Assembly: GCA_009781315.1 (NCBI GenBank)
Contig: WQYI01000001.1
Span: 62,001 to 126,000, forward strand
Direction of reading: 5' to 3'
DNA: 64,000 nucleotides
From: Candidatus Endomicrobium embiratermitis
GTDB lineage: Bacteria; Elusimicrobiota; Endomicrobiia; Endomicrobiales; Endomicrobiaceae
Shown here: positions 1-64,000 of the stretch, in pieces
Layout: each line of letters opens with the position of its first letter
How positions within the stretch are numbered: position 1 is the stretch's first letter
The notes under the pieces: generated by a model
The model's input: only the letters and a program-made list of their open reading frames with translations
Told to the model about the DNA's origin: nothing
The model's database searches: none
Translations under genes and position numbers: made by a program

Positions 1-1
1 C

Positions 2-802
2 GGCGGAGCCATAGGCATTGAAATGGCGACGATTTTAGCGGGTTTCGGAAGCAAGACGACGATAGCCGAATATGAGAATCGGCTTTTGCCTGCGGAAGAT
101 GCGGAAATTTCGCAAGAAATAACGAAAAATTTGCAAAGACAGGGAGTCGAGGTTTTGACTTCGTGTTCTAATGCTCTTGAAAATATAGGCAATTATGAAA
201 AAGTTTTAATAGTTACCGGACGCGGCGTTTGTAAAGATTTAAATACCTCTAACGCCGGGATTGAAACAGACGGCAAAGGTTTTATAATAACAGATGAAGC
301 CTGCAGGACAAATGTTAAAAATATTTACGCGGTCGGGGATATAACAGGAAAAAATATGCTGGCTTATACCGCGCAAAATGAAGGAACTATTGCCGCTGAA
401 AATGCCGTCAAAGGCAACAAACTTGCCGTAAATAACCATGTTATTCCTAAAGTTGTTTTTTCAATGCCGCCCGCGGCTTCGGTTAAAGTCGCGGATTTTG
501 AAAATTATAAAAGCGTTGCTTTAGGTAAATTTCCGTTTACCGCAAGCGGAAGAGCTTTTATAGAAAACGAAAGAACGGGATTTATAAAATGCGCGGTTGA
601 TAAAAATACGGAAAAGCCGTTGGCATTTTGGATTATAGGCGCTCATGCGGATGAGCTTGTAAATACCGCAGCTCAAATATTGAAAAACGGCAATATGCCG
701 TCAAGGGAAATGTTTTTTCACCCGTCGCTTGGCGAAGGTTTATTTAACGCTTACGAAGACACGTTCGGGAAATGCACCGAGAAACAGGCAATTAACAAAT
801 AA
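2..802 (+). CDS. lpdA: Dihydrolipoamide dehydrogenase (E3 / glycine cleavage L protein), C-terminal part
   Basis: The frame is open at the left edge, so the gene starts upstream of the window. The first residues (GGAIGIEMATILAGFGS) are the second half of the NAD-binding Rossmann motif of pyridine-nucleotide disulfide oxidoreductases. They are followed by the FAD-contacting segment (YAVGDITGKNMLAYTAQNEG) and a dimerisation domain ending in HPSLGEGL, where the family normally has HAHPTLSE with the catalytic His. The enzyme reoxidises lipoyl groups with NAD+. The gcvT gene downstream suggests that it serves the glycine cleavage system, although E3 can be shared with 2-oxoacid dehydrogenases. The last codons and the stop lie inside a heptamer repeat. 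Family assignment is secure; the specific complex is inference. Confidence 0.85.
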   Translation, partial: GGAIGIEMATILAGFGSKTTIAEYENRLLPAEDAEISQEITKNLQRQGVEVLTSCSNALENIGNYEKVLIVTGRGVCKDLNTSNAGIETDGKGFIITDEACRTNVKNIYAVGDITGKNMLAYTAQNEGTIAAENAVKGNKLAVNNHVIPKVVFSMPPAASVKVADFENYKSVALGKFPFTASGRAFIENERTGFIKCAVDKNTEKPLAFWIIGAHADELVNTAAQILKNGNMPSREMFFHPSLGEGLFNAYEDTFGKCTEKQAINK

Positions 803-818
803 CAATTCACAATTAACA
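791..818. repeat. Degenerate heptamer tandem repeat, left arm only
   Basis: Four 7-base units (ATTAACA, AATAACA, ATTCACA, ATTAACA) run through the lpdA stop codon. No complementary right arm follows; the transposase element with its inverted repeat begins a few bases later. This is one of ten or so STRR-like loci in the window. Confidence 0.7.
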
Positions 819-831
819 AGGAAAGTGTCAA

Positions 832-852
832 GGGGACGTTGTTTTTGACACA
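832..852. repeat. Left terminal inverted repeat of the transposase element
   Basis: This 21-base sequence is exactly complementary to 1636-1656, on the other side of the transposase gene. Confidence 0.85.
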
Positions 853-879
853 GAAAGAATAAAAATATAGAATAATTTT

Positions 880-1632
880 ATGGCAAGAATATCAAGAAAA
901 GACATCGGCGGAAAATATTTCCATATAATGGTTCAGGGAATTGCCAAAGAAAGTATTTTCCCAGATGATAATTCAAAAGGCTATTACTTGAGTTGCCTTA
1001 GAGACGGTAAAGATAAGGCAAGTGTGAAGATATTTGCTTTTTGCGTTATGAGCAATCACGTGCATATCTTGTTGGAATCAGATTCAATATCGAAGTTGTC
1101 GTCTTTTATGAATAGTGTAAATGCAAAATATGCGAAGTATTACAATACTATAAATAATCGTGTCGGATATGTTTTCAGAGGAAGATTTAAAAGCGAAATT
1201 ATAGAGGAGCCGAAATATTTAATAAATTGTTTGGCGTATATTCAAAATAATCCTGTCAAAGCCGGTATTGTAAAAAATGCGCAGGATTATGGACATTCAA
1301 GTTATACGAACTATCTTACAGGTTTGGGAATAGTAGATTTTAAAAGCGCGGCGAAACATTACGATATAGCCGCGTCAAATATAAAAGCAATAATGAAAGA
1401 GAAAAGCGATAGTATCTGGCTTGAGCACGACGAGATGATTTATGAACCGGTTGATAAAGTTTTTGACGAGTTAATTATACGATACAAAATCAACAAAAAT
1501 AATTTAGACGATGATGTAATAAAAAAAACAGCGAAAGAATTAACGGAGCGGTGCGGAATAAGCCTAAGGAAAGTTGCAAATTTACTTGAGATAGGCCGAG
1601 AACGGGTGAGAAGGGTAATTGTAAACGAATAG
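880..1632 (+). CDS. REP-associated tyrosine transposase (RAYT / Y1_Tnp, IS200-like)
   Basis: The 250-aa protein carries the HUH motif of the Y1 transposase family as HVH in FCVMSNHVHILLE (residues about 52-64). It also has the family regions GRFKSEIIE and YLINCLAYIQNNPVKAGIV around residues 100-130. A C-terminal helix-turn-helix-like tail (GISLRKVANLLEIGRERV, near 225-242) resembles the DnaA/HTH extension seen in some RAYTs. These single-strand endonucleases act on hairpins such as REP sequences; the flanking inverted repeat is the likely substrate. The ATG at 880 has no strong ribosome-binding site. The frame looks intact. Confidence 0.88.
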   Translation: MARISRKDIGGKYFHIMVQGIAKESIFPDDNSKGYYLSCLRDGKDKASVKIFAFCVMSNHVHILLESDSISKLSSFMNSVNAKYAKYYNTINNRVGYVFRGRFKSEIIEEPKYLINCLAYIQNNPVKAGIVKNAQDYGHSSYTNYLTGLGIVDFKSAAKHYDIAASNIKAIMKEKSDSIWLEHDEMIYEPVDKVFDELIIRYKINKNNLDDDVIKKTAKELTERCGISLRKVANLLEIGRERVRRVIVNE

Positions 1633-1635
1633 TAT

Positions 1636-1656
1636 TGTGTCAAAAACAACGTCCCC
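1636..1656. repeat. Right terminal inverted repeat of the transposase element
   Basis: This is the exact reverse complement of 832-852. It starts four bases after the transposase stop codon and ends 23 bases before the gcvT start codon. Confidence 0.85.
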
Positions 1657-1679
1657 ATGACATATGAAGGAAAAATATA

Positions 1680-2750
1680 ATGAAAAGAACGCTTTTATAC
1701 GAAGAACATAAAAAGCTTAATGCTAAATTTACGGAATTTGGCGGTTGGGAAATGCCTGTGCAGTATTCGTCCATTATAGACGAGCATAATGCCGTCCGGA
1801 CTGCTGCCGGCGTATTTGACACTTCCCATATGGGTACTTTTATGGTTTCTGGAAATAAAGCCGAAGAGTTTTTTAATAATGTTACTCTCGGAAATATTTC
1901 GGGACTTAATGAAAATAAGGCCAGATATACGATGATTTTAAACGAAAACGGCGGGGTAAAAGACGATATAATAGTTTATAAAACCGGCGCAGGATATATG
2001 GTTGTTGTCAACGCCGGAAATCTTGAAAAAGATTTTGAGTGGTTTGGCAATCATAAACCGGACGGCGTCGAAATAAAAAATATAAGCGGTTCTATATGCC
2101 TTTTGGCTGTTCAGGGGCCGAAATCCGGTGAAATTTTACAAAGTATTTGCGAAACGGATATTTTGAGTATGAAATATTTCAGCGTATCTGATTTGAAACT
2201 GAAAGATATTTCTGCGGAATTTTTGAAAATAGCCAGAACGGGTTATACCGGCGAAGACGGGTTTGAAATTTTTATATCCAAAGAATCCGCGGCAGACCTT
2301 TGGGAAAAACTTATGAATTTATCGGTAAAGCCGTGCGGTTTAGGCTGCCGCGATACTTTAAGGCTTGAAGCGTGCATGCCTTTGCACGGACATGAAATCG
2401 ACGAGAATATCAACCCTTTGGACGCTGGATTCCAAAAAACTATAAACTGGAACAACGATTTTATAGGCAAAGAAGCCTTGCTTCCTTTTAAGGATAAGCC
2501 TTTAAGAAAATCAATAGCTTTTGAATGTCTTTCAGGCATCGCAAGAAACGGAAATATTGTTTATTCAAACGGAAAAGAAGCGGGTTTTGTAACAAGCGGA
2601 ACGTTTTCGCCCACGTTTAAAAAAGCTATCGGCATGGCGTTAGTTGAATCCGGCGCAAATAATGGAGAACTTGAAGTTGAAATTCACGGCAACAGAAGAA
2701 AAGTAAAAGTTTTGGACAAGCCGATATACAAAAGGCAGAAGATGGGATGA
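1680..2750 (+). CDS. gcvT: Aminomethyltransferase (glycine cleavage T protein)
   Basis: The 356-aa protein is full length for the family. GcvT takes the aminomethyl group from lipoyl-GcvH and gives methylene-tetrahydrofolate and ammonia. Visible family segments are the start (LYEEHKKLNAKFTEFGGWEMPVQY), GVFDTSHMG, the RTGYTGEDGFEIF folate-domain motif near residue 183 and GLGCRDTLRLEA near 222. GcvH and GcvP are not in the window. An AAGG precedes the ATG at 1680. The last codons and the TGA lie inside an octamer repeat, so the C-terminal end may have been shaped by that repeat. Confidence 0.95.
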   Translation: MKRTLLYEEHKKLNAKFTEFGGWEMPVQYSSIIDEHNAVRTAAGVFDTSHMGTFMVSGNKAEEFFNNVTLGNISGLNENKARYTMILNENGGVKDDIIVYKTGAGYMVVVNAGNLEKDFEWFGNHKPDGVEIKNISGSICLLAVQGPKSGEILQSICETDILSMKYFSVSDLKLKDISAEFLKIARTGYTGEDGFEIFISKESAADLWEKLMNLSVKPCGLGCRDTLRLEACMPLHGHEIDENINPLDAGFQKTINWNNDFIGKEALLPFKDKPLRKSIAFECLSGIARNGNIVYSNGKEAGFVTSGTFSPTFKKAIGMALVESGANNGELEVEIHGNRRKVKVLDKPIYKRQKMG

Positions 2751-2840
2751 TGAGATGATGGGAAGCTGAGTAAAGACGAAGATTTTGTTGTTTTTGTAGT
2801 TGCTCAACCTCTCAACATCTATTCATCTCACCCTCTGATT
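2741..2840. repeat. Octamer-repeat palindrome
   Basis: The left arm has 8-base units (GATGGGAT, GATGAGAT, GATGGGAA, GCTGAGTA) and begins inside gcvT. The right arm at 2801-2840 has pyrimidine-rich 8-base units (TGCTCAAC, CTCTCAAC, ATCTATTC, ATCTCACC) roughly complementary to the left. The loop contains AAAGAC and a T-rich stretch, as in other copies. Confidence 0.75.
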
Positions 2841-2853
2841 ATAAGGGGATAAA

Positions 2854-3558
2854 GTGAAAAGGATTCTTTCGATTTTTGTCGTGTTTTTATTTTTTGTATC
2901 TTCGGCATATTGCGAGCAGATGGTTGAAATTTCAGTCGAGATTACAGAAATCAATGAGAATAAATCAAGAGAACTAGGCATTAAATGGCCTGATGAAATT
3001 AGCGCCATTGAATCGTCGATTCCGTCAATAATAAACTCGGGATCATGGGAAAGAGTTACCGCATTTTCCGCGACATTGAAAGCGTTGGAAACAAACGGCG
3101 CGGCTAAAGTTCTTTCAAAGCCTAAGATTGTCACTAAATCCGGAACTAAAGCAAGGTTTATGGTCGGCGGGGAATTTCCTGTTGTGGCGACTGCCATAGG
3201 AACTTCGCAGATAGAGTGGAAAGAGTACGGCATAATCATGGAAATTATTCCTACCGTAGTAAAAGACAAAAAAATCGATATAGATTTGAAAACAGAGCTT
3301 TCAAGGCTTGACTATAATGCTCCGGTAGCGGGCTATCCTTCCATAGCAAAAAGAGAAGCATCGTCTCATTTGCAGATTAAAGACGGCGAAACAATGGTTT
3401 TGGCCGGTCTCATCGAAACTACCAAAGGAAAAACTACGGAAGGCGTTCCTTTCCTTAGCGACATTCCTGTTTTAGGCGCTTTATTTTCAGTAAATAAAGA
3501 TTACGAAACAAAAACCAATGTATTAATTTTTGTAACCACAAAACTCGTTGCGGAATAA
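2854..3558 (+). CDS. Short secretin-domain protein (GspD/CpaC type)
   Basis: A signal peptide (MKRILSIFVVFLFFVSSAYC) precedes a secretin core of about 200 aa. Visible marks are LETNGAAKVLSKPKIVTKSGTKA (residues near 80-105), the extended strand region GYPSIAKREASSHLQIKDGETMVLAGL and the hallmark VPFLSDIPVLGALF near 205. Family members form the outer-membrane ring of type II/III secretion or Tad/type IV pilus systems. At 234 aa it lacks the repeated N domains of ordinary secretins. The start is GTG with AGGGG before it. The next three genes encode pilin-like and Tad-like proteins, which supports a pilus role. Confidence 0.8.
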   Translation: MKRILSIFVVFLFFVSSAYCEQMVEISVEITEINENKSRELGIKWPDEISAIESSIPSIINSGSWERVTAFSATLKALETNGAAKVLSKPKIVTKSGTKARFMVGGEFPVVATAIGTSQIEWKEYGIIMEIIPTVVKDKKIDIDLKTELSRLDYNAPVAGYPSIAKREASSHLQIKDGETMVLAGLIETTKGKTTEGVPFLSDIPVLGALFSVNKDYETKTNVLIFVTTKLVAE

Positions 3559-3560
3559 TT

Positions 3561-3758
3561 ATGAAATCAATTAAAGGCCAGACTTTAGTTGAGTTTTTAC
3601 TAGTCCTTTTTGTTTTGCTTGCCGCTACCGCGGGAGTTTTTCATCTGTATAAAAAATCATGGAAATCAAGATATGAACGGACTCAGGAAGCGTCGAATGT
3701 TATGCCTTCAAGCGTTCAGGGCGGGCTGTCAAAAGCCGAAGGCGGTTACGTTAAATGA
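3561..3758 (+). CDS. Small type IV pilin-like (Flp/TadE-like) protein
   Basis: The 65-aa protein starts MKSIKG and then QTLVEFLLVLFVLLAATAGVF. This is a short basic leader ending in Gly, a Glu at position 5 of the predicted mature protein and a hydrophobic helix, the pattern processed by prepilin peptidase. It begins two bases after the secretin stop and overlaps the next gene by 4 bases, so it belongs to the same operon. Mature length is about 59 aa, in the range of Flp pilins, although the tail has no specific signature. The exact subtype (major pilin or minor TadE-like) is uncertain. Confidence 0.7.
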   Translation: MKSIKGQTLVEFLLVLFVLLAATAGVFHLYKKSWKSRYERTQEASNVMPSSVQGGLSKAEGGYVK

Positions 3759-4384
3759 TAAAAAATTCCGCGGGACAATCTTTGATCGAAGCCCTTTTCG
3801 TAGTTGTTTTTACTACGATAATAATGTTTGCGTTTTTGCAGGTCTGCATAATGGTCGTTGACGATATGACGCTCAACGAAGCGGCTTTTGTTGCCATGCG
3901 TTCGGCAGCAGTCACAAAAGCAAGCGACAGGGCCAAAGAAGCGGAAAAATGGGCGAAAAATTATTTGCGCCCGGTTTATTATTCTTTTTTCTCAAATCCG
4001 GAAAATCCGTTAAGCTCCGGAAGCCTTAGATATTCCGATAAAAAAACAGTCTGGGAATATTATAGGAAAAACGGCAATCCTAATGAGGATGAGGAAGAAC
4101 TTGAATCCGAAAACGGAGCTTCCGAAGCATTTGAAGTATATGCCAAGGCAAGCATAGACGCGGAACAAAAAGAATGGGATAAAGATTATTCGGGGCATGT
4201 AATCCGCCCTCATACGGCAAAAATTTACTACTATACAAAAATTATGTTCGGTTCTTTGGTCGCGAAAAATACGTCGAATAAAAACAGGCGTTACCAATCT
4301 TCAAGAAGCAGATTAGTGCCTTCCCCTGCGTCCGATTATTATTATAAAGCGTATCCCGGAGCAAAAAATTTCGATGAAGAATAG
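3755..4384 (+). CDS. TadE-like pilus assembly protein
   Basis: The 209-aa protein has the same leader pattern (MIKNSAG, then QSLIEALFVVVFTTIIMFAFLQV) with Glu5 after the predicted cleavage point. A long polar domain with few recognisable motifs follows. TadE-like pseudopilins sit in the inner membrane and help assemble Flp pili. The ATG overlaps the stop of the gene before (ATGA) and the gene after overlaps by 11 bases, so translation is probably coupled. Confidence 0.7.
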   Translation: MIKNSAGQSLIEALFVVVFTTIIMFAFLQVCIMVVDDMTLNEAAFVAMRSAAVTKASDRAKEAEKWAKNYLRPVYYSFFSNPENPLSSGSLRYSDKKTVWEYYRKNGNPNEDEEELESENGASEAFEVYAKASIDAEQKEWDKDYSGHVIRPHTAKIYYYTKIMFGSLVAKNTSNKNRRYQSSRSRLVPSPASDYYYKAYPGAKNFDEE

Positions 4385-5570
4385 TAAAGGGCAGACTTTA
4401 TATTATTTTCTTGTTTTTACGATGATACTTGTCATAAGCTGGGCTATGATGCTAAACATTGCCAAGCTCATAAGAGACAGGATGGTAATGCAAAATACAG
4501 CCGACAATATAGCTTTATCTATTGCAACCCATAAAGCCAGAACCATGAATTTTGTCGGAGGATTAAATTATCTGATCGGGACAATCCTTTCCGTAGGCAC
4601 AAAACCCGATATAGTCCAATTTCCGTCTTATAATACGCAGGAAGGTATAGCGTCTTACATACTGGGAGATTATAAAAGTTCCTCGGCCCGCAGGGTTTTA
4701 GATAAAGATGTTGCTAAAATGAAAACAGTTGTAAAAGAGCTTCAAGGATTGCAGGAATACGCCATGATTTCACATTTAGCCTATATCAATTTATTATACG
4801 CTCAATATAATGACTTCAGCGGGAAATATAACTTGCGAATAATTCCTATTGAAGCAGCCGGAAAAGAAAATGCCGAAAAATATTTCGGATTGAAAAGAAA
4901 CAAAATAGGAATAAAGTATTTAAAAACAATAAACAGCGAAATACAAAAAGCCCATCTTGCATATAATCCTATTCCCGGGCGCGAATTAATTGACGTTATA
5001 AAATCAAAATTCTCCGGAATAGAATCATTGGTTGCAAAAGAAATTGTTAAAGCTCTTGAATCGTTGGCCGGAGGTTTTCAAACGGAAGAAGTGCACGGAA
5101 CTTCCGATGCTTCATGGTATATTGCCGACAAAAATTTTCATAAACAGAAAACAAAAATAATTTTTCGGAAAAAAGATAAAGATTCCGGCAAACCTTTATT
5201 TACAAAACTGTTAAATATAAATTATCCTGTAATGACCGTGTATTCGGCATCGGCAATATACAATACAAAAGGAATGATGTTTCCTAAACAGGAAAGCCCG
5301 TTTACAGGATTCCCTCCTAATGATATTGATATTTTGGTTAAAACGGTTACTTTGCTTCAATCGGCCCGCGTAACCGCGGCGTTTTCAAAGATAAATTGGA
5401 TAGTCGGAGCAGCGGTTTCAGCGGTATTAGCATCTACATATGCCTCAAGAATGGTAGTCGGAAATTTGGGAGAAAGCGTTGATAAGTCTCCCATAAGAGC
5501 GTATGAACAGGCAAAAGACGGCGGCTGGGGAGCGCATTTGGTGCCGTTTAGGTCTTCGAACGAAAATTAA
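4374..5570 (+). CDS. TadG-like (TadE/G-like N-terminus) protein
   Basis: The 398-aa protein begins MKNSKG, then [26 protein letters not shown], a pilin-like leader and membrane helix lacking Glu5. [19 protein letters not shown] follows, the classic stretch after the helix in TadG/RcpC-like proteins (mQnAaDaAALAgA). The rest is a periplasmic domain with a second hydrophobic stretch near residues 340-360. The Tad ATPase and platform genes are not in the window. Confidence 0.65.
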
Positions 5571-5580
5571 CGGAGGGCAA

Positions 5581-6453
5581 ATGAAAAAAACTAAAGGAAT
5601 TATTTTAGCGGGCGGAAAAGCGACAAGGCTTTATCCCATAACTAAAGGGGTAAGCAAACAACTGCTGCCTGTTTATAATAAGCCGATGATTTATTATCCG
5701 CTTTCCGTTCTTATGCTTGCGGGTATAAAAGACATCCTTATGATATCTAACGGCGATACTCTGCCGTCATTGAAAAAATTGTTCGAAGACGGCAAGAAAC
5801 TCGGGCTGAATATCGAATACGCCTTGCAGGAAAAACCAAACGGTCTTGCCGAGGCTTTTATAATCGGCGAAAAATTTATAGGAGGCGATAACGCGGCATT
5901 GATACTCGGCGACAATATTTTTTACGGCCACGGCTTGTCAAAATTTCTTCAAAATGCGGTTTCAAGGCAGGAAGGAGCGACTATTTTCGGCTATTACGTA
6001 AAAGATCCAAAACGCTACGGAATAGTAGAAGTCGATAAAAACGGAAAACCGGTTTCCATTGAGGAAAAACCTTCAAACCCAAAATCCAACTGGGCTGTAA
6101 CGGGGCTTTATTTTTACGATAACGAAGTCGTAAAAATAGCAAAGAACGTGAAACCGTCAAAACGCAACGAGCTTGAAATTACCGATGTCAACGACGTTTA
6201 CCTTAAACAGGGAAAACTAAACCTTGAGCTTTTAGGCAGAGGTTACAGCTGGCTTGACGCAGGCACGTACGAATCTTTACTTGATTCTTCAACGTTTATA
6301 AAAACGATAGAGGAAAGACAGGGAATTATGATATCGTCTCCTGAGGAAATAGCCTATAAAAAAGGCTATATAACCAAAGAGCAGCTTCTTGACCTTATCA
6401 AAGATTTGCCCGAAGAATACGCGGGATATTTAAAGACAATTACGAATGATTAA
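5581..6453 (+). CDS. rmlA: Glucose-1-phosphate thymidylyltransferase
   Basis: The 290-aa protein makes dTDP-glucose, the first step toward dTDP-rhamnose. It has the nucleotidyltransferase motif [16 protein letters not shown] with [21 protein letters not shown] (residues 5-40), [12 protein letters not shown] near 113, [21 protein letters not shown]-type residues near 160 and [12 protein letters not shown] near 225. The start at 5581 is chosen because GGAGG lies just before it and it matches family length; an upstream ATG at 5503 overlaps the previous gene and adds 26 unrelated residues. No rmlB, rmlC or rmlD is nearby. The stop codon lies inside a heptamer repeat. Confidence 0.95.
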
Positions 6454-6545
6454 TTACGAATTACGAATCAAAGACAAAGCAAAAAGTATTGTTGTTCTGT
6501 CGTTCGTAGTTGATGCGTAATTCGTAATTTGAAATTCGTAATTGA
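6437..6545. repeat. Heptamer-repeat palindrome
   Basis: Left units (CAATTAC, GAATGAT, TAATTAC, GAATTAC, GAATCAA) include the rmlA stop codon. Right units at 6504-6545 (TCGTAGT, TGATGCG, TAATTCG, TAATTTG, AAATTCG, TAATTGA) are largely complementary. The loop holds AAAGAC and ends TCTGTCGTT. Confidence 0.8.
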
Positions 6546-6595
6546 AAGTACGTCTTAACTTATTTTTAACTTAAAATTTATACGGTCTTAATAAC

Positions 6596-6621
6596 TTTTT
6601 TTTATCATATGATAAAAAAAA
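6596..6621. promoter_or_regulatory. Perfect 26-bp AT palindrome at the start of the first giant gene
   Basis: Eight T, then ATCAT, are followed by the exact complement ATGAT and eight A. The centre coincides with a potential ATG at 6609. The hairpin would bury that codon. An AGGGG follows at once and serves the ATG at 6630. Confidence 0.6.
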
Positions 6622-6629
6622 GGGGCCGT

Positions 6630-9600
6630 ATGTTTTTTAAAACTAAGAAAATAATATCTTTATTTGTTTCTTTAAGCATTTTAACAGTTTTGTTTTTTGA
6701 CGCAGCCGCAGCAAAAAACAATCCGGATTATTCAATTCAAAAAAAATCCCAGTCTTTTGAAATCCTTGATAATTTCAAAGTAATCGGATCGTCGTATAAG
6801 CCCGATACTCCTCTCGTAATTTTCATCAACGATTTACATTCAAATCCGCAGGTGCAGCAATCAATATATCTGGCTTTAAAACGCTTGGATTCCGACGGAG
6901 TGCTGTCAAAAATCTTTACCGAAGGCGCTCCGGAAGGCATAGTTGACGTTTCAAAACTTATCCATAGCGATTATCAGAAGCGGAAGAAGATAATAGATGC
7001 TTTTCTTTCCTCGGGGCTGGCAAGCGGCGCGGAAGTTTTTGCCGTTGACAGCGGTTTTAAAGATATATACGGAATAGAAAATTGGGATATATATCTGGAG
7101 AATTTAAAAACCGCTGCCGAAACATATAATTCAGGCAACGGTTTTTTATCGGGTTTTAAAGAAATTTTGTATGCCAATTCCGGCAAAGAAATACGCGACG
7201 CAATAAGGAAAATATCGGAAATTCATGATTTGAGCGAATCAGGATTAAGCAAAAACACGGATTACGGTTTTCTTGTTCGAAATTACGGCGAAATAGATAA
7301 ATATTTGAAAATAACAGATTTAAAAAAAAGGCTGAATGAAAAAGCCGCGCAAAAAGACATATATTCCGCTTTTGAGTTTTTGAAATCTAATGTTTCTTAT
7401 AAAGAGTTTATCAACATTAACGATAAATATTCGAAATCCGGCAAAGAAGAGTTTTTGTCGGATTTTTTTTTACTTTTAAAAAACCGCTTTAATAATGTTT
7501 TAGCAGAACGTTCGGCTTTGACAGAGCTGCTGTATCTGAATGAACTTAAGTACGCGTCAAACCCTCATACTCTTATATACCAAATATCTCTTTTGAAGAA
7601 AAATATTATTGAAAATATCCCGTTATCATATGATAAAGAAATTACGGCTTTGTATTTTTTTCTTGAACTTTTGGATAAATACGCGTCTCTTTCCGTTTTG
7701 GAAGAAGAATTAAATGAGTTGTTTAAAAACAAAGAAATCATTTTAAAAACGTGTTTTAAATATTTGCCTGAAAAAGATTACGCCGGAGTCGCAAAGCTTT
7801 TATCCGATGAAAATATATTACGTTATTATGAAAACAATATCCGCAGAGATCAAATTTTTTACGAGAATATAAAGAAAAACATCGTAAAAGAAAAAATTAA
7901 CAAAAAAGCCGTTTTCAACGGAAAAACGTATTCCTGTATAAATGTCGCCGTTATGGGAGGTTTCCACAAAAGTACTGCGGATTTGTTTAAAGAAGACGAC
8001 ATATCGTTTGTATCGCTGTTTCCCGTTATAAAAGAATCCGGAAAAAGTATTTATAAAGATATTATGCGCTTGTCGTCATCCGCTTTGGCGCCTCCTCTTT
8101 TGAGCGCCGGCGTTAAAAATAACGAAATTTCCGCATTAATAGATTTTTGGGCGTCTTTTGACGATATTTATTCAAAACACGCCGTTCAGTCCGTAAATAA
8201 CCGGCTTTCGGAAAAAAATATTCCTTTTAAAGTGTTCATAGATAAAGAAAAACAAATAAAAATAAAAAATATAAAATCCGGCAAAGCTTTTTTTACGTCA
8301 ATAAAAACTTTTTTTGCAAAAATATTTGCGCGCAAAGCAAACGTTATAAAAAAAGATTTAACGACACGGAAAATTGTCGCCGCCGAGTATTTAAAAACTT
8401 TGGATTCTTTAAACGGAGAAATGCCGGATGTTGTTCTTATCTGCTTTCAGCGCGCGGAGGATATTGCTTTTTATGAGCGCATTTTGGAAAAAATGCGCCG
8501 TGAAACGGGTTTGTCAAACGCAAATTTTAAATTTATACATGTTTCGGAAAGCGGCACGGGTTCGTCTTTTATAAATATATCCGAATATATAAACTCGCTT
8601 AAGAGTAAAAACGAATTTCAAAGTTTAAAAAATAAAAAATGGCAGGACTTAAAAATATGCGCGGTAAACATAGACGGTTTGGATACCGGCATTACCGGAC
8701 GGGAACTTCCTTTTGAATTTAACGGCAGAAAAATAACTTCGTTTGAACTGAGTTTATTAAACGGAATAAGAGCGTGCCAGTCTTTCGGCCAAAACGGCGG
8801 GCTTGCTTTAATGAATCCTGAAAGCGTTTACATCGGCAATATGATTCCCGAAGGCGAAATAACGATAATAACTTCAATGGAAAGTTACGGAGACATTTTA
8901 GATTATGAGATGCCGTGGATAATAAGCGGCGAAAGCGGCGTTAAAAAAATGTATTACAAATTTGACTTCGATAAAATAAAAGACAAACTTGAGAAAAAAG
9001 GCATTTTAGAAAGAACCCGCAATCTTGAAAACGGAGGATTTAGGCAGTTTGAAACTACGACCGGAAATATTTTATTCAGGTTTCAAGACGAATTCTCATA
9101 TTCTTCTTTTTTCGATAAGATGTCGGACCTCTACGGACGTATTTACTCAAACAAAATGCCCGGCGGAATGCCGCATTACGTCGATTTTATCCAGCACATT
9201 CTTATACCTCTGCTGAGAATTAAAAACGGCGAAGACGTTTTGTCGTATTTCAGTAAAATGGAGATAGACAAGGCGTTTGGGGAATTTTATGAGGAATATT
9301 CGTCGTTTTTTGACTCATCTCTTAACGAAGAATTTAAAAATATATTAGAACGCATATCGATAAAAACTTATATGCAGCCGTATTCGTTTTACGCTTCGGC
9401 AGACAAACCCGTTTTGCCTGGAGATGCTTTTTCTAAAGGATTAGGTTTAAGCGTTTTAGGCGAAGCCGGAAATGCCAAAACTCAAAGCAATAATGATTTC
9501 ATACATTCGGTCGAATCGGAATACGCAAGACTTTTCCGCGAGATTTCCGATACGAAACTTCAGGAAAAATATTATTCCGAAGAAAGAAGGGAGAGCGTTT

Positions 9601-12600
9601 CTTTATATAGGCGCATTGTCCTAGACAGTGAAAAGAATGCCGAAAATATCGAAAAATATCTTAACGCTAATCCCGGGATTTCGCAAAACGACGTGAAAAT
9701 ATTGGAAAATCTTAAAAATTTATTTGTTTCCGTTGAATACTACGCTCTTGAATATATAAGGACATTGGACAGTTTTGAGAATATTACCATACTAGGCGGC
9801 TATATATTTCCAACATCTTCCATTTTCGAACGTCTGAAAATAATGCCGTTTGTCAGAATTATATTCGGTATGCAGGCGAACTTTAAAAAAGAGAAAGAAA
9901 AGCTCCGAAAGCAAGCCTACAGGCTTTATACGGCAGGCAACGCCGTCAACCATTCATTGTACAATTACAATTCTCTTTTAAGCGAGATAGATGCGTATAT
10001 AAAAGGAAAGGAATATCCGGACGCAAAAACATATCTCGGTATAGAAAAACAATGGGGCGACAGAAAAGCGATTCAGAGAATATTATCGCTGATTATTGCC
10101 GCGCAGTCCGTCATTTCTACGGTTGCGATTGCGTCGTCGGGAGGAAACGCGGCTTTATCCGGCAGTCCTTTGAGTATTGTGGGAGGTTTGCTTTTTTCAC
10201 TCTCTACCGGCATAGGGCTTTCGATATTTTTACACAGGTTTATGGTATTTATAGGAAAACGCAATTCCTTTTATAACGCCAAAATAAAAAAAATTTTTTC
10301 TTTAGAAGGAAGGTATTTTAAAAATCTGTATTACGCTTCGGATGAAAGCGAAATTTTAAAAGCAATGCTTGCGGATTTGTCCGAGCTTGAGTATTTACAG
10401 GAAGAAAACGAAAGCTTTACCCGCGTTAAAATTGTTATTGCCGTCGCAAAAAAAAGAATAGAGGAGTATTTAAACGGAAAAAGAGAAAAAACTCTTTCCG
10501 ATATAAAAGAGGATGTTTCCGAAGTTCTGTCGCTTATTTCGAACGAAGAATCTTTTGAAAATCTTTGTTTGAGCTTAAAAACGAAAAACGCTTATCTTCC
10601 GGACCGGCATACACATGAAGCCGAACCGTCCGAATTTGTTAAAAAGAGCATAGAAGAATCTTCCAGGGAATATTTGGAAAAATGGAAAAATGTTTTGAAT
10701 TCCGAAAATTTTGACGCGGACAAATTTGAGATAATAAGGCAATACGCGCTGCAGCTTGTAAAAATAACGGCTTTTTCTGAAAACTCCTTCAATAATTCGA
10801 AAAACAAAGAACAGATTATTGTTATAATTCAGGATTTTATACATCTTTATAACGATACTTTCGCGAAAATTAACGGGATGCCCGAAGATGAAAGACAAAA
10901 GATATTATTAGAGATAAAAAGTTTTGAGGAAACCGGAAAATACGCCGACTATTATTATAAACTTCTTTGCCACATATTAAGCGCCGACTTATTAAACGGT
11001 TACAGGATATCCGAAAAAACGCCTTTATTTTTTCTTGAAAAAATTAAAATCCTTCCGGCAGTCAGGAATATAATGGGCATAAATTTCGGAATACATTTTT
11101 CAGAGAAAGGTTTTCAAAAAGGATTAAAAGGAATTATCCGTTCCGGAAACGCGCTTATTCCGGGTTTATACGATGAAGGCGCTCTTACTGCATTTTCAAT
11201 AAAATACCTGGATTCAAAACGCAAGCCCGAACGTTTTGACATAGGAATAAACGAATTTTGGAAATCCAGGAAAATGCTTACGAGAATGTTTCCTTTGCTG
11301 TTTTTTTTAGGGAACGTAATAGCAAACGGACTTTATATGCAGCCGGAAAAGCTTTTTATTTCGTTTGTAAGCGGCGTCGGTATCGCGATTTTTATGCATT
11401 GGATTCCGATAATTTACAGTTTAATCGACATGAAAATAAGGAAAGTGATAAAAAAGCCGAAATACGATAAAAAATCGGTAAAAATACCTCCGGAATCCCT
11501 GAGAGACGAAATAATAGGGTCAAAAGCCGAAAACTTAAGACAGATTCCCTACGGAAAAATGCCGGATATAATTTTTATTTCGTCCGATATTGCGGATGAA
11601 AATGTCGGCGATATTAAAAGATTTATGTCGGATATTATCCGAAACGGCAATTTACGGAATTTGAATATAGAGTATATATCCGAGTCCGGTTCCGGAGACT
11701 CGGTTATAGACGTTTTTTCTTATATGAGTTCCGAAGAGTTTGCCTCTAAATATCCGGAAATCGCCGCAAAAGGAATATCGCAGATTAATGCCGTGATTAT
11801 GCATATAGATAACTCAAATTATGAAAATATATTCGACACAGTGGATTTTCCCATAAGCGGAGCAATAACTACTCCTTTTGAAATATCGCTTCTTAATGCC
11901 GTTGGTTTAATACAAAACGGAGACGAAGGCGGGAACATAGCTTTAGCCGATCCTTCATACGTTTATCTGGGAAGTCTGAGCCGTTCCGGAGACGTGACGC
12001 TTTTAGGTTCCGATTTGGATTACGCCCAAATACGTTCACAGGAAATGCCGGTTTTTATAGGAGGGGAACCCGGAGAGCAAAAGCCCGGCGAAAGCATAGC
12101 AAAAAAAATATATAAAACTTTTGATATTGAAAAAATATCAAATATTATTTTGCGTTCGAGTTTGGAAAATATTTTAAAAAACCACGGAGAACACAAAGGG
12201 CAAATATCGGCTTTCTCGGGATTTTCTTCAATATCGCTTGACGCCGCCAAAATGAAATATTTTTCGGAACATATGAGAGAACTAAAGGAGTTTGCCGACA
12301 ACTATAAAGGCAAAAAATTCAAGATAGATTTTTTCAGCCATATAATGATACCTTACGTTATGCTTAACAACGGGGAAAACATAGATACTTATTTTGCAAA
12401 GATGGTGTCCGGCATAAACGACAGGGAATCAAGGAGACAGTATTACGACTTTTTTTACCGTATTTTTGAAATACATAAGAAATTCCATGGCGATCAGGAC
12501 AGAATTCTTGACGTTAATATCGTTCGTCCTCCGGAATCTTTAATCGGCAGGGCTGACCTGGAAAACCCGTATTATTCGGAAATTAAAACGTTTTTGGCGG

Positions 12601-15600
12601 AGTTAAAAAACAAGAGCGCGCCGCCGTCTCAAGAAAGAACCGCGACGGATGTTTTACAAGCTTCCACAGCCGCGGCTAACAATACGGCTAATCCGGTTTC
12701 TCTTTCGACATTAATGACAAATGAGATTTCCAAAAGATTAAGTTCCAAAACAAAGACGCTTATTTTTTTAACGCCCAATCTGAATCCCGATTATATAAGG
12801 CACGCTTCAGCTTCGCAAAAGGCGGGAATAAATTCGATATGCGCCGCTATTGACGGAGAATCCGTAAATTCGCAGGCGTCGGAAATAATAATAAATATTC
12901 CGGTGGAAGACTCAGTTATATCCGCCAAAGCGTCAATAAGCAGAAATCCGGATAATTCGTTTATCGTAAAATTTAGTCCTTTATACGGCGGAGTTATAAG
13001 CGATAAAGAACGGGATATAATAAAAAGCATTTTATCCGGAGACGGCGAAATCGATATGATAAGGAAAAAAATATTCCTGTCCAGAGGAATGCTTGCTTTT
13101 ATAAAAGAAGCCGAATCAGACAGAAAAGATTTAAAAGGCATTGAAAGCATAATTACGGGTTCTTTAAGGAATAATTTGCTCTCGGTCGTTTCTATAGACG
13201 GAAGCGGAGCTTTCGCGCAGCCCAAACTTATAGACGACCGTTTTTATAATGACGAAACTCTTACGAAAATAAATTTTTGCGGTGTATACGTAAATAAAAA
13301 CATAAGCGGGGATTTTCACAGGTTAAGCCAAGATAATAAAAACGCTTTAAGGCTTTCCGAAGATACCGAAAGGTTTAATATTTTTACGGACAATATACTG
13401 AACGTCGGACTGATGTCCGCTTTATTTTCCGACGCTTCTTTTCTTTTGAGTTTTAACAGGAGACTGACCGCGGATATTGACGCCGAAGAATATAAACTTA
13501 TAAGGCTTGATAAAAACGTTTTTTATGCGGATCCGAGGCAATATATAAGCGATTTGTTTGAACTCATAAACGGCTTGTCGTTAAAGAAATCCGAAGGTAT
13601 CCGCGCCGAAGCCGTCCAAAACGCCGCTTTAGGAAAAGTAACGCCTTCAATAACCCTTAATACGGTTTCGGATATAGCAGCTCTTGAAAATCTTGTCGAT
13701 ACAAGAGTAATAAACTCGGTAATCGTTTCAAATTTATTCGCGCAAACCGAAAACGGAAGCGTTATAGGAAATATTTTTAATCCCATGCTTGCCGATTTGC
13801 GCAGGGAAATGGCGGAAATCGGATATAAAGACGGAGGTTTTTTAAGTATTTTGTTTGAAGAAAAATCCGATTTGACAGCATGGCAAAGCGTTAATCCGAG
13901 ATTTTACGCGGCCGGAATCCTTTTGGATTATTTAAAGAACAAATCCGGAGGAGCGCATGAATTTGACCGGTTCAAAAAAAGCCCTTTTGCAGTCAAAGGC
14001 GAAAAATCTTTCGAATATATGACCGCGTTGATTTTGAGCGGAAAAAAGATTATAACCGAAGACGAACTTGCCGAAATTAAATTTGCAAACGCGCAAAAAT
14101 GGGACGCTGCTTTAGAGCAGGTGAAATATATGGAATTTGTGGTTTTTAAGCAGTTTGAAGAAGACGCGAAAAAGATGAAAGCCAAAGGAATAACTCTTAT
14201 CGTAAAAACGAATTTGATGTTTCTTAAAGATTCGGTTGATTTTAACGAAGGGTTTTTTGAAATAAGCAATAACGGCGAAGCCGCGGTTTTGCCTGAATAC
14301 GGTTTAACGCCCGAAAGTTTTTACGTTACGCAGCAGCTTGAATATTTAAGAGACGTTCTGTCCGCCGGCGGATTTTTAATTACCAACATCGGTTCATATC
14401 ATGATAAGGAACGCATATCGGCTTACCTGCGTAAAAAGCTTCAAAACGGCTTAAACGGCAAAATGATTTTGATTTTTGAAGATGAAGAGACGGACGCTTA
14501 TCCTATGGCCGAAAACACTTATATTCTTGCTTCAAAAATTTCGGAAAACCAAAATGTTATTTTAAAAACCGGCGTGAGCGATTCGGTAAGCGTGGAAGAA
14601 TTGCTTGAAGCCGTTAAAAATTGCGGGTCTGACCGCGTAAATATTCCATTGTCGTTTGCCGGCGACGCGGGAATGAAATTTGACGCTTTAAGGGCGGACA
14701 AAAAAAATATATTAAAATCGGCTTACGCGAATTCGTCTCAATATTACGCCAGCGGATACAAAGACGCCGCTAAAAACGGAAAACTTGCGGCTGAGGCTGA
14801 AAAAATCACGGTGTCCGACGAGGAAGATTCGGTTTACAGAATAACCGCAAAAGGAATTCTTATTTTTAACGCTTTATATTCCTATATTAAAGGGGATGAT
14901 AAAAAAGAAAAAGAACTTTTAACGTATCTTTCGGAAAGCGGCGCTCTTTTCGCGCTGGCAAGAAAACATTTAAGAGACTTGGACGCAAAATCCCCTTTGA
15001 TGCGTTATATAGATAATCTCGAATTAAAAAACAGATCCGCGTCTCCGGGCGAAAGGCATTTGTATAATATGCAGCTTATGGGATTTATGAACGGAATAAT
15101 ACATTATAAATACGGTTCCGAGCAATCTTTGTTTAAGGCGAAAGTATCGGCTTTTGCCGATTCTTTTTACATAAAAAATAATTTTTTTAATTTCATTCCG
15201 AGTTCACAAGATACAATGTCTTTGTACGGTCTTTATCTCGGGTCTAAAGATAAAATAAATTTTGTTTTAAAACTGCGCGAATATTTTAAACACTGGGAAA
15301 CGATATACGATAAGGGAAATAATGCGGTCGCATTGTTGTGGCTTGCGGAACAGGCTTCGCTTTTTATGAAAGATTTGGACGCTGCGGAAAAATATGAATT
15401 TGCTTCCAAAATAGTTTCTTATTTTAATAATGCCGTAGATAAATGCGCAGGAACAACAGGTATTTCAGCCGAATACGACGCTTTGTATTTAAACGCTTTG
15501 TTAGTTTGCCGGGATTTTAACAGATTTGCCGGAAATCATCTGAGGATTTCCCATCTTGACGATGAAATAGATAAAGAAAAAAACGCCATAAATGAAAGAT

Positions 15601-16049
15601 ATTTAAATGCCGGCGCCCAAAAGCGTTTTAATCCTGATATCATTTTGTTGTTTTCGCTGAGCGGTCTCAACGGAATTTTTAAAGACGAAGACAGGCAAAA
15701 AGCGATTGAAGATTTTGAGAAACATTCGTTAAACAGCTTCGGCGGAGTCAAAAACGGAAAAGCTTATCCGTATTATTTATATTATTACTCTTTGTTTATT
15801 CCGTATTTGCAGAAAAAATCTCTGCTTGAAACCCTAAGTTTTTATATTGAAGAAAATCTTTCATTGCCGGAGTTTTTTGCCAGAAAGGACGGATTTGGGG
15901 CAGGCGGTAATTTCAGGGACGCGGTCTCGGCGGCGTATTTTACAATGATGTTTGACGGTTTTGAGGATTTGACCGCTAAAATTAAGATTTCTAAAAAGGA
16001 ATTCGGTAAAATGTTTGAATCGGTAAAGGAAATATTAGTCGCGGCGTAA
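6630..16049 (+). CDS. Giant secreted/membrane multidomain protein (3139 aa), DLH-domain family, function unknown
   Basis: A signal peptide (MFFKTKKIISLFVSLSILTVLFF, then DAAAA) begins at the ATG at 6630, chosen over the ATG at 6609 because AGGGG precedes it and 6609 sits in a palindrome. Residues about 55-480 form a domain shared with the giant gene at 48408: INDLHSNPQVQQ (D68, H70), FTEGAPEG near 95 and MGGFHKSTADLF (H446). This layout resembles the ChaN/EreA/TraB-TIKI type, which is inference. A domain of about 270 aa occurs twice (starting near 598 and 1644), with SESG.G.S and FE-SLLN motifs. Hydrophobic stretches lie near 1151-1211 and 1549-1601. The rest is mostly predicted helix with no recognised catalytic motif; it ends LVAA. 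A strong terminator follows. Function is unknown. Confidence 0.8.
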   Translation: MFFKTKKIISLFVSLSILTVLFFDAAAAKNNPDYSIQKKSQSFEILDNFKVIGSSYKPDTPLVIFINDLHSNPQVQQSIYLALKRLDSDGVLSKIFTEGAPEGIVDVSKLIHSDYQKRKKIIDAFLSSGLASGAEVFAVDSGFKDIYGIENWDIYLENLKTAAETYNSGNGFLSGFKEILYANSGKEIRDAIRKISEIHDLSESGLSKNTDYGFLVRNYGEIDKYLKITDLKKRLNEKAAQKDIYSAFEFLKSNVSYKEFININDKYSKSGKEEFLSDFFLLLKNRFNNVLAERSALTELLYLNELKYASNPHTLIYQISLLKKNIIENIPLSYDKEITALYFFLELLDKYASLSVLEEELNELFKNKEIILKTCFKYLPEKDYAGVAKLLSDENILRYYENNIRRDQIFYENIKKNIVKEKINKKAVFNGKTYSCINVAVMGGFHKSTADLFKEDDISFVSLFPVIKESGKSIYKDIMRLSSSALAPPLLSAGVKNNEISALIDFWASFDDIYSKHAVQSVNNRLSEKNIPFKVFIDKEKQIKIKNIKSGKAFFTSIKTFFAKIFARKANVIKKDLTTRKIVAAEYLKTLDSLNGEMPDVVLICFQRAEDIAFYERILEKMRRETGLSNANFKFIHVSESGTGSSFINISEYINSLKSKNEFQSLKNKKWQDLKICAVNIDGLDTGITGRELPFEFNGRKITSFELSLLNGIRACQSFGQNGGLALMNPESVYIGNMIPEGEITIITSMESYGDILDYEMPWIISGESGVKKMYYKFDFDKIKDKLEKKGILERTRNLENGGFRQFETTTGNILFRFQDEFSYSSFFDKMSDLYGRIYSNKMPGGMPHYVDFIQHILIPLLRIKNGEDVLSYFSKMEIDKAFGEFYEEYSSFFDSSLNEEFKNILERISIKTYMQPYSFYASADKPVLPGDAFSKGLGLSVLGEAGNAKTQSNNDFIHSVESEYARLFREISDTKLQEKYYSEERRESVSLYRRIVLDSEKNAENIEKYLNANPGISQNDVKILENLKNLFVSVEYYALEYIRTLDSFENITILGGYIFPTSSIFERLKIMPFVRIIFGMQANFKKEKEKLRKQAYRLYTAGNAVNHSLYNYNSLLSEIDAYIKGKEYPDAKTYLGIEKQWGDRKAIQRILSLIIAAQSVISTVAIASSGGNAALSGSPLSIVGGLLFSLSTGIGLSIFLHRFMVFIGKRNSFYNAKIKKIFSLEGRYFKNLYYASDESEILKAMLADLSELEYLQEENESFTRVKIVIAVAKKRIEEYLNGKREKTLSDIKEDVSEVLSLISNEESFENLCLSLKTKNAYLPDRHTHEAEPSEFVKKSIEESSREYLEKWKNVLNSENFDADKFEIIRQYALQLVKITAFSENSFNNSKNKEQIIVIIQDFIHLYNDTFAKINGMPEDERQKILLEIKSFEETGKYADYYYKLLCHILSADLLNGYRISEKTPLFFLEKIKILPAVRNIMGINFGIHFSEKGFQKGLKGIIRSGNALIPGLYDEGALTAFSIKYLDSKRKPERFDIGINEFWKSRKMLTRMFPLLFFLGNVIANGLYMQPEKLFISFVSGVGIAIFMHWIPIIYSLIDMKIRKVIKKPKYDKKSVKIPPESLRDEIIGSKAENLRQIPYGKMPDIIFISSDIADENVGDIKRFMSDIIRNGNLRNLNIEYISESGSGDSVIDVFSYMSSEEFASKYPEIAAKGISQINAVIMHIDNSNYENIFDTVDFPISGAITTPFEISLLNAVGLIQNGDEGGNIALADPSYVYLGSLSRSGDVTLLGSDLDYAQIRSQEMPVFIGGEPGEQKPGESIAKKIYKTFDIEKISNIILRSSLENILKNHGEHKGQISAFSGFSSISLDAAKMKYFSEHMRELKEFADNYKGKKFKIDFFSHIMIPYVMLNNGENIDTYFAKMVSGINDRESRRQYYDFFYRIFEIHKKFHGDQDRILDVNIVRPPESLIGRADLENPYYSEIKTFLAELKNKSAPPSQERTATDVLQASTAAANNTANPVSLSTLMTNEISKRLSSKTKTLIFLTPNLNPDYIRHASASQKAGINSICAAIDGESVNSQASEIIINIPVEDSVISAKASISRNPDNSFIVKFSPLYGGVISDKERDIIKSILSGDGEIDMIRKKIFLSRGMLAFIKEAESDRKDLKGIESIITGSLRNNLLSVVSIDGSGAFAQPKLIDDRFYNDETLTKINFCGVYVNKNISGDFHRLSQDNKNALRLSEDTERFNIFTDNILNVGLMSALFSDASFLLSFNRRLTADIDAEEYKLIRLDKNVFYADPRQYISDLFELINGLSLKKSEGIRAEAVQNAALGKVTPSITLNTVSDIAALENLVDTRVINSVIVSNLFAQTENGSVIGNIFNPMLADLRREMAEIGYKDGGFLSILFEEKSDLTAWQSVNPRFYAAGILLDYLKNKSGGAHEFDRFKKSPFAVKGEKSFEYMTALILSGKKIITEDELAEIKFANAQKWDAALEQVKYMEFVVFKQFEEDAKKMKAKGITLIVKTNLMFLKDSVDFNEGFFEISNNGEAAVLPEYGLTPESFYVTQQLEYLRDVLSAGGFLITNIGSYHDKERISAYLRKKLQNGLNGKMILIFEDEETDAYPMAENTYILASKISENQNVILKTGVSDSVSVEELLEAVKNCGSDRVNIPLSFAGDAGMKFDALRADKKNILKSAYANSSQYYASGYKDAAKNGKLAAEAEKITVSDEEDSVYRITAKGILIFNALYSYIKGDDKKEKELLTYLSESGALFALARKHLRDLDAKSPLMRYIDNLELKNRSASPGERHLYNMQLMGFMNGIIHYKYGSEQSLFKAKVSAFADSFYIKNNFFNFIPSSQDTMSLYGLYLGSKDKINFVLKLREYFKHWETIYDKGNNAVALLWLAEQASLFMKDLDAAEKYEFASKIVSYFNNAVDKCAGTTGISAEYDALYLNALLVCRDFNRFAGNHLRISHLDDEIDKEKNAINERYLNAGAQKRFNPDIILLFSLSGLNGIFKDEDRQKAIEDFEKHSLNSFGGVKNGKAYPYYLYYYSLFIPYLQKKSLLETLSFYIEENLSLPEFFARKDGFGAGGNFRDAVSAAYFTMMFDGFEDLTAKIKISKKEFGKMFESVKEILVAA

Positions 16050-16091
16050 AATAATCCTGTAACAGCCGTTATTTAAACTTCAAATTGAGAA

Positions 16092-16127
16092 AAGGCTAAA
16101 GGGTCTTTAACCCTAAGCCTTTTTTTG
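16092..16127 (+). terminator. Intrinsic terminator after the giant gene
   Basis: AGGCT...AGGGT pairs with ACCCT...AGCCT around a CTTT loop (one bulge and one mismatch), then seven T follow. It lies 43 bases after the stop codon. Confidence 0.75.
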
Positions 16128-16200
16128 TATGTTTAAATGGATTCCCGATTACAACATTCAGGGACGACAAAAGAAAGGAATTAAAGCTGCTTTTGTCGAA

Positions 16201-16230
16201 TTGTAAAATAAACGTGAAATTTGATATAAT
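16201..16230 (+). promoter_or_regulatory. Promoter for tpiA
   Basis: A TTGTAA -35 element and a perfect TATAAT -10 at 16225-16230 are separated by 18 bases, 34 bases before the tpiA ATG; GGAG precedes the ATG. Confidence 0.55.
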
Positions 16231-16263
16231 TTCTAATCGCTATATTAAAGAAGGAGACGTTCT

Positions 16264-17016
16264 ATGAGAAAACCTCTAATGGCCGGAAACTGGAAGATGA
16301 ACAAGACTGTCGCTGAAGCCGTATCTATGGTAAACGCTTTGAAAACCGCAGTGTCTGACGTTAAAGACGTAGAAATTTTAGTATGCCCTACCTACACCGC
16401 TCTTTATGCCGTAAATAATGAAATAAAAGGAACAAATATAAATCTCGGCGCCCAAAATCTTTTTTGGGAATCCAAAGGCGCTTTTACCGGAGAAATTTCT
16501 CCGTCTATGGTGAAAGATACGGGCTGCTCTTATGTGATTATAGGCCATTCGGAGCGCAGGCAGTACTTCGGAGAAACCGACGAAACGGTAAACAAAAGAA
16601 CTAAAGCCGCTTTCGCGGCGGGTCTTACTCCGATTGTCTGCGTCGGGGAAACTCTCAAAGAAAGAGAAGATAACGTAACTTTTAAAGTCGTTGAAACCCA
16701 GATAAAAGGCGGTTTGGCAAATTTAACCGCGGACGAAGCGTCCGAAATCGTTATTGCTTACGAGCCCGTGTGGGCTATAGGCACGGGGAAAACGGCAACT
16801 CCAGAGCAGGCGCAGGAAGTCCACGCTTTTATAAGAAAACTTTACGCGGAGCTTTATAAAGACGCGTCGGATAAAGTAAGAATTCTCTACGGCGGTTCGG
16901 TCAATCCGGCTAATGTTTCGGAACTTATGAAACAGACGGATATTGACGGCGGACTTGTCGGCGGAGCAAGCCTTGAAGCAGAATCTTTTACAAAACTCGT
17001 CAAATATTCAAAGTGA
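16264..17016 (+). CDS. tpiA: Triose-phosphate isomerase
   Basis: The 250-aa TIM-barrel enzyme interconverts glyceraldehyde 3-phosphate and dihydroxyacetone phosphate. The start (MRKPLMAGNWKMNKT) carries the catalytic Asn-Lys pair, IIGHSERRQYF the catalytic His near residue 95, AYEPVWAIGTGKTATPEQ the catalytic Glu and flexible loop near 165, and ILYGGSVNP and GGLVGGASLE the phosphate-binding end. Length is typical. GGAGACGTTCT precedes the ATG, and the gene has its own promoter. gap and pgk are 28 kb away, so it is not part of a gap-pgk-tpi operon here. Confidence 0.97.
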   Translation: MRKPLMAGNWKMNKTVAEAVSMVNALKTAVSDVKDVEILVCPTYTALYAVNNEIKGTNINLGAQNLFWESKGAFTGEISPSMVKDTGCSYVIIGHSERRQYFGETDETVNKRTKAAFAAGLTPIVCVGETLKEREDNVTFKVVETQIKGGLANLTADEASEIVIAYEPVWAIGTGKTATPEQAQEVHAFIRKLYAELYKDASDKVRILYGGSVNPANVSELMKQTDIDGGLVGGASLEAESFTKLVKYSK

Positions 17017-17045
17017 TTTTTTTAATTTTTTAAATTAAAAAAATC
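17015..17045. terminator. AT-only palindrome after tpiA
   Basis: GATTTTTTTAATTT is followed by its complement, starting at the tpiA stop codon. The stem has almost no GC, so terminator strength is doubtful; it may act in both directions. Confidence 0.4.
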
Positions 17046-17111
17046 ATCCCCGAATGTTTCTATTTGGGATCTGTTAAAACAAAACGCACCGTTTAAGTTT
17101 GGAATAAAACT

Positions 17112-17690
17112 ATGGAAAAAAAACGCGTTACTGTGAATGTTTCCAACAGGCATATTCATTTGTCAAGAGAACATGTCGATGTTCTTTTTGGGAAAGATTA
17201 CGTTCTCACAAAACAAAAAACCCTTATGCAGCCCCATCAGTTTGCGGCAAATGAAACTTTGACCGTAATAGGTCCGAGAAGTGAAATCGACGGCGTAAGA
17301 ATTGTAGCACCTGAAAGAAATCAAACTCAGATTGAAATGACGGTTTCCGACGCGCGCCGTCTCGGAATACCCGTTCCTTTAAGACTTTCCGGCGATTTGA
17401 AAGGCTCTGCGCCCGCGGTTTTAAAAGGACCTAAAGGAACCGTCGAACTTAAAGAAGGCGCGATTGTCGCTAAGAGACATATACATCTTTCCGAAACCGA
17501 CGCGAGTGAAATGAATTTGAAAACAGGCGACATTGTGTCTATAAAAATCAGCGGAGAAAGAGCTTTGACATATGACAACGCAGTGATAAGAGTTGATGAA
17601 AAAAACGCCGAGGCGGAATGCCACTTGGATATTGAAGAGGCCAATGCGGCATTAATAAAAAACGGCGATAAAGCGGATATAATAATATGA
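17112..17690 (+). CDS. pduL: PduL-type phosphate acyltransferase
   Basis: The 192-aa protein is of the PduL family, unrelated to Pta, which interconverts acyl-CoA and acyl-phosphate. The two zinc-site segments are visible: SNRHIHLS near residues 11-18 with QPHQFA near 40, and AKRHIHLS near 120. LFGKDYVLTKQKTLMQPHQFAANE matches the family core. There is no long N-terminal encapsulation peptide and no shell-protein gene in the window, so it is probably a cytosolic acetate-forming enzyme and not a microcompartment one. Its last 4 bases overlap rpiB. Length fits the family. Confidence 0.93.
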   Translation: MEKKRVTVNVSNRHIHLSREHVDVLFGKDYVLTKQKTLMQPHQFAANETLTVIGPRSEIDGVRIVAPERNQTQIEMTVSDARRLGIPVPLRLSGDLKGSAPAVLKGPKGTVELKEGAIVAKRHIHLSETDASEMNLKTGDIVSIKISGERALTYDNAVIRVDEKNAEAECHLDIEEANAALIKNGDKADIII

Positions 17691-18148
17691 ACAAAATTAA
17701 AAAACTGGCGTTTGGGTCGGACCATGCAGCTGCGGAAGTAAGAAATACCGTAAAACAGTATTTACAAAGTATAGGTTATGAAGTCGAGGATTTCGGTTTT
17801 GACGGAGAGGGGGTATGCGATTACCCAGATTACGCGGTCCAAGTCGCCGAGGCTGTCCGCGACGGTAAAGCAGATAAAGGAATTCTTATATGCGGGACGG
17901 GAATCGGCATGTCAATTGCGGCAAATAAAGTGCTCGGAGTTATTGCCGCGCCTTGCTGGGACGATGATACGGCAAGACTTGCCGCCCAGCATAATAAAGC
18001 GGACATTTTATGTTTAGGCTCAAGAACCGCCACGGTAAGCGCGTTATGTTCAAGAATAAAAAATTTTCTTGAAACGGATTTTGAAGAAAGACATTACAAT
18101 AGAATATCCAAAATTAAAGAAATAGAAGAACAACAGTGCAAGAGGTAA
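17687..18148 (+). CDS. rpiB: Ribose-5-phosphate isomerase B
   Basis: The 153-aa RpiB/LacAB-family enzyme converts ribose 5-phosphate and ribulose 5-phosphate. FGSDHAAAE near the start carries the Asp-His pair, DYPDYA near residue 43 is family-typical, ILICGTGIGMSIAANK near 66-81 carries the catalytic Cys and anion hole, and RLAAQHNKADILCLGSR follows near 100. It overlaps pduL by 4 bases (ATGA) and is followed after one base by the TPR gene. With transketolase and deoB it links nucleoside breakdown to the pentose phosphate pathway. Confidence 0.95.
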   Translation: MNKIKKLAFGSDHAAAEVRNTVKQYLQSIGYEVEDFGFDGEGVCDYPDYAVQVAEAVRDGKADKGILICGTGIGMSIAANKVLGVIAAPCWDDDTARLAAQHNKADILCLGSRTATVSALCSRIKNFLETDFEERHYNRISKIKEIEEQQCKR

Positions 18149-18149
18149 A

Positions 18150-18575
18150 ATGAAAAAGCTTTTTATAAGTTTATTTTTCTTTTTTGCGGCGGTTTGTTCG
18201 GTTTGGGCTTCATCCGAAGAGCTTGAAAAGGCTCTGAACCTTTTAAACGCGGGAAAGCCGGACGAAGCGATGAATATAGTAAGCGAGAAACTTAAAACCG
18301 AAACGGATTCCGCCGACAACTATATGGCGATGGGTTTGATACAGCTTGAAAAGGGGAATTACGCGTCCGCCAAAGAAAATTTTCAGCAGGCTTTGCGGTT
18401 AAACAGGAAAATAGTCGCGGCACACTATATGCTTGCGATGATTTACGAAAAAGAAGATAATATCGAGCAGGCGGTAGATAAGTGGCAGAAGATAGTAAAA
18501 TATTCCAAAGACGACACTCTTAAATCGCTCGCGAAAAAACACATAAAACAGCTTAAAGGAGAACTTAGTGATTAA
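18150..18575 (+). CDS. Exported TPR-repeat protein
   Basis: The 141-aa protein has a signal peptide (MKKLFISLFFFFAAVCSVWA) and about three tetratricopeptide units: ALNLLNAGKPDEAMNIV, YMAMGLIQLEKGNYASAKENF and AHYMLAMIYEKEDNIEQAV. Such repeats bind partner proteins. It starts one base after rpiB and overlaps the next lipoprotein gene by 8 bases, so it probably works with that lipoprotein in the periplasm. No specific family name can be given. Confidence 0.75.
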   Translation: MKKLFISLFFFFAAVCSVWASSEELEKALNLLNAGKPDEAMNIVSEKLKTETDSADNYMAMGLIQLEKGNYASAKENFQQALRLNRKIVAAHYMLAMIYEKEDNIEQAVDKWQKIVKYSKDDTLKSLAKKHIKQLKGELSD

Positions 18576-19155
18576 AAAGTTTTCCGTATTTGCTGTTTTC
18601 ATTATTTTTATGTCCTGCGCTTCCAACAGAGCCGTTATAAAACCGGACTATGATTTTGCTTCCGTAAGAACCGTCAGAGTCGGGAATTTTTCATCGGCAG
18701 ACAACTTCGCCAATTCCGGGGACATGGTTCAAAGCGCTTTTATAAGGCAGCTGCTCGCGCGGGGTTTCATGGTTGTCACGGATCCGAATTCTAACGCGGA
18801 TGTTGTGATAGAAGGAAGCGTTACGACATTTAGTCCCGATAGAAGATATCTTGTCCGCATGCCTCCCGACGACGGACGGCGCGGCCATTGGCGCGGTGGA
18901 CACCGCGATATGGTCGAAGTAGGCGGTTCAAATGTTTACGATTTGGGTCCGGCTTTCGGGTTTAACGACGGAAGCAGGGTTATAGCAAGCAATGCCACAG
19001 TCGGGGTTTTTGCTTTTATGACCGATATAAGAACAGGGAAAGTCGTCTGGTCGATATCCCAGACTAACGAAGGACTGGATTTGTCTTCCGCTTTAGACGG
19101 AGTCGTCAGATTTATGGTCAGGACTATACCCCGCGAAAATGTAACGGCGCGATAG
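18568..19155 (+). CDS. Outer-envelope lipoprotein of unknown function
   Basis: The 195-aa protein starts at a GTG overlapping the TPR gene; AAAGGAGAA before it is a good ribosome-binding site. MIKKFSVFAVFIIFMSC is a lipoprotein signal with the acylated Cys near residue 17. The mature part (DYDFASVRTVRVGNF, then FIRQLLARGFMVVTDPNSNADVVIEGSV) resembles the fold of CsgG/LpoB/DUF799-type lipoproteins that start with a moving beta-strand and an 'old gene-product ADVVI.G' segment. That resemblance is inference from pattern only. A Gly/Arg/His-rich loop (GRRGHWRGGHRD) interrupts the domain. Confidence 0.65.
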   Translation: MIKKFSVFAVFIIFMSCASNRAVIKPDYDFASVRTVRVGNFSSADNFANSGDMVQSAFIRQLLARGFMVVTDPNSNADVVIEGSVTTFSPDRRYLVRMPPDDGRRGHWRGGHRDMVEVGGSNVYDLGPAFGFNDGSRVIASNATVGVFAFMTDIRTGKVVWSISQTNEGLDLSSALDGVVRFMVRTIPRENVTAR

Positions 19156-19201
19156 GGGAAATACTTGGCGGTTTATAACAAAAACTGACAGGGAAATAAT
19201 A

Positions 19202-21445
19202 ATGAAAAGATTTATTTTAAGATACATATTGATATCTTTTACAATGGCCGCGGCTTCGATTTTCGTGTGGGCGGTTTTTGTTTACTTTTGGTTTTACTCG
19301 ACAGTGCAAAAATCCGTTACGCAGGTCGTCGGAAGAATGCAAAATGAAATTATCGTTTCCGATTCGATTATGTCTAAGAGTTCAAAAGCCAGATTAAATC
19401 TTTTTTTCAATGATTTGGAACAAAACAAAGAAGTCGTCGCTTACTCTCTTGTAAATAAAGATAAAAGCATAAACTATGCCGAAGTGTTAAAAAAGAGAGA
19501 ATATATAGTCGAGTGGCTTAACGTAATTTATCCCATAAAGGCGGGAGATAAGATAACCGGCTGGGTTAAAGTCTGGCCCTCTCCCGAAATAGTCGCGCAT
19601 TCATTGTTTTCAGAGAAAAATGTTCTAATATTGCTTATATCTTTTTTGTGTTCGATTTTGCTTATTTTTTGTTTTACGGCCGTGTATGTAGTTTTAAAGT
19701 TTTTAATACCTTTATCCAAATACGGAAAAGTTATAAAAGATATTTCAAACGGAAAAGAGCTGGATGTCAAAAACGAACATAAAAGCGGATTTTGGAAAAA
19801 CATGTACGAATCGGCGCAGAAGGTAAATTCAAAAATTAACGACGTAAATATGACCATTCAAATGCTTTTTTCCGCGTCAAAAGCATTGACTTCCCAGATT
19901 GACATGAATCATGTATTCGACATTATTATGAACATTATACAGAAGAAAATCCCGAATTCCATGTGCGCGGTGATATTGCCCGCGGATGACGGTTCTTTAA
20001 GAGTCGTGGCAAAACGCGGTTATTCGCGAGGTTTTTTAAAAAGCATAAAAACCGAAGAAGGAAATCCGGTTGCGGACGCGTTTATGACTTCGAAAATGAC
20101 GTTAATAAAGAATATGGGCATGCTTAACGAGAAATTTGTCAAAGATTTTGTTTGCGAAGGCGTTGTAACGCAGGTAAACATACCTCTTATAGGCGAAGAC
20201 AACTCGTCTTTGGGCGTATTAAACGTCAGCGGAACGACAAACGACATTTTTGACGTTGACGTGTCGGATACTATATATACCGTGGCTAAATATCTTTCCA
20301 TAGCTTTAAGAAACGCTAAAATATACGACAAAATCCAAGCGTTAAACAAAAAACTTGAAACGGAAGTAAACATAACGTCGAACGAACTTATACAAACAAA
20401 CGCCAGGCTTATAAGGAAAGTCCGCGACATAAAGGCTTTGTCGGATATTTCGGCTTTTGCTTCGGCAAAATTCGATTTAGGCGAAATAACGTCTTTTGTA
20501 ATACAAAAGATAATGGAGCTTACCGGAATGGAAACGTCCGCCATTCTCATAGAAGATCCGTTCACAAAGCAGTTTTCATTTTTAAACGGTTCTTTTTCTT
20601 TAAAGCCGGAACAGATTTCTTCGATTAAATTTTCGCAGGAAAATTCGGAAATAATAAAAGATATCAAAAGAAATAAAAAAGTTGAGATTTTTTCAAGTAC
20701 GGTCGCAATTAAAGAGAGGGTTCCCGAATTTGCGGACATTGTTTCAATGTCTTCCGCTGTTTTTGCGCCTATAGAAGACGGCGGCGAAGTTATCGGTATT
20801 ATAGTATCCATAAATAAATTCGGGTATGAAGTTTCCGACAACGATGTAAATATAATACAACATATAGCTGTTTTGTTCGGCGGCATACTTGAAAAAGTAA
20901 AGCTTTATTCCGAACTTGAAAAGAAAGTAAATAAGCTTACTTTTCTCCAGAGGATCGCTTCGGCTATAGCCACTACTCCGGACCTGGGAAAAGTTCTCGA
21001 AAAAATTATCGACGTTACAAAAGACGCTTTTAACGCCGATTTGTGCGCCGTGCTTTTGTACGATGAAAAAACGGATACGCTTATCACCCAGCCGGGAGCT
21101 TTTTTTACCGGCAGCCGCGAAAAAGTTATGCTTAAAATACCTAAAGACGATAAAAAATCTTTGTCGGCAAAAATTTTTAGAGACGGAATTCCGTATTTAA
21201 GCGTGGATGCGACGGCGGATCCCGCTATTAAAAGTTATAGCGCGCAGGAGTGGAAAATAAGGTCAATAATAGTTGTTCCGCTTATAAACGACGGCAAAGT
21301 TATAGGAATTTTAAGAGTCGGCAAACATGAACCTAACGTTTACAGCGAAGACGACAAAAATTTAATTATTATGATCGCGCATCAGGCGGCGATACTCATT
21401 GCAAACGCGAATCTGTATAATAAGCTTGCTGTATGTGAAGTATAA
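19202..21445 (+). CDS. Membrane protein with three GAF domains and no output domain
   Basis: The 747-aa protein has a membrane helix at about residues 7-32, a short periplasmic part, a second helix near 140-168 and a HAMP-like linker. Three GAF-type units follow: about 235-380 (begins ALTSQIDMNHVFDIIMNII), about 410-560 (ISAFASAKFDLGEITSFVI) and about 585-740 (IASAIATTPDLGKVLEKII, ends DDKNLIIMIAHQAAILIANANLYNKL). GAF domains bind small molecules or mediate dimer contacts. No histidine kinase, GGDEF, phosphatase or sigma-54 domain follows; the protein ends just after GAF3. It may be a scaffold or signal through a separate partner. Confidence 0.8.
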   Translation: MKRFILRYILISFTMAAASIFVWAVFVYFWFYSTVQKSVTQVVGRMQNEIIVSDSIMSKSSKARLNLFFNDLEQNKEVVAYSLVNKDKSINYAEVLKKREYIVEWLNVIYPIKAGDKITGWVKVWPSPEIVAHSLFSEKNVLILLISFLCSILLIFCFTAVYVVLKFLIPLSKYGKVIKDISNGKELDVKNEHKSGFWKNMYESAQKVNSKINDVNMTIQMLFSASKALTSQIDMNHVFDIIMNIIQKKIPNSMCAVILPADDGSLRVVAKRGYSRGFLKSIKTEEGNPVADAFMTSKMTLIKNMGMLNEKFVKDFVCEGVVTQVNIPLIGEDNSSLGVLNVSGTTNDIFDVDVSDTIYTVAKYLSIALRNAKIYDKIQALNKKLETEVNITSNELIQTNARLIRKVRDIKALSDISAFASAKFDLGEITSFVIQKIMELTGMETSAILIEDPFTKQFSFLNGSFSLKPEQISSIKFSQENSEIIKDIKRNKKVEIFSSTVAIKERVPEFADIVSMSSAVFAPIEDGGEVIGIIVSINKFGYEVSDNDVNIIQHIAVLFGGILEKVKLYSELEKKVNKLTFLQRIASAIATTPDLGKVLEKIIDVTKDAFNADLCAVLLYDEKTDTLITQPGAFFTGSREKVMLKIPKDDKKSLSAKIFRDGIPYLSVDATADPAIKSYSAQEWKIRSIIVVPLINDGKVIGILRVGKHEPNVYSEDDKNLIIMIAHQAAILIANANLYNKLAVCEV

Positions 21446-21557
21446 AAAAGACAGAGAATAGAGAAGAGAGAATAGATACGGCGAAAGTCCGGAAAAATAT
21501 TGTAGTTTGTTTTTGTCGTTAGCTATTCTCTATACTCTATTATCTATTCTCTGTATT
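21446..21557. repeat. Heptamer-repeat palindrome
   Basis: Left units AGAGAAT, AGAGAAG, AGAGAAT, AGATACG (21453-21480) face right units CTATTCT, CTATACT, CTATTAT, CTATTCT, CTGTATT (21523-21557). The loop ends TTTTGTCGTT. It fills the gap between the GAF gene and the transketolase gene. Confidence 0.8.
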
Positions 21558-21573
21558 TAAAAGGGAGCAGTAA

Positions 21574-22401
21574 ATGGACACAGGCGACTTAAAAATAATA
21601 TCTGCAAGCGTTAGAAAAGATATTATTAAAATGCTGGGGCTTGCGGGTTCCGGCCATCCGGGAGGCAGTTTGTCTTCCGTAGAACTTTTGGTTTCTTTGT
21701 ATTTTAACCACATGAAATTCAATCCTAAAAATCCTTATGATCCGGACAGGGATTATTTTGTTTTATCAAAAGGACATGTTTGTCCGGTATTGTACGCGGT
21801 TCTCGCGCAGCTTGAATGCATAACTGCCGATGAGCTTTGTACTTTGAGAAAAGCGGGCAGCAGACTGCAGGGACATCCGGCAAAAGATAAAGAGCTTCCC
21901 GGAATAGAAATTGCCACCGGTTCTCTGGGATACGGCTTGTCTATAGGAGCGGGGATAGCTGCCGGTATGAAACAGCTTAATAGAAATAACAGAACTTATG
22001 TTTTAATGGGCGACGGAGAACAACAGGAAGGGAGCGTTTGGGAAGCAGCTATGTCGGCGTCGCACTATAAACTTAACAATTTGTGCGCGATAATTGACGA
22101 TAACGGCTTACAAATTGACGGGCAGACCAAAAACGTTATGAACATTGAGCCTCTTGCCGACAAATATAAATCTTTCGGCTGGCATGTCATTGAAATCGAC
22201 GGACATAATCTTGACGAAATAGACGCAGCTTACTCCAAAGCAAAAGAAGAAAAAGAAAAGCCTACGGCAATAATAGCAAAAACGATAAAAGGCAAAGGCG
22301 TTTCTTTTATGGAAAACCTTGCGGAATGGCACGGTAAAGCCCCTTCCAAGGAACAAGTAGAAAAAGCTTTTGCGGAAATAGACGCTTCGATAAAAAGATA
22401 A
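21574..22401 (+). CDS. tktA: Transketolase, N-terminal subunit
   Basis: The 275-aa protein is the thiamine-diphosphate-binding half of a split transketolase. GSGHPGGSLSSVELLVSLYF near residue 25, the GDGEQQEGSVWEA motif (GDG...N ThDP/Mg site) near 148 and IIDDNGLQIDG near 170 are visible. The partner half is encoded downstream at 22544. Splitting is normal in many bacteria and archaea. GGGAG precedes the ATG. The stop codon lies inside a heptamer repeat that fills the gap between the two halves. Confidence 0.95.
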   Translation: MDTGDLKIISASVRKDIIKMLGLAGSGHPGGSLSSVELLVSLYFNHMKFNPKNPYDPDRDYFVLSKGHVCPVLYAVLAQLECITADELCTLRKAGSRLQGHPAKDKELPGIEIATGSLGYGLSIGAGIAAGMKQLNRNNRTYVLMGDGEQQEGSVWEAAMSASHYKLNNLCAIIDDNGLQIDGQTKNVMNIEPLADKYKSFGWHVIEIDGHNLDEIDAAYSKAKEEKEKPTAIIAKTIKGKGVSFMENLAEWHGKAPSKEQVEKAFAEIDASIKR

Positions 22402-22519
22402 AGTGAAAAGTGAAGAGTTAAAAGTTAAAAAGCTGTGTTTTTGCTTTGCAAAAACTTAAAGCAAGTTTCGGTAAAACCGAAACACAATATTTTCACTTTA
22501 TACTTTTAACTTTCCACTT
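22396..22519. repeat. Heptamer-repeat palindrome between the transketolase halves
   Basis: Left units AGATAAA, GTGAAAA, GTGAAGA, GTTAAAA, GTTAAAA (from the tktA stop codon) face TTCACTT, TATACTT, TTAACTT, TCCACTT at 22492-22519. The loop holds two small hairpins (GTTTTTGC/GCAAAAAC and GTTTCGGT/ACCGAAAC). Confidence 0.8.
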
Positions 22520-22543
22520 TGTTGTTATAACGGGAGATAATAT

Positions 22544-23491
22544 ATGGTAGAAGTTTTTGGTAAAAAAGCAACGAGATTCGGTTTCGGGGAAGCGCTGGTG
22601 GAACTCGGCAAAAGAGACCCCAAAATTTTTGTGTTGGGCGCGGACACTGTTTCGTCTGTGGCTATAAACGGTTTTCAGGAAAAATTTCCGGACAGATTCA
22701 TAAATGTCGGTATTGCGGAAACCAACCTTATAGGAATGGCGGCAGGGCTTTCGGTCGCCGGTTTTATTCCTTTTGCTGCTACTTACGGAGTTTTCGCGTC
22801 CGGCAGACCATGGGAACAAATAAGAACTACGGTTTGTTATTCGAATCTTAATGTCAAAATAGGCGGTTCGCATTCCGGACTTATGGTAGGCCCCGACGGC
22901 GCTACGCATCAGGCTTTGGAAGAGATAGCAATAATGAGATGTTTGCCGAAAATGAAAGTTATAGTTCCCTGCGATTTGATTGAAACCAGGAAAGCGACTA
23001 TGGCAAGCGCGTACATAGACGGACCCGTGTATATAAGATACGGCAGGGAAAATGTTCCGATAATTACGAAAGAAGAAGACTTTTTTGAGATAGGAAAAGC
23101 CAATATTTTAAGAGACGGAAAAGACGTGGCGATTATGGCTTGCGGAACCATGGTTTACGAGGCATTGTCCGCGGCTGATATGCTAGAAAAAAAAGGCGTA
23201 AAAGCAAGAGTCTTGAATATTCATACGGTAAAACCTATCGACGAGAAATCTATAATCGATGCGGCTAAAGAATGCGGCGCTATAGTTACGGCGGAAGAAC
23301 ATCAAATATACGCAGGTTTCGGCTCGGCTGTAGCCGAAGTCGTGGTAAAAAATTCTCCTGTTCCTATGGAATTTGTCGGCGTTAACGATACTTTCGGCGA
23401 ATCCGGCGAACCGTGTGATTTAATAGTAAAATACGGTTTGAAAGACGTAAATATAGTTCAGGCGGTTGAGAAAGTTCTTAAGAGAAAATGA
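22544..23491 (+). CDS. tktB: Transketolase, C-terminal subunit
   Basis: The 315-aa protein contains the pyrimidine-binding and C-terminal domains. FGEALVELGKRDPKIFVLGADT at the start, RFINVGIAETNLIGMAAGLSVAG near residue 50 (with the Glu that activates ThDP) and GPDGATHQALEEIAIMRCLP near 115 are family marks. Together with the upstream half it moves two-carbon units between sugar phosphates. GGGAG precedes the ATG. Confidence 0.95.
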   Translation: MVEVFGKKATRFGFGEALVELGKRDPKIFVLGADTVSSVAINGFQEKFPDRFINVGIAETNLIGMAAGLSVAGFIPFAATYGVFASGRPWEQIRTTVCYSNLNVKIGGSHSGLMVGPDGATHQALEEIAIMRCLPKMKVIVPCDLIETRKATMASAYIDGPVYIRYGRENVPIITKEEDFFEIGKANILRDGKDVAIMACGTMVYEALSAADMLEKKGVKARVLNIHTVKPIDEKSIIDAAKECGAIVTAEEHQIYAGFGSAVAEVVVKNSPVPMEFVGVNDTFGESGEPCDLIVKYGLKDVNIVQAVEKVLKRK

Positions 23492-23503
23492 CGGCAATCT
23501 ATA

Positions 23504-24703
23504 TTGAATGAACAAATTATGATAAAAAGAATTGTCCTTATCGTTTTAGACAGCGCGGGCGTCGGAGAACTTCCCGATGCCGAAAGTTACGGCGATAAAG
23601 GAGCAAACACAATAGGTCATATTCTTGACTCTATGCCCGAACATTTTTCTTTGCCCAATCTCAAAAAATTAGGTCTGTATAAAATTTTAAACAGGGGAAC
23701 AAAGTTCCCTGACGAAGATATTATCGGCTGTTACGGGAAAATTGCCGCGCAATCGCCCGCAAAAGACACAACCGCCGGGCACTGGGAAATAGCGGGAATA
23801 ATTTTGAACAAGCCTTTTCCCGTTTACCCAAACGGTTTTCCTCATGGGATAATAGAAGAGTTTGAAAGACTTATCGGAACAAAAACAATAGGCAATACCG
23901 TTGCTTCCGGGACTGAAATAATAAAAGAACTCGGAGAGCGACACCAAAAAACCGGTTATCCCATAATTTATACGTCTGCGGACTCCGTATTTCAAATCGC
24001 GGCGCACGAAGAAACTTTCGGTCTTGAAAAGTTGTACGAAATATGCGAAACCGCAAGAAATATTTTAAAAGGCGACAATGCCGTCGGGCGCGTAATAGCA
24101 AGACCTTTTACGGGGACCGCGGGAAATTATACAAGAACCGCAAACAGGAAAGATTATGCCTTGGAACCTCCGGAAATAACGGTTCTTGACGAAATAAAAA
24201 ATTCGGGCGGAGAAGTTAAGGCCATAGGAAAAATAGAGGATATTTTTAACGGCAAAGGCATAACCGAATCGATACATACAAAAGGAAATTTAAACGGGAT
24301 AGAAGTTACTTTGTCCGAGATTAAAAAAGGCGCGTATAAAAAAACTTTGCTGTTTACGAATTTAGTGGATTTCGATATGCTTTGGGGGCACAGGCGGGAC
24401 GTTGTTTCTTATGCTAAAGCGTTGAAAGAATTTGATGATTTTCTGCCTGAAATTTTGAATTCTTTGACTGACGACGATATGCTTATTATAACCGCCGACC
24501 ACGGATGCGATCCTACTTACAAAATCCATACCGACCACACGAGAGAGTATGTTCCGCTTTTGGTTTACGGGAAAAATTTAAAAAGAAACGCGGATTTGGG
24601 AATAAGAAGTTCTATGGCAGACATTGCCGCCAGCATAGTCGATATTTTTGCTCTTCCGGCGATTAAAAACGGAAAGAGTTTTAAAGAACAGTTAATAAAT
24701 TAA
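23504..24703 (+). CDS. deoB: Phosphopentomutase
   Basis: The protein of about 399 aa converts (deoxy)ribose 1-phosphate to the 5-phosphate. It has the alkaline-phosphatase-superfamily metal sites: [17 protein letters not shown] at the start, [11 protein letters not shown] near residue 88 with the catalytic Thr, and [14 protein letters not shown] with [12 protein letters not shown] near 330-350. Length is typical. The start is uncertain: ATG at 23504 or 23519, neither with a clear ribosome-binding site. The gene follows transketolase and precedes the nucleoside phosphorylases that produce its substrate. Confidence 0.95.
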
Positions 24704-24718
24704 CAATTGTCCTTTTCT

Positions 24719-24794
24719 TGTCATTCTGAACTTGTTTCAGAATCGTGCCGTTAAAAAAAATAACAGCAGACCCTGAAACGAGTTCAGGGTGACA
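24719..24794. repeat. Paired TGTCAT-type hairpins (REP/BIME-like)
   Basis: Two small stem-loops, TTCTGAA/TTCAGAA and CCCTGAA/TTCAGGG, face each other as long imperfect arms (24719-24742 and 24771-24794) beginning TGTCA and ending TGACA. The element fills the gap between deoB and punA. Confidence 0.7.
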
Positions 24795-24836
24795 ACAATG
24801 GGGCTAGGATACTTAGTTAGCAATTAAGGCGCTAAA

Positions 24837-25664
24837 ATGAACATTGTTGAAAAAATTGAAAAAACTAAAGCTTATTTAAAGAAAATTTTGCCCTCGGGTT
24901 TTCGTCCGGAAGTCGCCATTATTACAGGGTCCGGGCTCGGAGGCATTCGTAAGAATTTTAAAATTATAAAAACCGTAAAGAATGAAGAAATTCCGTTTTT
25001 TGCAGAGGCCACGGTCAGCGGTCATAAAGGCGAACTCATTTTTTGTTCCTATAAAGGAACGGATATAATTATAGTCGACGGGCGCATTCATTATTACGAA
25101 GGGCATAGCGCTGACAAAATAATATACCCCTTGAGAGTTTTAAAATTTCTGGGAGTTAAAACGCTTATATCTACCGCGGCGGTAGGCGCGTTAAATAAAA
25201 AATATAAACTCGGAGACATTGTTTTCATAAAAGACCATATAAATTTTACGGGAAATAATCCGTTGATAGGCGCTCATTTCGACGAGTTCGGAAAACGTTT
25301 CCCCGATATGAGCTGCGCTTACGATGCGGACTTAAGGAAACACGCTTTAAAAATCGCAAAACAAAATAAAATAAGATCTTGCGAAGGCGTCTATTTCTGC
25401 TTAAACGGCCCGTCGTACGAGACCCCTGCGGAAGTTGAGGCTTACAGAAAGCTCGGCGGGGACGTTGTAGGAATGTCGGTCGTATATGAAGTTATTGCCG
25501 CGGCTCAAATGGGGATAAAAACACTGTGCGTTTCTTATGTTTCAAATATGGCCGCGGGAATAAGTAAGGAAGTTTTAAACCATGACGATGTGCTTGCTTT
25601 GGGTAAAAAAAAGGACGCCGGCATATCTTTGATAATAGAACGCGTATTGGAAAGAATAAAATGA
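24837..25664 (+). CDS. punA: Purine nucleoside phosphorylase (trimeric type)
   Basis: The 275-aa enzyme cleaves purine nucleosides with phosphate to base and ribose 1-phosphate. ITGSGLGGI near residue 30 is the phosphate loop, GHKGELIF and GRIHYYEGH near 65-90 are substrate-site segments, and YETPAEVEAYRKLGGDVVGMSVVYEVIAA carries the typical E...M residues. The family (PNP/MTAP) includes several purine specificities. It overlaps the downstream pyrimidine phosphorylase by 4 bases, an operon with deoB upstream. Confidence 0.93.
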   Translation: MNIVEKIEKTKAYLKKILPSGFRPEVAIITGSGLGGIRKNFKIIKTVKNEEIPFFAEATVSGHKGELIFCSYKGTDIIIVDGRIHYYEGHSADKIIYPLRVLKFLGVKTLISTAAVGALNKKYKLGDIVFIKDHINFTGNNPLIGAHFDEFGKRFPDMSCAYDADLRKHALKIAKQNKIRSCEGVYFCLNGPSYETPAEVEAYRKLGGDVVGMSVVYEVIAAAQMGIKTLCVSYVSNMAAGISKEVLNHDDVLALGKKKDAGISLIIERVLERIK

Positions 25665-26968
25665 GAGCTTACGACATAATATACAAAAAAAGAAACCGCG
25701 CGCAGCTTTCAAAACAGGAAATAGAATTTCTTGTTTACAGATACAATAACGGCGAAATTCCGGACTATCAGATGTCGGCTTTTTTAATGGCCGTGTGTTT
25801 TGCCGGAATGACGGACGAAGAAATATTTAACCTTACCTGCGCTATGGCAAATTCCGGGGATATTCTGGACTTGTCGCGTTTTGACGCTCCGACGGCGGAT
25901 AAACATTCCACGGGAGGCGTGGGCGACGGGACTTCTCTGATTGTTGCTCCGGTTGTCGCGTCCGCGGGAATTTATGTGCCTATGATGGTCGGCAGAGGAC
26001 TTGGCCATACCGGAGGAACTTTGGATAAACTCGAATCCATACCGGGTTTTAGGACTTCCGCCGATAAAGAGGAGTTTTTGGGATTTCTTAAATACGCGGG
26101 AGCCGCGCTTACCGGGCAGACAAATGAAATAGCTCCGGTTGATAAAAAAATGTACGCTTTGCGCGACGCTACTGCTACCGTTGAATCCATACCTTTAATA
26201 TGTTCAAGCATTATGTCTAAAAAAATAGCGGAAGGCGCTCAGACTTTAGTTCTGGACGTTAAAACGGGAGCCGGCGCTTTTATGAAGAGTCAAAAGGACG
26301 CTTTGGAACTTGCCGAAAAAATGATTGCCGCAGGTAAAAAGTTCGGACGTAACGTTTCGGCGTTTATTACGGATATGGACACGCCGTTGGGAAACTGCGC
26401 CGGAAATTCTTTGGAAATCGCTCAAGCCGTTGAAATATTGAAAGGAAACTTAAGAAACGACTTATCGGAGCTTTCATTAGAACTTTCCGCGGCGATGATT
26501 TTTAACTCTAAAACAACCGCTTCTTTAGATCAGTCCAGAGATATTGCAGAAAAACAGATATCAAACGGAAAGGCTTTGGAAAAGTTCAGGCAGATTGTCA
26601 AAATGCAGGGCGGAAATCCCGAAGTTTTGGATAATCCGGATAAAATTCTTCCCAAAGCGAAAAATTCAGTAAAAATTAAATCCGCAAAAACCGGATATGT
26701 TTCTTATATGAAAACGAGAGATATCGGCATCGCCGTTATGATGACGGGCGCGGGCAGAGAGAAAAAGGAAGATAAAATAGATTACGGCGCGGGAGCGGTT
26801 TTTTATAAGAAAACCGGTGATTACGTTAAAGAAGGGGAAATTGTTTCCGAGCTTTTATATAATGACGCTTCTTTAATCGAAGAAGCTTCGTCTATTATGC
26901 GCGATTCGTATATAATATCCGAAGAGAAAACAGAACGTCCTAAATTGATAAAGGAAATATTAAACTAA
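25661..26968 (+). CDS. pdp: Pyrimidine-nucleoside (thymidine) phosphorylase
   Basis: The 435-aa enzyme splits thymidine and uridine with phosphate. The signature ADKHSTGGVGDGTSLIVAP near residues 80-98 is the phosphate and substrate loop; MVGRGLGHTGGTLDKLE near 108 and LRDATATVESIPLICSSIMSKKIAEGA near 170 complete the family core. Length matches PyNP/DeoA. It overlaps punA by 4 bases and recJ by one base (TAATG). Confidence 0.95.
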   Translation: MRAYDIIYKKRNRAQLSKQEIEFLVYRYNNGEIPDYQMSAFLMAVCFAGMTDEEIFNLTCAMANSGDILDLSRFDAPTADKHSTGGVGDGTSLIVAPVVASAGIYVPMMVGRGLGHTGGTLDKLESIPGFRTSADKEEFLGFLKYAGAALTGQTNEIAPVDKKMYALRDATATVESIPLICSSIMSKKIAEGAQTLVLDVKTGAGAFMKSQKDALELAEKMIAAGKKFGRNVSAFITDMDTPLGNCAGNSLEIAQAVEILKGNLRNDLSELSLELSAAMIFNSKTTASLDQSRDIAEKQISNGKALEKFRQIVKMQGGNPEVLDNPDKILPKAKNSVKIKSAKTGYVSYMKTRDIGIAVMMTGAGREKKEDKIDYGAGAVFYKKTGDYVKEGEIVSELLYNDASLIEEASSIMRDSYIISEEKTERPKLIKEILN

Positions 26969-29022
26969 TGACTTTTGAAAAAGAAAAAATCTGGAAACTG
27001 CCTAAAGATAACGCGGTGAAAATTTCTGAAATTTCTAAAAGTTTATCGTTAAACCCGAAAATAATTTCGGCGCTTATAAACAGAAATATAGACACCGCGG
27101 AGAAAGCGGCGGATTTTTTATACGGCGGCATAGAATCTTTGCATAATCCTTTTTTATTCGCGGATATGCAGAAAGCCGTAGAGAGAATAAGAAAAGCCGT
27201 AGATTTACGCGAGCAGATTCTCGTTTACGGAGACAGGGATGTCGACGGAGTTACGGCGGTAAACGTTATAGTAAACATAATAAGGCTTTCCGGAGGAAAC
27301 GTCCACTGGTATGTTCCGGCGGACGAAGGATACGGCATACACAAAGATATTCTCACAAAATACGCCGCTGAAAACGTTAAACTTTTGATAACCGTTGACT
27401 GCGGAATTTCAGCAGCGGTTGAGATAGAATACGCTAAAAATCTGGGAATGGACGTTATAGTCACCGATCATCACGAGCCGCCTTACGAAGGTATTCCCGC
27501 GGCCTATGCCGTTATAAATCCTAAAATTTACGACTATAAATATCCTTTTAAAGATCTTGCGGGCTGTTCCGTCGCTTTGAAAACCGCGCAGGGGTTAATG
27601 CTTACTTTCACGCGCAGTTATAATAAAGACATTTTAGTATGTTTTGCGGTAAAATCCGGAGATGATTTTTCGGGCGTATATTTGTGCGTTAAAAATGATT
27701 TGGAAATACAAAGAATCGCTTTTAATTCGGTTTCCGAAATAAAACAGATTGTAAAAAGTTCGTTCAGGATATATACGAACAGTTCCGCCATAAAAGATTT
27801 TTTTGTTAAAAGCGACGCTTTGCTTAAAGATAAAATAGAAGTTGTCCTTGCATACGGCAATGCCCTTTCGGACGGCGAAATAAAAGACGTAAACGCTCTT
27901 TTTCAGGCTTACAAAATAAATAAAGTTAAAAATGACGGACAGCTAAAAGATTTTTTCGATAATAATCTGGATTTGTGCGCTCTCGGAACAATTGCCGATT
28001 CAATGCCTTTAGTCGATGAAAACAGGATTATAGTAAAAGAAGGCATAAAACTTATAATTTCCAATCCCAATGCCAAGCCGGGGCTCGGACTTATTATTGA
28101 CGATGCGATTAATTTAAAAAATATCAACAGCATTACGGCGCGCGTTATATCTTGGAACATAACGCCGGTTTTAAATTCTTCGGGACGTATGGGGCGCGGA
28201 ACGCTTTCAGCGCAGCTTCTTATGACAAACGACGCTTTTCAGGCTAAAAATCTTTACGCCGATATAATAAAGCTTAACGCGGACAGGCGCTGGCTTCAGT
28301 ATGAAAATATCGAACAGTTTAAAGTTCTTTTGAAAGAGCAGTGCGATTTGGAAAAAGATAAAGTTTTTGTAGTTAACGCTTCAAACCTTGAGCACGGCGT
28401 TACGGGGATAGTCGCTTCGCAGATGGTAAAAGCTTATTTTAAACCTGTTTTTCTGCTTATAACCGACGGAAACGAAGCAACCGGCGCGGCGCGTTCGGTA
28501 GAAGGTTTTGACATAATAGCGGCTCTTGAGAGCGTAAAAGACATACTTGTTAAATACGGCGGGCACAGCCAGGCGGCAGGTTTTACCATTGAACATTCTA
28601 AAATAAACGAGTTTAAAAAAAGAATATCGGATTATGCCGAAAAAAATTATACTCCTTCGGATTCCGGCGAAAGCATAGTGATAGACGGCGAGCTTAAAAT
28701 TTCGGATATAAACGCCGATTTTTGCAGGCAGATTGATATTATGGAACCTTTTGGTATGGCTAATCCTCGTCCTGTGTTTTGCATGAAAGGGATAAATGTT
28801 ACCGAGATGTCCGTTTTCGGAAACAGAGGCGAGCACTTGAAATTCAAAATTTCGCAGAAAGGAAGCAGGAATGTTCAGGCTGTTTTTTGGAACGGCGAGC
28901 ATTTTTCCGATATGCTTCGCTCCGAAGATCTGCTTGATATTGCGTTTCAGCTCGAGCTTGCCGGCAAAAATGAAAAAGAGTTTGTCCAGTTGAATATTGT
29001 TGATGTGAAACCGTCGTATTAA
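26968..29022 (+). CDS. recJ: Single-stranded-DNA-specific exonuclease RecJ with extra insertion
   Basis: The 684-aa protein is a DHH-family 5'-3' exonuclease. Intact metal motifs are YGDRDVDGVTAVNV near residue 88, TVDCGISAAVE, VTDHHEPP near 170 and ALGTIADSMPLVDENR near 335; SSGRMGRG, VTGIVASQM and YGGHSQAAGF follow, then the OB-type domain. Residues about 215-325 form an insertion of roughly 95-110 aa between the DHH motifs that ordinary RecJ lacks. It begins at the stop of pdp (one-base overlap), an unusual partner for a nucleoside operon. Confidence 0.93.
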   Translation: MTFEKEKIWKLPKDNAVKISEISKSLSLNPKIISALINRNIDTAEKAADFLYGGIESLHNPFLFADMQKAVERIRKAVDLREQILVYGDRDVDGVTAVNVIVNIIRLSGGNVHWYVPADEGYGIHKDILTKYAAENVKLLITVDCGISAAVEIEYAKNLGMDVIVTDHHEPPYEGIPAAYAVINPKIYDYKYPFKDLAGCSVALKTAQGLMLTFTRSYNKDILVCFAVKSGDDFSGVYLCVKNDLEIQRIAFNSVSEIKQIVKSSFRIYTNSSAIKDFFVKSDALLKDKIEVVLAYGNALSDGEIKDVNALFQAYKINKVKNDGQLKDFFDNNLDLCALGTIADSMPLVDENRIIVKEGIKLIISNPNAKPGLGLIIDDAINLKNINSITARVISWNITPVLNSSGRMGRGTLSAQLLMTNDAFQAKNLYADIIKLNADRRWLQYENIEQFKVLLKEQCDLEKDKVFVVNASNLEHGVTGIVASQMVKAYFKPVFLLITDGNEATGAARSVEGFDIIAALESVKDILVKYGGHSQAAGFTIEHSKINEFKKRISDYAEKNYTPSDSGESIVIDGELKISDINADFCRQIDIMEPFGMANPRPVFCMKGINVTEMSVFGNRGEHLKFKISQKGSRNVQAVFWNGEHFSDMLRSEDLLDIAFQLELAGKNEKEFVQLNIVDVKPSY

Positions 29023-29026
29023 GACA

Positions 29027-29112
29027 GGTAGGAAGTAGAAGGTAGGAAGTAGGAAGTAATGTGCGGCGAAGCCGCATTCAATAACTTCTCCATCCTCCTT
29101 TCTCCTTTCTCC
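29027..29112. repeat. Heptamer-repeat palindrome
   Basis: Left units GGTAGGA, AGTAGAA, GGTAGGA, AGTAGGA, AGTAATG; a central TGCGGC/GCCGCA hairpin; right units CTTCTCC, ATCCTCC, TTTCTCC, TTTCTCC. TGTCGTT follows directly. Confidence 0.8.
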
Positions 29113-29137
29113 CTGTCGTTAAAAAGGGGAGGCAGAA

Positions 29138-30016
29138 ATGTCTGAGAAAGAAAATGTAACAATAGCGTTTATCGGCGGGAGCGGATTGTATGAAATTGAC
29201 GGTATTGAAAACGTTTCTCAAAAAGAAATAGATACTCCTTTCGGTAAACCTTCCGATAAAATTACCATAGGAAGCGTTGACGGCGTAAAGTGCGCTTTTT
29301 TACCGAGGCACGGTAAAGGACATGTTCTTTTACCTTCCGAAATCAACCAGAGGGCAAATATGTACGCTCTTAAATCCCTTGGCGTAGAGCAGATTGTCGC
29401 TTTCACGGCATGCGGTTCTTTGAAAGAAAAAATAAAGCCTAAAGATTTTGTTATGCCCGACCAGATTTACGACAGAACAAAAAACAGACCGAATACTTTT
29501 TTCGGAAACGGCATTGCGGCTCACGTCGGCATGGCGAACCCTTTTTGCAACGAGATAAGAGACATTGTACACCAGTCGGTTTATGAACTGGGCATAGAAC
29601 ACCATTTTGGCGGGACATACGTTTGCATAGAGGGACCGCAGTTTTCAACCAAAGCTGAATCCGAAGTCAACAGACATCAGGGTTTTTCAGTAGTGGGTAT
29701 GACGGCCGTTCCCGAGGCAAAACTTGCCAGAGAAGCCGAAATGTGTTACGCGAATGTTTCTCTGGTTACGGATTTTGACGTCTGGAAAGACGGCGAAGAA
29801 GTCACGAACGACGCAGTTGTGGCGACTATGGCCGCGAATATTTCAAACGCTAAAAGAACGGTGAGAGATTTGGTTGTAAAACTTTCAAAAAGAGAATGCA
29901 AATGCTCGTGCCGCGACGCTTTAAAAACCGCTATTATGACTGCTCCGGAAAAACTTTTAATCAGCCCGAAATATAAAGATTTAGCTTTATTTCTTGACAA
30001 ATATTACAACAAATAA
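29138..30016 (+). CDS. mtnP: S-methyl-5'-thioadenosine phosphorylase
   Basis: The 292-aa protein belongs to the PNP/MTAP family. IAFIGGSGLYEIDG at the start is the phosphate loop, LPRHGKGHVLLPSEINQRANMYALKSLG near residue 57 is the MTAP-type core, and CIEGPQFSTKAESEV near 160 with VVGMTAVPEAKLAREAEMCYA near 187 form the base site. It cleaves methylthioadenosine (or related purine nucleosides) from polyamine and SAM metabolism. AGGGGAGG precedes the ATG. The stop codon opens a heptamer repeat. Confidence 0.93.
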   Translation: MSEKENVTIAFIGGSGLYEIDGIENVSQKEIDTPFGKPSDKITIGSVDGVKCAFLPRHGKGHVLLPSEINQRANMYALKSLGVEQIVAFTACGSLKEKIKPKDFVMPDQIYDRTKNRPNTFFGNGIAAHVGMANPFCNEIRDIVHQSVYELGIEHHFGGTYVCIEGPQFSTKAESEVNRHQGFSVVGMTAVPEAKLAREAEMCYANVSLVTDFDVWKDGEEVTNDAVVATMAANISNAKRTVRDLVVKLSKRECKCSCRDALKTAIMTAPEKLLISPKYKDLALFLDKYYNK

Positions 30017-30103
30017 TAATTAACAATTTACAATTAATAAATAACAATTAAATACCGACAAAACGATTATAAATCCGTTAAAATTGTAAATTGTTAATTG
30101 GTT
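30014..30103. repeat. Heptamer-repeat palindrome
   Basis: Left units TAATAAT (containing the mtnP stop), TAACAAT, TTACAAT, TAATAAA, TAACAAT, TAAATAC; loop with GACAAAACGA; right units ATTGTAA, ATTGTTA, ATTGGTT. It reaches to 17 bases before the cdd start. Confidence 0.8.
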
Positions 30104-30120
30104 TTTCATGGGAACAAAAT

Positions 30121-30519
30121 ATGAAAGAAACTAAATATAAAGAGCTTATGGAAGCGGCGCGGGAAGCGGCGGATAATTTTTATGCGCCGTATTCCGGTTT
30201 TGCCGTAGGAAGCGCGGTTTTAAGTTCAAGCGGTAAAATATATATAGGCGCGAACGTTGAAAATGCGTCTTACGGGCTTACGAACTGCGCCGAGCGTTCG
30301 GCTTTGTTTAACGCTTTTTCGCACGGAGAAAGGAAAATAGAAGCCGTTGCGGTATGGACTAAAAAGTCCGAGACTTTTCCGTGCGGCGCGTGCAGGCAGG
30401 TAATTTTAGAGCTTGCTCCTCATGCCGATATAATAGTAAACGGCAGGGAAGACGGAATTATTATTTTAAGCGTTTCCGATTTGCTTCCTTTTGCTTTTGA
30501 TAAACAAAACCTTAAATAG
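30121..30519 (+). CDS. cdd: Cytidine deaminase
   Basis: The 132-aa enzyme deaminates cytidine and deoxycytidine to uridine forms, which pdp can then split. The zinc site is complete: NCAERSALFNAF near residue 60 (Cys and catalytic Glu) and PCGACRQVI near 93. YAPYSGFAVGSAVL near 21 is the substrate loop. The start at 30121 gives family length; an ATG at 30091 lies inside the repeat and would add ten unrelated residues. Confidence 0.95.
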   Translation: MKETKYKELMEAAREAADNFYAPYSGFAVGSAVLSSSGKIYIGANVENASYGLTNCAERSALFNAFSHGERKIEAVAVWTKKSETFPCGACRQVILELAPHADIIVNGREDGIIILSVSDLLPFAFDKQNLK

Positions 30520-30542
30520 GAAGCTTGGGCGTATACTTTTTT

Positions 30543-30628
30543 TGTCATACCGTTGAAAAACGGTATCCACGTTTGTTGTTAAAATGATATTTAGCTAACT
30601 TAGATTCCGTGTCAAGCACGGAATAACA
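30543..30628. repeat. Paired TGTCAT-type hairpins (REP/BIME-like)
   Basis: Left hairpin ATACCGT/ACGGTAT (preceded by TGTC) and right hairpin ATTCCGTG/CACGGAAT (followed by AACA) face each other over about 85 bases between cdd and the transporter gene. The layout is that of 24719-24794 with different stem sequences. Confidence 0.65.
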
Positions 30629-30639
30629 ACAATAAACCA

Positions 30640-32688
30640 ATGAAAAACAAAATAATTGCCTTACTTTTCATTTTCTTCATTTTTACTGTTTCCGTCTTTG
30701 CTTCGGATAAAACTCTTTACAGCGTTTCCGGAGACAACCAGACGGGGATAAGAGGTTATCCTTTAAGAAACGAATTTGTCGTGCGCGTTATAAACGGCGA
30801 CGGTTCGCCGGGCGCGGGAATTGCCGTCAGATTTTCTATCATACGTTCGGTAAACGAAGAATTCAGAAGAAACATAAGTTATGTCGTTCCCGAGGTAACT
30901 CTTACCGATGAAGACGGATACGCAAGAGCAAAACTCATTTTGGGAAGAAACGCTCCAAATGAAATACATGTCGTTGCTTTTTCCGAACATATTCCCGGAA
31001 ACGTAATTTTTCAAACCTTGGCGTTTCATAAAAATTGGTTCTTTTTGATGCTTATGAACCTTGCCGGCGGTCTTGCGCTTCTGCTTTTCGGAATGTCTTT
31101 TATCAACGAAGCTTTGCAAAGAGCCGCAGGTCAAAGATTCAGGGATATTCTCATATCCGTTACTTCCTCAAGATTCAAAGGCGTGCTTTCGGGTTTTTTT
31201 CTTACCTGTTTAAACCAGTCGAGTTCAGCTACAATGCTGCTTGCAATCGCTCTTGTAAGCGGGGGAGTGCTTTCGTTTTTTCAGTCCATGTCGATATCTT
31301 TGGGCGCTTCGATAGGCTCTACTATTACCGCGCAGCTTGTGGCTTTCAGGCTTGTGAATTACGCGCTTCTTATAACCGCCGCAGGGTATGTCATATCTTT
31401 TGTTTCCGGAGGAAAAAGAATAGCGAAGATCGGCGACGCGATATTCGGTTTCGGCGTTTTGTTTTTAGGAATGAAATTAATGTCCGACGCGATGATTCCT
31501 CTTACTCTTAACCCTGTTTTTCTGGATTTTATAATAGGAATAAAATCGCCTGCTTTTGCGATAACCGCGGGTATTTTAGTAACTTTAATAATACAGTCCA
31601 GCGGTGCGTTTGTCGGTATAATTATAGCCTTAGCAGCTTCGGGCATTTTGACTTTAGAGCAGGCTGTTTGCCTGGCTTTGGGTTCGCAGATAGGCACGTG
31701 TATTACGGTGGTTATCGGTTCGTTAAAAATGCCCAGGAACGCAAAAAGAACGATGATTTGGCAGATAGTCCAGCAGACTATAGCCGTTATTTTGATTTTT
31801 CCTTTTTTGCAGATGGTTTCTTATAACGGAGAGGGCGTTTGGTTTATATTTGTAAAATGGTTCACTAAAGCTTTGTTTTTTACCCAGGATATAGGAAGGC
31901 AAATCGCGATGTCTCACACTTTAGCTGCGGTTTTAAATATGATTATTTTGCTTCCTCTGCTGAAATATATTCAAAAAGCCGTTTTCTTATTTTATCCTTT
32001 CAAAAACAGCGAGATAAGTTTCGGCACGGTTTATATAGACATAAAAAATCCGGAAACCAACATCGATAAAGCGCTCGAGCTTTCCAAGCTTGAAATTCAA
32101 AGGCTCGGGGGGTTTGTTTCGGATATGCTGAACAATTCCATTAAGGCTTTAAAAACCAGAAATATAGACATTCCGGAAAGCATTTCCAATAAAGGGCTCA
32201 AAACCGACGTTCTTTATAAAGAAATAGTGCCGTATATTGCCAAAATTGGGCAGAATAAACTCAGCGGGGAACAGTCTGAAAAAGAAATCAGCCTTCTTTA
32301 CGTTTTGTCGAATCTTGATGAAATTTCAGACATTATCGACAGGAATCTGATGCATACCGCAAGGAAAAAAATAAGAGGTTTTTCGCGTTTTTCGCAGGAA
32401 GGTCTGGAAGATATTCAAAAGATTCACGGAGTAGTCTGCGAAAACATGTCAAAGGCTTTAAACGCTTTTTCCGCCGAAGATAAAGTTCTTGCCTCTGAGG
32501 TCGCCGCCGCAAAAGCTTCAGTCAGAGCTTTGGCTTTGCAATTGAGGCAAAAACATATAGCGCGCCTTCACGCCAATTTGCAGGAATCCATTGAAACTTC
32601 CGGCCTTCACATGGATATTTTAGACCAATATACCAGAATCAACTCAATGATTTGCGACATAGGCGCGATAATATTAAGAGAAGCGTGA
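30640..32688 (+). CDS. Na+/phosphate cotransporter-family protein with N-terminal Ig-like domain
   Basis: The 682-aa protein starts with a signal peptide (MKNKIIALLFIFFIFTVSVFA). Residues about 20-125 look like a Big-1/invasin-type Ig domain (SVSGDNQTG, GDGSPGAGIAVRFSI, TDEDGYARAKLILG). The Na/Pi cotransporter II (NptA/YjbB) domain follows: GLALLLFGMSFI, TCLNQSSSATMLLAIALVSGG and the second half-repeat with VTLIIQSSGAFVGIIIALAASG. A PhoU-like helical tail spans about 470-682. The two QSS repeats define the transporter family. The fused Ig-like domain would sit in the periplasm. Confidence 0.85.
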   Translation: MKNKIIALLFIFFIFTVSVFASDKTLYSVSGDNQTGIRGYPLRNEFVVRVINGDGSPGAGIAVRFSIIRSVNEEFRRNISYVVPEVTLTDEDGYARAKLILGRNAPNEIHVVAFSEHIPGNVIFQTLAFHKNWFFLMLMNLAGGLALLLFGMSFINEALQRAAGQRFRDILISVTSSRFKGVLSGFFLTCLNQSSSATMLLAIALVSGGVLSFFQSMSISLGASIGSTITAQLVAFRLVNYALLITAAGYVISFVSGGKRIAKIGDAIFGFGVLFLGMKLMSDAMIPLTLNPVFLDFIIGIKSPAFAITAGILVTLIIQSSGAFVGIIIALAASGILTLEQAVCLALGSQIGTCITVVIGSLKMPRNAKRTMIWQIVQQTIAVILIFPFLQMVSYNGEGVWFIFVKWFTKALFFTQDIGRQIAMSHTLAAVLNMIILLPLLKYIQKAVFLFYPFKNSEISFGTVYIDIKNPETNIDKALELSKLEIQRLGGFVSDMLNNSIKALKTRNIDIPESISNKGLKTDVLYKEIVPYIAKIGQNKLSGEQSEKEISLLYVLSNLDEISDIIDRNLMHTARKKIRGFSRFSQEGLEDIQKIHGVVCENMSKALNAFSAEDKVLASEVAAAKASVRALALQLRQKHIARLHANLQESIETSGLHMDILDQYTRINSMICDIGAIILREA

Positions 32689-32715
32689 TTTTTTTGTAAA
32701 ATTTTCGTCATTTCC

Positions 32716-32744
32716 TTGAAAATATGATTCAAAAAGAGTAACAT
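32716..32744 (+). promoter_or_regulatory. Putative promoter for the MORN gene
   Basis: TTGAAA and TAACAT are separated by 17 bases, about 41 bases before the ATG at 32785. Confidence 0.4.
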
Positions 32745-32784
32745 ATTTTAAAGTTGTAAAGTCTAATGATATATGGAAATCCGT

Positions 32785-33432
32785 ATGAAAAGGGTTTTGT
32801 TATCATTATTATTATTTACAAGCATTTCTACGTTTTTATTCGCGGAAAACGTAAGAAAGGTAACTTCCGTGCACTATTATGAAGGTGATCCTAAAAGAGA
32901 GATGACTTTTTATAACTCGGACGGAGAAGAAGTGGCAAAAGAGTTTTACAATATAGACGGAAGAGTTATGGGAGTTAAGGGAGATATTCCGGAAGGCGAT
33001 ATATTTGAATATTATGAAAACGGCAATATTAAAAGCAACGCGCGTTATAATTCCAATCTCCTTTACAATGAGACCGAATATTATGAAAGCGGAGTAAAAA
33101 AGTCTAGTATCAAAAACGAATGGTCGGGAATAAAACTGCAAAAAACCGTAAATGTTATGTACTATCCCGACGGCAATAAACAACAGGAAATAGAGATGGA
33201 CGGCGACGGGAGCGGGATAAGCAAACTCTATTACGATACGGGCGAGCTTTTTGAAACCGCAGAATTAAAAGACGTCTGCAGGGACGGAAAAGTAACAAGA
33301 TATTATAAAAGCGGCAAAAAACAGTTGTCGGGTTTTATGAAAGACGATATGCTTAACGGTTTGGCCGAAGAATATGACATTAAAGGAAAATTAATAAGGA
33401 AAGTAGAATATATAGACGATAAAATACGCTAA
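32785..33432 (+). CDS. Exported MORN-repeat (YwqK-like) protein
   Basis: The 215-aa protein has a signal peptide (MKRVLLSLLLFTSISTFLFA) when started at 32785; an ATG at 32773 would add four residues. Repeats of the MORN variant type are visible: YYENGNIKSNARYNSN, YYESGVKKSS, YYPDGNKQQEIE, YYDTGELFETAEL and YYKSGKKQLSGFMKDDMLNGLAEEY. Such proteins (YwqK 'antitoxin component' family) are common in envelope settings; the name does not prove an antitoxin role. The next gene starts 12 bases on, with AAAGGGAG. Confidence 0.8.
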   Translation: MKRVLLSLLLFTSISTFLFAENVRKVTSVHYYEGDPKREMTFYNSDGEEVAKEFYNIDGRVMGVKGDIPEGDIFEYYENGNIKSNARYNSNLLYNETEYYESGVKKSSIKNEWSGIKLQKTVNVMYYPDGNKQQEIEMDGDGSGISKLYYDTGELFETAELKDVCRDGKVTRYYKSGKKQLSGFMKDDMLNGLAEEYDIKGKLIRKVEYIDDKIR

Positions 33433-33444
33433 AGGGAGTTTGGC

Positions 33445-34779
33445 ATGAAAAAAATATCAGCCGTGATTTTATTTATGTTATTTTGTGCGGGATTTTCTTA
33501 CGCGCAGCATTACATATATTTAAAAAACGGGCAGGAAATTAAAGGTAAAATCGTATCGGAAACAGACAGTACTGTTACAGTGCTTGTCGAAGGGAAGAAT
33601 GAAAAAAAAGTATTTAAATTTAATGACATTTTAGACATAACAAAGACGCGTAAATCGGACGTTGATATTATTAAGCAGGCTGAAAGCGCTGAAGCTGCCA
33701 GAATTCAGTTTACAAGTCTTAATAAATCGGAACTTGACGGATCGGATATATACGTTCAGGATAATAGATCCGGCGTTATAGTATATAACATTAAAGACAG
33801 CGTAACCGGAAAAGATTTTCACGGAACGGACGGCAAAGATGAGTTTGACGCCGCGGCATATCTGTTAAGCGGCGGACAAGGAAATACGGATGTAAAACCC
33901 GCGGTTGACAATAAACCCAAGGCAGAAAAGAAACCTAAAATTAAGCCCGCTAAAAATGACGAGTTTGACGCCGCGGCATATCTGTTAAGCGGCGGACAAG
34001 GAAATACAGATGTAAAACCCGCGGTTGACAATAAACCTAAGGCAGAAAAGAAACCTAAAATTGAGCCCGCTAAAACCGTGCAAAATGACGATGATTTTGA
34101 CGCGGCCGCGTATTTGCTTGAGCCCGGTTCTGATTCCGCAAGCAGCACTCAATCCGAAAATAAAAAAGAAGAGACAATTAAAGAAGATGATTATGATTCT
34201 ACAAAATATTTGCTTGGCGGCGTTTCTGCCGTAAAAAGCGACTCTAAAAAAGCAGCGGATAAAAGAGATACCGGAGAATCTCAAAAACCGTCTGCGGAAA
34301 CCGTCTTAGCAGTGGGTTTTGATTTAAAAGGGTCTCATATAGTTTCGGGTACAAGCAAAGATTCCGATTACGGAATAAGCTTTTTACTTGAAAGATACGG
34401 TTATTTTTGTAATTTTGCCGCGGCCGGTGTAGGAATAGGTTATGAGCATCAAAGAGGACTTGATAAAATATCAGGGAGAGTCGGTTTCATTCCGTTATAT
34501 GCGGCTTTAAAAGCCAGAATAGCGGATCTCGATTCGTTTAATTTTTATGCGGTTGTCCATTTAGGGTATAATTTTATGGTTGCAAATTCATCGTATTTGG
34601 GTCAGGCGGATTCTAAAGGCGGTTTATATTATGCCGGAGGCGCCGGAGCGGTTTATGAAAGGTTTGTTTTTCAGATTTTGTATTCCGTAAATAACGGCGG
34701 ATTGACATATTCTAATTCATCCCCGAATATAGACGTGACCTTTTCCAAAGTAGGATTTTATATAGGCTATATGTTTTAA
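33445..34779 (+). CDS. Putative outer-membrane protein with tandem repeats in its linker
   Basis: The 444-aa protein has a signal peptide (MKKISAVILFMLFCAGFSYA) and a short SH3-like start (YLKNGQEIKGKIVSETDSTVTVLVEG). A Lys/Pro/Asp-rich linker holds two almost identical 40-residue repeats and two degenerate ones, each starting D-x-FDAAAYLL. The C-terminal 170 residues show alternating hydrophobic strands and end in a terminal Phe (YIGYMF), the pattern of an outer-membrane beta-barrel. No family name can be given with confidence. Confidence 0.7.
   Translation: MKKISAVILFMLFCAGFSYAQHYIYLKNGQEIKGKIVSETDSTVTVLVEGKNEKKVFKFNDILDITKTRKSDVDIIKQAESAEAARIQFTSLNKSELDGSDIYVQDNRSGVIVYNIKDSVTGKDFHGTDGKDEFDAAAYLLSGGQGNTDVKPAVDNKPKAEKKPKIKPAKNDEFDAAAYLLSGGQGNTDVKPAVDNKPKAEKKPKIEPAKTVQNDDDFDAAAYLLEPGSDSASSTQSENKKEETIKEDDYDSTKYLLGGVSAVKSDSKKAADKRDTGESQKPSAETVLAVGFDLKGSHIVSGTSKDSDYGISFLLERYGYFCNFAAAGVGIGYEHQRGLDKISGRVGFIPLYAALKARIADLDSFNFYAVVHLGYNFMVANSSYLGQADSKGGLYYAGGAGAVYERFVFQILYSVNNGGLTYSNSSPNIDVTFSKVGFYIGYMF
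33838..34077. repeat. Two tandem 120-bp coding repeats
   Basis: The 120-bp units 33838-33957 and 33958-34077 differ at only a few bases and encode 40 residues each, beginning DEFDAAAYLLSGGQGN. Two more diverged copies of the DxFDAAxYLL start follow. This suggests a recent in-frame duplication. Confidence 0.9.
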
Positions 34780-34793
34780 ACTTCCGCTTTATA

Positions 34794-35237
34794 TCAGTGG
34801 ACTAATTCTACTTCAATGCTTTCATCCGGTTCTTCGCTGACTACTCCCGGTTTCCAGTCAACGGGTTTGTAATTAATTCTGAAATCGTCTATTCCGTGAT
34901 TCTTTAATTTGTCGGTAAGCGCCGCTGCTCTTTGTTTACTGAGATCTATACAATATGAAGGAGTTCCGTCGTTCTCGTTATAGCATGCGACATTCATTGT
35001 AACTTCGGTATTGTTTTTAAGATAAGTTGCTATCTTTTTTATCGGCTCTTCGGAAGATTTTGAAATTTTATCGGAATCTTTTTCGAACTTAATGTCTTTT
35101 ATTACTATTTTGCCGTCTTTATTTATTGTCCCCTTTATTATATCCGTATCGCGGGTTGAATGGATTTTATTTTTCGCGCAGCTTCCGGCAAATAAGACAA
35201 ATGCAAACAAACATGAAAGCAGTATAATTTTGTTCAT
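34794..35237 (-). CDS. OmpA-like lipoprotein
   Basis: The 147-aa minus-strand protein has a lipoprotein signal (FVLFAGSC, acylated Cys near residue 20). The rest resembles the OmpA C-terminal domain: DIKFEKDSDKISKSSEEPIKKIATYLKNN, then LSKQRAAALTDKLKNHGID. These domains bind peptidoglycan. The usual NRR/Asp-Arg pair is not fully conserved, so peptidoglycan binding is inference. AGGAG precedes the start and a promoter can be seen upstream. Confidence 0.75.
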   Translation of the reverse strand: MNKIILLSCLFAFVLFAGSCAKNKIHSTRDTDIIKGTINKDGKIVIKDIKFEKDSDKISKSSEEPIKKIATYLKNNTEVTMNVACYNENDGTPSYCIDLSKQRAAALTDKLKNHGIDDFRINYKPVDWKPGVVSEEPDESIEVELVH

Positions 35238-35255
35238 AGTAGGCTCCTTTGTTTA

Positions 35256-35284
35256 ATAATATAAAAACTTTTTGAAATATTCAA
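35256..35284 (-). promoter_or_regulatory. Putative promoter for the OmpA-like gene
   Basis: Read on the minus strand, TTGAAT and TATTAT are separated by 17 bases, 18 bases before the start codon. Confidence 0.45.
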
Positions 35285-35316
35285 TAATGCAATGCCGTTT
35301 AATATCGGAGGAACAA

Positions 35317-36207
35317 ATGAGAAAAGTATTGTTTGCGTCGGTTTTAGCTTTATTTTGTTTTTGCGTTTCGGGTTTTTCCCAGGATTCGAATGAAGTTTCA
35401 TCGGAAGGTTTTAAAATCTATAAAATCGGTTCAATAGATTTTATAGCGTTTAAAGATTTGGACACAAATATGGGGAAAAGCATATTGCTCAAGCCGGATT
35501 CCGAAATAGTAAAAAAACTTATGCCGGATGATCAAAATCCGTCTTCAATCAATGCTTTTGTAGTTAAGACCGGCTCAAAAATTGTTCTGATAGACACAGG
35601 AGTCGGCGCAGGCGGCAATTTAATTAAAAATCTGGCCGCAGCCGGCATTTCTCCCGAACAAGTGGATATTGTTCTTATAACGCATATGCACGGCGACCAT
35701 GTCGGCGGACTTATAAAATCGGGTAATCAAAAAGCTTTTCCGTCCGCGACTGTTTATGTCGCGAAACCTGAAATTGATTATTGGACGGCTAATATTTCTT
35801 CAAATATAAAAAATTCAGATCTTGCCAGAGCCGTCAAAGCGGTTTACGGCGATAAATTCAAAACTTTTACATGGGAGGATGGCGGGGATATTATTGCGGG
35901 AATAAAAACCGTTAAAGCGCAAGGGCATACTCCAGGCCATACGGCGTTTGAAATATCTTCAGACGGAGAAAAACTTATAGTGATAGGCGATTTGATACAC
36001 AGTTTGAATGTGCAGATGGCCGATCCCAGGCTTGCCGTAACTTTTGACGTTGATCCTATCCAGGCTGTTGATACAAGAAAACGCATATTGAAAGACGCGG
36101 CAAGAGCTACAACCAGAATAGCCGGAATGCATATCCCTTTTCCGGGCGTCGGCACGGTTACTGAAAAAGACGACGGCGGATATTTTTTTAACCCTACGTT
36201 AAAGTAG
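35317..36207 (+). CDS. Exported metallo-beta-lactamase-fold hydrolase
   Basis: The 296-aa protein starts at the ATG at 35317, which follows GGAGG and gives a signal peptide (MRKVLFASVLALFCFCVSGFS). The zinc motif HMHGDHVGG near residue 129 is intact. IDTGVGAGGNL, AQGHTPGHTAFEI near 207 and VIGDLIH near 226 add the remaining metal ligands. The family covers lactonases, phosphodiesterases and beta-lactamases; the substrate cannot be told. It sits alone between the OmpA-like gene and alpha-2-macroglobulin. Confidence 0.85.
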   Translation: MRKVLFASVLALFCFCVSGFSQDSNEVSSEGFKIYKIGSIDFIAFKDLDTNMGKSILLKPDSEIVKKLMPDDQNPSSINAFVVKTGSKIVLIDTGVGAGGNLIKNLAAAGISPEQVDIVLITHMHGDHVGGLIKSGNQKAFPSATVYVAKPEIDYWTANISSNIKNSDLARAVKAVYGDKFKTFTWEDGGDIIAGIKTVKAQGHTPGHTAFEISSDGEKLIVIGDLIHSLNVQMADPRLAVTFDVDPIQAVDTRKRILKDAARATTRIAGMHIPFPGVGTVTEKDDGGYFFNPTLK

Positions 36208-36262
36208 AGGAATTAAAAATCTTGTTGTCATTAGAATACAATTGAAGTATAAAGGAGATGTT

Positions 36263-39200
36263 ATGGAAACAACACCGGAAAAAGAAACAGAAGAATCATC
36301 TGTCGCGCCAAAATCTTTTAAGACACGTCTTATAATAATTTCGTGTTCCATAGCAGTTATACTTTTTGCAGCCGCGCTTTTTTATAATTTTAAAAAAGAG
36401 CCAGTATCTCCAGACGGGGCTCCGAGGCAAACTTATTCCTTTAACGCTGTAATTAACGCGCCGCCTGTTTCAAGGGTATCTGTGGATAAAGACGGTAATA
36501 CATCTGTTGAAAAGCCCGGTAATGTGACGATCCAGTTTAAAACTTCGAATTATGGAGCTCCCTCTCCGATAAATAAAGAATATGCTGCTGATCAGAATAA
36601 ACTGGACGCCCTTATTACCATTACGCCTGAACTGAGAGGTAAATGGAGCGTTCGCGAGTTTGGCGGTTACAGTACCACTTTAGATTTTACCCCTGAGAAA
36701 GAATGGACGGCCGCGCAAAAATATAAAATAAAACTGGATAAAGCGCTATTTAATTCAAATATAGAAATAGATAAACTTGACTTTGAATTTACAACCGCGC
36801 GTAATGATATTTTTATAGAAAACCTTGCGGTTTTCCCGTCACAACAAAAACGTCAGTTGGCGCTTAATGCGATCGTGCAATTTAACTATCCCGTTGACCG
36901 TGAGGCAGCAAAAAACGGCGTTAACCTTACAGTAGATAAAAAAACCGTTTCCCCGAAGATCAGTTTTGACCAGTACAACAGAGTAATGTTCCTGAATTAT
37001 GAGCCTGTCGCGCTTAAGTCGAAACCGCAGAATGTTGATCTTAGTATAAAGTTTGATTCCATGAGCGCTCAAAGATCTATGCAGATAGATTCTTCCGACA
37101 ATTTTTTTAATATAAAAAGAGTTGAGATCATACCTCCGTCTAAAATAGGCGCAAACTACAGCTTAAGCGTTGAGTCCACTGACATTCTTAACCCGGAAAC
37201 TCTTTTAAGCAATAATAAAATTAAAGCATGGGCTTTGCCATACGAAAACGGCAAGAACTGGCAAAATGTAAACATGGAAGATATGCGCGCTGCGCTTAAA
37301 GACGCCAAGGCGCTTAACCTTGAAGCAGTGCCCGGAAATACTGTCAATCCTTTCTTTAAAATAACTAACGATATAAACAGCACTGCCCGCGCGTATTATG
37401 TATATGTTTTGTTCAATCAGGGTATGGAGTCTGAAGGCGGTTTTTCAACCGATGAGAAAAAAGAATTTGTGGTGCCTATGGGAATACTGCCCAAAAGGCT
37501 GCAGATACTCGGCTCAGGCTCTATAATACCTTTAAGTTCTGAGCATATACTTAATTTTGTTTCGCAGGGGTTAAGTTCTGTTGACATAAAAGTATCCAGA
37601 ATTTTGCCCGGAAGAGTTAATCATCTTGTGTCACAGACCAGCGGAGATATCAGCAATCCGTATTTCGGCTCGAAAAGCAGATATTATGACTATGATGATG
37701 AGGAATACTACGACAATTTTACCACAAGCCAGTTTAATGAAAGCGACATAGCGAGTATTTTCAGCAAAAAGATCTCTCTTACCGATACGGGTATTAAGCC
37801 TAACTTTTTTACGCTTGATCTAAAAGAATATTTTAAACGCGGCGATTTAGGCATATTTTTGGTAGACGCAACTTCTTCAGGCGGCGTAAGCCAAAAAAGA
37901 TTAATTACCATCACAGACATCGGGCTGATATATAAAAAGGAAGCGGACGGAAAACTTAAACTGTTTGCACTTTCCATAGTTGACCAGCTGCCTCTTTACG
38001 GCGCCAAAGTCGAGCTTATATCGCGCAACGGCACGGTGCTTAAAACCGAGTATACGGGCAGCGACGGTATTGCGGTCTTTGAAGTGCCTTCGTATTTAGG
38101 CGCTGAAAGAAAACCTGTCGCGTTTGTGGTAAGTAAAGGCTCGGACTACGCGTTCATGCCCGTTGATAGAAGCGAGAGAGAGGTAAGTTTCTCGCGTTTT
38201 GACACAGCCGGAGCGGGCTACTTCCAAAATAGCAGCCTTGACGCTTTTATTTTTACCGACCGCGGCATATACCGCCCCGGCGATCCTGTTAATTTCGCAA
38301 TTATCTCAAAGAACCGGAACTGGACGTCCACAGCCGGTCTGCCTATAAAAGTCAGGGTAACGGACGCGCGCGACAAGAACGTGTTCGAAAAAACGGTTTC
38401 TTTAACTGCGGAAGGATTTAAAGATTTCAGCTTACAAACAACAGCTTCTTCGCCCACCGGCGAATACAAAATCAGCGTTTACGACGAAGGCGGCCAGTAT
38501 ATTTCAGGCGAAACGTTTAAGGTGGAAGAGTTTAAAGAAGATAAAATTAAAATAAACACAAGCATAGAAGGCGCTTCAAGAAAAGGCTGGCAGCCGGTTA
38601 CGGGCCTTACCGGGAAAGTAACGGTTAAGAACCTGTTCGGTACGCCTGCTGTCGGGAATACGGTAAATATGAAAATGCAGCTGCGCCCGGCAAAGTTTAA
38701 GTTCGCGCAGTATAAAGATTATTCGTTCTCCGACGTTATACGCAGTAAAGCGAACCTACGTTTTGAAGAGGTGACGTTTGGCGATGCGACTACCTCGGAA
38801 GACGGTTCGGTCACAACGGAATTAGACTTAAGCAGCTTTGAAAAGGGTACCTACAGCCTTAGTTTCTGGGCGGAAGCTTTTGAACAGGAAAGCGGGCACA
38901 GCGTTACGGCGATGTCTACAAGGCTTGTTTCACCCAACAAATATATTGTGGGATATCAAACGGAGGCGGACTTAAGCTATATTCCGCATAATTCCAAAAA
39001 AACCGTAAACTTCATAGCCATAGACCCTGACCTTAACAAAATAGAACCCGGTCCGTTCAAAATAAGAATTCTTAACCAGCAGTATGTGTCGGTGCCTGTA
39101 AGGAACAGAAATTCTTTCCGTTATCAGTCCGTATTGAGCGAGTCCCTTTTCAGCGTTGAAAATTTTAATATTAAAAAAGACGGTTCCGTTTTTACCATAC

Positions 39201-41935
39201 CCACTAAAAATCCCGGACAGTACGCGCTTGAGATGGTAAATAAAGAAGATGAAGTCGTTATGCGTCTTGAATTTTTCGTTTCGGGGAACGCTAATGTGGC
39301 CTACGACCTTGAGCGCAACGTTGAGCTTAGGCTTAATCTTGAAAAAGACACCATTGAACAGGGCGGCATATTGAAACTTAACATAACCGCGCCTTTTACC
39401 GGCACCGGGCTTATAACTATAGAAAAAGATAAAGTGTATGCGTACAAATGGTTTAAAACAACAACTAACAGTTCCGAGCAAAGTATAAAAGTGCCGGAAG
39501 AACTTACCGGCGGCGCGTATGTCAATGTTTCGTTCTTAAGAAGCATGTATTCCAAAGAACTTCTCGCAAGCCCTCTCAGTTACGCAGTGGCTCACTTTAA
39601 TATAAAGCCTGTGAAACATATGTCAGCCATCACTCTTGGAACCCCGGAACTTGTCAAGCCCGGCGACAGGATTGATATTTCTTACAAAACGTCAGTGCCG
39701 TCAAAAATTATAATCTACGGCGTTAACGAAGGTATTTTGCAGGTGGCAAAATATAAACTGCCCAGCCCCATAGCCCATTTTTTCAGAAAAAGCGCCTTAG
39801 GCGTAATAACATACCAGATGTGGGACCTCATTATGCCCGATAACAGACTTATAAAAGAAGTTTACGGAATAGGCGGCGACTACGAAGCCGCCAACGCTCT
39901 TTTGGAAGCCGGCTTAAATCCGTTTGCAAGAAAAACGGAAAAACCCGTGGTCTTTTGGTCAGGTATTTTGGAGGCTTCGCAGAACGCGAGCGTTTACTCT
40001 TATGACGTGCCTGATTATTTTAACGGGCAAATCCGTATTATGGCGGTCGCCGCGTCGCAAAGTACGGTTTCAAGCGCGGACAAAGAAGTATTGGTGCGAG
40101 CGCCTTTAATACTGTCCGCGGGAGGACCTGTAGCCGCCGCGCCCGGAGACACGTTTAACATAGGTTTAAGGGTATCAAATAATAAAGAGGGTACTAAAGA
40201 CGGCAAAGTCACCGTTAATATAAACGTATCCGACAATCTCTCGGTAATAGGCGCAAAAAAGCAAACCGTGAACGTGCCTTACGGCCAGGAAAAAACCGTT
40301 TATTTTAAAGTGCAGTCCGGAAATACGCTTGGCAACGCGACAATATCTTTTGACGCCGAGCTTGCAAATCCTAAAGAAACCGCTTCCCGTAAGATCACTC
40401 TAAGCGTGCGTCCTGCAAGCGCGATGCGTGTGACGATAAATAACGGTACAATAAAAGGCAGTAAAAAAGTAAAAGATTTTGACTCAAGAGAACTCTACGA
40501 CCAGTTTTCAAAAAATACAATTGCTCTCTCAGCCAACCCGCTTGTGGTTGCCGGGGGGCTTGGAGCATTCCTTGAAAAATTCCCGCACGGCTGCACGGAA
40601 CAGATCACAAGCCAGATATTTCCGACTATAGTTTTCTATAAAGCCTCGGGTAACGAAGGCGGCGCAAAAGAAGCTCTTACGCGCGTGATCGAAAAGCTTA
40701 AAGTCAGACAGCTGTCAAACGGCGGGTTTTCATTATGGGACGGCGGAAGTTATGTCAGCGAATATCCTTCTTTATACGCTTTCCACATGCTTACTGAAGC
40801 AGCTGAAATGGGCTACAATGTTCCCAAAGACATAAAGGACAGAGCTTTGTCATGGGCCAAAGAATATGCAGAACGTAATTCTTTCAACGGAAATGACATA
40901 AGCAACACAGCTTACGCGCATTACCTTATAGCCAAAAACGGCGTTGTTATGACTAACGCTCTTATGAACTTTGAAGAGTGGCTAAACAAAAATGACCCCA
41001 GATGGAAAGAAAGCGTTACCGGAGTTTACGTTGCCGCGGCTTACAAACTTCTTAAAAATGACGCAAAGGCTTTAAGCATAATAAAAGAGTACAAAGCCGA
41101 AGCTTCCGCTTACAGATATTATTATGATTATGACTCCAGCTTCTCAAGGAACGCCAAGTATATTTATATTATAGGCCTCTACTTTCCGGAACTTATGAAA
41201 GAACAAAAAGCTTCTGAAATAATAAAGAGCCTTCTGAGTGACATTAATGCCAAGCGTTATAATACGATGACTTCGGCGGCAGGGATGCTGGCTCTTTACT
41301 CTTATTCAAAAATAAACAACGTTAAAGACAGCGATATTGAAGTAAGCGCGAACGGACAAAAGTTAACCTTTGCCAAAAACAGCCTTGGAATGCTTGAGGC
41401 CTCGTTCGGACACGGCGTTAAAGAGTTTGACATTAAAGTAAAGGACAGTTCCGCAAATATCTATTATGTCATTACGCAGCAGGGCTTTGACAAAGGCGAA
41501 GTAAAACCGGCGGCAAACGGTATGCGTATAGCGCGTACTTATTACATATCGGGCAATGAGATGGACAGAGCGTTGGACAGAGTGCGTACTAAAGGCATAT
41601 TGGGAGACGAGATGGACGTTACCATAGAAACGCGTTCTTTAGACAGAACAATAACCAACGTGGCTATTACGGATATTCTGCCCGGCGGTTTTACCGTAGT
41701 GCCCGGTTCAATAAATTCCTCCGGAGGCGTTACGCTTGATTACTTTGACATAAGGGAAGACAGGCTTCTGTTATACGGCACCGTGAATTCTTATGACGGA
41801 AAATTTAGTTATAAAGTTAAATTTACCTCTGAGGGGACATTCAAAGTACCTGCCGTAACCGCCGCGCCGTTATATGATACGTCGATAAGCGCGGCCGGCG
41901 CGGAATCTACTTTCGTGATAGAAAGCAGAAATTAG
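36263..41935 (+). CDS. yfhM: Bacterial alpha-2-macroglobulin with thioester motif
   Basis: The 1890-aa protein starts at the ATG at 36263 (AAAGGAGATG before it). A membrane anchor (LIIISCSIAVILFAAALFY) near residues 20-40 replaces the usual lipoprotein signal. Macroglobulin-type beta domains follow, including TDRGIYRPGDPVNFAIISKNRNW. The thioester motif GCTEQ (Cys at about 1444) is intact; such proteins trap attacking proteases covalently in the periplasm. The alpha-alpha toroid (SNGGFSLWDGG) follows. It is paired with pbpC downstream, as in many Gram-negatives. Codon use differs from most neighbours: more CGT/CGC arginine codons. Confidence 0.95.
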   Translation: METTPEKETEESSVAPKSFKTRLIIISCSIAVILFAAALFYNFKKEPVSPDGAPRQTYSFNAVINAPPVSRVSVDKDGNTSVEKPGNVTIQFKTSNYGAPSPINKEYAADQNKLDALITITPELRGKWSVREFGGYSTTLDFTPEKEWTAAQKYKIKLDKALFNSNIEIDKLDFEFTTARNDIFIENLAVFPSQQKRQLALNAIVQFNYPVDREAAKNGVNLTVDKKTVSPKISFDQYNRVMFLNYEPVALKSKPQNVDLSIKFDSMSAQRSMQIDSSDNFFNIKRVEIIPPSKIGANYSLSVESTDILNPETLLSNNKIKAWALPYENGKNWQNVNMEDMRAALKDAKALNLEAVPGNTVNPFFKITNDINSTARAYYVYVLFNQGMESEGGFSTDEKKEFVVPMGILPKRLQILGSGSIIPLSSEHILNFVSQGLSSVDIKVSRILPGRVNHLVSQTSGDISNPYFGSKSRYYDYDDEEYYDNFTTSQFNESDIASIFSKKISLTDTGIKPNFFTLDLKEYFKRGDLGIFLVDATSSGGVSQKRLITITDIGLIYKKEADGKLKLFALSIVDQLPLYGAKVELISRNGTVLKTEYTGSDGIAVFEVPSYLGAERKPVAFVVSKGSDYAFMPVDRSEREVSFSRFDTAGAGYFQNSSLDAFIFTDRGIYRPGDPVNFAIISKNRNWTSTAGLPIKVRVTDARDKNVFEKTVSLTAEGFKDFSLQTTASSPTGEYKISVYDEGGQYISGETFKVEEFKEDKIKINTSIEGASRKGWQPVTGLTGKVTVKNLFGTPAVGNTVNMKMQLRPAKFKFAQYKDYSFSDVIRSKANLRFEEVTFGDATTSEDGSVTTELDLSSFEKGTYSLSFWAEAFEQESGHSVTAMSTRLVSPNKYIVGYQTEADLSYIPHNSKKTVNFIAIDPDLNKIEPGPFKIRILNQQYVSVPVRNRNSFRYQSVLSESLFSVENFNIKKDGSVFTIPTKNPGQYALEMVNKEDEVVMRLEFFVSGNANVAYDLERNVELRLNLEKDTIEQGGILKLNITAPFTGTGLITIEKDKVYAYKWFKTTTNSSEQSIKVPEELTGGAYVNVSFLRSMYSKELLASPLSYAVAHFNIKPVKHMSAITLGTPELVKPGDRIDISYKTSVPSKIIIYGVNEGILQVAKYKLPSPIAHFFRKSALGVITYQMWDLIMPDNRLIKEVYGIGGDYEAANALLEAGLNPFARKTEKPVVFWSGILEASQNASVYSYDVPDYFNGQIRIMAVAASQSTVSSADKEVLVRAPLILSAGGPVAAAPGDTFNIGLRVSNNKEGTKDGKVTVNINVSDNLSVIGAKKQTVNVPYGQEKTVYFKVQSGNTLGNATISFDAELANPKETASRKITLSVRPASAMRVTINNGTIKGSKKVKDFDSRELYDQFSKNTIALSANPLVVAGGLGAFLEKFPHGCTEQITSQIFPTIVFYKASGNEGGAKEALTRVIEKLKVRQLSNGGFSLWDGGSYVSEYPSLYAFHMLTEAAEMGYNVPKDIKDRALSWAKEYAERNSFNGNDISNTAYAHYLIAKNGVVMTNALMNFEEWLNKNDPRWKESVTGVYVAAAYKLLKNDAKALSIIKEYKAEASAYRYYYDYDSSFSRNAKYIYIIGLYFPELMKEQKASEIIKSLLSDINAKRYNTMTSAAGMLALYSYSKINNVKDSDIEVSANGQKLTFAKNSLGMLEASFGHGVKEFDIKVKDSSANIYYVITQQGFDKGEVKPAANGMRIARTYYISGNEMDRALDRVRTKGILGDEMDVTIETRSLDRTITNVAITDILPGGFTVVPGSINSSGGVTLDYFDIREDRLLLYGTVNSYDGKFSYKVKFTSEGTFKVPAVTAAPLYDTSISAAGAESTFVIESRN

Positions 41936-41964
41936 AGCCTGCGTAATATATGTTAACAGGCTCT
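41934..41964. repeat. AGAGCCTG hairpin between alpha-2-macroglobulin and pbpC
   Basis: AGAGCCTG and its complement CAGGCTCT form an 8-bp stem around a 15-base loop. It starts in the stop codon and ends four bases before the ATG at 41968. The same sequence, closed up to a perfect palindrome, occurs at 60082-60105. Confidence 0.8.
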
Positions 41965-41967
41965 AAA

Positions 41968-44307
41968 ATGTTCAAACCTTCAGGCAAAAAATATTTAAGG
42001 CTCGCCGCCATACTTTTGGCGGTGTGCCTTATTTTTGTTGCGGTTCGTATTTGGCCGAGAGAGAGTCTGCTTCATAAATATTCTTTTTCAAGATCTTTCT
42101 TTTCAAGCAGCGGCGAGCTGTTGCGCTTTAACGTTTCGCACGATGACAAGTACAGAACGTTTATCGCGCTTAAAGAAATACCGCGGAATTTTCAAGAGGC
42201 GGTTTTGCTTTACGAAGACAGATATTTTTATTATCACCCGGGTGTAAATCCCGTCTCGCTTATTAAAGGCTTTAACGAAACATTCATAAAAAAAAGCCGC
42301 CGTCAGGGTGCGTCTACGATCACAATGCAGACGGCGCGGATTATTTATAATTTAAACACCAAAACTTTAACCGGCAAACTTAAACAGATTTTTTTAAGCC
42401 TGTGGCTTGAAATGCGCTACTCTAAGAAAGATATTTTAGAAGCCTATCTAAACCTCGCGCCTTACGGCTACAATATAGAAGGCGCGCCTGCGGCCGCGCT
42501 TACTTATTTTAAAAAACGCATAGCCGATATAAATCTTATACAGTCTTTAACGCTGGCTGTGATACCGCAAAATCCCAATCAAAGGCGCCCTGACACGCAA
42601 GACGGTTACGAAAATATGAAAGGTCCGCGCGACGCGCTTTATAAAGAGTGGATAAAAAAACACCCCGAAGATAAAGACAAAGAACATTTTATAACCATGC
42701 CGCTTGAAGTGTATGGTCCTGGGCACAGGCCGTTTTACGCGCCGCACCTTGTAAATTATCTTGATTTCAGAAGCAACACAAGCGAAGTGTTTTCTTCTAT
42801 AGACCTGCCGCTGCAAAAACTTTATGAAGAGAAAATAACCAAATATTTAAACCATAACGCCTCAAAAGGCATAAATAACGCTTCTGTCGTGCTGCTTGAT
42901 ACAAGAACTATGCAGGCGCGCGTTTTAGTGGGATCTGCCGATTTTAATAATGATGCTATTTCAGGGCAGATCAACGGCGTTACGTCTAAAAGAATGGCAG
43001 GTTCCGTGCTTAAAAGTTTTATCTATGCCATAGCTCTTGATAAAGGGATCATACATCCGATGACGCTTATGAAAGATACGCCGCAGTATTTCGGAATTTT
43101 TGCGCCCGAAAATTCAGACAGGCAGTTCGCGGGTCCCGTGTTTGCAAAAGACGCCCTTATAAATAGCCGTAATATTCCGGCTATGGAACTTGCGCTTAAA
43201 ATAGGCATTGATGAGTTTTTGGAGTTTTTGCGCCGCGGCGGTGTAAGCCAGCTAAAAACAGCCGACTACTATGGCATAAGCGCTGCTGTCGGCAGTCTTG
43301 ATATAACGCCGCTTGAATGTGCGCGTTTATATGCTGCCGTTGCAAACTATGGAACTCTCAGAGAGATAAGTTTTACAAGAGAGCCTTCTGCTTCTTCCGG
43401 CATTCAGATTCTTACGCCTGAAGCATCTTTTATACTTTTTGATATGCTTTCTTCAAATCCGCCGCCAAAGCCTTCACTTAAAATATATGACAGTTACAAA
43501 ACATTAGTAGAAGTAGCATGGAAGACCGGCACTTCATATTCTTTCAAAGATGCATGGGCCGCGGGAATTTTCGGTGATTACGTGCTTGTTGTGTGGGTGG
43601 GAAATTTTTCAGGCCAGGGCAATCCGCATTTCTGGGGAAGGACAGCCGCGGGAGAATTGTTTTTTGAACTTGCCGCCCTTACGGTCAGAAATAAACCTGA
43701 AGAGATTTTTTTGCAGATGCTGCCGGAAGGACTTAACGTAAAAAAGGTGGAGGTATGCGCGACCTCGGGCGATTTACCGGGCAGGTTCAGCCCTAAAACG
43801 GTTAAGGATTTTTTTATTCCTGGCGTGTCTCCGATAAAAACGTCTGACGTGTACAGGCAGGTGATTATAGATAAAAAAACAGGTCTTCGTACAAGCAGGT
43901 ATAAAGAGGGCGAAACATATTATAAAGTTTATGAGTTCTGGCCTAAAGAAATTTTGCTGTTATTTGAACAGGCCGGCATTAAAAAACAATCCATTCCGCG
44001 TTACATGCCAGGCTGCGACATTGAAGAAACATCTCTCAGCGGTTTTGCGCCGGAGATTGTTTTACCCGTAAAAGACGTAATTTATTACGTGGACGCCGCT
44101 AACCCTTCGCGTAAAATAGCGCTTAAAGCAAGCGCCGACGCGGATGCGCGCAGCCTCTATTGGTTTATAGACGGTATTTTTGTCGGCAGCTCGAAAAACG
44201 GCGAGAGTTTATTTGTTCAAATGCAGCAGGGAACTCACAAGATCCAAGTGTCAGACGACTTGGGCCGCCACTCATATTCATATATCACTGTGACGCTTGA
44301 AAATTAG
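41968..44307 (+). CDS. pbpC: Penicillin-binding protein 1C
   Basis: The protein of about 779 aa (785 if started at 41950, inside the hairpin) has a membrane anchor near residues 12-32. The glycosyltransferase domain shows LYEDRYFYYHPGVNP with the catalytic Glu, and RRQGASTITMQTARI. The transpeptidase shows the SxxK form AGSVLKSF, SRN and KTG in AWKTGTS. The C-terminal BiPBP_C domain (near 700-779) is typical of PBP1C. It polymerises and crosslinks peptidoglycan, and its pairing with alpha-2-macroglobulin suggests envelope repair after breach. Arginine codons are mostly CGN, unlike the AGA/AGG of gap and tkt. Confidence 0.93.
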   Translation: MFKPSGKKYLRLAAILLAVCLIFVAVRIWPRESLLHKYSFSRSFFSSSGELLRFNVSHDDKYRTFIALKEIPRNFQEAVLLYEDRYFYYHPGVNPVSLIKGFNETFIKKSRRQGASTITMQTARIIYNLNTKTLTGKLKQIFLSLWLEMRYSKKDILEAYLNLAPYGYNIEGAPAAALTYFKKRIADINLIQSLTLAVIPQNPNQRRPDTQDGYENMKGPRDALYKEWIKKHPEDKDKEHFITMPLEVYGPGHRPFYAPHLVNYLDFRSNTSEVFSSIDLPLQKLYEEKITKYLNHNASKGINNASVVLLDTRTMQARVLVGSADFNNDAISGQINGVTSKRMAGSVLKSFIYAIALDKGIIHPMTLMKDTPQYFGIFAPENSDRQFAGPVFAKDALINSRNIPAMELALKIGIDEFLEFLRRGGVSQLKTADYYGISAAVGSLDITPLECARLYAAVANYGTLREISFTREPSASSGIQILTPEASFILFDMLSSNPPPKPSLKIYDSYKTLVEVAWKTGTSYSFKDAWAAGIFGDYVLVVWVGNFSGQGNPHFWGRTAAGELFFELAALTVRNKPEEIFLQMLPEGLNVKKVEVCATSGDLPGRFSPKTVKDFFIPGVSPIKTSDVYRQVIIDKKTGLRTSRYKEGETYYKVYEFWPKEILLLFEQAGIKKQSIPRYMPGCDIEETSLSGFAPEIVLPVKDVIYYVDAANPSRKIALKASADADARSLYWFIDGIFVGSSKNGESLFVQMQQGTHKIQVSDDLGRHSYSYITVTLEN

Positions 44308-44375
44308 CAAAAAATCCTTCTTTAATTTTATAGTGTATAATCAATTATAATTTTTGAAGCAGATCAAAAAATACA

Positions 44376-44404
44376 TTGACAATAATTCCAATATTTTATA
44401 CTAT
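44376..44404 (+). promoter_or_regulatory. Promoter for gap
   Basis: A perfect TTGACA lies at 44376-44381. The -10 is TATACT at 15 bases or TACTAT at 17 bases. The gap ATG is 35 bases further on, after AGGAGG. Confidence 0.55.
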
Positions 44405-44438
44405 TCATCTTAATAAAATTTTCATCAGGAGGAGTATT

Positions 44439-45455
44439 ATGGCAGTAAAAGTCGCAATTAACGGTTTCGGAAGAATTGGAAGATTGGCTTTCAGACAGAT
44501 GTTCGGAGCGGCAGGCTATGAAGTCGTTGCTATTAACGATTTGACAAAACCCGCTATGCTTGCCCACTTATTGAAATATGACACGGCTCAGGGAAGATAC
44601 GCTTTGGCGGATAAAGTAAAATCCACTGAAGATTCCATAATAGTCGACGGTAAAGAAATTAAAATATACGCCGAAAAAGACGCAAAAAATCTCCCTTGGG
44701 GGAAATACGGCGTTGACGTTGTTCTAGAGTGCACGGGTTTTTATACGTCCAAAGCGAAATCCCAGGCTCATATAGACGCCGGCGCGAAAAAAGTCGTTAT
44801 TTCGGCTCCCGCGGGCGACGATCTTCCTACGGTAGTATTCAATGTAAATCACAAAATCCTTAAAAAAGAAGACAATATAATTTCAGCCGCTTCATGCACC
44901 ACAAACTGCCTGGCTCCCATGGCTAAAGCTCTTAACGATTTTGCTCCAATACAGTCCGGCATTATGACTACAGTTCACGCTTACACGGGCGATCAGATGA
45001 CTCTTGACGGTCCTCATCCGAAAGGCGATTTGAGAAGAGCAAGAGCGGCTGCCGCAAATATAGTTCCCAATTCAACGGGAGCGGCGAAAGCAATCGGTTT
45101 GGTTATTCCAGAACTTAATAAAAAACTTATAGGTTCGGCTCAGAGAGTTCCCGTTATAACAGGTTCAAGCACGATTTTGATCGCGGTCGTAAAAGGAAAA
45201 GACATAACGAAAGAATCTATTAACGCGGCTATGAAAAAAGCCAGCGACGAATCTTACGGATATACTGAGGACGAACTTGTATCTTCCGACGTTATCGGAA
45301 TTACGCAAGGCTCGTTGTTTGACGCGACCCAGACTATGGCTACTAAAATTGACGATAATACCTATCAGGTTCAGGTTGTTTCCTGGTATGACAATGAAAA
45401 TAGTTATACCTGCCAGATGGTAAGGACTATAAAGTACTTCGCAGAATTAGCCTAG
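44439..45455 (+). CDS. gap: Glyceraldehyde-3-phosphate dehydrogenase
   Basis: The 338-aa enzyme starts at the ATG at 44439, eight bases after AGGAGG; longer readings lie upstream of the promoter region. [16 protein letters not shown] is the NAD-binding start, [15 protein letters not shown] carries the catalytic Cys near residue 153, [31 protein letters not shown] the phosphate sites, and [13 protein letters not shown] the C-terminal NAD site. It oxidises glyceraldehyde 3-phosphate. A heptamer run and a terminator-like hairpin separate it from pgk. Confidence 0.97.
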
Positions 45456-45463
45456 TACTGCAA

Positions 45464-45498
45464 AGTTAAAAGTGAAAAGTTAAAAGTGAAAAGTTAAA
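45464..45498. repeat. Heptamer tandem repeat (one arm only)
   Basis: Five 7-base units alternate AGTTAAA and AGTGAAA, the same unit types as at 22396. No complementary arm follows; a GC-rich hairpin does. Confidence 0.75.
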
Positions 45499-45509
45499 AT
45501 AAGATAGAG

Positions 45510-45550
45510 ACCGCGCTTGCGCATTTTTGCGTGGCGCGGTTTTAAGTTTT
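45510..45550 (+). terminator. Terminator or attenuator between gap and pgk
   Basis: ACCGCGC and GCGCGGT form the outer stem, TTGCGCA and TGCGTG the inner one around TTTT; TTTAAGTTTT follows. It ends 14 bases before the pgk ATG and may reduce read-through from gap. Confidence 0.6.
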
Positions 45551-45564
45551 ACGGGAGAATAAAA

Positions 45565-46812
45565 ATGAAGAAAACGCTTAACGACATCGACGTAAAAGGC
45601 AAAAAAGTTTTGGTGAGAGTGGATTATAACGTTCCTTTGGACGCAAATCTGAATATAACCAACGACAAAAGAATAGTCGCGACTTTGCCTACGATAAAAT
45701 ATCTTTTGGAACAAAATGCCGCTATAATTCTTCTTTCTCATTTGGGAAGGCCGAAAGGCAAGGCTGTTGCGGAAATGAGTTTAAAACCCGTGGCTCCGAA
45801 GCTCAGCGAGCTTATCGGAAAACCCGTCAAATTTGTCGCCGGAGACGCGATAAGCGACGAAGCTAAAAAAGCCGCGGCGGATTTAAAATCCGGCGAAATT
45901 CTCTTGCTTGAGAATTTAAGATTTCATCCTGAAGAAGAAGGAAAGAACGCGGCCGGAGAAAAAGATAAGGACGCTATGGATGCTTTTGCCAAGCAGCTTG
46001 CGTCTCTAGGCGAAGTTTTTGTTCAGGACGCTTTCGGAACGGTTCACAGGGCGCACGCTTCAACGGCCGGTATAGTTAAATACGTTAAAGACGCGGCGGC
46101 AGGTTTTTTAGTTGAAAAAGAGTTGAAGTTTTTAGGATCAGCCTTAGATAATCCAGTAAGACCTTTTCTTGCGATACTTGGCGGCGCGAAAGTGTCGGAT
46201 AAAATCAGCGTTATAGAAAATTTACTTAACAAAGTTAATTCGATAATAATCGGCGGCGCAATGGCTTATACTTTTTTGAAAGCGCAAGGCGTAAGTACGG
46301 GAACGTCTCTGGTTGAAGATGATAAACTTGATTTGGCTTTAGAAATTTTAAAGAAAGCCGAAGAAAAGAAAGTTGAGTTTTTGCTTCCTGTTGACCATGT
46401 GATTGCCGATAAAGTGGATTTTACAAATAAAATCGTCCCGCCAGGCTCGATTGTAAAAACCACGTCTGACAATGCGATTCCCGAAGGTTTTATGGGCGTT
46501 GACGCGGGACCTAAATCAGTTGAGAAATTTGCCGAAGTCGTTAAATCGGCAAAAACCATAGTATGGAACGGACCTTTGGGAATATTTGAGATAGACCAAT
46601 TTTCGAAAGGAACGGTTGAAATAGCAAAACTTGTCGCAGAAGCAACCGGTAAAGGCGCGATTTCCGTAGTAGGCGGAGGGGATTCTGTTTCTGCCGTAAA
46701 AAAAGCGGAAGTTGACAAAAGAATCAGCCATATATCTACCGGCGGCGGAGCGTCGCTTGAATTTTTGGAAGGAAAAGAACTCCCGGGAATAGCAGCTTTG
46801 CCGGAAAAATAA
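45565..46812 (+). CDS. pgk: Phosphoglycerate kinase
   Basis: The 415-aa enzyme starts at the ATG at 45565 after GGGAG; an upstream reading from 45517 runs through the hairpin. [14 protein letters not shown] is the substrate loop, [10 protein letters not shown] and [21 protein letters not shown] follow, and GGAKVSDKI and [14 protein letters not shown] complete the nucleotide site, with [18 protein letters not shown] at the end. It makes ATP from 1,3-bisphosphoglycerate and is adjacent to gap, as in many bacteria. Confidence 0.97.
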
Positions 46813-46814
46813 AA

Positions 46815-46904
46815 AGATGCATAGACGCATGGATGTATAGAGGCATAGCAAAGACTTTTATTTTTTGTCTTTACCAAGCTTCCATGTATCCAAACATCCA
46901 TTCA
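46815..46904. repeat. Octamer-repeat palindrome
   Basis: Left units AGATGCAT, AGACGCAT, GGATGTAT, AGAGGCAT face right units TCCATGTA, TCCAAACA, TCCATTCA. The loop contains AAAGAC and TTTTTTGTCTTT. It fills the gap between pgk and the secG promoter. Confidence 0.8.
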
Positions 46905-46918
46905 TCGTTTTTTGCCAT

Positions 46919-46947
46919 TTGACAGAGTATAATTTTTGTAGTATAAT
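46919..46947 (+). promoter_or_regulatory. Perfect consensus promoter for secG
   Basis: TTGACA and TATAAT are both perfect and separated by 17 bases. The secG ATG begins only 9 bases after the -10 box, so the mRNA should have little or no leader. Confidence 0.8.
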
Positions 46948-46956
46948 CTCTAAATT

Positions 46957-47280
46957 ATGAATGCAATAAATACAGTATTTTATTTACTTCAGTTTGTACA
47001 TTACACTGTTTGTGTGGGGCTGATACTTATAGTTTTGCTTCAGGCAGGTAAAAGTGGCGGTATGGCCGGGATTTTCGGAGGCGGCAGTTCAGACCAAATT
47101 TTTAACGCTCCTTCGGGAATGGCTTTTATAAAAAAGCTTACTATCGTCATGGCTTGTATTTTTATTTTTACCTCTCTGGTATTGACAAAGCTTTCTACGA
47201 GGATGAGTTTTAGTTCTGTAGTCGATCAGCTCTCTAATATTCCCATAACAGGTCCGGTTGAACCGGGCAGTAAGAGGTAA
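46957..47280 (+). CDS. secG: Preprotein translocase subunit SecG
   Basis: The 107-aa protein has the two membrane helices of SecG: FVHYTVCVGLILIVLLQAGKSGG near residues 12-34 and LTIVMACIFIFTSLVLTKL near 60-78. The sequence between them (GGMAGIFGGGSSDQIF) is the conserved loop. SecG assists protein export through SecYEG. There is no ribosome-binding site before the ATG, in line with a leaderless message from the consensus promoter. The tail of about 28 residues is polar and variable, as is usual. Confidence 0.93.
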   Translation: MNAINTVFYLLQFVHYTVCVGLILIVLLQAGKSGGMAGIFGGGSSDQIFNAPSGMAFIKKLTIVMACIFIFTSLVLTKLSTRMSFSSVVDQLSNIPITGPVEPGSKR

Positions 47281-47287
47281 TACTCGC

Positions 47288-47372
47288 GCTGGGGTGGCGG
47301 AATTGGCATACGCGCACGTTTGAGGGGCGTGTCCTTAACCGGATGCGGGTTCAAATCCCGCCCTCAGCACCA
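47288..47372 (+). tRNA. tRNA-Leu (GAG)
   Basis: The acceptor GCTGGGG pairs with CCTCAGC (one G-T). The anticodon stem CACGT/GCGTG holds a TTGAGGG loop, anticodon GAG. A long variable arm (class II) follows and the T arm is GCGGGTTCAAATCCCGC. The CCA end is encoded. Confidence 0.95.
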
Positions 47373-47380
47373 AAAAGACA

Positions 47381-47450
47381 AGGTTAAAAGTTCAAAGTGA
47401 AAAGTGTAAATAAAGACTTTTTTAAACTTTGTAATTTGAAATTTGTTAAT
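47381..47450. repeat. Heptamer-repeat palindrome between two tRNA genes
   Basis: Left units AGGTTAA, AAGTTCA, AAGTGAA, AAGTGTA face right units TTTAAAC, TTTGTAA, TTTGAAA, TTTGTTA. The loop contains AAAGAC. Confidence 0.75.
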
Positions 47451-47458
47451 TGCCGTTT

Positions 47459-47530
47459 GCGGGTGTAGTTCAGTGGTAGAACGTCTCGTTGCCAACGAGA
47501 AGGTCGTGGGTTCAAGTCCCATCGCCCGCT
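47459..47530 (+). tRNA. tRNA-Gly (GCC)
   Basis: The acceptor GCGGGTG pairs with CGCCCGC. The anticodon stem TCTCG/CGAGA holds a TTGCCAA loop, anticodon GCC. The T arm is GTGGGTTCAAGTCCCAT. The CCA is not encoded, unlike in the neighbouring tRNA-Leu. Confidence 0.95.
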
Positions 47531-47545
47531 TATTATTATAAGTTT

Positions 47546-47580
47546 AAGCTTTCGTCTAAAGACGAAAGCTTTTTATTTTT
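47546..47580. terminator. Terminator after the tRNA genes, shared with rsmG
   Basis: AAGCTTTCGTC and GACGAAAGCTT form an 11-bp stem around TAAA, followed by a T-rich run. It lies between the convergent tRNA and rsmG genes. Confidence 0.8.
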
Positions 47581-47600
47581 TAGTTTAAATTAACTCGTAT

Positions 47601-48350
47601 TTACAGCGGTTTCTTTTCCGGGATTCCCGGTTTTCTGGGGAATTGTTTGGGTGTGTCCTTATATTTTCTGAAAATAAGCAAACAATAGTCTAATTCTTGT
47701 TCCGGCAGTTTGTATTCTATAATTCTTTCAAGTTTTGCGCCTAAATGTTTTAATGCGTTTTCTACCGAATATAAGCCTTCTTCTTTGCTTTCAGCTGAAT
47801 TTTTTGTTTTATGAACTAAAAAATATCCTCCGATCTTAAGCAGCGGGATCGAGATTTCAAGATTTGGGGAAAATTTGCTTACAGCGCGCGATAAAACAAA
47901 ATCATATTTTTGTCTGTAAGCCGGGTTTTGCCCTATTTCTTCTGCACGCTTGTTTAATATTTCAATGTCAAAGCCAAGCCTTTTGTTTGCATCTTCCAAA
48001 AAAACGCATTTTTTTGTTATTGATTCTACAAGCGTAAGTTTTATATTCGGCAAAGCTATTTTTACGGGTATTCCCGGCATACCAGAACCTGTGCCTAAAT
48101 CTGCTATACGTAAACCTGAAACATTTTCCGTTATTTCTAAAATTGCTTTTGTACTGTACAGACAATCGCAAAAATGCCTGTAAATTAAATCTGTTTCGGT
48201 TTTGAAAGAGATTAAATTAAATTTTTTATTCCACTCTATAAGGGCGTCAAAATATATTACAAATTTTTCACATTTGCCATCTGTAAAATTTGATAAAATA
48301 TTCCTGTTGACATAATCTTTAAAAATATTAAAAAGTTTACATTTTTCCAT
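47601..48350 (-). CDS. rsmG: 16S rRNA m7G527 methyltransferase
   Basis: The 249-aa minus-strand protein methylates G527 of 16S rRNA with SAM. IEWNKKFNLISFKT (residues near 38-51) and the SAM motif IADLGTGSGMPGIPVKIALPN near 82 are diagnostic, with LSRAVSKF later. It is slightly longer than usual because of a basic, Pro-rich tail (PRKPGIPEKKPL). In many genomes it lies next to mnmG; here mnmG is about 9 kb away on the same strand. Confidence 0.95.
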   Translation of the reverse strand: MEKCKLFNIFKDYVNRNILSNFTDGKCEKFVIYFDALIEWNKKFNLISFKTETDLIYRHFCDCLYSTKAILEITENVSGLRIADLGTGSGMPGIPVKIALPNIKLTLVESITKKCVFLEDANKRLGFDIEILNKRAEEIGQNPAYRQKYDFVLSRAVSKFSPNLEISIPLLKIGGYFLVHKTKNSAESKEEGLYSVENALKHLGAKLERIIEYKLPEQELDYCLLIFRKYKDTPKQFPRKPGIPEKKPL

Positions 48351-48373
48351 ATAAAAATATTATCAAATAATGA

Positions 48374-48402
48374 TTGAAAAATAAATATATTTAAGTTATT
48401 TA
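48374..48402 (+). promoter_or_regulatory. Possible promoter for the second giant gene
   Basis: TTGAAA and TATTTA are separated by 17 bases and the ATG at 48408 is only 5 bases after the -10. As with secG, no ribosome-binding site is visible. The -10 match is weak. Confidence 0.35.
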
Positions 48403-48407
48403 TTAAT

Positions 48408-51400
48408 ATGATTAAAAAAAGTATTTCAATACTATTAGCCATAGCATTGATTGAGACTGCCGCTTTAGGCAGTTTGCCTCAATCTGTTTTTACGGCGGAT
48501 TCGGAAAATCCGTTATCGTTTTCAGACTTTGGCGTCGTAACCGGCGGAAAAGATTACGGTTCGCCCGGGAAAATAATAATAATACAGGATTTGCACTGTC
48601 ATCCGCAGGCTCAAAAAAACATAAGTTCCATAATAGATATTCTTGACGACAAATTTAAGATAAATAATATTTATCTCGAAGGAGCGCACGGTGATGTTGA
48701 TATTGGCTGGCTTACGGCGATAAAAGATAAAAAACTTTCGGATACTATTGCGCAAAGTTTATTGGAAAACGGGAAATTGACAGGCGCTGAACATTACGCG
48801 TATAAACATAATGCCGGATTGAAACTGAAAGGCATAGAAGATAAAGAAATACATATCGCCAACCTAAAAAGACTTTCTTTGATAACGGAATCCCAGCCGG
48901 AAATAACGGAAATATTATCAAATCTTTCCGTTTTTCTTAATAAAACTCAAAAACAAAATTACGGCGTTTTAAACCGTAAATTGGCTTTGCTTTATGATAA
49001 ACACCGGCTAGGTAAGATTAATTCAATGGATTATTATAAAAAACTTTTAAGATACGCGCGAAATACAAAAGACAATAAAAGCATAGTTAAAGATTTTAAC
49101 GTAAATATTGACGATTATCCCGAGATAGTAAATTTTATAAAGTCGTCCAAAAATTTAAAGAAAATAAACGTAAAGGCAGTTCAAAATCAACTTTCCCAGG
49201 TTTTAAATGAATTGAAAGCCAATGTCCCCTACGGCATGTATTCCGAATTTATTAACAAAACAAATTCGTTAAACAACACTGACGCGTTAGTAAAAGAAAT
49301 TGTGAAATTCAAAGACGGCGGATTTATAGATTTAAGAAAATATAAAGAACTTGATAATTTTATCAACGCTCAAAATTTAGCGTCCGGCGTTAACCCTATA
49401 AAACTTATTGACGCCGAAAGAAAACTTTTAAAGTCGCTGCAGATAAACTTTTCTTCAAGCGAAAAGGAAATGCTGACTGTAATACTTTCTGAATTATTCG
49501 ATCATTTTTGCGGTTATTATCAGGCAAAACTCAGCGTGGACGATTATAAATATATAAAAACATTCGGTATAGAAAATTATAAACATTATTGGGAACAAAC
49601 TACGGGTTTTGAAGATATATCATTGCTCAGTAAATACGACTCATTATTAAAAGAATATTATGAAATTAATATTAACAGAGATAAAATCTTCGCAAAACAC
49701 ATATTTAACGGAAGTAAGCCTGACGGGATAAATTTAATAGTTTGCGGCGGATTTCATACCTGCGGACTTATGGAAGAGTTAGAGGAAAAAGGCATAAGTT
49801 ATTTAGTAATTACCCCAAAAATTACTCAAGACGTTAAAATTGCCGATAAAATATATAAAGAAATGTTATTAAGCGGTTTTAAGACAGATTCTTTTGCATT
49901 GGCCTTGCAGATAATATCGCAGGGGGGAAGCCAGAAACAACTTGTCCAAATTTTAGAAACTATTTTGAGCGAGGAGCTAAAAAGAAATTCTAAATTGAAT
50001 GTGGAACAATTTATAAACGATACGGTAAATAAAATATGCGAAGTTGACGAAACTGAAATTAACAAACATATTGCAATGCCTTATAACCGTCCCGTAAACA
50101 ACGGGGTAAGAATGAACGGAGACGGCAGCATAGAGATAGAAATATATTTTGAAAATACCGGTAAAAAAGAAATTGTTGAAATAAATTCCGGCAAAAACAG
50201 CGACGCGTATATTCCCTATGCGTCGATTTACGGCATGAGATATGCAAAAAGCGCTCCGTTTTGGGAATGGTTATACATCTTGCCGTTTTCAATCCCGATA
50301 ATGCAAAGTAAAAAATTTAAGAGTTTTCTTAAAAGAACGTTTTTACCTGGCTTGGAAATAGACGATATAAACAAAGGCATACGGTATAATAAGAATCTTA
50401 AAATTTCCGATTCTATAGCGAGTTTATTGTTTATTGCGAGTTTTTTACTGCCTCCGGCTATTCCTTTCGCAATAATCTTATACTCGGTATTTAAATCGTT
50501 GTCTTTTGCTTCTTTACATATGAATAAGTTTAATAATAAAAGCGACGGAAAATACATGTCCGTTTTTTTGTCGTCGTTTATATCGTTGCTTCCTCTTAAT
50601 CTTATGTTAATAATATTAGGACCGGCAGGGCTCTTATTTGCCTTTACCGTCGGAATACCGCTGCAGATACTGCTGCATGAAATTTATAACGCATGGCTGG
50701 CGCCGGCAATAGCTGCTTCTTTGCATAGAAATTACGTATACAGAGACGACGAGCTTATTAAATATTTTGTTGATTTCAGAGAAGACATACGCAAGTCCGA
50801 TTTTAATAAAAGCGTATCTTCAAGAAGAATAATGAAGTTTTATACTATGCTCAAACTGTTTAATCTTAACAGAAATAAACAGACAATTAACGAAATATTG
50901 CCGGTTCTGTTTCAAATATCAAAATACTTGTCTCAAAAGAAGAAATCCGGAAATATAGCTCTTCGTATAAACGCGTCGATATCTTCGCAGCTTGAGAATA
51001 TGGATGAAAGCATTGCAAAATATATCGGCTCGGCGGAAAAAAAAGACGACTCATTTTGGTTTTTGTTTATATTGTCGCAAAAAAATGAAAAACACGTTCT
51101 TTCTAAAATAATTGAAAATAATAATCTTGACATAAGATACAGGCTTTATGCGTATTCTCTTTTGAGAAGTTCAAAATTCGATTTGAACGAAAGCAATAAA
51201 AAAGAGCTTACCGACAAAGCCGGACAACTTATACGTAATTTTGAATGGAAAAAAGATTTAGGCCACATATATAATGACACTATATTTTACAATGAAGAAT
51301 TACAGGCTTATGTTACGGCTGTTTATCTGATAATGGTTGCGGATCATCCCTCGTTTATAGGTAGAGAAAATCCGGCTATATTTAAAGCCATAACGGAAGC

Positions 51401-54400
51401 AAGGTTTGACGCCAAATACCGCAATGCGGACTCTTCTCTTTCTTTCGGAAAAGATTATTTTATGCAGGAAAGAAACCAGGCAATATTCCCCGAAATTATT
51501 GCCCATGAGCTTGCGCATATCCATCTTTTTAAATTAAAATTTTTACCGATAAAAAAAATCGCCTATTTATTATTTTTCCTGCCTTATAATAATAAATTGG
51601 TGCGAAAGATCGTGCTTAATCTTCAAAAATCCATGATTCACGAGTTGTATGCCGATGTTGCCGGATATTTGCTGGCTTCTTCTACCGGAAGAAACCCTGA
51701 AAAATTTTATGATTCCGGAATAGCTCCCTATCTGGGGAAGAATATCTCGGATTTTTCTGAAGAACCGGAAGAACATGCCGGAGCGAGAGTTCAGTTCAAC
51801 CAGCTTATAAATATGCTTAGACATGACCGCCGTGAAATCGATTATTATAAATTTTCCGAAATTTTTAACAGAAGGCTCAGAAGAAATATAAAAAAATCGG
51901 ATTTATATTTCAAAGAATTTTTCTTTGAGCTTTCGGAATCATACCTTACGCGCGAAGGATATAGGGCTGTAGGCGAGCCTGAAGATTTGAAGAATAACGA
52001 TATTATTACCACGCAGGAACTATTGGATTCTTTTCGCGCGTCGGTATTCGGCGACGAATATGCCGGAATTGCTCCGTTTTGGGAATGGGTTTATATGCTT
52101 CCCGGGGTGAGTTTCTTTGCGGAAAGCAGATTGTTTTCAAAAATTCTGTCTAAAACTTTATTGAAAGATAAAAGCGAAGAAGAAATAAATAATACGCTGA
52201 GAACAAACAGAATTGCAAAAACTTTAGATATAGCCGGAAGCGTTGTTTTAGGGGTTTGCGCTTTAAGCGGCTTGGGAATTGCCGGGCTTGCCGCGTTTAT
52301 GCTCACGAGAGCTATTATTTTCTCTTCGGTCCATAAAGGCTATGACTGGAAAGCGCATTGGAAAGATAAGGCTTTGATAAGCGTTTTGCTGTTTTTTGTT
52401 CCGTTTGCCGTTGTGTTTGCCTCTTTGCAGTTTTTCAGCCTTAATTTTATTCCCGTTATTGCCGCAGGATTCTCTTTAAATATTCTTTTACATTCTGTTT
52501 ATAATAAATTTATAGCTCCTGCCTTGTCTTTGAAAAAAGCTTCCGTATTTAAAAATCTATCCCAGGAAGAAAAACAGCAATTTGTCGCGGATATTATAAA
52601 ATTAAAATTGTCGTCTAAATTAAATATCGGCGTCGAAAATATTAATATTAACGCGGTAGATAATGATAGATACTATAAAAAGGAAACGTACGCGGAGTTT
52701 TTTTATAACGGCGTAAAGTTATATAAAGATGAAAGCGGCAAATTTATTTCGGATATTCCGAAAACGTTTTTGCTGTCTCTTTACGGACTTAGCGGCTCCG
52801 GACGCGAAACATATATTGAAACTTTCGTTAAAAATCTTATTGATATTTACAATATAGAACAGCAGGAAAGCAGCCATAAAAAAATAAGTGATTTTATAAA
52901 CGGTCTTGACGGCGGTATCGCGGATTTTGCAGTAACCGCATTGCTGGAGTTTGCGGCTTCTTCCGCAGTTACCGTTCCGTCGTTTTATCTTGTTGAAAAC
53001 ATGTCGAGAGAAATTTATACTTCCTCTTTCAATTTATCGCCCGTGAATTTCGACATGATGTATTTTATAAGCAAAATAGAAGAACAAATTAAAGAATTTG
53101 ACGACGATATAAAAAATTTAATACTTTTCCAGTGCATAGAATTTACCGGTTATGTTTTACAGAGCCAGACTTGGCTTTCTCCGGCGCTTTTTGACGGGCA
53201 ATATGGCTATATGCAGAATATTGTAAATGAAAGTTATGAACGAGAGCTGTCCAATACCAAGAGTTTTGACGGGGTTTTTAAAATAATGCTGTCTAATCAT
53301 AAAGAAGTACGTATGATAAAAACAAAAGAAGCGGCTCTTTTCGAGTATATAACAATAAAAAACAACGAAAGAGGTTCTTCGTTGATAATTCCCGACAGTA
53401 TCGTTTCTAATTTCAAAAATATCGATATTGCTTCTCTTGAAGATAAGGTTTATTCTTCTTATGATTTGGAAGAGAGAACCGCTTCGGTTATAAGGCAGAA
53501 AAGTTCACGCGGTATAACTGACAGATATCTCATCATAGACTGTTCCTCAACGGAAAATATCGCAGCAATTGCCGCGAAAATTGACGAATATAATAAAAGC
53601 GTTCCCGAAAAACTCAAAATCAAAGAAGTTATGCTTTATAATGCGGATTTAAAAGATTACGTTCTGTCGTATAAAGACTTTACTTTTTCAACGGCGTATG
53701 TATTCGATTTTTCAAAATTTGTATTTGATGATAAAAATAAAGAGAAGATATTAAGTTTATTCACGAATATTCCCGCGGTTTATTCCGGTTCGGATGATTT
53801 TGTTTTGAATTACGGCAGCAGACTTGATAATTTCACTAAACATTATTTATATATGCTTATGGATATAGATTTAATTCGTCACGGAACTCATCACGTAGAT
53901 ATGAAAATCGCAAAACGCATTGACAATGCCCCTGTGCAAATGAAAACCGCAAAGGAATATAAAGATTTATATGATAAGCTTATAGTTTCGCTTAAGAAAT
54001 ATAATTATTTTGACGGCGCCAAACAAATATTTTATAAATATGTGACGGAAACCGCTTTACGAAACCGCGGCAAACTTGACGCTTTTATCGGCGGCAATGA
54101 CATAACCGCGTCCGTTTTTAACGGTATTATTGACGAATACAGAACTCTTTTAAATTTTATGTTTTATTTTGAGTGGTCTGACCGTAAAGACATGTTTGAC
54201 TTTGTCTCGGAAGCGGAGAAAGACGCTTTGTCTGAAAAATTCAATGAATTTAGCTTAAAGCCTGAAAATTCTTACGCAATCCCGTTTGAGCAGGACTCAA
54301 TTTTAGTCGCAAGCGGAATGTCTGCGGTAAAAACAATAGCGGCTATGTTTGTGTCGGAAAATATTTCAAAAATTGCTTTCGGGAAAAATGTTTACTATGA

Positions 54401-55805
54401 GAACGCCGATATGTTTAATTCAATAAAAGCTTTCGCAAATCCCGTCAGGTTTTACGAATATAATACGCAGGAAACATTAAATCTTGACGCTGAAGCGATA
54501 TTTTTGGATTTAATTTCAAACTCCGTGCGTAAAGTAAATTTCGATACCGAAGATATTCCCGTTGCGGACATAAAGCGCATTATTTCCGAATTATCGAAAA
54601 AAGAATATAAAACGCCTTTTTATGTATGCATAGACAACAGCATGTATCCGTCTTTTCAGTTTGCCGATATTTTAAACGGAATAGACTTGCCGGATAATTT
54701 TTACATAATTGTCTACGGAAGTATGCAGAAAATGCATCAGAGGGGACTTGAAATAGTAACTTCGGGTTTTCTGACTTTAATATCCAACGGGCATAATCAA
54801 AATACAATTTTAAATAAATTGAAAGACGCTGTTAAGCTTACTTCTTCCGATATCGATACTTTCAGATATATCGTATTAAAAGAATTTATCGAAAATAATA
54901 ATCTTGATCGGCATTCAAGAAAATTAAACGACAATGCCGCCGCCGCGGCTCGGGCGTTAAAGTCGATATCTTCTCTGTTTGGAGACGCTTTTGAGGTATT
55001 GCATCCGTCATTATATTCCGGAGAACAAAGGGAAATATGGGAGAAAAACAGAAGTCCCGGCATTCCTTTTATTTTCATAAGGGATTTATCGTTTAAAAAA
55101 AACATAAGCGGTTTTCTTGAAACCCTTTATCCGATACTTATAAGGGCTTCTTTCAACCCGATGACAAGAGACAGTTACGGCTTTAATTCCCTTACTACGG
55201 TGCATTATGGCTTTAGTACGATTAGAATTAATGTTGGCATTAATGATGAATCGCGATTGCGGGAAATGCTTAATATTTTTTCCGAAGCAGCTTATGATTA
55301 TTTTATGCAAACGATATACAAAGATAGCCCCGCGAATGAAATGATAGAAAGAATATATGCGTATGCGCAAGATGTTTGGAGAAGCGAGAAATCGGATGAA
55401 TTAGCTTATAATTATCTTCTATCTTTAAAAGAGACGCATGCAATGTCTGAAATAAATGTTTTAAAAACTTTTAGTATATGCAATAAATTCGGAAAGCCTG
55501 TGCCTGAAATTATAAAATCAAAAGCTGCGGATATATTGAGTAAAGAACTTTCGCAATTTTTAAATGATGACGAACGCGCGGTTTATATTGAAGCTTTGGC
55601 ATATTCCGACAAGCCGAGAGGGGAAACTATTAAAGAATTAACCGATCTTTTTGTAAATGCTAATTCTTCGGACAGAGCTGCGGCGGCAAACGCTTTGACA
55701 ACAGTATTAGCCCGTCAGCCGGTTAGTTATAGATCCGGCAGTTTGGATCTTAATAATGCGGGCAGTTCTGGAAAAATGATTGCCAGTATGTTAGCCGCGG
55801 CATAA
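48408..55805 (+). CDS. Giant multidomain membrane/secreted protein (2465 aa) with DLH, HELAH and PLP-fold-like regions
   Basis: A signal-like start (SISILLAIALIETAALGSL) precedes a domain shared with the giant gene at 6630: IQDLHCHPQAQ (D61, H63), IYLEGAHG near 88 and CGGFHTCG (H450). Residues about 616-790 and 1222-1400 are two copies of a membrane module that begins PFWEW and has several helices. Between them are HELAH (1033-1037) and HELYADVAGY (E1079, D1083), an M48-like zinc-protease pattern. Residues about 1960-2290 resemble Cys/Met-metabolism PLP enzymes: ASGMSAVKTIA, YGSMQKMHQRG (K2108), RINVGIND. The end is helical (MIASMLAAA). The combined function is unknown; the domain names are inference from motifs. 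Confidence 0.8.
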   Translation: MIKKSISILLAIALIETAALGSLPQSVFTADSENPLSFSDFGVVTGGKDYGSPGKIIIIQDLHCHPQAQKNISSIIDILDDKFKINNIYLEGAHGDVDIGWLTAIKDKKLSDTIAQSLLENGKLTGAEHYAYKHNAGLKLKGIEDKEIHIANLKRLSLITESQPEITEILSNLSVFLNKTQKQNYGVLNRKLALLYDKHRLGKINSMDYYKKLLRYARNTKDNKSIVKDFNVNIDDYPEIVNFIKSSKNLKKINVKAVQNQLSQVLNELKANVPYGMYSEFINKTNSLNNTDALVKEIVKFKDGGFIDLRKYKELDNFINAQNLASGVNPIKLIDAERKLLKSLQINFSSSEKEMLTVILSELFDHFCGYYQAKLSVDDYKYIKTFGIENYKHYWEQTTGFEDISLLSKYDSLLKEYYEININRDKIFAKHIFNGSKPDGINLIVCGGFHTCGLMEELEEKGISYLVITPKITQDVKIADKIYKEMLLSGFKTDSFALALQIISQGGSQKQLVQILETILSEELKRNSKLNVEQFINDTVNKICEVDETEINKHIAMPYNRPVNNGVRMNGDGSIEIEIYFENTGKKEIVEINSGKNSDAYIPYASIYGMRYAKSAPFWEWLYILPFSIPIMQSKKFKSFLKRTFLPGLEIDDINKGIRYNKNLKISDSIASLLFIASFLLPPAIPFAIILYSVFKSLSFASLHMNKFNNKSDGKYMSVFLSSFISLLPLNLMLIILGPAGLLFAFTVGIPLQILLHEIYNAWLAPAIAASLHRNYVYRDDELIKYFVDFREDIRKSDFNKSVSSRRIMKFYTMLKLFNLNRNKQTINEILPVLFQISKYLSQKKKSGNIALRINASISSQLENMDESIAKYIGSAEKKDDSFWFLFILSQKNEKHVLSKIIENNNLDIRYRLYAYSLLRSSKFDLNESNKKELTDKAGQLIRNFEWKKDLGHIYNDTIFYNEELQAYVTAVYLIMVADHPSFIGRENPAIFKAITEARFDAKYRNADSSLSFGKDYFMQERNQAIFPEIIAHELAHIHLFKLKFLPIKKIAYLLFFLPYNNKLVRKIVLNLQKSMIHELYADVAGYLLASSTGRNPEKFYDSGIAPYLGKNISDFSEEPEEHAGARVQFNQLINMLRHDRREIDYYKFSEIFNRRLRRNIKKSDLYFKEFFFELSESYLTREGYRAVGEPEDLKNNDIITTQELLDSFRASVFGDEYAGIAPFWEWVYMLPGVSFFAESRLFSKILSKTLLKDKSEEEINNTLRTNRIAKTLDIAGSVVLGVCALSGLGIAGLAAFMLTRAIIFSSVHKGYDWKAHWKDKALISVLLFFVPFAVVFASLQFFSLNFIPVIAAGFSLNILLHSVYNKFIAPALSLKKASVFKNLSQEEKQQFVADIIKLKLSSKLNIGVENININAVDNDRYYKKETYAEFFYNGVKLYKDESGKFISDIPKTFLLSLYGLSGSGRETYIETFVKNLIDIYNIEQQESSHKKISDFINGLDGGIADFAVTALLEFAASSAVTVPSFYLVENMSREIYTSSFNLSPVNFDMMYFISKIEEQIKEFDDDIKNLILFQCIEFTGYVLQSQTWLSPALFDGQYGYMQNIVNESYERELSNTKSFDGVFKIMLSNHKEVRMIKTKEAALFEYITIKNNERGSSLIIPDSIVSNFKNIDIASLEDKVYSSYDLEERTASVIRQKSSRGITDRYLIIDCSSTENIAAIAAKIDEYNKSVPEKLKIKEVMLYNADLKDYVLSYKDFTFSTAYVFDFSKFVFDDKNKEKILSLFTNIPAVYSGSDDFVLNYGSRLDNFTKHYLYMLMDIDLIRHGTHHVDMKIAKRIDNAPVQMKTAKEYKDLYDKLIVSLKKYNYFDGAKQIFYKYVTETALRNRGKLDAFIGGNDITASVFNGIIDEYRTLLNFMFYFEWSDRKDMFDFVSEAEKDALSEKFNEFSLKPENSYAIPFEQDSILVASGMSAVKTIAAMFVSENISKIAFGKNVYYENADMFNSIKAFANPVRFYEYNTQETLNLDAEAIFLDLISNSVRKVNFDTEDIPVADIKRIISELSKKEYKTPFYVCIDNSMYPSFQFADILNGIDLPDNFYIIVYGSMQKMHQRGLEIVTSGFLTLISNGHNQNTILNKLKDAVKLTSSDIDTFRYIVLKEFIENNNLDRHSRKLNDNAAAAARALKSISSLFGDAFEVLHPSLYSGEQREIWEKNRSPGIPFIFIRDLSFKKNISGFLETLYPILIRASFNPMTRDSYGFNSLTTVHYGFSTIRINVGINDESRLREMLNIFSEAAYDYFMQTIYKDSPANEMIERIYAYAQDVWRSEKSDELAYNYLLSLKETHAMSEINVLKTFSICNKFGKPVPEIIKSKAADILSKELSQFLNDDERAVYIEALAYSDKPRGETIKELTDLFVNANSSDRAAAANALTTVLARQPVSYRSGSLDLNNAGSSGKMIASMLAAA

Positions 55806-55816
55806 ATTTAAAAAAT

Positions 55817-55858
55817 AAAAAAACCGCGGTTAGATGTTTCTCTAACCGCGGTTTTTTT
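55817..55858. terminator. Strong bidirectional terminator
   Basis: An 18-bp perfect stem (AAAAAACCGCGGTTAGA and its complement) around a hexanucleotide loop lies between the convergent giant gene and coiled-coil gene and has A and T runs on both sides. Confidence 0.9.
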
Positions 55859-55872
55859 ATTGCTATAACGCA

Positions 55873-56535
55873 TTAATCTTTAGGAGTATCAAGAGTTTTT
55901 AAAAGCGCGTCGGCTTCCGCCAAAGAATTCTTATTTTTTTCTTTTGACTGATTTAATATTTCGTCGGCTTCTTTATCTGTTCTTATTCTTGCCTCTTTCG
56001 CGTCTTTAAGCATAGAATCAACTTCCGACATGGACGCCTTATATTCGTTGTTTGCTCTGTCTTTTATTGCTTTTGCCTGATTTTCAAGATTTTTCGCTTC
56101 CAAATCATACTGTTTCTTTTTTGCAATCGCCTGGTCTTTTAAAGTTTTGGCTCTAATTTTTACGTCGTTTTCTTTTCTCTTTGAATCGCTTTTTATTTGT
56201 TTTACGTCATCTGCGGTTTTTTTCCTTTCGTTGTTCGCGCGGTTTTTTATATCCTTAGACTGAGCTTTTACCGCATTCACTTGTTTTTTTGTTTCTTTAG
56301 GATCTTGCTGCGGAGCAGATGTTTCTGCCGGAACCGAAGCATGAACTTTTACCTCGTCCGCTTGTTTTTTTACTTCTTTTGGTTCTTCCGGCTGATCAGA
56401 TGTTTCCGTCAGAACCGATGTAGCTATGGCAGGCATAGTCGTAATGCGGTTGTCCTCGTCTTCTTGCGCAAACGCAAATCCCGCTGCTGAAACAATAAAA
56501 ACCGTTACTAACACTGTTGAAAACAATTTCTTCAT
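55873..56535 (-). CDS. Exported coiled-coil protein
   Basis: The 220-aa minus-strand protein has a signal peptide (MKKLFSTVLVTVFIVSAAGFAFA), a low-complexity Glu/Lys/Pro region with a twofold repeated phrase (ETSDQPEEPKEVKKQADEVK and ETSAPQQDPKETKKQVNAVK) and a long charged helix rich in Lys, Ala and Asp. It has no enzymatic motif. A periplasmic coiled coil or envelope-spacing protein is possible. GGGGAG precedes the start. Confidence 0.7.
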   Translation of the reverse strand: MKKLFSTVLVTVFIVSAAGFAFAQEDEDNRITTMPAIATSVLTETSDQPEEPKEVKKQADEVKVHASVPAETSAPQQDPKETKKQVNAVKAQSKDIKNRANNERKKTADDVKQIKSDSKRKENDVKIRAKTLKDQAIAKKKQYDLEAKNLENQAKAIKDRANNEYKASMSEVDSMLKDAKEARIRTDKEADEILNQSKEKNKNSLAEADALLKTLDTPKD

Positions 56536-56551
56536 TTTCTTCTCCCCTTTT

Positions 56552-56818
56552 TTATTTTGCGGCTCTGTCGTACTTTATTTTTAAAATTAACTGCGTTACA
56601 GAGAGTATAAGAATAACGCAGTTTGCTATTATTATCGGCAATTCCTTAATCGCTATGCCGTAAATAATCCATAAAAAAACGCCTGCCGTAAAAATCGCGA
56701 ACATATGCATTGAAACGTCTTTTGCCGACTTTGTCTTCCACGTTTTATAAACCTGAGGAATAAAAGCAATCATAGAAAAAAAACCCGCTAAATACCCTAT
56801 TATTTTAATTAAAAACAT
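56552..56818 (-). CDS. SemiSWEET-type sugar transporter
   Basis: The 88-aa protein is one half-transporter of the SWEET/PQ-loop family. IGYLAGFFSMIAFIPQVYKTWKTKSAKDVS has the PQ motif in helix 1, and two further helices (AIFTAGVFLWIIYGIAI, IIANCVILILSVTQLIL) complete the three-helix bundle. It dimerises to make a sugar pore. Its start overlaps the end of the ferredoxin gene by 14 bases, so the two are cotranscribed. Confidence 0.9.
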   Translation of the reverse strand: MFLIKIIGYLAGFFSMIAFIPQVYKTWKTKSAKDVSMHMFAIFTAGVFLWIIYGIAIKELPIIIANCVILILSVTQLILKIKYDRAAK

Positions 56819-57596
56819 TTTTTGTTTCCTCTTCGTTTAAAGCTTTATAATGTTTTTTGCCGGTTACGCGTGAAATTATAGCATTTTGCGGGCAATAAGA
56901 TATGCATCTTAAGCATAACTGGCATTTATTTCCGTCAAATACGGGATACACTTTCATTGAAATATTTTTGACGGGGCATATAGAAACGCACAATCCGCAT
57001 TTTATGCATTTATCTTGTGCAGCTTTAAGACCGATAATTTTTTGCGATAAAGCGCTTTCCCAAAGATTTGTTATAAAAGACGTAACGGCAAAGCAAAATT
57101 TAAAAAAGACATTCGTCATTTCGGGTTTTGCAGTTTCGTTTATAATGTTATTTGCAAAGGCTGTTATTTCTTTGAAGGCTTTTTCTTTTTTTAAGCTGTT
57201 TTTTTCTTCGCTCTGCAAGCCCAGCCAGTTATTAGGCATTTTAAACCCTTTTGCCGCGATTACCGAATAGCCTTTATCTTTTAAAATTTCGCCTACATTT
57301 GCCGCGGCTTTTAACGACGAATCTCCCATTGTAGAAAATATAAAAATTTCCGCGCCGAAAGCCTGAGGTAAATTTCTGATAAATCTTCTTACGAAAGGAT
57401 AAGTATTCCAGCAGGCTATGGGAAAAGCAAGTCCGATTGTTTTTGTAAAGTTTATTTCCAAAGGATTGGCTTTTTCTATATTTATAAGCCTTGCGGTTAT
57501 TTTGTTTTCTTCAAAAACGGAGGCTATTTTTTTTGCGGCCAGATAAGTATTTCCCGTGCCGGTAAAAAAGTATATGTCAGCCGATTTGCTTTTCAT
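56805..57596 (-). CDS. Flavodoxin-ferredoxin fusion (EFR1-type) protein
   Basis: The 263-aa minus-strand protein starts at the ATG at 57596, which has GGAGG before it; the longer reading from 57644 is inside mnmG. A flavodoxin-like part starts [18 protein letters not shown]. The C-terminus has two 4Fe-4S motifs, [13 protein letters not shown] and [16 protein letters not shown]. Such proteins move electrons between flavin and iron-sulfur carriers; partners are unknown. It overlaps mnmG by 20 bases, an operon of mnmG, this gene and the SemiSWEET gene. Confidence 0.88.
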
Positions 57597-59364
57597 CTTT
57601 TTTCTGCCTCCTTTGCTTTTCGAGGTGAATTGTAAGTATAGCAATATCCGAAGGATTTATCGAATGAATCCTTGAAGCCTGTCCTAAAGTCCGCGGGCGT
57701 ATTTTGTTAAGCCTTGCTTTGGTTTCCGCTGATAAAGAATCAAGCTTGTCATAATCGAAATTATCGGGAATCCTGCGGTCTTCGCTTTTTTTCATTTTGA
57801 CGGCCATTTTTTTCTGGATTTCTATGTACCCTTCGTATTTTTTGTGTATGTATACTTCTTCTTTTGCTTTTTCAAGAGACCAGGGGGACAATTCTTCATC
57901 CGTCGGAAGATTTTCCGTATTATTGTCGTAAATATCAAGCAGTATTTTTCTGTATCGTTCAAATTTTTTATACATTGCGTCGGATATTAAGCCTATCGAA
58001 CGCCCGATATCCATAAGGCGTAAGTCGGCATTATCGTTTCTTATGGAAAGCCTGTACTCCGCTCTTGAAGTGAACATTCTGTAAGGTTCGTCCATTCCTT
58101 TTGTCGTTATGTCGTCTATAAGTATTCCTATGTAAGATTCGTTTCTGCCCAGTATCAGCGGAGATTTGGCAAGAATTTTAAGTCCCGCGTTGACTCCGGC
58201 GACAAACCCTTGCGCCGCGGCTTCTTCATAGCCGGTTGTTCCGTTGATCTGTCCGGCGAGAAAAAGATTTTCTACTGTTTTTGTTTCCAAAGTATTCTTT
58301 ATCTGCAAAGGGCTCGCGTAGTCGTATTCTATAGCGTACGCGTATCTTATGACTTCCGCGTTTTCAAGCCCTTCGATAGAATTTACCATTTGCCGCTGCA
58401 AATCAAAAGGAAGGCTCGTATAAAGCCCGTTTAAATAAACTTCATTTGTATTGTATCCTTCGGGCTCCAAAAAAATATGATGTCTTGTTTTTTCGGGATA
58501 ACGTTCTATTTTTTCTTCGATAGCCGGGCAGTATCTGGGACTTTTGCTGCTGCCGCTGCCTATGTTAATGGAAGATAATCCGAGATTATCGCCGACTATT
58601 TTGTGCGTTCCTGTATTTGTATAAGTAAGCCAGCAAGGCAGCTGCTTAAGGTTTTTTCTCCATTGCGTAACTTCCGTAAAATGGGAAAAAGGCTGCGGGT
58701 TTTCGTCTCCCGGCTGTATGGTCATTTTCGAATAATCTATGGAATTGCCGTTGATTCTAGGAGGGGTTGAGGTTTTAAATCTGGCAAGTTGTAATCCGCA
58801 GTCTTCTGTCAGAGATTTTGAGAGATGAGCCGCTTCTCTTTCATTAAATCTTCCGCCGCCGAAAGAAAATTTGCCGGAATATATAGCGCCGTTTAAAAAA
58901 GTTCCGGCTGTGATTATTACCGCATCGGATTCAATAACTTCGCCGGTCAAAATTTTTACTCCGCGGACTTTTTCGTTTTTAACTATAACAGATGTGACTT
59001 CCGATTGTAAAATATCGAGATTTTTTGTGTTTTGGAGCGTCTTTGCCATTAGTATCGAATACAGTTGTTTGTCGCATTGCGCTCTCGGAGACCATACGGC
59101 CGGACCTCTTGAAATGTTTAACATTTTAAACTGAAGTCCGCAGTGGTCGGTATTCCACGCCATTTCGCCGCCCATCGCGTCTATTTCGCGTACTATTTGT
59201 CCTTTTGCAATGCCGCCGATCGCGGGGTTACAGGGCATTCTGGCTATGGAGTCAATATCCATGGTAATTACAAGAGTTTTTAAACCTATTCTTGCGCATG
59301 CCAATGCCGCTTCGCAGCCTGCATGTCCCGCTCCTACGACGATTATATTATATTTATTTTCCAT
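57577..59364 (-). CDS. mnmG: tRNA uridine 5-carboxymethylaminomethyl modification enzyme
   Basis: The 595-aa minus-strand protein has the FAD motif [38 protein letters not shown] near residue 45, [20 protein letters not shown]-type core, GLYTSLPFD and [14 protein letters not shown] near 380. It modifies wobble uridines with MnmE and methylene-tetrahydrofolate, a cofactor that gcvT supplies. Length is a little below the 620-630 typical. rsmG is on the same strand about 9 kb away. Confidence 0.96.
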
Positions 59365-59434
59365 AAAAATCCTTAAATTACTCTAGTGAATTTTACTATT
59401 TTTAAACCGTTAAAATCAAGAAAACGCATTTATG

Positions 59435-59463
59435 TTGTTGCGCGCATTGTTGTTTGCTATAAT
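59435..59463 (+). promoter_or_regulatory. Promoter for lemA
   Basis: TTGTTG and a perfect TATAAT at 59458-59463 are separated by 17 bases, 34 bases before the lemA ATG; AAGGGGG lies between. Confidence 0.6.
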
Positions 59464-59497
59464 GTGTTGCTTAAATAGCCAATAAAGGGGGATAATA

Positions 59498-60085
59498 ATG
59501 TCAATCGTGTTAACGGCTTCTGTTTTTGTAATCGCAATCGTTTCAATTCTGATGCTTATTGCTCTTATAATTTTTGTCGTCGGCATTTATAATTCCCTTA
59601 TAAGCCTGAAAATTAATATTGACAGAGCTACGTCTAATATTGACGTTTTGGCTAAACAGAGATTTGACGAAATACCTAATCTTGTCAAAGTATGTAATGA
59701 ATATATGAGTTATGAAAAGGAAGCTTTGCAAAAAATTATAGAAGCCAGAAATATTTTTTTAAAAGCTTCCGACAGTCATGAGACGGTAAACGCCGATTTA
59801 GGGCTTGAGTCCGCGCTGAAATCCTTATATGCCGTTGCGGAAAGTTATCCGGAATTAAAGGCTAATGAGCAGTTTTTAAATCTTCAAAAAAGAATTACCG
59901 CGCTTGAAAATAATATTGCCGCAAGACGCGAATTTTATAATGCCTCGGTAGCTTTATATAATGCCAGAATTTACCAGATTCCCGACATTATTATCGCCAG
60001 ATTTCTGAATTTGAAAGAAAAGCCCATGTTCCGTACCGAAAATACCGAAGAGCTTAAACCCGTCAAAGCCGAAATAAAATATTAG
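59498..60085 (+). CDS. lemA: LemA-family membrane protein
   Basis: The 195-aa protein has a membrane helix at about 6-30, then the family core VGIYNSLISLKINIDRATSNIDVLAKQR and FDEIPNLVKVCNEYMSYEKEALQKIIEAR. LYAVAESYPELKANEQFLNLQKRI near 108 and the ARREFYNASVALYNARI helix near 145 are also typical. LemA proteins present a short outer N-terminus and a helical bundle; the role is poorly understood. AAGGGGG precedes the ATG. It is followed by the GIDE-domain gene, a common pairing. Confidence 0.93.
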   Translation: MSIVLTASVFVIAIVSILMLIALIIFVVGIYNSLISLKINIDRATSNIDVLAKQRFDEIPNLVKVCNEYMSYEKEALQKIIEARNIFLKASDSHETVNADLGLESALKSLYAVAESYPELKANEQFLNLQKRITALENNIAARREFYNASVALYNARIYQIPDIIIARFLNLKEKPMFRTENTEELKPVKAEIKY

Positions 60086-60105
60086 AGCCTGTTAACAGGC
60101 TCTAA
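60082..60105. repeat. Perfect 24-bp palindrome after lemA
   Basis: TTAGAGCCTGTT is followed by its exact complement, starting in the lemA stop codon and ending 14 bases before the next start. The same arms occur at 41934-41964 with a 10-base insert in the middle. Confidence 0.85.
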
Positions 60106-60119
60106 TACGGAGAATTTTC

Positions 60120-60971
60120 TTGAAAAACGCGATTGCAATTATGTCATTTTCGCTGCTTTTGATACTTGCTATTTTTGCGAGCGGAGCGTTTAATCTTCCG
60201 CGATGGCTTCCTGATATTGTTCTGCTGGCAGCCGGCATGTATACATACGTTGAAAGTTTCATGAAATACAAAAGATTCAGGCGCGTAAGAGATACTGCTA
60301 CGTCTCAAATCGATTCTATCCCTATGGGATTTGTCGAAGTATACGGAAGAGCGAAAAAATTTCCGGGAATGAATGAGATTTATTATTACTTATCGCATGG
60401 GACCAGCTATGACTGGTTTTCGAATTTAGGATTTTTTCCAAAAAGCAGCCTTACAGCGAAACCGTTTTTGATTGAGGATGAAACCGGAAAAGTTTTTGTG
60501 GACCCTTTAAACGCCGAAATGATATTAAATTATAAAACGCGGTTTGATTATGACACTATTTACAGGGAAACGGAAATAAAGGAAGGAGATTATGTGTATT
60601 GCCTCGGCACGGTGCACAGAAAAGACGTGGTAGACATTGCCGATGAAATCAATAAAGCCATTAAAGCGGCAAAGCAGGACAAAGAAATGATGAAGCGTTT
60701 TGACACAAATAAGGACGGTAAAATAAGCGAGGAAGAATGGAACGAAGCGAGAAAATATATTGAAAACGAAGTCATAAACAAGAATTTACATAAGACCGAT
60801 ATATATATTTCGACTATAGGTAGGAGTAAGGAAGACTCGATTTTTATAATATCCGATAGAAGCGAAAAAGAACTTACAAAAAGATTTTTTATTCAGTATG
60901 TCGTAACTCTTGCTATCGGAATAAGCGTAACAGTGTTTGTGTTAATGCGCGTTCTAATGCGTGCGCTTTGA
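60120..60971 (+). CDS. GIDE (BAM)-domain membrane protein with an EF-hand
   Basis: The 283-aa protein starts at a TTG (ACGGAG before it). Two membrane helices near the start, the GIDE-type domain (VEVYGRAKKFPG near residue 72, FLIEDETGKVFVDPLNAEM near 117, VYCLGTVHRK near 158) and a final helix make the family pattern seen beside LemA. An EF-hand loop, DTNKDGKISEEE (near residues 198-209), has the calcium-ligand positions 1, 3, 5, 9 and 12. The prokaryotic function is unknown; no RING finger is present. The gene directly follows lemA. Confidence 0.75.
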   Translation: MKNAIAIMSFSLLLILAIFASGAFNLPRWLPDIVLLAAGMYTYVESFMKYKRFRRVRDTATSQIDSIPMGFVEVYGRAKKFPGMNEIYYYLSHGTSYDWFSNLGFFPKSSLTAKPFLIEDETGKVFVDPLNAEMILNYKTRFDYDTIYRETEIKEGDYVYCLGTVHRKDVVDIADEINKAIKAAKQDKEMMKRFDTNKDGKISEEEWNEARKYIENEVINKNLHKTDIYISTIGRSKEDSIFIISDRSEKELTKRFFIQYVVTLAIGISVTVFVLMRVLMRAL

Positions 60972-61004
60972 TTTTATTATCAGGATTTAATAAAATATAA
61001 AATT

Positions 61005-61607
61005 ATGAAAAGAAAGGCAGAAGGCAACATAATAGTGGTTTCCGCTCCTTCCGGAGCCGGCAAAACGAGCGTATGCAACGCGGTAATAGAAGGCGATAAA
61101 AACACTATATATTCGATTTCATATACGACGAGAAAACCAAGGGACGGCGAAGAAAACGGCGTCGAGTATTTTTTTGTAAACGAGACAAAATTTCAGAAAA
61201 TGGCAAAAGAAGGAAAGTTTGCGGAGTGGGCGAAAGTTCACGGAAATTATTATGGCACGCCTAAATCTTTTCTGGATAAAACGTTAAAAAACGGTAAAAA
61301 CGTTATTTTGGACATAGACGTTCAGGGCGGGATTAATATAAAAAAACATTATCCCGGCGCCTGTATGATTTTTATAACGACTCCGGACTTAAAAACTTTG
61401 GAAAAACGCCTTGTTCTGAGAAATAAAGACAGCAAAGAAACTATTAAAATTCGCCTTGAAAACGCTAAAAAAGAACTGAAATCTCTTCCTAAATACGAAT
61501 ATTTGGTTATAAACGACGATTTAGACAAAGCAATTGATTCCGTAAAAACAATAATAAAATCGCTTGATTACAAAATTAAAAAAGAGACGGTTTATAAAGT
61601 CTCTTAA
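61005..61607 (+). CDS. gmk: Guanylate kinase
   Basis: The 200-aa enzyme phosphorylates GMP to GDP. The P-loop SAPSGAGKTSV near residue 11, SYTTRKPRDGEENGVEYFFV near 38 and VILDIDVQGGINIKK near 101 are all present. The rpoZ-type gene and coaC follow, the classic gmk-rpoZ-coaBC order. Confidence 0.97.
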   Translation: MKRKAEGNIIVVSAPSGAGKTSVCNAVIEGDKNTIYSISYTTRKPRDGEENGVEYFFVNETKFQKMAKEGKFAEWAKVHGNYYGTPKSFLDKTLKNGKNVILDIDVQGGINIKKHYPGACMIFITTPDLKTLEKRLVLRNKDSKETIKIRLENAKKELKSLPKYEYLVINDDLDKAIDSVKTIIKSLDYKIKKETVYKVS

Positions 61608-61623
61608 ACAGGAGAAAAATAAC

Positions 61624-61890
61624 ATGGCATTGACTGAAGCTCAGTTAGCTGAAGCAGTATCGGCGTCAAAAATAGGTAAATACAATTTAGTAAAACTTGC
61701 TTTGGATTGGATAGAAGTAAAAAAGTACGACGAAGATTACAGGAAATTAACACAGTCCGAACTTATAAAAAAATCTTTGGACGACGTTATAGAAGGCGAG
61801 GCTACTCCGGCGAAAATAGAAGAGCTGCGTAAAAAAAATAAAGCCAGAGAAAATAAACCGGCGGCGGAAGAAGTAAAACCTAAAAAATGA
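61624..61890 (+). CDS. rpoZ: Probable RNA polymerase omega subunit
   Basis: The 88-aa protein starts at the ATG at 61624 after CAGGAG. KIGKYNLVKLALDWIE then SELIKKSLDDVIEG resembles the omega core (N-K-F-x-LV-x-A, then A-L-x-E-x-x-x-G-x-I), but several usual residues are missing. The call relies on position between gmk and coaC, where rpoZ usually sits. The end is Lys/Pro-rich. A divergent omega is the best explanation; an unrelated small protein cannot be excluded. Confidence 0.65.
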   Translation: MALTEAQLAEAVSASKIGKYNLVKLALDWIEVKKYDEDYRKLTQSELIKKSLDDVIEGEATPAKIEELRKKNKARENKPAAEEVKPKK

Positions 61891-62432
61891 ATTTAAAAGA
61901 AAAAAATATCATTCTGGGCGTTTGCGGCGCTATTGCCGCGTATAAAGTCTGCGACATAATAAGAGCGCTGGTAAAGCTTGGCGCAAACGTCGAATGCATA
62001 CTTACAAAAAACGGAGCGAAGTTTATAACCGCGCTTACTTTGCAGACTTTATCCAAAAATAAAGTGTGGCAGGAAATGTTTGACGAGCCTGAAAAGTGGG
62101 AAATAAGCCATATATCTATTGCAAAAAAGGCGGATATTATAGCGGTTGTTCCCGCAACGGCGGACGTAATTTCAAGGCTTGCCTGCGGCAGAGCCGACGA
62201 TTTGCTTGTTTCTTCAATACTTGCCTCAAAAGCGAAAATAATGATTTGTCCGTCAATGAACGGCAATATGCTAAACCATAAAGCCGTTCAAAATAATATG
62301 AATATCTTAAAAAGTTACGGATACAAATTCGTAAACCCGGAAAGCGGCGAACTTGCCTGCGGCGACATCGGCGACGGCAGGCTTGCGAACGTTGAAACGA
62401 TTGTTTCCGAAATAGTAAAGGAATTGTCCTGA
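61887..62432 (+). CDS. coaC: Phosphopantothenoylcysteine decarboxylase
   Basis: The 181-aa flavoprotein is the decarboxylase half of coenzyme A synthesis, here separate from CoaB. GVCGAIAAYKVCDIIRAL is the FMN site, SHISIAKKADIIAVVPATAD near residue 72 has the catalytic His, and SGELACGDIGDGRL near 152 has the active-site Cys. It overlaps rpoZ by 4 bases, and coaB starts after 3 bases. Confidence 0.95.
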   Translation: MNLKEKNIILGVCGAIAAYKVCDIIRALVKLGANVECILTKNGAKFITALTLQTLSKNKVWQEMFDEPEKWEISHISIAKKADIIAVVPATADVISRLACGRADDLLVSSILASKAKIMICPSMNGNMLNHKAVQNNMNILKSYGYKFVNPESGELACGDIGDGRLANVETIVSEIVKELS

Positions 62433-62435
62433 CAT

Positions 62436-63146
62436 ATGCCTTTAACGTTTTTAATAACTTCAGGACCAACAAAAGAATATATAGACCCTGTGCGATACAT
62501 ATGTAATGATTCATCGGGCAAAATGGGTGCGGCTCTTGCCTGCCGTGCGTTGAAAAAGAATCACAAAGTCATTTTTATAACCGGCAGTTCGGAAGCATCT
62601 CTCCCTAGAGCGGCAAAGATAATAAAGGTTACAAGCGCTTTGGATATGTTTAAATCCGTTAAAGATAATTTTAAAAAAGCGGATATTATTATCGGCGCTG
62701 CCGCGGTGGCGGATTTCAGACCGGTCTTGCGCAGCAGACACAAAATAAAAAAAGGGACAAAGTCCCCTCGGTTATTAATAAAACTGCAAAAAAATCCGGA
62801 TATTATCGCCTATTGCGGAAAAAATAAAAAAAAGCAGGTTGTGGCCGGGTTTGCTCTTGAAACTCAAAATTTAATTTTAAACGCGGAAAAAAAATTAAAA
62901 AATAAAAATCTAGATTTAATAATAGCAAATAACAAACAAAGTTTAGGTTCCGATAAAACAACAGTTCATTTAATTACAGCTAATTCTGTCATTGCGAGGA
63001 AGAAAACAAAGTTTTCTGACGAAGCAATCCAGGCTTTTGCCGTTAAGTCCTTAAAACAAGCGTCAAAAAATATTATCGCGGGAAAGATTATAGATGAAAC
63101 AATCCGAATATTTGAACGTATTAAAGCTGGCAAAAAGAACTCTTGA
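62436..63146 (+). CDS. coaB: Phosphopantothenate-cysteine ligase, with an internal palindromic insert
   Basis: The 236-aa protein joins cysteine to phosphopantothenate. FLITSGPTKEYIDPVRYICNDSSGKMG is the nucleotide site, AAAVADFRPV near residue 89 and KIKKG near 105 follow, then LDLIIANN and LGSDKTTVHLI near 170-180. Residues about 184-198 (VIARKKTKFSDEAIQ) are encoded by a palindromic TGTCAT-type element at 62987-63030; the family normally has only a short turn before the last helix, here KIIDETIRIFERI. The frame stays open, so the enzyme may work. Confidence 0.9.
   Translation: MPLTFLITSGPTKEYIDPVRYICNDSSGKMGAALACRALKKNHKVIFITGSSEASLPRAAKIIKVTSALDMFKSVKDNFKKADIIIGAAAVADFRPVLRSRHKIKKGTKSPRLLIKLQKNPDIIAYCGKNKKKQVVAGFALETQNLILNAEKKLKNKNLDLIIANNKQSLGSDKTTVHLITANSVIARKKTKFSDEAIQAFAVKSLKQASKNIIAGKIIDETIRIFERIKAGKKNS
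62987..63030. repeat. Palindromic TGTCAT-type element inside coaB
   Basis: TGTCATTGC at the start and GCAATCC at the end flank an inner GAAAAC/GTTTTC hairpin. The sequence begins and ends like dispersed palindromes known from other genomes (TGTCATTGCGAG...GAAGCAATCC). It is read through in frame. Confidence 0.75.
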
Positions 63147-63852
63147 AGAATATTCAAACTGGGGTGAAGAAGAATTGCGTAAATTTCCCGTTTCCGAAAC
63201 AACAGAAAAAAATGCGAATATTGCAAAATCCGCTGATCCGTCCGCAAGGCAGGCTTTGCCCGCCGCAAAACTTTTACAGTCTTTAAGAGAAGAAGCTTCA
63301 AAATGTAAAAAATGTCCGCTGGGAACAAGCCGTTTAACATGCGTTTTCGGCGAAGGTTCGCCAAACGCCGAACTTATGTTTGTCGGCGAAGGTCCGGGAT
63401 ATGAAGAAGACCACAAAGGACTTCCTTTTATAGGCAGAGCCGGACAACTTTTGACAAAAATAATAGAAGCCATGGGGCATACAAGGGAAACGGTTTATAT
63501 TGCCAACATCGTAAAATGCCACCCTATGAAAGATCCGTCGGATCCTGAAAAACGCTCAAACGACAGGCCGCCGACTTTTGACGAAATGGAAATTTGCAGA
63601 ACATATTTGGACAGGCAGCTTGAAATTATAAAACCTAAAATAATAGTAACTTTAGGCGCGTCTTCGACAAAAGGGTTGCTGAAAACGGAAGAATCAATAA
63701 GTTTAATCAGGGGCACGTTTAAAGAATATAACGGAATTAAACTGCTGCCTACCTATCATCCCGCGGCTCTTTTGAGAAATCCGGATTTAAAAAAAGACGT
63801 ATGGGCTGACATGAAAAAGGTCATGAATTATCTGAAAACGGGCGCGGTATGA
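63094..63852 (+). CDS. udg: Uracil-DNA glycosylase, family 4 (iron-sulfur type)
   Basis: The 252-aa protein removes uracil from DNA. CKKCPLGTSR (Cys 71 and 74) begins the domain, MFVGEGPGYEEDHKGLPFIGRAGQLLT near residue 95 is the catalytic loop, KCHP and EICRTYL give the other two cluster Cys, and LPTYHPAALLRNP near 220 is the second DNA-contact motif. An N-terminal helical part of about 65 aa precedes it. It overlaps coaB by 53 bases. Confidence 0.95.
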   Translation: MKQSEYLNVLKLAKRTLEEYSNWGEEELRKFPVSETTEKNANIAKSADPSARQALPAAKLLQSLREEASKCKKCPLGTSRLTCVFGEGSPNAELMFVGEGPGYEEDHKGLPFIGRAGQLLTKIIEAMGHTRETVYIANIVKCHPMKDPSDPEKRSNDRPPTFDEMEICRTYLDRQLEIIKPKIIVTLGASSTKGLLKTEESISLIRGTFKEYNGIKLLPTYHPAALLRNPDLKKDVWADMKKVMNYLKTGAV

Positions 63853-64000
63853 AAGTCTTAGAAGTCGCGCTTCCCGTTCCGTTAAACAAAACGTTTTATT
63901 ACCTGCCTGCCGATAATTTATCTCCCGAAAATATAGTCGGAAAAAGAGTGAAAGCGCAATTCGGAAAAAGAGTTGCGACCGGTTATGCTTTATCAGTTGT
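63849..64000 (+). CDS. priA: Primosomal protein N' (replication restart helicase), N-terminal part
   Basis: The frame (MKVLEVALPVPLNKTFYYLP, then GKRVKAQFGKRVATGYAL) is the 3'-DNA-binding domain at the start of PriA. The gene runs off the right edge. It overlaps udg by 4 bases (ATGA). Only about 50 residues are visible, but this domain is characteristic. Confidence 0.85.
   Translation, partial: MKVLEVALPVPLNKTFYYLPADNLSPENIVGKRVKAQFGKRVATGYALSV

Follow-up and report, generated by a model that had tools for sequence, protein, structure and literature searches.

A predicted thermolysin-like zinc peptidase between two CPBP/Rce1-like membrane modules in a giant protein of Candidatus Endomicrobium embiratermitis

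We analyzed a 64,000-nucleotide stretch of the genome of the termite-gut bacterium Candidatus Endomicrobium embiratermitis (contig WQYI01000001.1, positions 62,001 to 126,000; hereafter the window), which encodes a 2,465-residue protein for which no Pfam or NCBIfam model scores above its cut-off. We consider it reasonably probable that, within a giant, signal-peptide-bearing multidomain family, this protein holds a gluzincin of the thermolysin fold between two membrane modules derived from CPBP/Rce1-type proteins. No earlier description of a thermolysin-like protease between CPBP-derived modules was found among open-licence PMC papers. On this reading, obscure parts of giant ORFs resolve into a conserved zinc peptidase, CPBP-derived modules, and a head and tail that the giants have in common, and what was a descriptive oddity becomes a set of testable protein families.

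Results

Layout of the giant protein and its relatives

Searching other genomes for the same order of parts, as the first-pass annotation of the window had suggested, yielded full-length relatives in two genomes (G001 and G023), both with the order seen in the window: N-domain, module, HELAH domain, module, and PLP-like domain (Table 1). The copy in a third genome (G003) ends at a contig end, and a second G003 contig carries a related chain that is possibly the remainder of this copy. The closest relatives found among named genomes were in Candidatus Endomicrobium macrotermitis (67% across the central region), followed by Endomicrobium sp. Gx485_bin123 (40%) and Candidatus Endomicrobium labiotermitis (38%). 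In the PLP-like domain, which also occurs in two neighboring paralogues on contig C2, a Lys and an Asp that would belong to a cofactor site are invariant in nine sequences, and there was a single PDB match (E 0.0054).

Table 1 Features of the giant ORF, with positions in the window.
Feature	Residues	Position	Strand	Remarks
Giant ORF, ATG start	2,465 aa	48408..55805	+	
Signal-peptide-like N-terminus (MIKKSISILLAIALIETAALGS...FTA)	1-31	48408..48500	+	From sequence, hydropathy, and similar starts in other giants
N-domain common to giants (DLH...EG...GGFH)	33-517	48504..49958	+	Fold closest to erythromycin-esterase/TIKI-type proteins
PFWEW module 1	605-763	50220..50696	+	CPBP/Rce1-derived membrane module (apparent)
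Module 1 residues	E620 of WEW; D668; F700xxxH704; H757xxxN761			
Thermolysin-like zinc metallopeptidase domain (predicted)	about 894-1205	51087..52022	+	
NADSSLSFG, proposed substrate-binding edge strand	N1006-A1007	51423..51428	+	Presumed equivalence
HELAH	1033-1037 (H1033, E1034, H1037)	51504..51518	+	
ExxxD, proposed third zinc ligand	E1079	51642..51644	+	
EEHxxAR, proposed catalytic or fourth-ligand His	H1123	51774..51776	+	Putative role
PFWEW module 2	1211-1368	52038..52511	+	
Module 2 residues	E1226; D1274; F1305xxxH1309; H1362xxxN1366			
PLP-dependent-enzyme-like domain	1800-2292	53805..55283	+	Fold type I motifs SGMSA, IDNSMYP, SMQKMH, RDSYGF
C-terminal tail SMLAAA		55785..55802	+	One case of the (I/V)LxAA ending common among the giants

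A probable gluzincin domain between the modules

HELAH and the HELYADVAGY that follows it (from residue 1078) lie between the two modules as first annotated, their starts being 45 residues apart and not 42 as claimed. In an alignment of 20 copies from Endomicrobium relatives, most of them merely 15–28% identical to the window copy, five residues never vary (H1033, E1034, H1037, L1040, and E1079), and 19 rows have H1123, the remaining row having a gap. Orthologues read HELAH or HELGH and HExxH does not vary in any of the 20 copies, so that the motif, whose conservation had been proposed as a check, is kept among homologues. Profile searches placed the domain in 24 stretches of the loci searched, nearly all within giant ORFs and one of them lacking the second motif; across the phylum, 21 of 119 genomes contained the gluzincin domain, mostly in giant ORFs.

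Structure prediction, which had been proposed for residues 600–1420, was carried out with AlphaFold on residues 601–1390 (790 residues, from a 21-row alignment), and the pLDDT was about 90–97 around the protease active site. The top nine structural matches found by VIA-align were all M4 chains (thermolysin, neutral protease, vibriolysin, and aureolysin; Z 9.7–11.0, 219–239 residues aligned). These matches span model residues 294–614, corresponding to nearly the whole thermolysin chain, and the best of them (Z 11.0) aligned 232 residues. Foldseek alone gave no significant match for the 790-residue model, so the fold call rests on VIA-align together with the motifs. We take NADSSLSFG to be the counterpart of the thermolysin edge strand NAFW...MVYG, with N1006-A1007 presumably equivalent to N112-A113, and E1079-xxx-D1083 to be that of E166-xxx-D170, both being matched by motif. 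Karyopherin/HEAT-like structural matches (Z 7–9) were also seen at about residues 760–890, as is usual for helical stretches.

The M4 profiles PF01447 and PF02868 did not match the protease domain, which we therefore name thermolysin-like and not a member of M4; M4 proteins of the class, sought as a source for a profile, were not found. Pfam gave no protease match beyond the HExxH region, and a PDB sequence search with the domain reached E 0.018 at best, for the HExxH region alone. A SprT-like identity was rejected, its one trace being a sub-threshold match of 12–14 bits around HExxH.

The zinc-protease reading of the first-pass annotation holds in that HExxH and E1079 are conserved and confidently modeled, whereas its assignment of the site to an M48 (HtpX/Ste24-like) protease embedded in the membrane now looks very improbable. 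The HExxH plus ExxAD layout does fit M48, although it is common to gluzincins in general; two of the 20 protease-domain members gave weak M48 matches (best E 0.056), and a hydrophobic stretch lies between HELAH and HELYAD in the orthologue group of the window. However, this stretch is confined to that group, most homologues lacking it, and hydropathy predicts no transmembrane segment between the two motifs. PF01435 does not match the ORF, though three other genes of the genome do match it, and a profile comparison with these three genes aligned 21 columns, around HExxH, while M4 thermolysins lead the structural matches and align over nearly their full length. Judging from sequence and model, the central domain is probably a soluble and active gluzincin.

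Apparent CPBP/Rce1 descent of the PFWEW modules

APFWEW is present at residues 616 and 1222, as first noted, and both copies carry the (D/E)(D/E)IN..(I/L)R.N turn and the (I/L)LH.(I/V)YN....AP described with it. The duplication of a membrane module was also upheld: blastp shows the two copies of about 158 residues to be homologous (E 8e-19; 29% identity across 177 columns), and their Smith-Waterman score of 181 against a shuffle maximum of 74 (n = 1000) places this far beyond chance. A profile from either copy finds both, plus modules of other giant ORFs. For the several hydrophobic helices expected in each module, hydropathy gave three clear transmembrane segments and the AlphaFold model four long helices.

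What the first-pass annotation missed is that PFWEW looks like a decayed EExxxR of a CPBP/Rce1-type domain. PF02517 scores above its curated cut-off inside giant ORFs (1,117–7,386 residues) of genomes G006, G009, G017, G019, and G041, whose modules read, for example, aPvWEEfvFR...FSYAH...GHSMYN (WEExxxR or EExxxR); in the window modules the sequence is APFWEWlYILPF...FASLH...LLHEIYN. The columns that never vary among 16 PFWEW modules are W, E, W, P, and D, then the Phe and His of FxxxH (motif 2), a further P, and the His and Asn of HxxxN (motif 3); the Asp stands 36 residues before the His of FxxxH. EExxxR (motif 1) is absent from them, as all 16 read WEW and have lost the second Glu and the Arg; intact EExxxR is confined to the modules of sister giants. 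The window modules also carry an insertion of about 45 residues between WEW and the next helix.

By hhalign, the PFWEW modules matched the CPBP-positive giant modules at E 2.5e-6 and eight EE-type modules at E 7.6e-6 (reversed controls, 0.2–0.48), and the WET-type modules of the window's genome matched the EE-type at E 4.4e-11. These alignments span the part from FxxxH to HxxxN, PFWEW being equated with WEExxxR from its place and its resemblance. The WEW, WET, and WEE forms were recruited together by an iterated profile, with window module 2 at 1.7e-23, a value that may be inflated by iteration. The window modules had no PF02517 match, a PDB sequence search with them found nothing, and direct hhalign against canonical CPBP proteins of the class was not significant, so that the CPBP link depends on the modules of sister giants as intermediates. 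The gluzincin repeatedly accompanies CPBP modules, as in the CPBP-gluzincin-CPBP arrangement of L035. From their sequences, the PFWEW modules appear to be a degenerate CPBP/Rce1-type core with a decayed motif 1.

Two other readings of the modules were weighed. They could be active CPBP-type proteases with an altered motif 1, in which the invariant E620/E1226 or D668/D1274 replace the di-glutamate, and the chain, with three tandem protease domains, would process itself or its sisters. The first Glu, the Asp, both His, and the Asn are indeed invariant in 16 of 16 modules, and a Myxococcus CPBP protease is a C-terminal sorting enzyme (PMC11980579), the giants having a common C-terminal tail. However, the di-glutamate is described as necessary for activity in the CPBP family (PMC9298176; see also PMC11980579), which makes catalysis by the window modules doubtful with the second Glu and the Arg lost, and the insertion splits WEW from the helix that follows; we hold this reading to be distinctly unlikely. 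It also seems unlikely that the modules are unrelated four-helix anchors, resembling FxxxH/HxxxN by chance, and that the protein is an adhesin-type giant of the cell surface whose protease is a vestige. Omnitrophota giants are usually read as surface or adhesion proteins (PMC10066038), and the lack of a significant alignment to canonical CPBP proteins would suit this reading, but the profile link to the Pfam-positive modules of sister giants is significant with clean reversed controls, and the strict conservation of the protease residues argues against a vestige. The window modules, as apparently degenerate CPBP-type cores, most likely serve as anchors and are possibly dead as proteases.

A family of giants with enzymatic payloads

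The window gene belongs to a large, Endomicrobium-centered family of giants, a membership that had escaped the first-pass annotation. The N-domain, the first ~480 residues with D.H, EG, and GG.H among the invariant ones, matched 17 times in the window's genome and was found in 35 of 60 relatives, often with 14–25 matches per genome; ORFs bearing it reach 12,027 residues and are concentrated in the family and order. One genome of the same genus, made up of a single contig, had no match, and neither had several genomes of genus g8. Of the six top structural matches of its model (pLDDT 85.7), five were EreC, EreA-like proteins (2rad/3b55), and HopBA1 (Z 6.8–7.5), a coherent set that is suggestive of an EreA/TIKI-like fold although its Z scores are too low to exclude chance; ChaN of Pfam matched weakly in 2 of 25 sequences, and a PDB sequence search with the domain found nothing.

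Most giants start with a signal-peptide-like stretch, and the (I/V)LxAA tail or a close variant ends 22 of 28 giants as against none of 195 other ORFs (200–999 residues, same loci). Head and tail are both present in the window's other giant (6609–16049). In the same genome, the 5,387-residue giant C18 contains TPI, GAPDH, enolase, phosphoglycerate mutase-like, and class II aldolase domains, with intact motifs for enolase (QEFM, GDEGG, GDD, SHRSGE, and IKTG), TPI (NWK, GHSE, and EPVW), and GAPDH (SCTTN), as well as RHG and HLDH. Another giant carries PGK plus weak phosphohexomutase-like parts, and yet another PPDK parts plus a gluzincin; the genome also encodes a separate, normal enolase. Five glycolytic enzymes behind a signal-peptide-like start raise the question of where metabolism happens in Endomicrobium-type gut bacteria.

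Discussion

In the mechanism that we propose, H1033, H1037, and E1079 would bind zinc and E1034 would act as the base of a soluble gluzincin held between two four-helix membrane modules. Since WEWxYxLP would be what is left of EExxxR, with FxxxH and HxxxN retained, the modules would most likely be anchors, maybe with residual catalysis. The chain would be exported or envelope-facing and anchored in the membrane, and the protease might act at the cell envelope on external peptides, or on itself or other giants in processing. Conservation, the duplication, the predicted fold, and the family plan come directly from sequences and models, and profile evidence supports the CPBP descent; export, zinc binding, activity, membrane side, and substrate are what we infer for this protease. 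Positively charged loops adjoin the modules, and by the positive-inside rule these would suggest a cytoplasmic position for the loops; four helices per module would keep the head, the protease, and the PLP part on one side.

A more tentative proposal is that Endomicrobium and its relatives export giant multi-enzyme chains that the CPBP and gluzincin parts process or sort, which would amount to a polyprotein-like, membrane-organized metabolism outside the cytoplasm. The common plan would be a signal peptide, an EreA/TIKI-like head, CPBP-derived anchors, a gluzincin, a payload reaching most of lower glycolysis, and the (I/V)LxAA tail. To our knowledge, no bacterial system of this kind has been described.

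Comparison with known systems

The window protease shares the HExxH and ExxAD motifs with M48 (HtpX/Ste24) proteases but differs from them by the absence of a profile match and of a conserved active-site transmembrane hairpin, and by its M4 fold match. With thermolysin (M4), it shares the predicted two-lobed fold over nearly the whole chain, HExxH, the ExxxD third-ligand helix, the NA edge-strand motif, and a later conserved His, whereas the lack of an M4 Pfam match, an identity of ~12%, the wider separation of H1037 and E1079 (42 residues), and the embedding in a giant membrane-anchored chain set it apart. The modules resemble CPBP/Rce1 (PF02517) in the invariant FxxxH and HxxxN, in a helix order like TM4-TM7, and through sister-giant modules that pass the Pfam cut-off and whose WEExxxR the window WEW recalls; they differ by the lost second Glu and Arg, the insertion, and their tandem arrangement within one chain. 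The N-domain recalls the erythromycin esterase/ChaN/TIKI superfamily by its D.H, EG, and GGFH motifs in an alpha/beta frame, but its Z scores are weak, it has a large helical insertion, and no Pfam model matches it above the cut-off.

Omnitrophota are known to have giant ORFs, and Elusimicrobiota frequently encode huge proteins, with few domains annotated (PMC10066038, PMC11573180), and the main text of a comparative genomics study of Endomicrobia (PMC11257099) mentions neither giant or large proteins nor a protease or surface protein. With the Omnitrophota and PVC-related giants (PMC10066038, PMC11573180), the Endomicrobium family shares very long ORFs, predicted transmembrane helices, and few annotated domains; unlike them, it has a common N-domain, a common C-terminal tail, and enzymatic payloads.

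Domain composition and C-terminal tail of the giant proteins

The genome to which the window belongs encodes a 5,387-aa giant carrying TPI, GAPDH, enolase, phosphoglycerate mutase-like, and class II aldolase domains, all with intact catalytic motifs, and this genome also has a normal standalone enolase. In one sister giant, PGK is accompanied by weak phosphohexomutase-like and methyltransferase parts, and in another the PPDK parts are in an unusual order, the ATP-binding domain being preceded by the PEP-utiliser domain. Several ATPase domains of the AAA_5 (dynein-related) type follow the common N-domain in a 6,090-aa giant, which also has a VWA-like stretch after it; in a smaller member the N-domain is followed by B12-binding and radical SAM domains. 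The first giant of the window combines the family tail with an N-domain copy that has diverged (E 1.8e-91), and no Pfam domain was found in its 3146 residues.

Giants are absent altogether from several genomes of the genus g8, as though lost in genome reduction, and the gluzincin copy of one g8 genome is broken by several stop codons.

Sequences ending in (I/V)LxAA or close variants were found at the C-terminus of 22 of the 28 giants and of 0 of the 195 other ORFs, with instances at 55785-55802 and 16029-16046 of the window and in the giants of loci L023-L064. This tail is likely a shared C-terminal signal of the giants.

Giant-family ORFs and the broken gluzincin copy
Feature	Location	Coordinates	Strand	Remarks
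First giant	Window	6609-16049		3146 aa
Glycolytic-domain giant	L050 (G000 contig 18)	1460-17620		Signal-like start, ILTAA tail
Smaller member	L051 (G000 contig 10)	826-4677		1284 aa
PGK-bearing giant	L053 (G000 contig 3)	2284-17949	minus	
AAA_5-bearing giant	L054 (G000 contig 1)	910-19179		6,090 aa
PPDK-part giant	L055 (G000 contig 2)	1583-11452		
Broken gluzincin copy	G063 contig 4	38950-39776		Genus g8

Follow-up and report, generated by a model that had tools for sequence, protein, structure and literature searches.

A divergent PLP-enzyme domain of the cystathionine gamma-synthase class at the end of a giant, apparently exported protein of Candidatus Endomicrobium

The giant gene and its parts

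The window, by which we mean the whole stretch of DNA that was analysed (64,000 nucleotides), contains a giant open reading frame that ends in a domain resembling PLP-dependent enzymes (Table 1). It is adjoined, here and at the locus in genome G001, by genes that on inspection appear to be rsmG-like and mnmG-like. Orthologous frames of 2473 and 2469 codons run without interruption in two other genomes (G001 and G023), and the giant frame is therefore regarded as a real gene. Close relatives of the window genome (G000) have records under the names Candidatus Endomicrobium labiotermitis and Ca. E. macrotermitis. The one search that reached beyond Elusimicrobiota, a scan of genome contigs for close relatives, returned Candidatus Endomicrobium records only, and the giant may also occur in other phyla.

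Table 1. Positions in the window of the giant gene, its domains and its main residues
Feature	Position	Strand	Residues	Basis or remark
Giant open reading frame with C-terminal PLP domain	48408..55805	+	2465 aa / 2465 codons	Orthologues
Sec-type signal-peptide-like N terminus	48408..48482	+	1-25	Hydropathy and inspection
N-terminal domain with invariant DLH, EG and GGFH	48525..49832	+	~40-475	Weakly ChaN/Tiki-superfamily-like
Hydrophobic block 1	50412..50684	+	669-759	Hydropathy
HELAH...HELYAD, gluzincin-like metallopeptidase motif	51504..51656	+	1033-1083	Sequence
Hydrophobic block 2	52221..52502	+	1272-1365	Repeat of block 1 (APFWEW...); hydropathy and inspection
Module upstream of the PLP domain	53151..53957	+	~1582-1850	Present in relatives
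YER of the upstream module	53235..53243	+	1610-1612	Invariant, 9/9
PLP fold-type-I gamma-family-like domain	54204..55307	+	1933-2300	Profile and fold matches
S1969-G1970-M1971	54312..54320	+	1969-1971	SGMA phosphate-loop equivalent; Ser invariant
Y1996	54393..54395	+	1996	Ring-stacking Tyr equivalent, 10/10
N2038	54519..54521	+	2038	Equivalent of Asn in E-T-P-x-N-P, 10/10
D2076	54633..54635	+	2076	Equivalent of pyridine-nitrogen Asp (V-D-N-T), 10/10
S2105-x-x-K2108	54720..54731	+	2105-2108	Schiff-base lysine candidate, 10/10
R2273	55224..55226	+	2273	Equivalent of substrate-carboxylate Arg (R-x-S-V-G), 9/9
C-terminal tail ending SMLAAA	55770..55802	+		Common to other giants of the class

To judge from its sequence, the protein is apparently exported, and its signal-peptide-like N terminus, MIKKSISILLAIALIETAALGS, has no RR on inspection. 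In two of the ten copies the N-terminal domain gives a weak match to PF04187 (ChaN/Tiki; best E 0.011), and a profile of it found no significant match in the PDB. This same domain, recognised by DLH...EG...GGFH, marks a family of giants spread through the phylum: of 336 Elusimicrobiota genomes, 68 have it at the head of giant open reading frames, the longest of which has 11,814 codons. A second example lies in the window itself at 6609-8400, at the start of the frame at 6609-16049. The region around HELAH...HELYAD could not be assigned to a family with significance (SprT-like, E 0.07). At the place of hydrophobic block 1, the copy from genome G222 (L031:2451-2999) has a weak match to CPBP/Rce1-like membrane proteases (E 0.0037), and the next frame on that contig (L031:5062-7122) contains a stretch similar, on visual inspection, to an ECF sigma factor.

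The C-terminal tail is shared among the giants, roughly as [hydrophobic]-L-x-A-A, with SMLAAA, EILVAA, ILSAA, SLMSAA, AIIGAA and LLSAG as examples and ILKAS and ILTSS as variants. It was seen at window positions 55770-55802, at the end of the frame at 6609-16049 and in L016, L018-L021, L064, L065, L068, L071, L073 and L075, and is missing from three giants of more distant families; it is possible that it serves as a sorting or processing signal. One of the tail carriers, a giant of ~3120 codons (L021:3382-12735), has a weak RelA/SpoT match (E 0.0019), which would place a further enzyme domain of cytoplasmic type on a giant of the exported type. Elsewhere in the window (36242-44307), a frame of 1897 aa followed by a penicillin-binding-protein-1C-like frame of 785 aa resembles, by eye, an alpha-2-macroglobulin/pbpC pair.

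The fold of the C-terminal domain

Residues ~1933-2300 make up a PLP domain of fold type I, and its class is that of cystathionine gamma-synthase and methionine gamma-lyase (the gamma class). An earlier note on this DNA had proposed such a domain from six motifs, and the significant profile and fold matches described below bear this out. All six lie in the giant frame in the order and with the numbering that the note gave: ASGMSA starts at residue 1968, VCIDNSMYPS at 2073, YGSMQKMHQRGLEIVTSG, which contains K2108, at 2103, RHSRKLNDNAAAAARAL at 2168, GIPFIFI at 2218 and RINVGIND at 2273. The extent it assigned to the domain (54200-55320) is nearly identical to that of the structural match.

When the window segment alone was compared with PF01053 it scored 18.4-18.7 bits (E 6.8e-4 at 18.7 bits), which is below the curated cut-off of 27 bits, and we therefore term the domain a divergent relative of PF01053 rather than a member. 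A Pfam run on the whole 2465 aa missed the domain, a PDB search with the single sequence gave no useful match, and searches of NCBIfam and PHROGs returned nothing significant. PF01053 is matched by six of the nine relatives (best E 2.2e-7), and a profile built from these nine matched only PLP enzymes of the gamma type in the PDB at E values up to 0.05, with 4oc9 first (E 1.3e-4) and then 9iz5, 1n8p and 5ijg. Comparison by hhalign of ten copies of the domain with 24 bona fide gamma-family enzymes from Elusimicrobiota gave a probability of 87.9 and an E value of 3.2e-6 over 272 columns. The best E value reached when the columns were shuffled 60 times was 0.059, and the profile when reversed gave 0.18.

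The structural comparison leads to the same class. An AlphaFold model of residues 1855-2311 has a pLDDT of 79.7 and a pTM of 0.81, with low confidence in the loop after K2108. Aligned with VIA-align, it matched 7swh_B (Z 27.1, 313 residues aligned, 3.7 A) and 2nmp_D (Z 26.5, 305 residues aligned, 3.0 A), and all 50 matches listed were gamma-family structures, with Z scores of 25-27; the best Foldseek E value for the domain model was 1.5e-11. Identity to the known enzymes is 12-18%. A larger model of 957 residues (1375-2331; pLDDT 58) gives the same fold, less confidently.

Active-site residues and a proposed function

The domain is rare, occurring in five of 341 Elusimicrobiota genomes, and conservation was assessed across ten copies from five species, one of them (G222) from another family of Elusimicrobiota. 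These copies diverge down to 21% identity, and S1969, Y1996, N2038, D2076, S2105, K2108 and H2110 are invariant in all ten, with R2273 kept in each of the nine copies long enough to include it. A joint alignment with the 24 gamma-family enzymes places S1969, Y1996, N2038, D2054, D2076, P2081, R2273 and G2277 in columns that those enzymes conserve as well. The note's candidate for the Schiff-base lysine, K2108, is likewise upheld as the conserved lysine of S-x-x-K in every homologue, three residues after the invariant Ser as in S-x-T-K; MAFFT and hhalign place it one column off the catalytic Lys owing to the choice of a one-residue gap.

The suggestion that several catalytic residues are altered holds in part. 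The phosphate-binding Thr of S-x-T-K is replaced by Gln or His (S-M-Q-K / S-L-Q-K / S-L-H-K), the GHxD after the Lys is lost, some paralogues have lost the Gly-Met of the SGM loop (SATSA), and the canonical Y-x-R...NPT phosphate clamp, which gamma-family enzymes lend to the neighbouring subunit, was not found at its usual place in the domain. H2110, at K+2, is missing from the canonical enzymes that were compared. However, the residues that would hold PLP and the substrate carboxylate are invariant across this deep divergence, which disfavours the note's idea that the domain has become non-enzymatic. The pattern of conservation is more easily reconciled with an enzyme altered in its details than with a dead fold and, since the cofactor-binding residues are kept in all ten relatives, we consider that the domain is probably a working enzyme and not a dead remnant.

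The reading that we prefer, and think fairly likely, is that of a divergent gamma-class PLP enzyme domain which binds PLP through K2108 and acts on an amino acid on the exported side of the giant. PLP would most likely be held by K2108, as a Schiff base, together with D2076, N2038, Y1996 and S1969/S2105, whilst R2273 may grip the amino-acid substrate, and the activity would most likely be that of a lyase or a side-chain-exchanging enzyme for an amino acid. Hydropathy and inspection, including the signal-peptide-like start, place the domain putatively on the exported side. More tentatively, the peptidase-like parts of the same giant might feed amino acids to the PLP domain. The window genome encodes PdxJ (E 4e-98), so the cell may make PLP itself; a search of this genome for PdxS did not find it.

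It could instead be that the fold binds PLP as a sensor or a structural part, forming a Schiff base without turnover. The altered Thr and GHxD, the invariant H2110 and the placement of the domain in a giant exported-type protein are all compatible with such a role, but an invariant substrate-carboxylate Arg would be needless in a pure cofactor binder, although an amino-acid sensor would need it, and we judge this explanation unlikely.

A further consideration is the side of the membrane on which an active domain would lie. Gamma-family PLP enzymes are normally cytoplasmic, and ahead of the domain lie hydrophobic blocks in which the number of helices is uncertain, so that the giant could be anchored rather than exported, or the blocks could return the chain to the inside. 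Against this, L018b, a paralogue, begins with a signal-like N terminus, which follows a GTG that overlaps the stop of the preceding gene, and has no further hydrophobic segment; its PLP domain should therefore cross the membrane after the N terminus. In addition, the two blocks of the window protein are repeats, and with equal helix numbers they would leave the PLP and N-terminal domains on the same side. A cytoplasm-facing domain thus seems to us improbable.

There is little to recommend the view that the domain is a dead enzyme fold kept as a scaffold only; the very low identity to known enzymes and the several changed motifs would suit it, but one would expect the Lys, Asp, Asn, Tyr and Ser to have been lost from a dead fold, and they are invariant in all ten copies. 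That the motifs resemble those of PLP enzymes by chance, which the earlier note also thought hard to accept, is scarcely credible: nothing favours it beyond the score of the window copy alone under the Pfam cut-off, and the PF01053 matches of the relatives, the hhalign comparison with its shuffles and the fold matches agree in contradicting it.

Pairing, the upstream module and comparison with known systems

PLP fold-type-I enzymes function as dimers. Adjacent PLP giants occur in G000 and G001, which are two species, with stop/start overlaps (TAGTG, TAATG) around 8914 for L018a/L018b and around 8753 for L019a/L019b, and these overlaps suggest coupled translation. Genome G003 has a single frame with two PLP domains (L016:2-6985; their lysine motifs lie at residues 420 and 1594). 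Catalysis in the giants may need a dimer, and such dimers might form between tandem domains, between translationally coupled neighbours or as homodimers, though we put this forward more weakly than the assignment of the cofactor.

The module directly upstream may also be relevant. Its invariant YER is reminiscent, as a motif, of the Y-x-R clamp of gamma-family enzymes, and the order of its secondary-structure elements in the 957-residue model (pLDDT 58) fits PLP enzymes. The spacings from YER to the positions that appear equivalent by eye are 30, 102, 135 and 160, compared with 28-29, 102, 127 and 151-152 in canonical enzymes. Comparison of the module with PLP enzymes by hhalign gave E values of 0.06-0.6 and a score of 20.2, close to the highest that shuffling produced (18.9); a profile comparison for homology to the PLP fold was not significant (E 0.08), the module's profile had no PLP match in the PDB, and a self-comparison gave no match. 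One may speculate that these ~260 residues are a dead PLP half which has lost the lysine and kept the Y-x-R, forming a built-in pseudo-heterodimer outside the cell, a doubtful though possible arrangement which we offer as a hypothesis because the profile comparison does not support homology. If this were true, then one half would supply the clamp and the other half the chemistry.

PF01053 covers cystathionine gamma-synthase, cystathionine gamma-/beta-lyase, methionine gamma-lyase and O-acetylhomoserine sulfhydrylase. The domain is like these enzymes in its fold, the order of its motifs, the SGM loop, the stacking Tyr, the Asn of E-x-P-x-N, the pyridine Asp, the Lys of S-x-x-K and the Arg of R-x-x-x-G. 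It differs from them in having Gln/His for Thr, no GHxD, a new invariant His at K+2 and no Y-x-R..NPT at the usual place, and in sitting behind a conserved module in an exported-type protein of 1575-2500 aa. The alignment of a CndF gamma-lyase (8zif, 8zij) with the 957-residue model spans 353-371 residues and takes in part of the upstream module; these matches rank 30 and 47, there is no sequence match to CndF, and a literature search on CndF returned nothing on the gamma-lyase, so we treat this likeness as a lead only.

PvdN of Pseudomonas acts in pyoverdine modification and is exported by the Tat pathway, whereas inspection of the giants finds no twin-arginine motif. The two are alike in being PLP enzymes outside the cytoplasm, a role and a location which for the giants are predicted. 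PvdN is a periplasmic PLP enzyme (PMC6411801), and with this precedent PLP chemistry outside the cytoplasm is in itself no novelty. The earlier note's claim that a PLP fold on an exported giant would be novel therefore stands for the giant multi-domain architecture, which is unusual, but not for the export of a PLP enzyme; the novelty is one of architecture and probable location, the fold itself being known.

Huge and poorly characterised proteins are reported to be abundant in Elusimicrobiota (PMC11573180), and the giant proteins of Omnitrophota are likewise poorly understood (PMC10066038); the portions of these two papers that we consulted mention neither a PLP domain nor the DLH...GGFH N-terminal domain. 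The giants of both groups are abundant and almost without assigned function, and a domain whose cofactor can be identified and whose active site can be named, found here among relatives of termite-gut symbionts, may offer a direct handle on whether such proteins carry out chemistry outside the cell.

Follow-up and report, generated by a model that had tools for sequence, protein, structure and literature searches.

The closest described relatives of the system analysed here are found among MAPL/MUL1/MULAN, the LemA family and the calmodulin-type EF-hand proteins. The evolution of the BAM/GIDE domain is treated in PMC4457424, which places the BAM domain of human MAPL on the side of the mitochondrial intermembrane space and states that no prokaryotic sequence of its set carries a C-terminal RING; EF-hand, LemA and calcium do not occur in its main text. 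For the LemA family, PMC4902198 proposes that the LemA protein MamQ acts as a hub gathering membrane proteins. Within the open-licence literature we found no account of an EF-hand in a GIDE–LemA pair, in agreement with the initial annotation, which had called calcium control of this pair undescribed; domain databases may list the architecture uncommented.

We analysed a window of 64,000 nucleotides from Candidatus Endomicrobium embiratermitis, with the features of the lemA–GIDE region on the plus strand. The gene of interest (60120..60971) starts with TTG and encodes a GIDE/BAM-type membrane protein of 283 residues that contains an EF-hand; its closest named relative, at 70% identity, is in the assembly of 'Candidatus Endomicrobium macrotermitis'. 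It follows lemA (59498..60085), the product of which matched PF04011 with 144.5 bits (cut-off 26.2) in a domain located after one N-terminal membrane helix (residues 9–27 by hydropathy). The end of lemA and the start of the GIDE gene are 34 bases apart, and a likely ribosome-binding site GGAG (60109..60112) was recognized by reading the sequence, 7 bases 5' of the TTG start. A perfect hairpin of 12 bp with a 4-base loop (60080..60107; −18.7 kcal/mol, z −7.4) covers the lemA stop codon and the gap between the genes. It is the only copy in the genome when up to 2 mismatches are allowed, has no T run on its 3' side and has no counterpart at the lemA–GIDE junction of the relative G045; it is possibly an element for mRNA processing or stability. 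The gene 3' of the GIDE gene is presumably guanylate-kinase-like. Elsewhere in the window there are two very long ORFs with no Pfam match at 1e-4 (6609–16049, 3146 aa, and 48408–55805, 2465 aa) and a gene for a bacterial alpha-2-macroglobulin-like protein of 1897 aa (36242–41935).

The AlphaFold2 model of the window protein, built with 30 sequences, had a mean pLDDT of 89.4; block means were 88–92 across the EF-hand (residues 181–220), and values of 60–76 occurred at the joints of the inserted module. The GIDE domain is positioned between two membrane helices on its N-terminal side and one on its C-terminal side. The first helix (residues 2–23, 60123..60188) was assigned from the model and hydropathy, the second (residues 30–58, 60207..60293), with the basic juxtamembrane end KYKRFRRVR, from the model and charges, and the C-terminal one (residues 249–282, 60864..60965) again from the model and hydropathy. 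According to the predicted structure and VIA-align, the domain between them is OB-fold-like and comes in two parts, residues 60–167 (60297..60620) and the last strands, residues 231–247 (60810..60860). VIA-align of residues 60–247 ranked 7qhs_F (Z 9.8, rmsd 2.1 over 78 residues) ahead of 3dm3_A (Z 9.6), best Z values of 7–8 being common for this tool; many of the top entries we take to be OB proteins. Foldseek on the same model returned nothing at E ≤ 0.001, its weak hits being mostly antibodies among the 50 listed. The window protein scored 21.9 bits against the GIDE profile PF12483, below the cut-off of 23.6 and split in two pieces. The orthologues of genomes G054, G053 and G047 passed it with 34.5, 30 and 29.8 bits, respectively, and 29 of the 30 members of alignment A2 matched PF12483 at E ≤ 0.01; the window protein aligns with them along its length. 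NCBIfam gave weak matches, the window protein scoring 16.6 bits where the cut-off is 120. The protein ends after its last membrane helix and gave no Pfam match to a RING domain, which rules out the E3 ligase identity that the name of the Pfam family would imply.

The two parts of the domain are separated by a module of about 60 residues (168–230, 60621..60809), delimited from predicted structures and the lengths between anchor columns. In the model this module consists of helices 173–186, 188–192 and 204–223, of which the last two flank the EF-hand loop, and it is located between strands 158–167 and 231–234. For comparison, the EF-less homologue L085 of the Bacteroidota sample was modelled from 8 sequences (pLDDT 87.5); at the equivalent position, a turn of two residues connects its strands 153–163 and 166–170. 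The spacing of the anchor columns was 77–92 residues in EF-type proteins (median 83, 37 rows of the alignment) and had a median of 28.5 in the 44 EF-less rows, with exceptions in L031–L033 (89) and in a tandem copy, L042 (67). The longer spacing, together with the two-residue turn of L085, indicates that in the predicted fold the EF-hand module has been inserted where the GIDE domain otherwise makes a hairpin turn.

An EF-hand loop comprises 12 residues, with ligands at positions 1, 3, 5, 7 (through the backbone), 9 and 12, a glycine at position 6 and an aliphatic residue at position 8. The loop of the window protein, DTNKDGKISEEE (60702..60737, residues 195–206), reads D-T-N-K-D-G-K-I-S-E-E-E and agrees with this definition; we infer from it a putative Ca2+ site. 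The protein exceeded the cut-offs of two Pfam EF-hand families, with 27.7 bits for EF-hand_1 (PF00036, cut-off 25.4) and 26.1 bits for EF-hand_5 (cut-off 25.9). The initial annotation, whose coordinates 60120–60971 are correct and span the whole gene, had recognized DTNKDGKISEEE as an EF-hand loop and had placed it within the GIDE domain and before the last membrane helix; the ligand pattern and the Pfam scores bear out the first statement, and the predicted structure the second. We also considered a chance match. Read in all six frames, the window contains the EF pattern a single time, and 60 second-order Markov resamples of the window contained it 0.05 times on average and at most once. In a search of the whole genome, PF00036 matched 5 times at E ≤ 1, and the match of the window protein alone exceeded the cut-off. 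The resamples and the genome search together rule out chance.

In the reading to which we give an even chance, LemA and the GIDE protein form a membrane complex, the loop is a Ca2+ site of its GIDE subunit that lies in the cytoplasm, and this site controls contacts of that subunit. The gene pair would encode a two-protein inner-membrane module, in which LemA would be a helical hub anchored in the membrane and the GIDE protein, anchored as well, would expose its OB-fold domain to the cytoplasm. Analogy with MamQ suggests that the window LemA may act as such a hub. When cytoplasmic Ca2+ rises, it would be bound by the helix-loop-helix in the GIDE hairpin turn; the bound state would stiffen or turn the helical hairpin, altering its rigidity or angle, and would thereby change the contact of the GIDE domain with LemA, which would be a direct one, or with a client. 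Judged from sequence, calcium control of the LemA/GIDE pair is plausible.

The main rival is a structural rather than a sensing site. A permanently bound Ca2+ (or Mg2+) would then sense nothing but keep the inserted hairpin in the form needed for a protein contact, for instance with LemA or another GIDE chain; we regard this as possible if rather doubtful. Pfam detected a single EF-hand stretch in the window protein, and the usual second EF-hand is absent. EF-hands mostly operate as pairs, although pairing is common rather than required, and a partner site for this one would need dimerisation of the GIDE protein. A single canonical loop suits a structural role, and so do the long helices 173–186 and 204–223, which would be appropriate for a contact; moreover, L031–L033 keep a comparably long insert, with 89 residues separating the anchor columns, but not the ligands, as if its shape were otherwise maintained. 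On the other hand, free Ca2+ in the cytoplasm is low, so a permanently occupied cytoplasmic site would need high affinity. As to the metal, glutamate at loop position 12 suits Ca2+ better than Mg2+.

Sensing of cytoplasmic Ca2+ also depends on the side of the membrane on which the domain lies. Basic residues flanking a membrane helix mark the cytoplasmic side (the positive-inside rule). The mean number of lysines and arginines was 5.5 in the 26 residues before the domain, 2.8 in the 15 residues after it and 0.8 past the last helix; this count is crude, covering the 31 of 37 rows with an anchor match, taking a different hydrophobic stretch as the last helix in L036 and L040, and giving a lowered value of 0.8 since many of the proteins end shortly after that helix. 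By the positive-inside rule, the basic flanks would put the domain in the cytoplasm. In each of three GIDE–LemA fusion proteins two hydrophobic helices are found between GIDE and LemA, which would place both domains on one side of the membrane. Charge pattern and fusions thus suggest a cytoplasmic GIDE domain. If the domain were instead periplasmic, the EF-hand would read external Ca2+, much as human MAPL exposes its BAM domain to the intermembrane space according to the topology described in PMC4457424. We consider this quite unlikely, given the charge pattern in those 31 rows; in addition, the MAPL domain is located between two membrane helices, whereas here two helices precede the domain and one follows it, and the sides need not match.

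The loop was not restricted to the window species. A GIDE gene was present in 8 of the 76 genomes of the family, and the eight homologues, picked by whole-protein similarity, all carry the full loop at the same site, which rules out a one-off insertion. The initial annotation would have been contradicted by loss or degeneration of the loop in all close homologues, and had proposed looking for it in other GIDE proteins beside lemA. The refuting outcome did not occur: besides the eight family homologues, 37 members of a wider branch, which comprises 43 GIDE proteins of Elusimicrobiota and Pseudomonadota, were found to carry the loop, 36 with the full EF pattern and one without the glycine; the remaining 6 have no loop. 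Across the phylum, 58 of 340 Elusimicrobiota genomes gave a GIDE-like match, and one match or more of every such genome was inspected: 26 have the full pattern, 1 the glycine-less loop (L038) and 29 only loop-less proteins, while L095 and L112, from the other 2, are fragments cut short by the end of a contig or frame. In the Pseudomonadota sample 33 of 398 genomes matched; after 20 that matched only around the EF loop had been set aside, 13 had a GIDE protein, and 10 of these 13 had the loop. The Bacteroidota sample, taken around a Bacteroidales genome, gave 9 matches in 296 genomes and, after removal of L091, which we take to be a DsbD-like protein, 8 genomes with a GIDE protein, none with the loop. 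These counts are to be read with the A1 and A2 profiles in mind, which contain the EF loop and favour EF-type proteins in searches.

In the 37 aligned loops, D1, N/D3, D/N5, I/L/V8 and E12 were found in all 37 and G6 in 36, and positions 2, 4, 7, 10 and 11 had entropies of 2.2–3.2 bits. This conservation is partly circular, because rows were labelled EF-type by the pattern itself. Two observations are not: all eight family members have the full loop, and serine at positions 3 and 5 and aspartate at position 12, which the pattern also permitted, occurred in none of the 37 loops. The window gene and its closest relative differ in loop residues at positions 2 and 4 alone. At E ≤ 0.01, EF-hand_5 matched 25 and EF-hand_1 20 of the 30 members of alignment A2; weaker cases are L038, which has lost G6, L127, whose EF-hand matches all stay below cut-off, and L134, which has none at E ≤ 0.01. 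Overall, the pattern of conservation fits selection for metal binding. That the loop is a mere helix-turn-helix linker with its metal binding lost would accommodate the EF-less members adjoining lemA, but this is highly improbable when eight of eight family homologues and distant rows of Pseudomonadota keep the ligand positions amid drift at the others. As far as sequences tell, a GIDE subfamily linked to LemA and present in two phyla carries the EF-hand as a regular trait. Two loci have tandem GIDE genes. In L042/L094 these follow lemA, the second lacking the EF loop and its neighbour having it; in L004/L012, at a contig start, there is an upstream tandem GIDE copy, which the contig boundary truncates just past the expected position of the EF loop.

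In a tree of 81 rows built without the insert, the 37 EF-type and 6 EF-less rows of the wider branch formed one branch of 43 with support 81. The EF label needed 5 changes on this tree, compared with about 27 when shuffled, and the strongly supported branches alone require at least 2. This is compatible with one gain of the EF-hand and later losses. The tree excluded domains shorter than 150 residues (L095, L112, L113 and the first piece of L004) and the duplicate L094, entered L135 by its second GIDE domain only and counted L038, with its degenerate loop, as EF-type. Both this and the LemA tree are quick searches with modest supports. L034, from Elusimicrobiota, clustered with Pseudomonadota rows in both (support 96 for GIDE and 99 for LemA), as if its GIDE–lemA pair had been transferred together. 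GIDE and LemA distances of 35 EF rows were correlated in a Mantel test (r 0.886, reached in 0 of 999 shuffles), a result that may reflect pairing or a common history of the species alike; restricted to the 10 Pseudomonadota rows, the test gave r 0.946, reached in 1 of 999 shuffles, the largest of which gave 0.952.

The partnership with lemA was constant. A lemA neighbour on the same strand was found in the fetched flank of 35 of the 37 EF-type genes; of the other two, L023 (same locus as L191) has lemA one gene off, and L004 is located where its contig begins, preceded by a second copy that is truncated. Among the EF-less rows, lemA was near or fused in at least 17 of 44, a lower bound since neighbours were sought with the window LemA as query in limited flanks, some of them ended by the contig. 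Within the family, a lemA co-orthologue (56–100% identity, E ≤ 1.9e-44) was present in 7 of 75 genomes. All 7 belong to the 8 that have the GIDE gene, and the 67 genomes lacking that gene have no such lemA; in the eighth, G051, the GIDE gene is located at a contig end. Other lemA matches in the family did not exceed 43% identity. Lack of the EF-hand was observed in the lemA-adjacent GIDE proteins L031–L033, L048, L050, L136 and L137 and in 6 of the Bacteroidota sample, and also in the three fusions. Two of these, from Elusimicrobiota, combine Sel1 repeats, GIDE and LemA (L099, 260–2578, with Sel1 slightly below cut-off, and L107, 164–2230); the third, from the Pseudomonadota sample (L135, 799–3075), has 759 residues with two GIDE stretches joined to LemA. 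The existence of such pairs and fusions implies that Ca2+ sensing is not indispensable for the pair to work. The insert of the LemA-linked L031–L033 is about as long as that of EF-type proteins but has no Ca2+ ligands.

A larger conserved operon around the pair was not found among the 18 ORFs scanned at 14 of 19 loci, not all of which are immediate neighbours; these 18, and two ORFs beside the second lemA of the window genome, were taken from 164 picked ORFs. The outer neighbours differ in kind (for example gyrB, a ribonuclease, fumarase and alaS), and for 3 of the 18 no family matched at 1e-5. The shared exception is an EAL-GGDEF gene, common to two Pseudomonadota loci (L186 and L188). A search of the EF-GIDE proteins against plasmids gave no match. 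On plasmids of Thiodictyon and Methylomagnum (L092, L093), lemA is followed by two TPM-domain genes, another partner of LemA.

With a conserved candidate Ca2+ site, both the GIDE and the LemA family gain a concrete ligand and straightforward mutants of the loop, and calcium becomes a cue that can be tested for a pair of membrane protein genes about which little is understood. Few cases of bacterial EF-hands that may read cytoplasmic Ca2+ are known, and this one, if true, would be a membrane-bound addition to them. The broadest form of the proposal is that the bacterial relatives of MAPL include a wide lineage with a built-in cytoplasmic Ca2+ sensor acting through a LemA hub, that is, a Ca2+-gated switch for membrane remodelling or the organisation of membrane proteins, conserved across phyla; we consider it unlikely.

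The window protein resembles MAPL/MUL1/MULAN in its membrane-flanked GIDE/BAM domain and its similarity to PF12483, and differs in having no RING and in having an EF-hand insert and a lemA partner. With calmodulin and calcium-binding protein 1 it shares the 12-residue loop and the helix that follows. In a search of solved structures with the family profile, calcium-binding protein 1 was at the top (8.7e-07), along with calmodulins, among the best 60 of 442 matches. Calmodulin-type EF-hands form a paired, free-standing lobe, however, whereas that of the window protein is single and inserted in a domain of a membrane protein. The partner gene encodes a LemA protein (PF04011), as in the family that includes the magnetosome protein MamQ, but is paired with GIDE, while the second lemA of the genome adjoins an M48 peptidase gene and the plasmid lemA genes adjoin those for TPM-domain proteins. 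Closest in composition are the EF-less GIDE–LemA pairs and fusions, which have the identical two domains, adjacent or fused; they differ in lacking the EF-hand, in place of which a short turn joins the strands in the modelled L085.

Follow-up and report, generated by a model that had tools for sequence, protein, structure and literature searches.

Palindromic repeats that are read as protein are of a kind already known, since intragenic REPs are recorded from several phyla. A 2013 BMC Genomics survey described the CGTC/TGTC REPs as having stems that start with AT, CCA tails, some copies in ORFs and no linked transposases; it recorded CGTC repeats in five phyla, Elusimicrobiota not among them, and equated intragenic elements of Rickettsia conorii with the Rickettsia palindromic elements RPE-4 and RPE-6, assigning them to the CGTC/TGTC REPs (PMC3733652). 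RPE-4, RPE-6 and RPE-7 carry the motif ATGAC (equivalent to GTCAT), and work on R. japonica reported that orthologues may carry RPEs of different types at one site, that these sites are solvent-exposed, and weighed an insertion hotspot against the divergence of one old insert (PMC3767692). We found no earlier report of protein-coding palindromic repeats in Endomicrobia (Elusimicrobiota) in the literature searched, and the elements described here extend them to this new phylum and to new host genes.

The locus lies in a window of 64,000 nt from the draft genome (25 contigs) of Candidatus Endomicrobium embiratermitis, which was compared with other genomes coded G001, G002 and so on. A sequence-only reading of the window had placed a palindromic repeat, read in frame inside coaB, at positions 62987–63030. 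The repeat is in frame within an ORF of 236 aa (62436–63146), and it begins where it had been placed, but it is two bases longer, ending at 63032; this 46 bp element, TGTCATTGCGAGGAAGAAAACAAAGTTTTCTGACGAAGCAATCCAG, codes for V185–Q199, in agreement with the proposed 15 or so residues. The features of the locus, in window coordinates, are as follows.

61887–62432, + strand: coaC-like flavoprotein gene, upstream neighbour of coaB (Pfam Flavoprotein, 1.4e-29)
62436–63146, + strand: coaB (phosphopantothenate-cysteine ligase), separate from coaC and host of the element (ORF; Pfam DFP, 1.6e-59; fold match to 1u7z, TMq 0.81)
62987–63032, + strand: TGTC-tagged palindromic REP element, read as V185–Q199, VIARKKTKFSDEAIQ (sequence; missing in relatives; identical copy in G032:C75)
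62991–62995, + strand: left arm of the outer stem, ATTGC (fold)
63001–63007, + strand: left arm of the inner stem, AGAAAAC (fold; stem search)
63011–63017, + strand: right arm of the inner stem, GTTTTCT (fold; inner-stem covariation in the family)
63024–63028, + strand: right arm of the outer stem, GCAAT, followed by the CCAG tail (fold)
63094–63852, + strand: uracil-DNA glycosylase superfamily gene, downstream, overlapping the end of coaB (Pfam UDG, 7.6e-37)

CoaB is in general an essential enzyme, and this coaB gene, the sole CoaB match in the genome, is presumably essential as well.

The element folds into an outer ATTGC/GCAAT stem and a perfect 7-bp inner stem, AGAAAAC-AAA-GTTTTCT. With the CGTC/TGTC REPs it shares the TGTC end (62987–62990; TGTC or CGTC in other copies), as had been noticed from the sequence, as well as the stem starting with AT, the CCA tail, the occurrence of single and paired copies, some of them inside ORFs, and, as far as the Y1 class is concerned, the lack of a linked transposase. 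Conversely, the classic CGTC/TGTC REP has a stem of 8–9 bp with a loop of 4–5 nt, whereas in the TGTCATTGCGAG subtype the stem is bulged and divided in two, and the inner hairpin is long (as much as 46 bp) and variable; the coaB element combines its 5-bp outer stem, bulges and the 7-bp inner stem. We therefore regard it as a TGTC-type relative, and not as a classic member of this class, which the TCATTCC copies fit better, by eye, than the coaB element does. The parallel with RPEs drawn in the sequence-only reading is also close, given the assignment of RPE-4 and RPE-6 to the CGTC/TGTC REPs, the GTCAT motif and the sharing of sites (PMC3733652; PMC3767692). Like RPE-4, RPE-6 and RPE-7, the elements carry the GTCAT/ATGAC motif, lie in frame in housekeeping genes, at predicted solvent-exposed places, and differ in type at one orthologous locus; the alignments of CoaB, PyrK and PdxA contain in-frame insertions in genes of known function together with insert-free homologues. 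Rickettsia inserts are longer (68–192 bp) and their host is an alphaproteobacterium; at the sequence level, the likeness noted is the shared motif. RPEs are named from Rickettsia, and the related WPEs from Wolbachia; because the host family here belongs to Endomicrobia, we consider that the element works like an RPE, yet we do not file it as one.

Pattern searches retrieved from the E. embiratermitis genome 34 CATTGCG..GCAATC elements (2 with the backward pattern as control) and 107 GTCATYCY..RGRATCC elements (0 with the backward pattern), making a dispersed family of around 140 elements with copies inside and outside genes. The strict GTCATTGCGAGG..GCAATCCA form is present in 3 copies in this genome and in 38, 44 and 12 copies in G003, G032 and G027, respectively, and was not found in any of the 42 genomes of genus g8, which are probably flagellate symbionts. 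The sequence of the coaB element recurs identically in a contig of another genus (G032:C75), outside coaB and apparently in intergenic DNA; a plasmid search with the element returned one weak partial match. For the five inner pairs of 30 elements, each 40 nt long, Watson-Crick pairing was seen in 140 of 150 cells, whereas 5000 shuffles averaged 86 such cells and never exceeded 105. This comparison ignores the relatedness of the copies, although 28 of the 30 interiors are distinct. This covariation of the inner stem among distinct interiors indicates that the hairpin has been maintained while its sequence changed, and suggests that the family would propagate as a hairpin.

These data bear on whether the segment might be an old, lineage-specific loop of CoaB that resembles a repeat by chance. 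The length of the hairpin loop does vary among homologues, and the stretch found at this site in G004 is unique to that genome, with no other copy found, for which reason we rejected it as a further repeat. A chance likeness would nevertheless have to account for exact repeat ends, for an identical copy in another genus and for the related elements of the same genome, and these copies elsewhere already contradict it, so that we give it next to no credence. The palindrome is thus not a chance one, because it belongs to a dispersed repeat family; the fold by itself would be insufficient, since with wider flanks (DNA, 61 nt) its z-score is only -1.24. We conclude, with a probability of about 0.88, that the coaB element is a copy of a dispersed, non-autonomous family of CGTC/TGTC-type REPs of Endomicrobia, inserted and tolerated in a surface hairpin of the protein; the sequence-only reading was, in essence, largely right.

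The element might instead act as RNA, its hairpin near the end of coaB tuning the stability of the mRNA or the translation of the overlapping downstream gene, which starts 62 bases past the element. As RNA, the element is more stable than most shuffled sequences, with equal stability reached in just 3 of 200 shuffles. The copy in coaB of G003, however, folds no better than shuffled sequences, most members of the host family have no insert at this site, and copies also occur midway along unrelated genes, all of which make such a role improbable.

We aligned 65 CoaB sequences, some 60 of which belong to the host family; only those of E. embiratermitis, G003, G032 and G004 have a clear insert here; nearly all the sequences from the family lack residues V185–Q199, including those of G001 and G002, from the same genus, and among the relatives examined none encoded the same residues with non-palindromic DNA. 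In coaB of G003, both the insertion codon and the element type are those of E. embiratermitis, and this agreement makes a misassembly unlikely; the interior differs in sequence and length. The insert of G032 is an inverted pair of TCATTCCGG REPs. Compared with G001, the E. embiratermitis gene has 17 additional codons, or 51 bp (the 46 bp element plus 5 bp). No exact empty site was found in a close strain, the nearest relatives being 78–79% identical in coaB DNA; the insertion is therefore deduced from diverged homologues, among which a target duplication is unreadable. The species tree places E. embiratermitis, G003 and G001 in a near-trichotomy (support 62), so that the coaB inserts of E. embiratermitis and G003 may go back to one event or to more than one, although the event in G032 is clearly separate from that in E. 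embiratermitis and G003, because it involves a different repeat type in another genus.

An AlphaFold model of CoaB (mean pLDDT 91, pTM 0.89), whose best PDB match was CoaB of Escherichia coli (1u7z), predicts that the core fold is kept despite the insert. The insert had been placed between the last strand and helix of the protein; in the model it occupies the hairpin formed by the last two strands, 174–181 and 203–210, with the last helix (211–230) following. Residues 191–200 form a bulge of lower confidence (pLDDT about 62) and, from their position in the hairpin, would be solvent-exposed. The copy would have entered coaB, probably by transposition, adding 51 bp with neither a stop codon nor a frame shift, and would have been retained because it extends a surface hairpin tolerant of changes in length. 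As a selfish REP, it would merely be tolerated in the host protein, with a near-neutral effect.

Beyond such tolerance, the extra residues could be adaptive for CoaB, providing a new contact or regulation, as might be read from the codon and element type that the inserts of E. embiratermitis and G003 have in common and from the conservation of the arms, which are identical at 29 of 31 positions vs. 78% for the remaining gene (p about 0.02, for arms picked post hoc). Against this, the two inserts differ in the sequence and length of their interiors, the insert is missing from G001 and G002, and the conservation of the arms can be put down to other copies, through exchange or re-insertion; we thus consider adaptation very improbable and favor a tolerated REP insertion.

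The proposal that the element can create protein sequence in this lineage is supported by in-frame copies in a dozen other genes of E. embiratermitis, which would likewise be translated in the cell. A long spanning ORF was found for 20 of the 135 distinct elements of this genome read in context, and we counted those genes in which Pfam matches span or flank the insert, or in which there is a single domain but the ORF runs well past the insert. Besides coaB, the host genes are pyrK, folK, prmC (two elements), pdxA, murJ, mutL, polA (two elements), a PHP-UvrD fusion, an AAA ATPase, a tRNA-U5-methyltransferase-like gene and two radical SAM enzymes, one of them HemW-like. Inserts in coaB, pyrK and pdxA are backed by aligned homologues, and those in other genes were judged by Pfam coverage and by the repeat itself. 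ORFs L331, L357 and L153, with no Pfam match, were left uncounted, as were L053 and L112, in which the pattern occurs inside the gene and looks like a chance match. Nine genes of G003 also contain in-frame elements: coaB, pdxA, an SDR enzyme, an IspE-like kinase, mnmE, trpF, a DUF362 Fe-S protein, miaA and an mfd-like gene. The elements are read as VIAR/VILK, HCE/CHS or SLR in sense and as ..RND in antisense and, since several reading frames are in use, the repeat does not appear to be built for any one of them.

At coaB, pyrK and pdxA, related species have different inserts in one and the same loop. In the alignment of PyrK, the element lies directly before the YVCGP motif in both E. embiratermitis and G002, with different interiors, G001 has an unrelated insert at the same loop, and the loop of G003 holds what looks like a remnant of the element. 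At the PdxA loop, E. embiratermitis has a TCATTCTGA repeat, G003 a CATTGCGAGG repeat and G001 AATTACG repeats, whereas G002 has no insert in that loop of the alignment; insert-free homologues exist for both proteins. The pyrK arms from E. embiratermitis and G002 are identical at 30 of 30 positions, vs. 73% for the remaining gene (p 7e-5); this p value, like that for coaB, is suggestive only, because the arms were picked after seeing the data. Such conservation hints that the inserts were renewed from other copies, by exchange or re-insertion, and did not arise by slow drift of one insert. Judging from the alignments, the loops of CoaB, PyrK and PdxA are permissive sites that appear to have been repeatedly hit or re-written across species. 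A more specific, and rather doubtful, possibility is that these sites are re-written while their outer arms stay fixed, the inner hairpin or repeat type being swapped with other genomic copies by conversion, template switching or re-insertion; if so, core enzymes would keep gaining new surface segments encoded by repeats. With their different inserts at one loop, the three genes make the question raised in Rickettsia, of a hotspot for repeated insertion versus the divergence of one old insert, testable in a second, distant lineage.

The PyrK protein of E. embiratermitis (L090:872–1741) has two more stretches that are apparently derived from repeats: PSPLAGEGGTKSRVRG, in a loop where G008 and G010 carry other inserts, and NYELRITN, which comes from AATTACGAATTACG repeats. 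Repeats of the AATTACGAATTACG type, which are also translated in PyrK/PdxA of this genus, occur in both orientations at positions 6438–6543 of the window.

RAYT/REPtron systems, whose repeats are GTAG REPs, resemble the present case in that palindromic REPs and a Y1 transposase share one genome: the window contains a Y1 (IS200/RAYT-like) transposase ORF (880–1632), the only one found in the genome. Unlike in those systems, it is flanked not by TGTC-type REPs but by perfect 20-bp inverted repeats, GTGTCAAAAACAACGTCCCC, which delimit an element at 832–1656 that is closer to the published 'TIRYT' elements than to a REP-linked RAYT. We rejected this transposase as the mobiliser of the family on account of these ends, and also because G003 gave no Y1 match despite its many elements; a search of the Y1 class yielded no transposase linked to the family. 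Elements of the form GTCATTGCGAGGA..TGACGAAGCAATC are present in 14 stretches of viral contigs (L449–L462).
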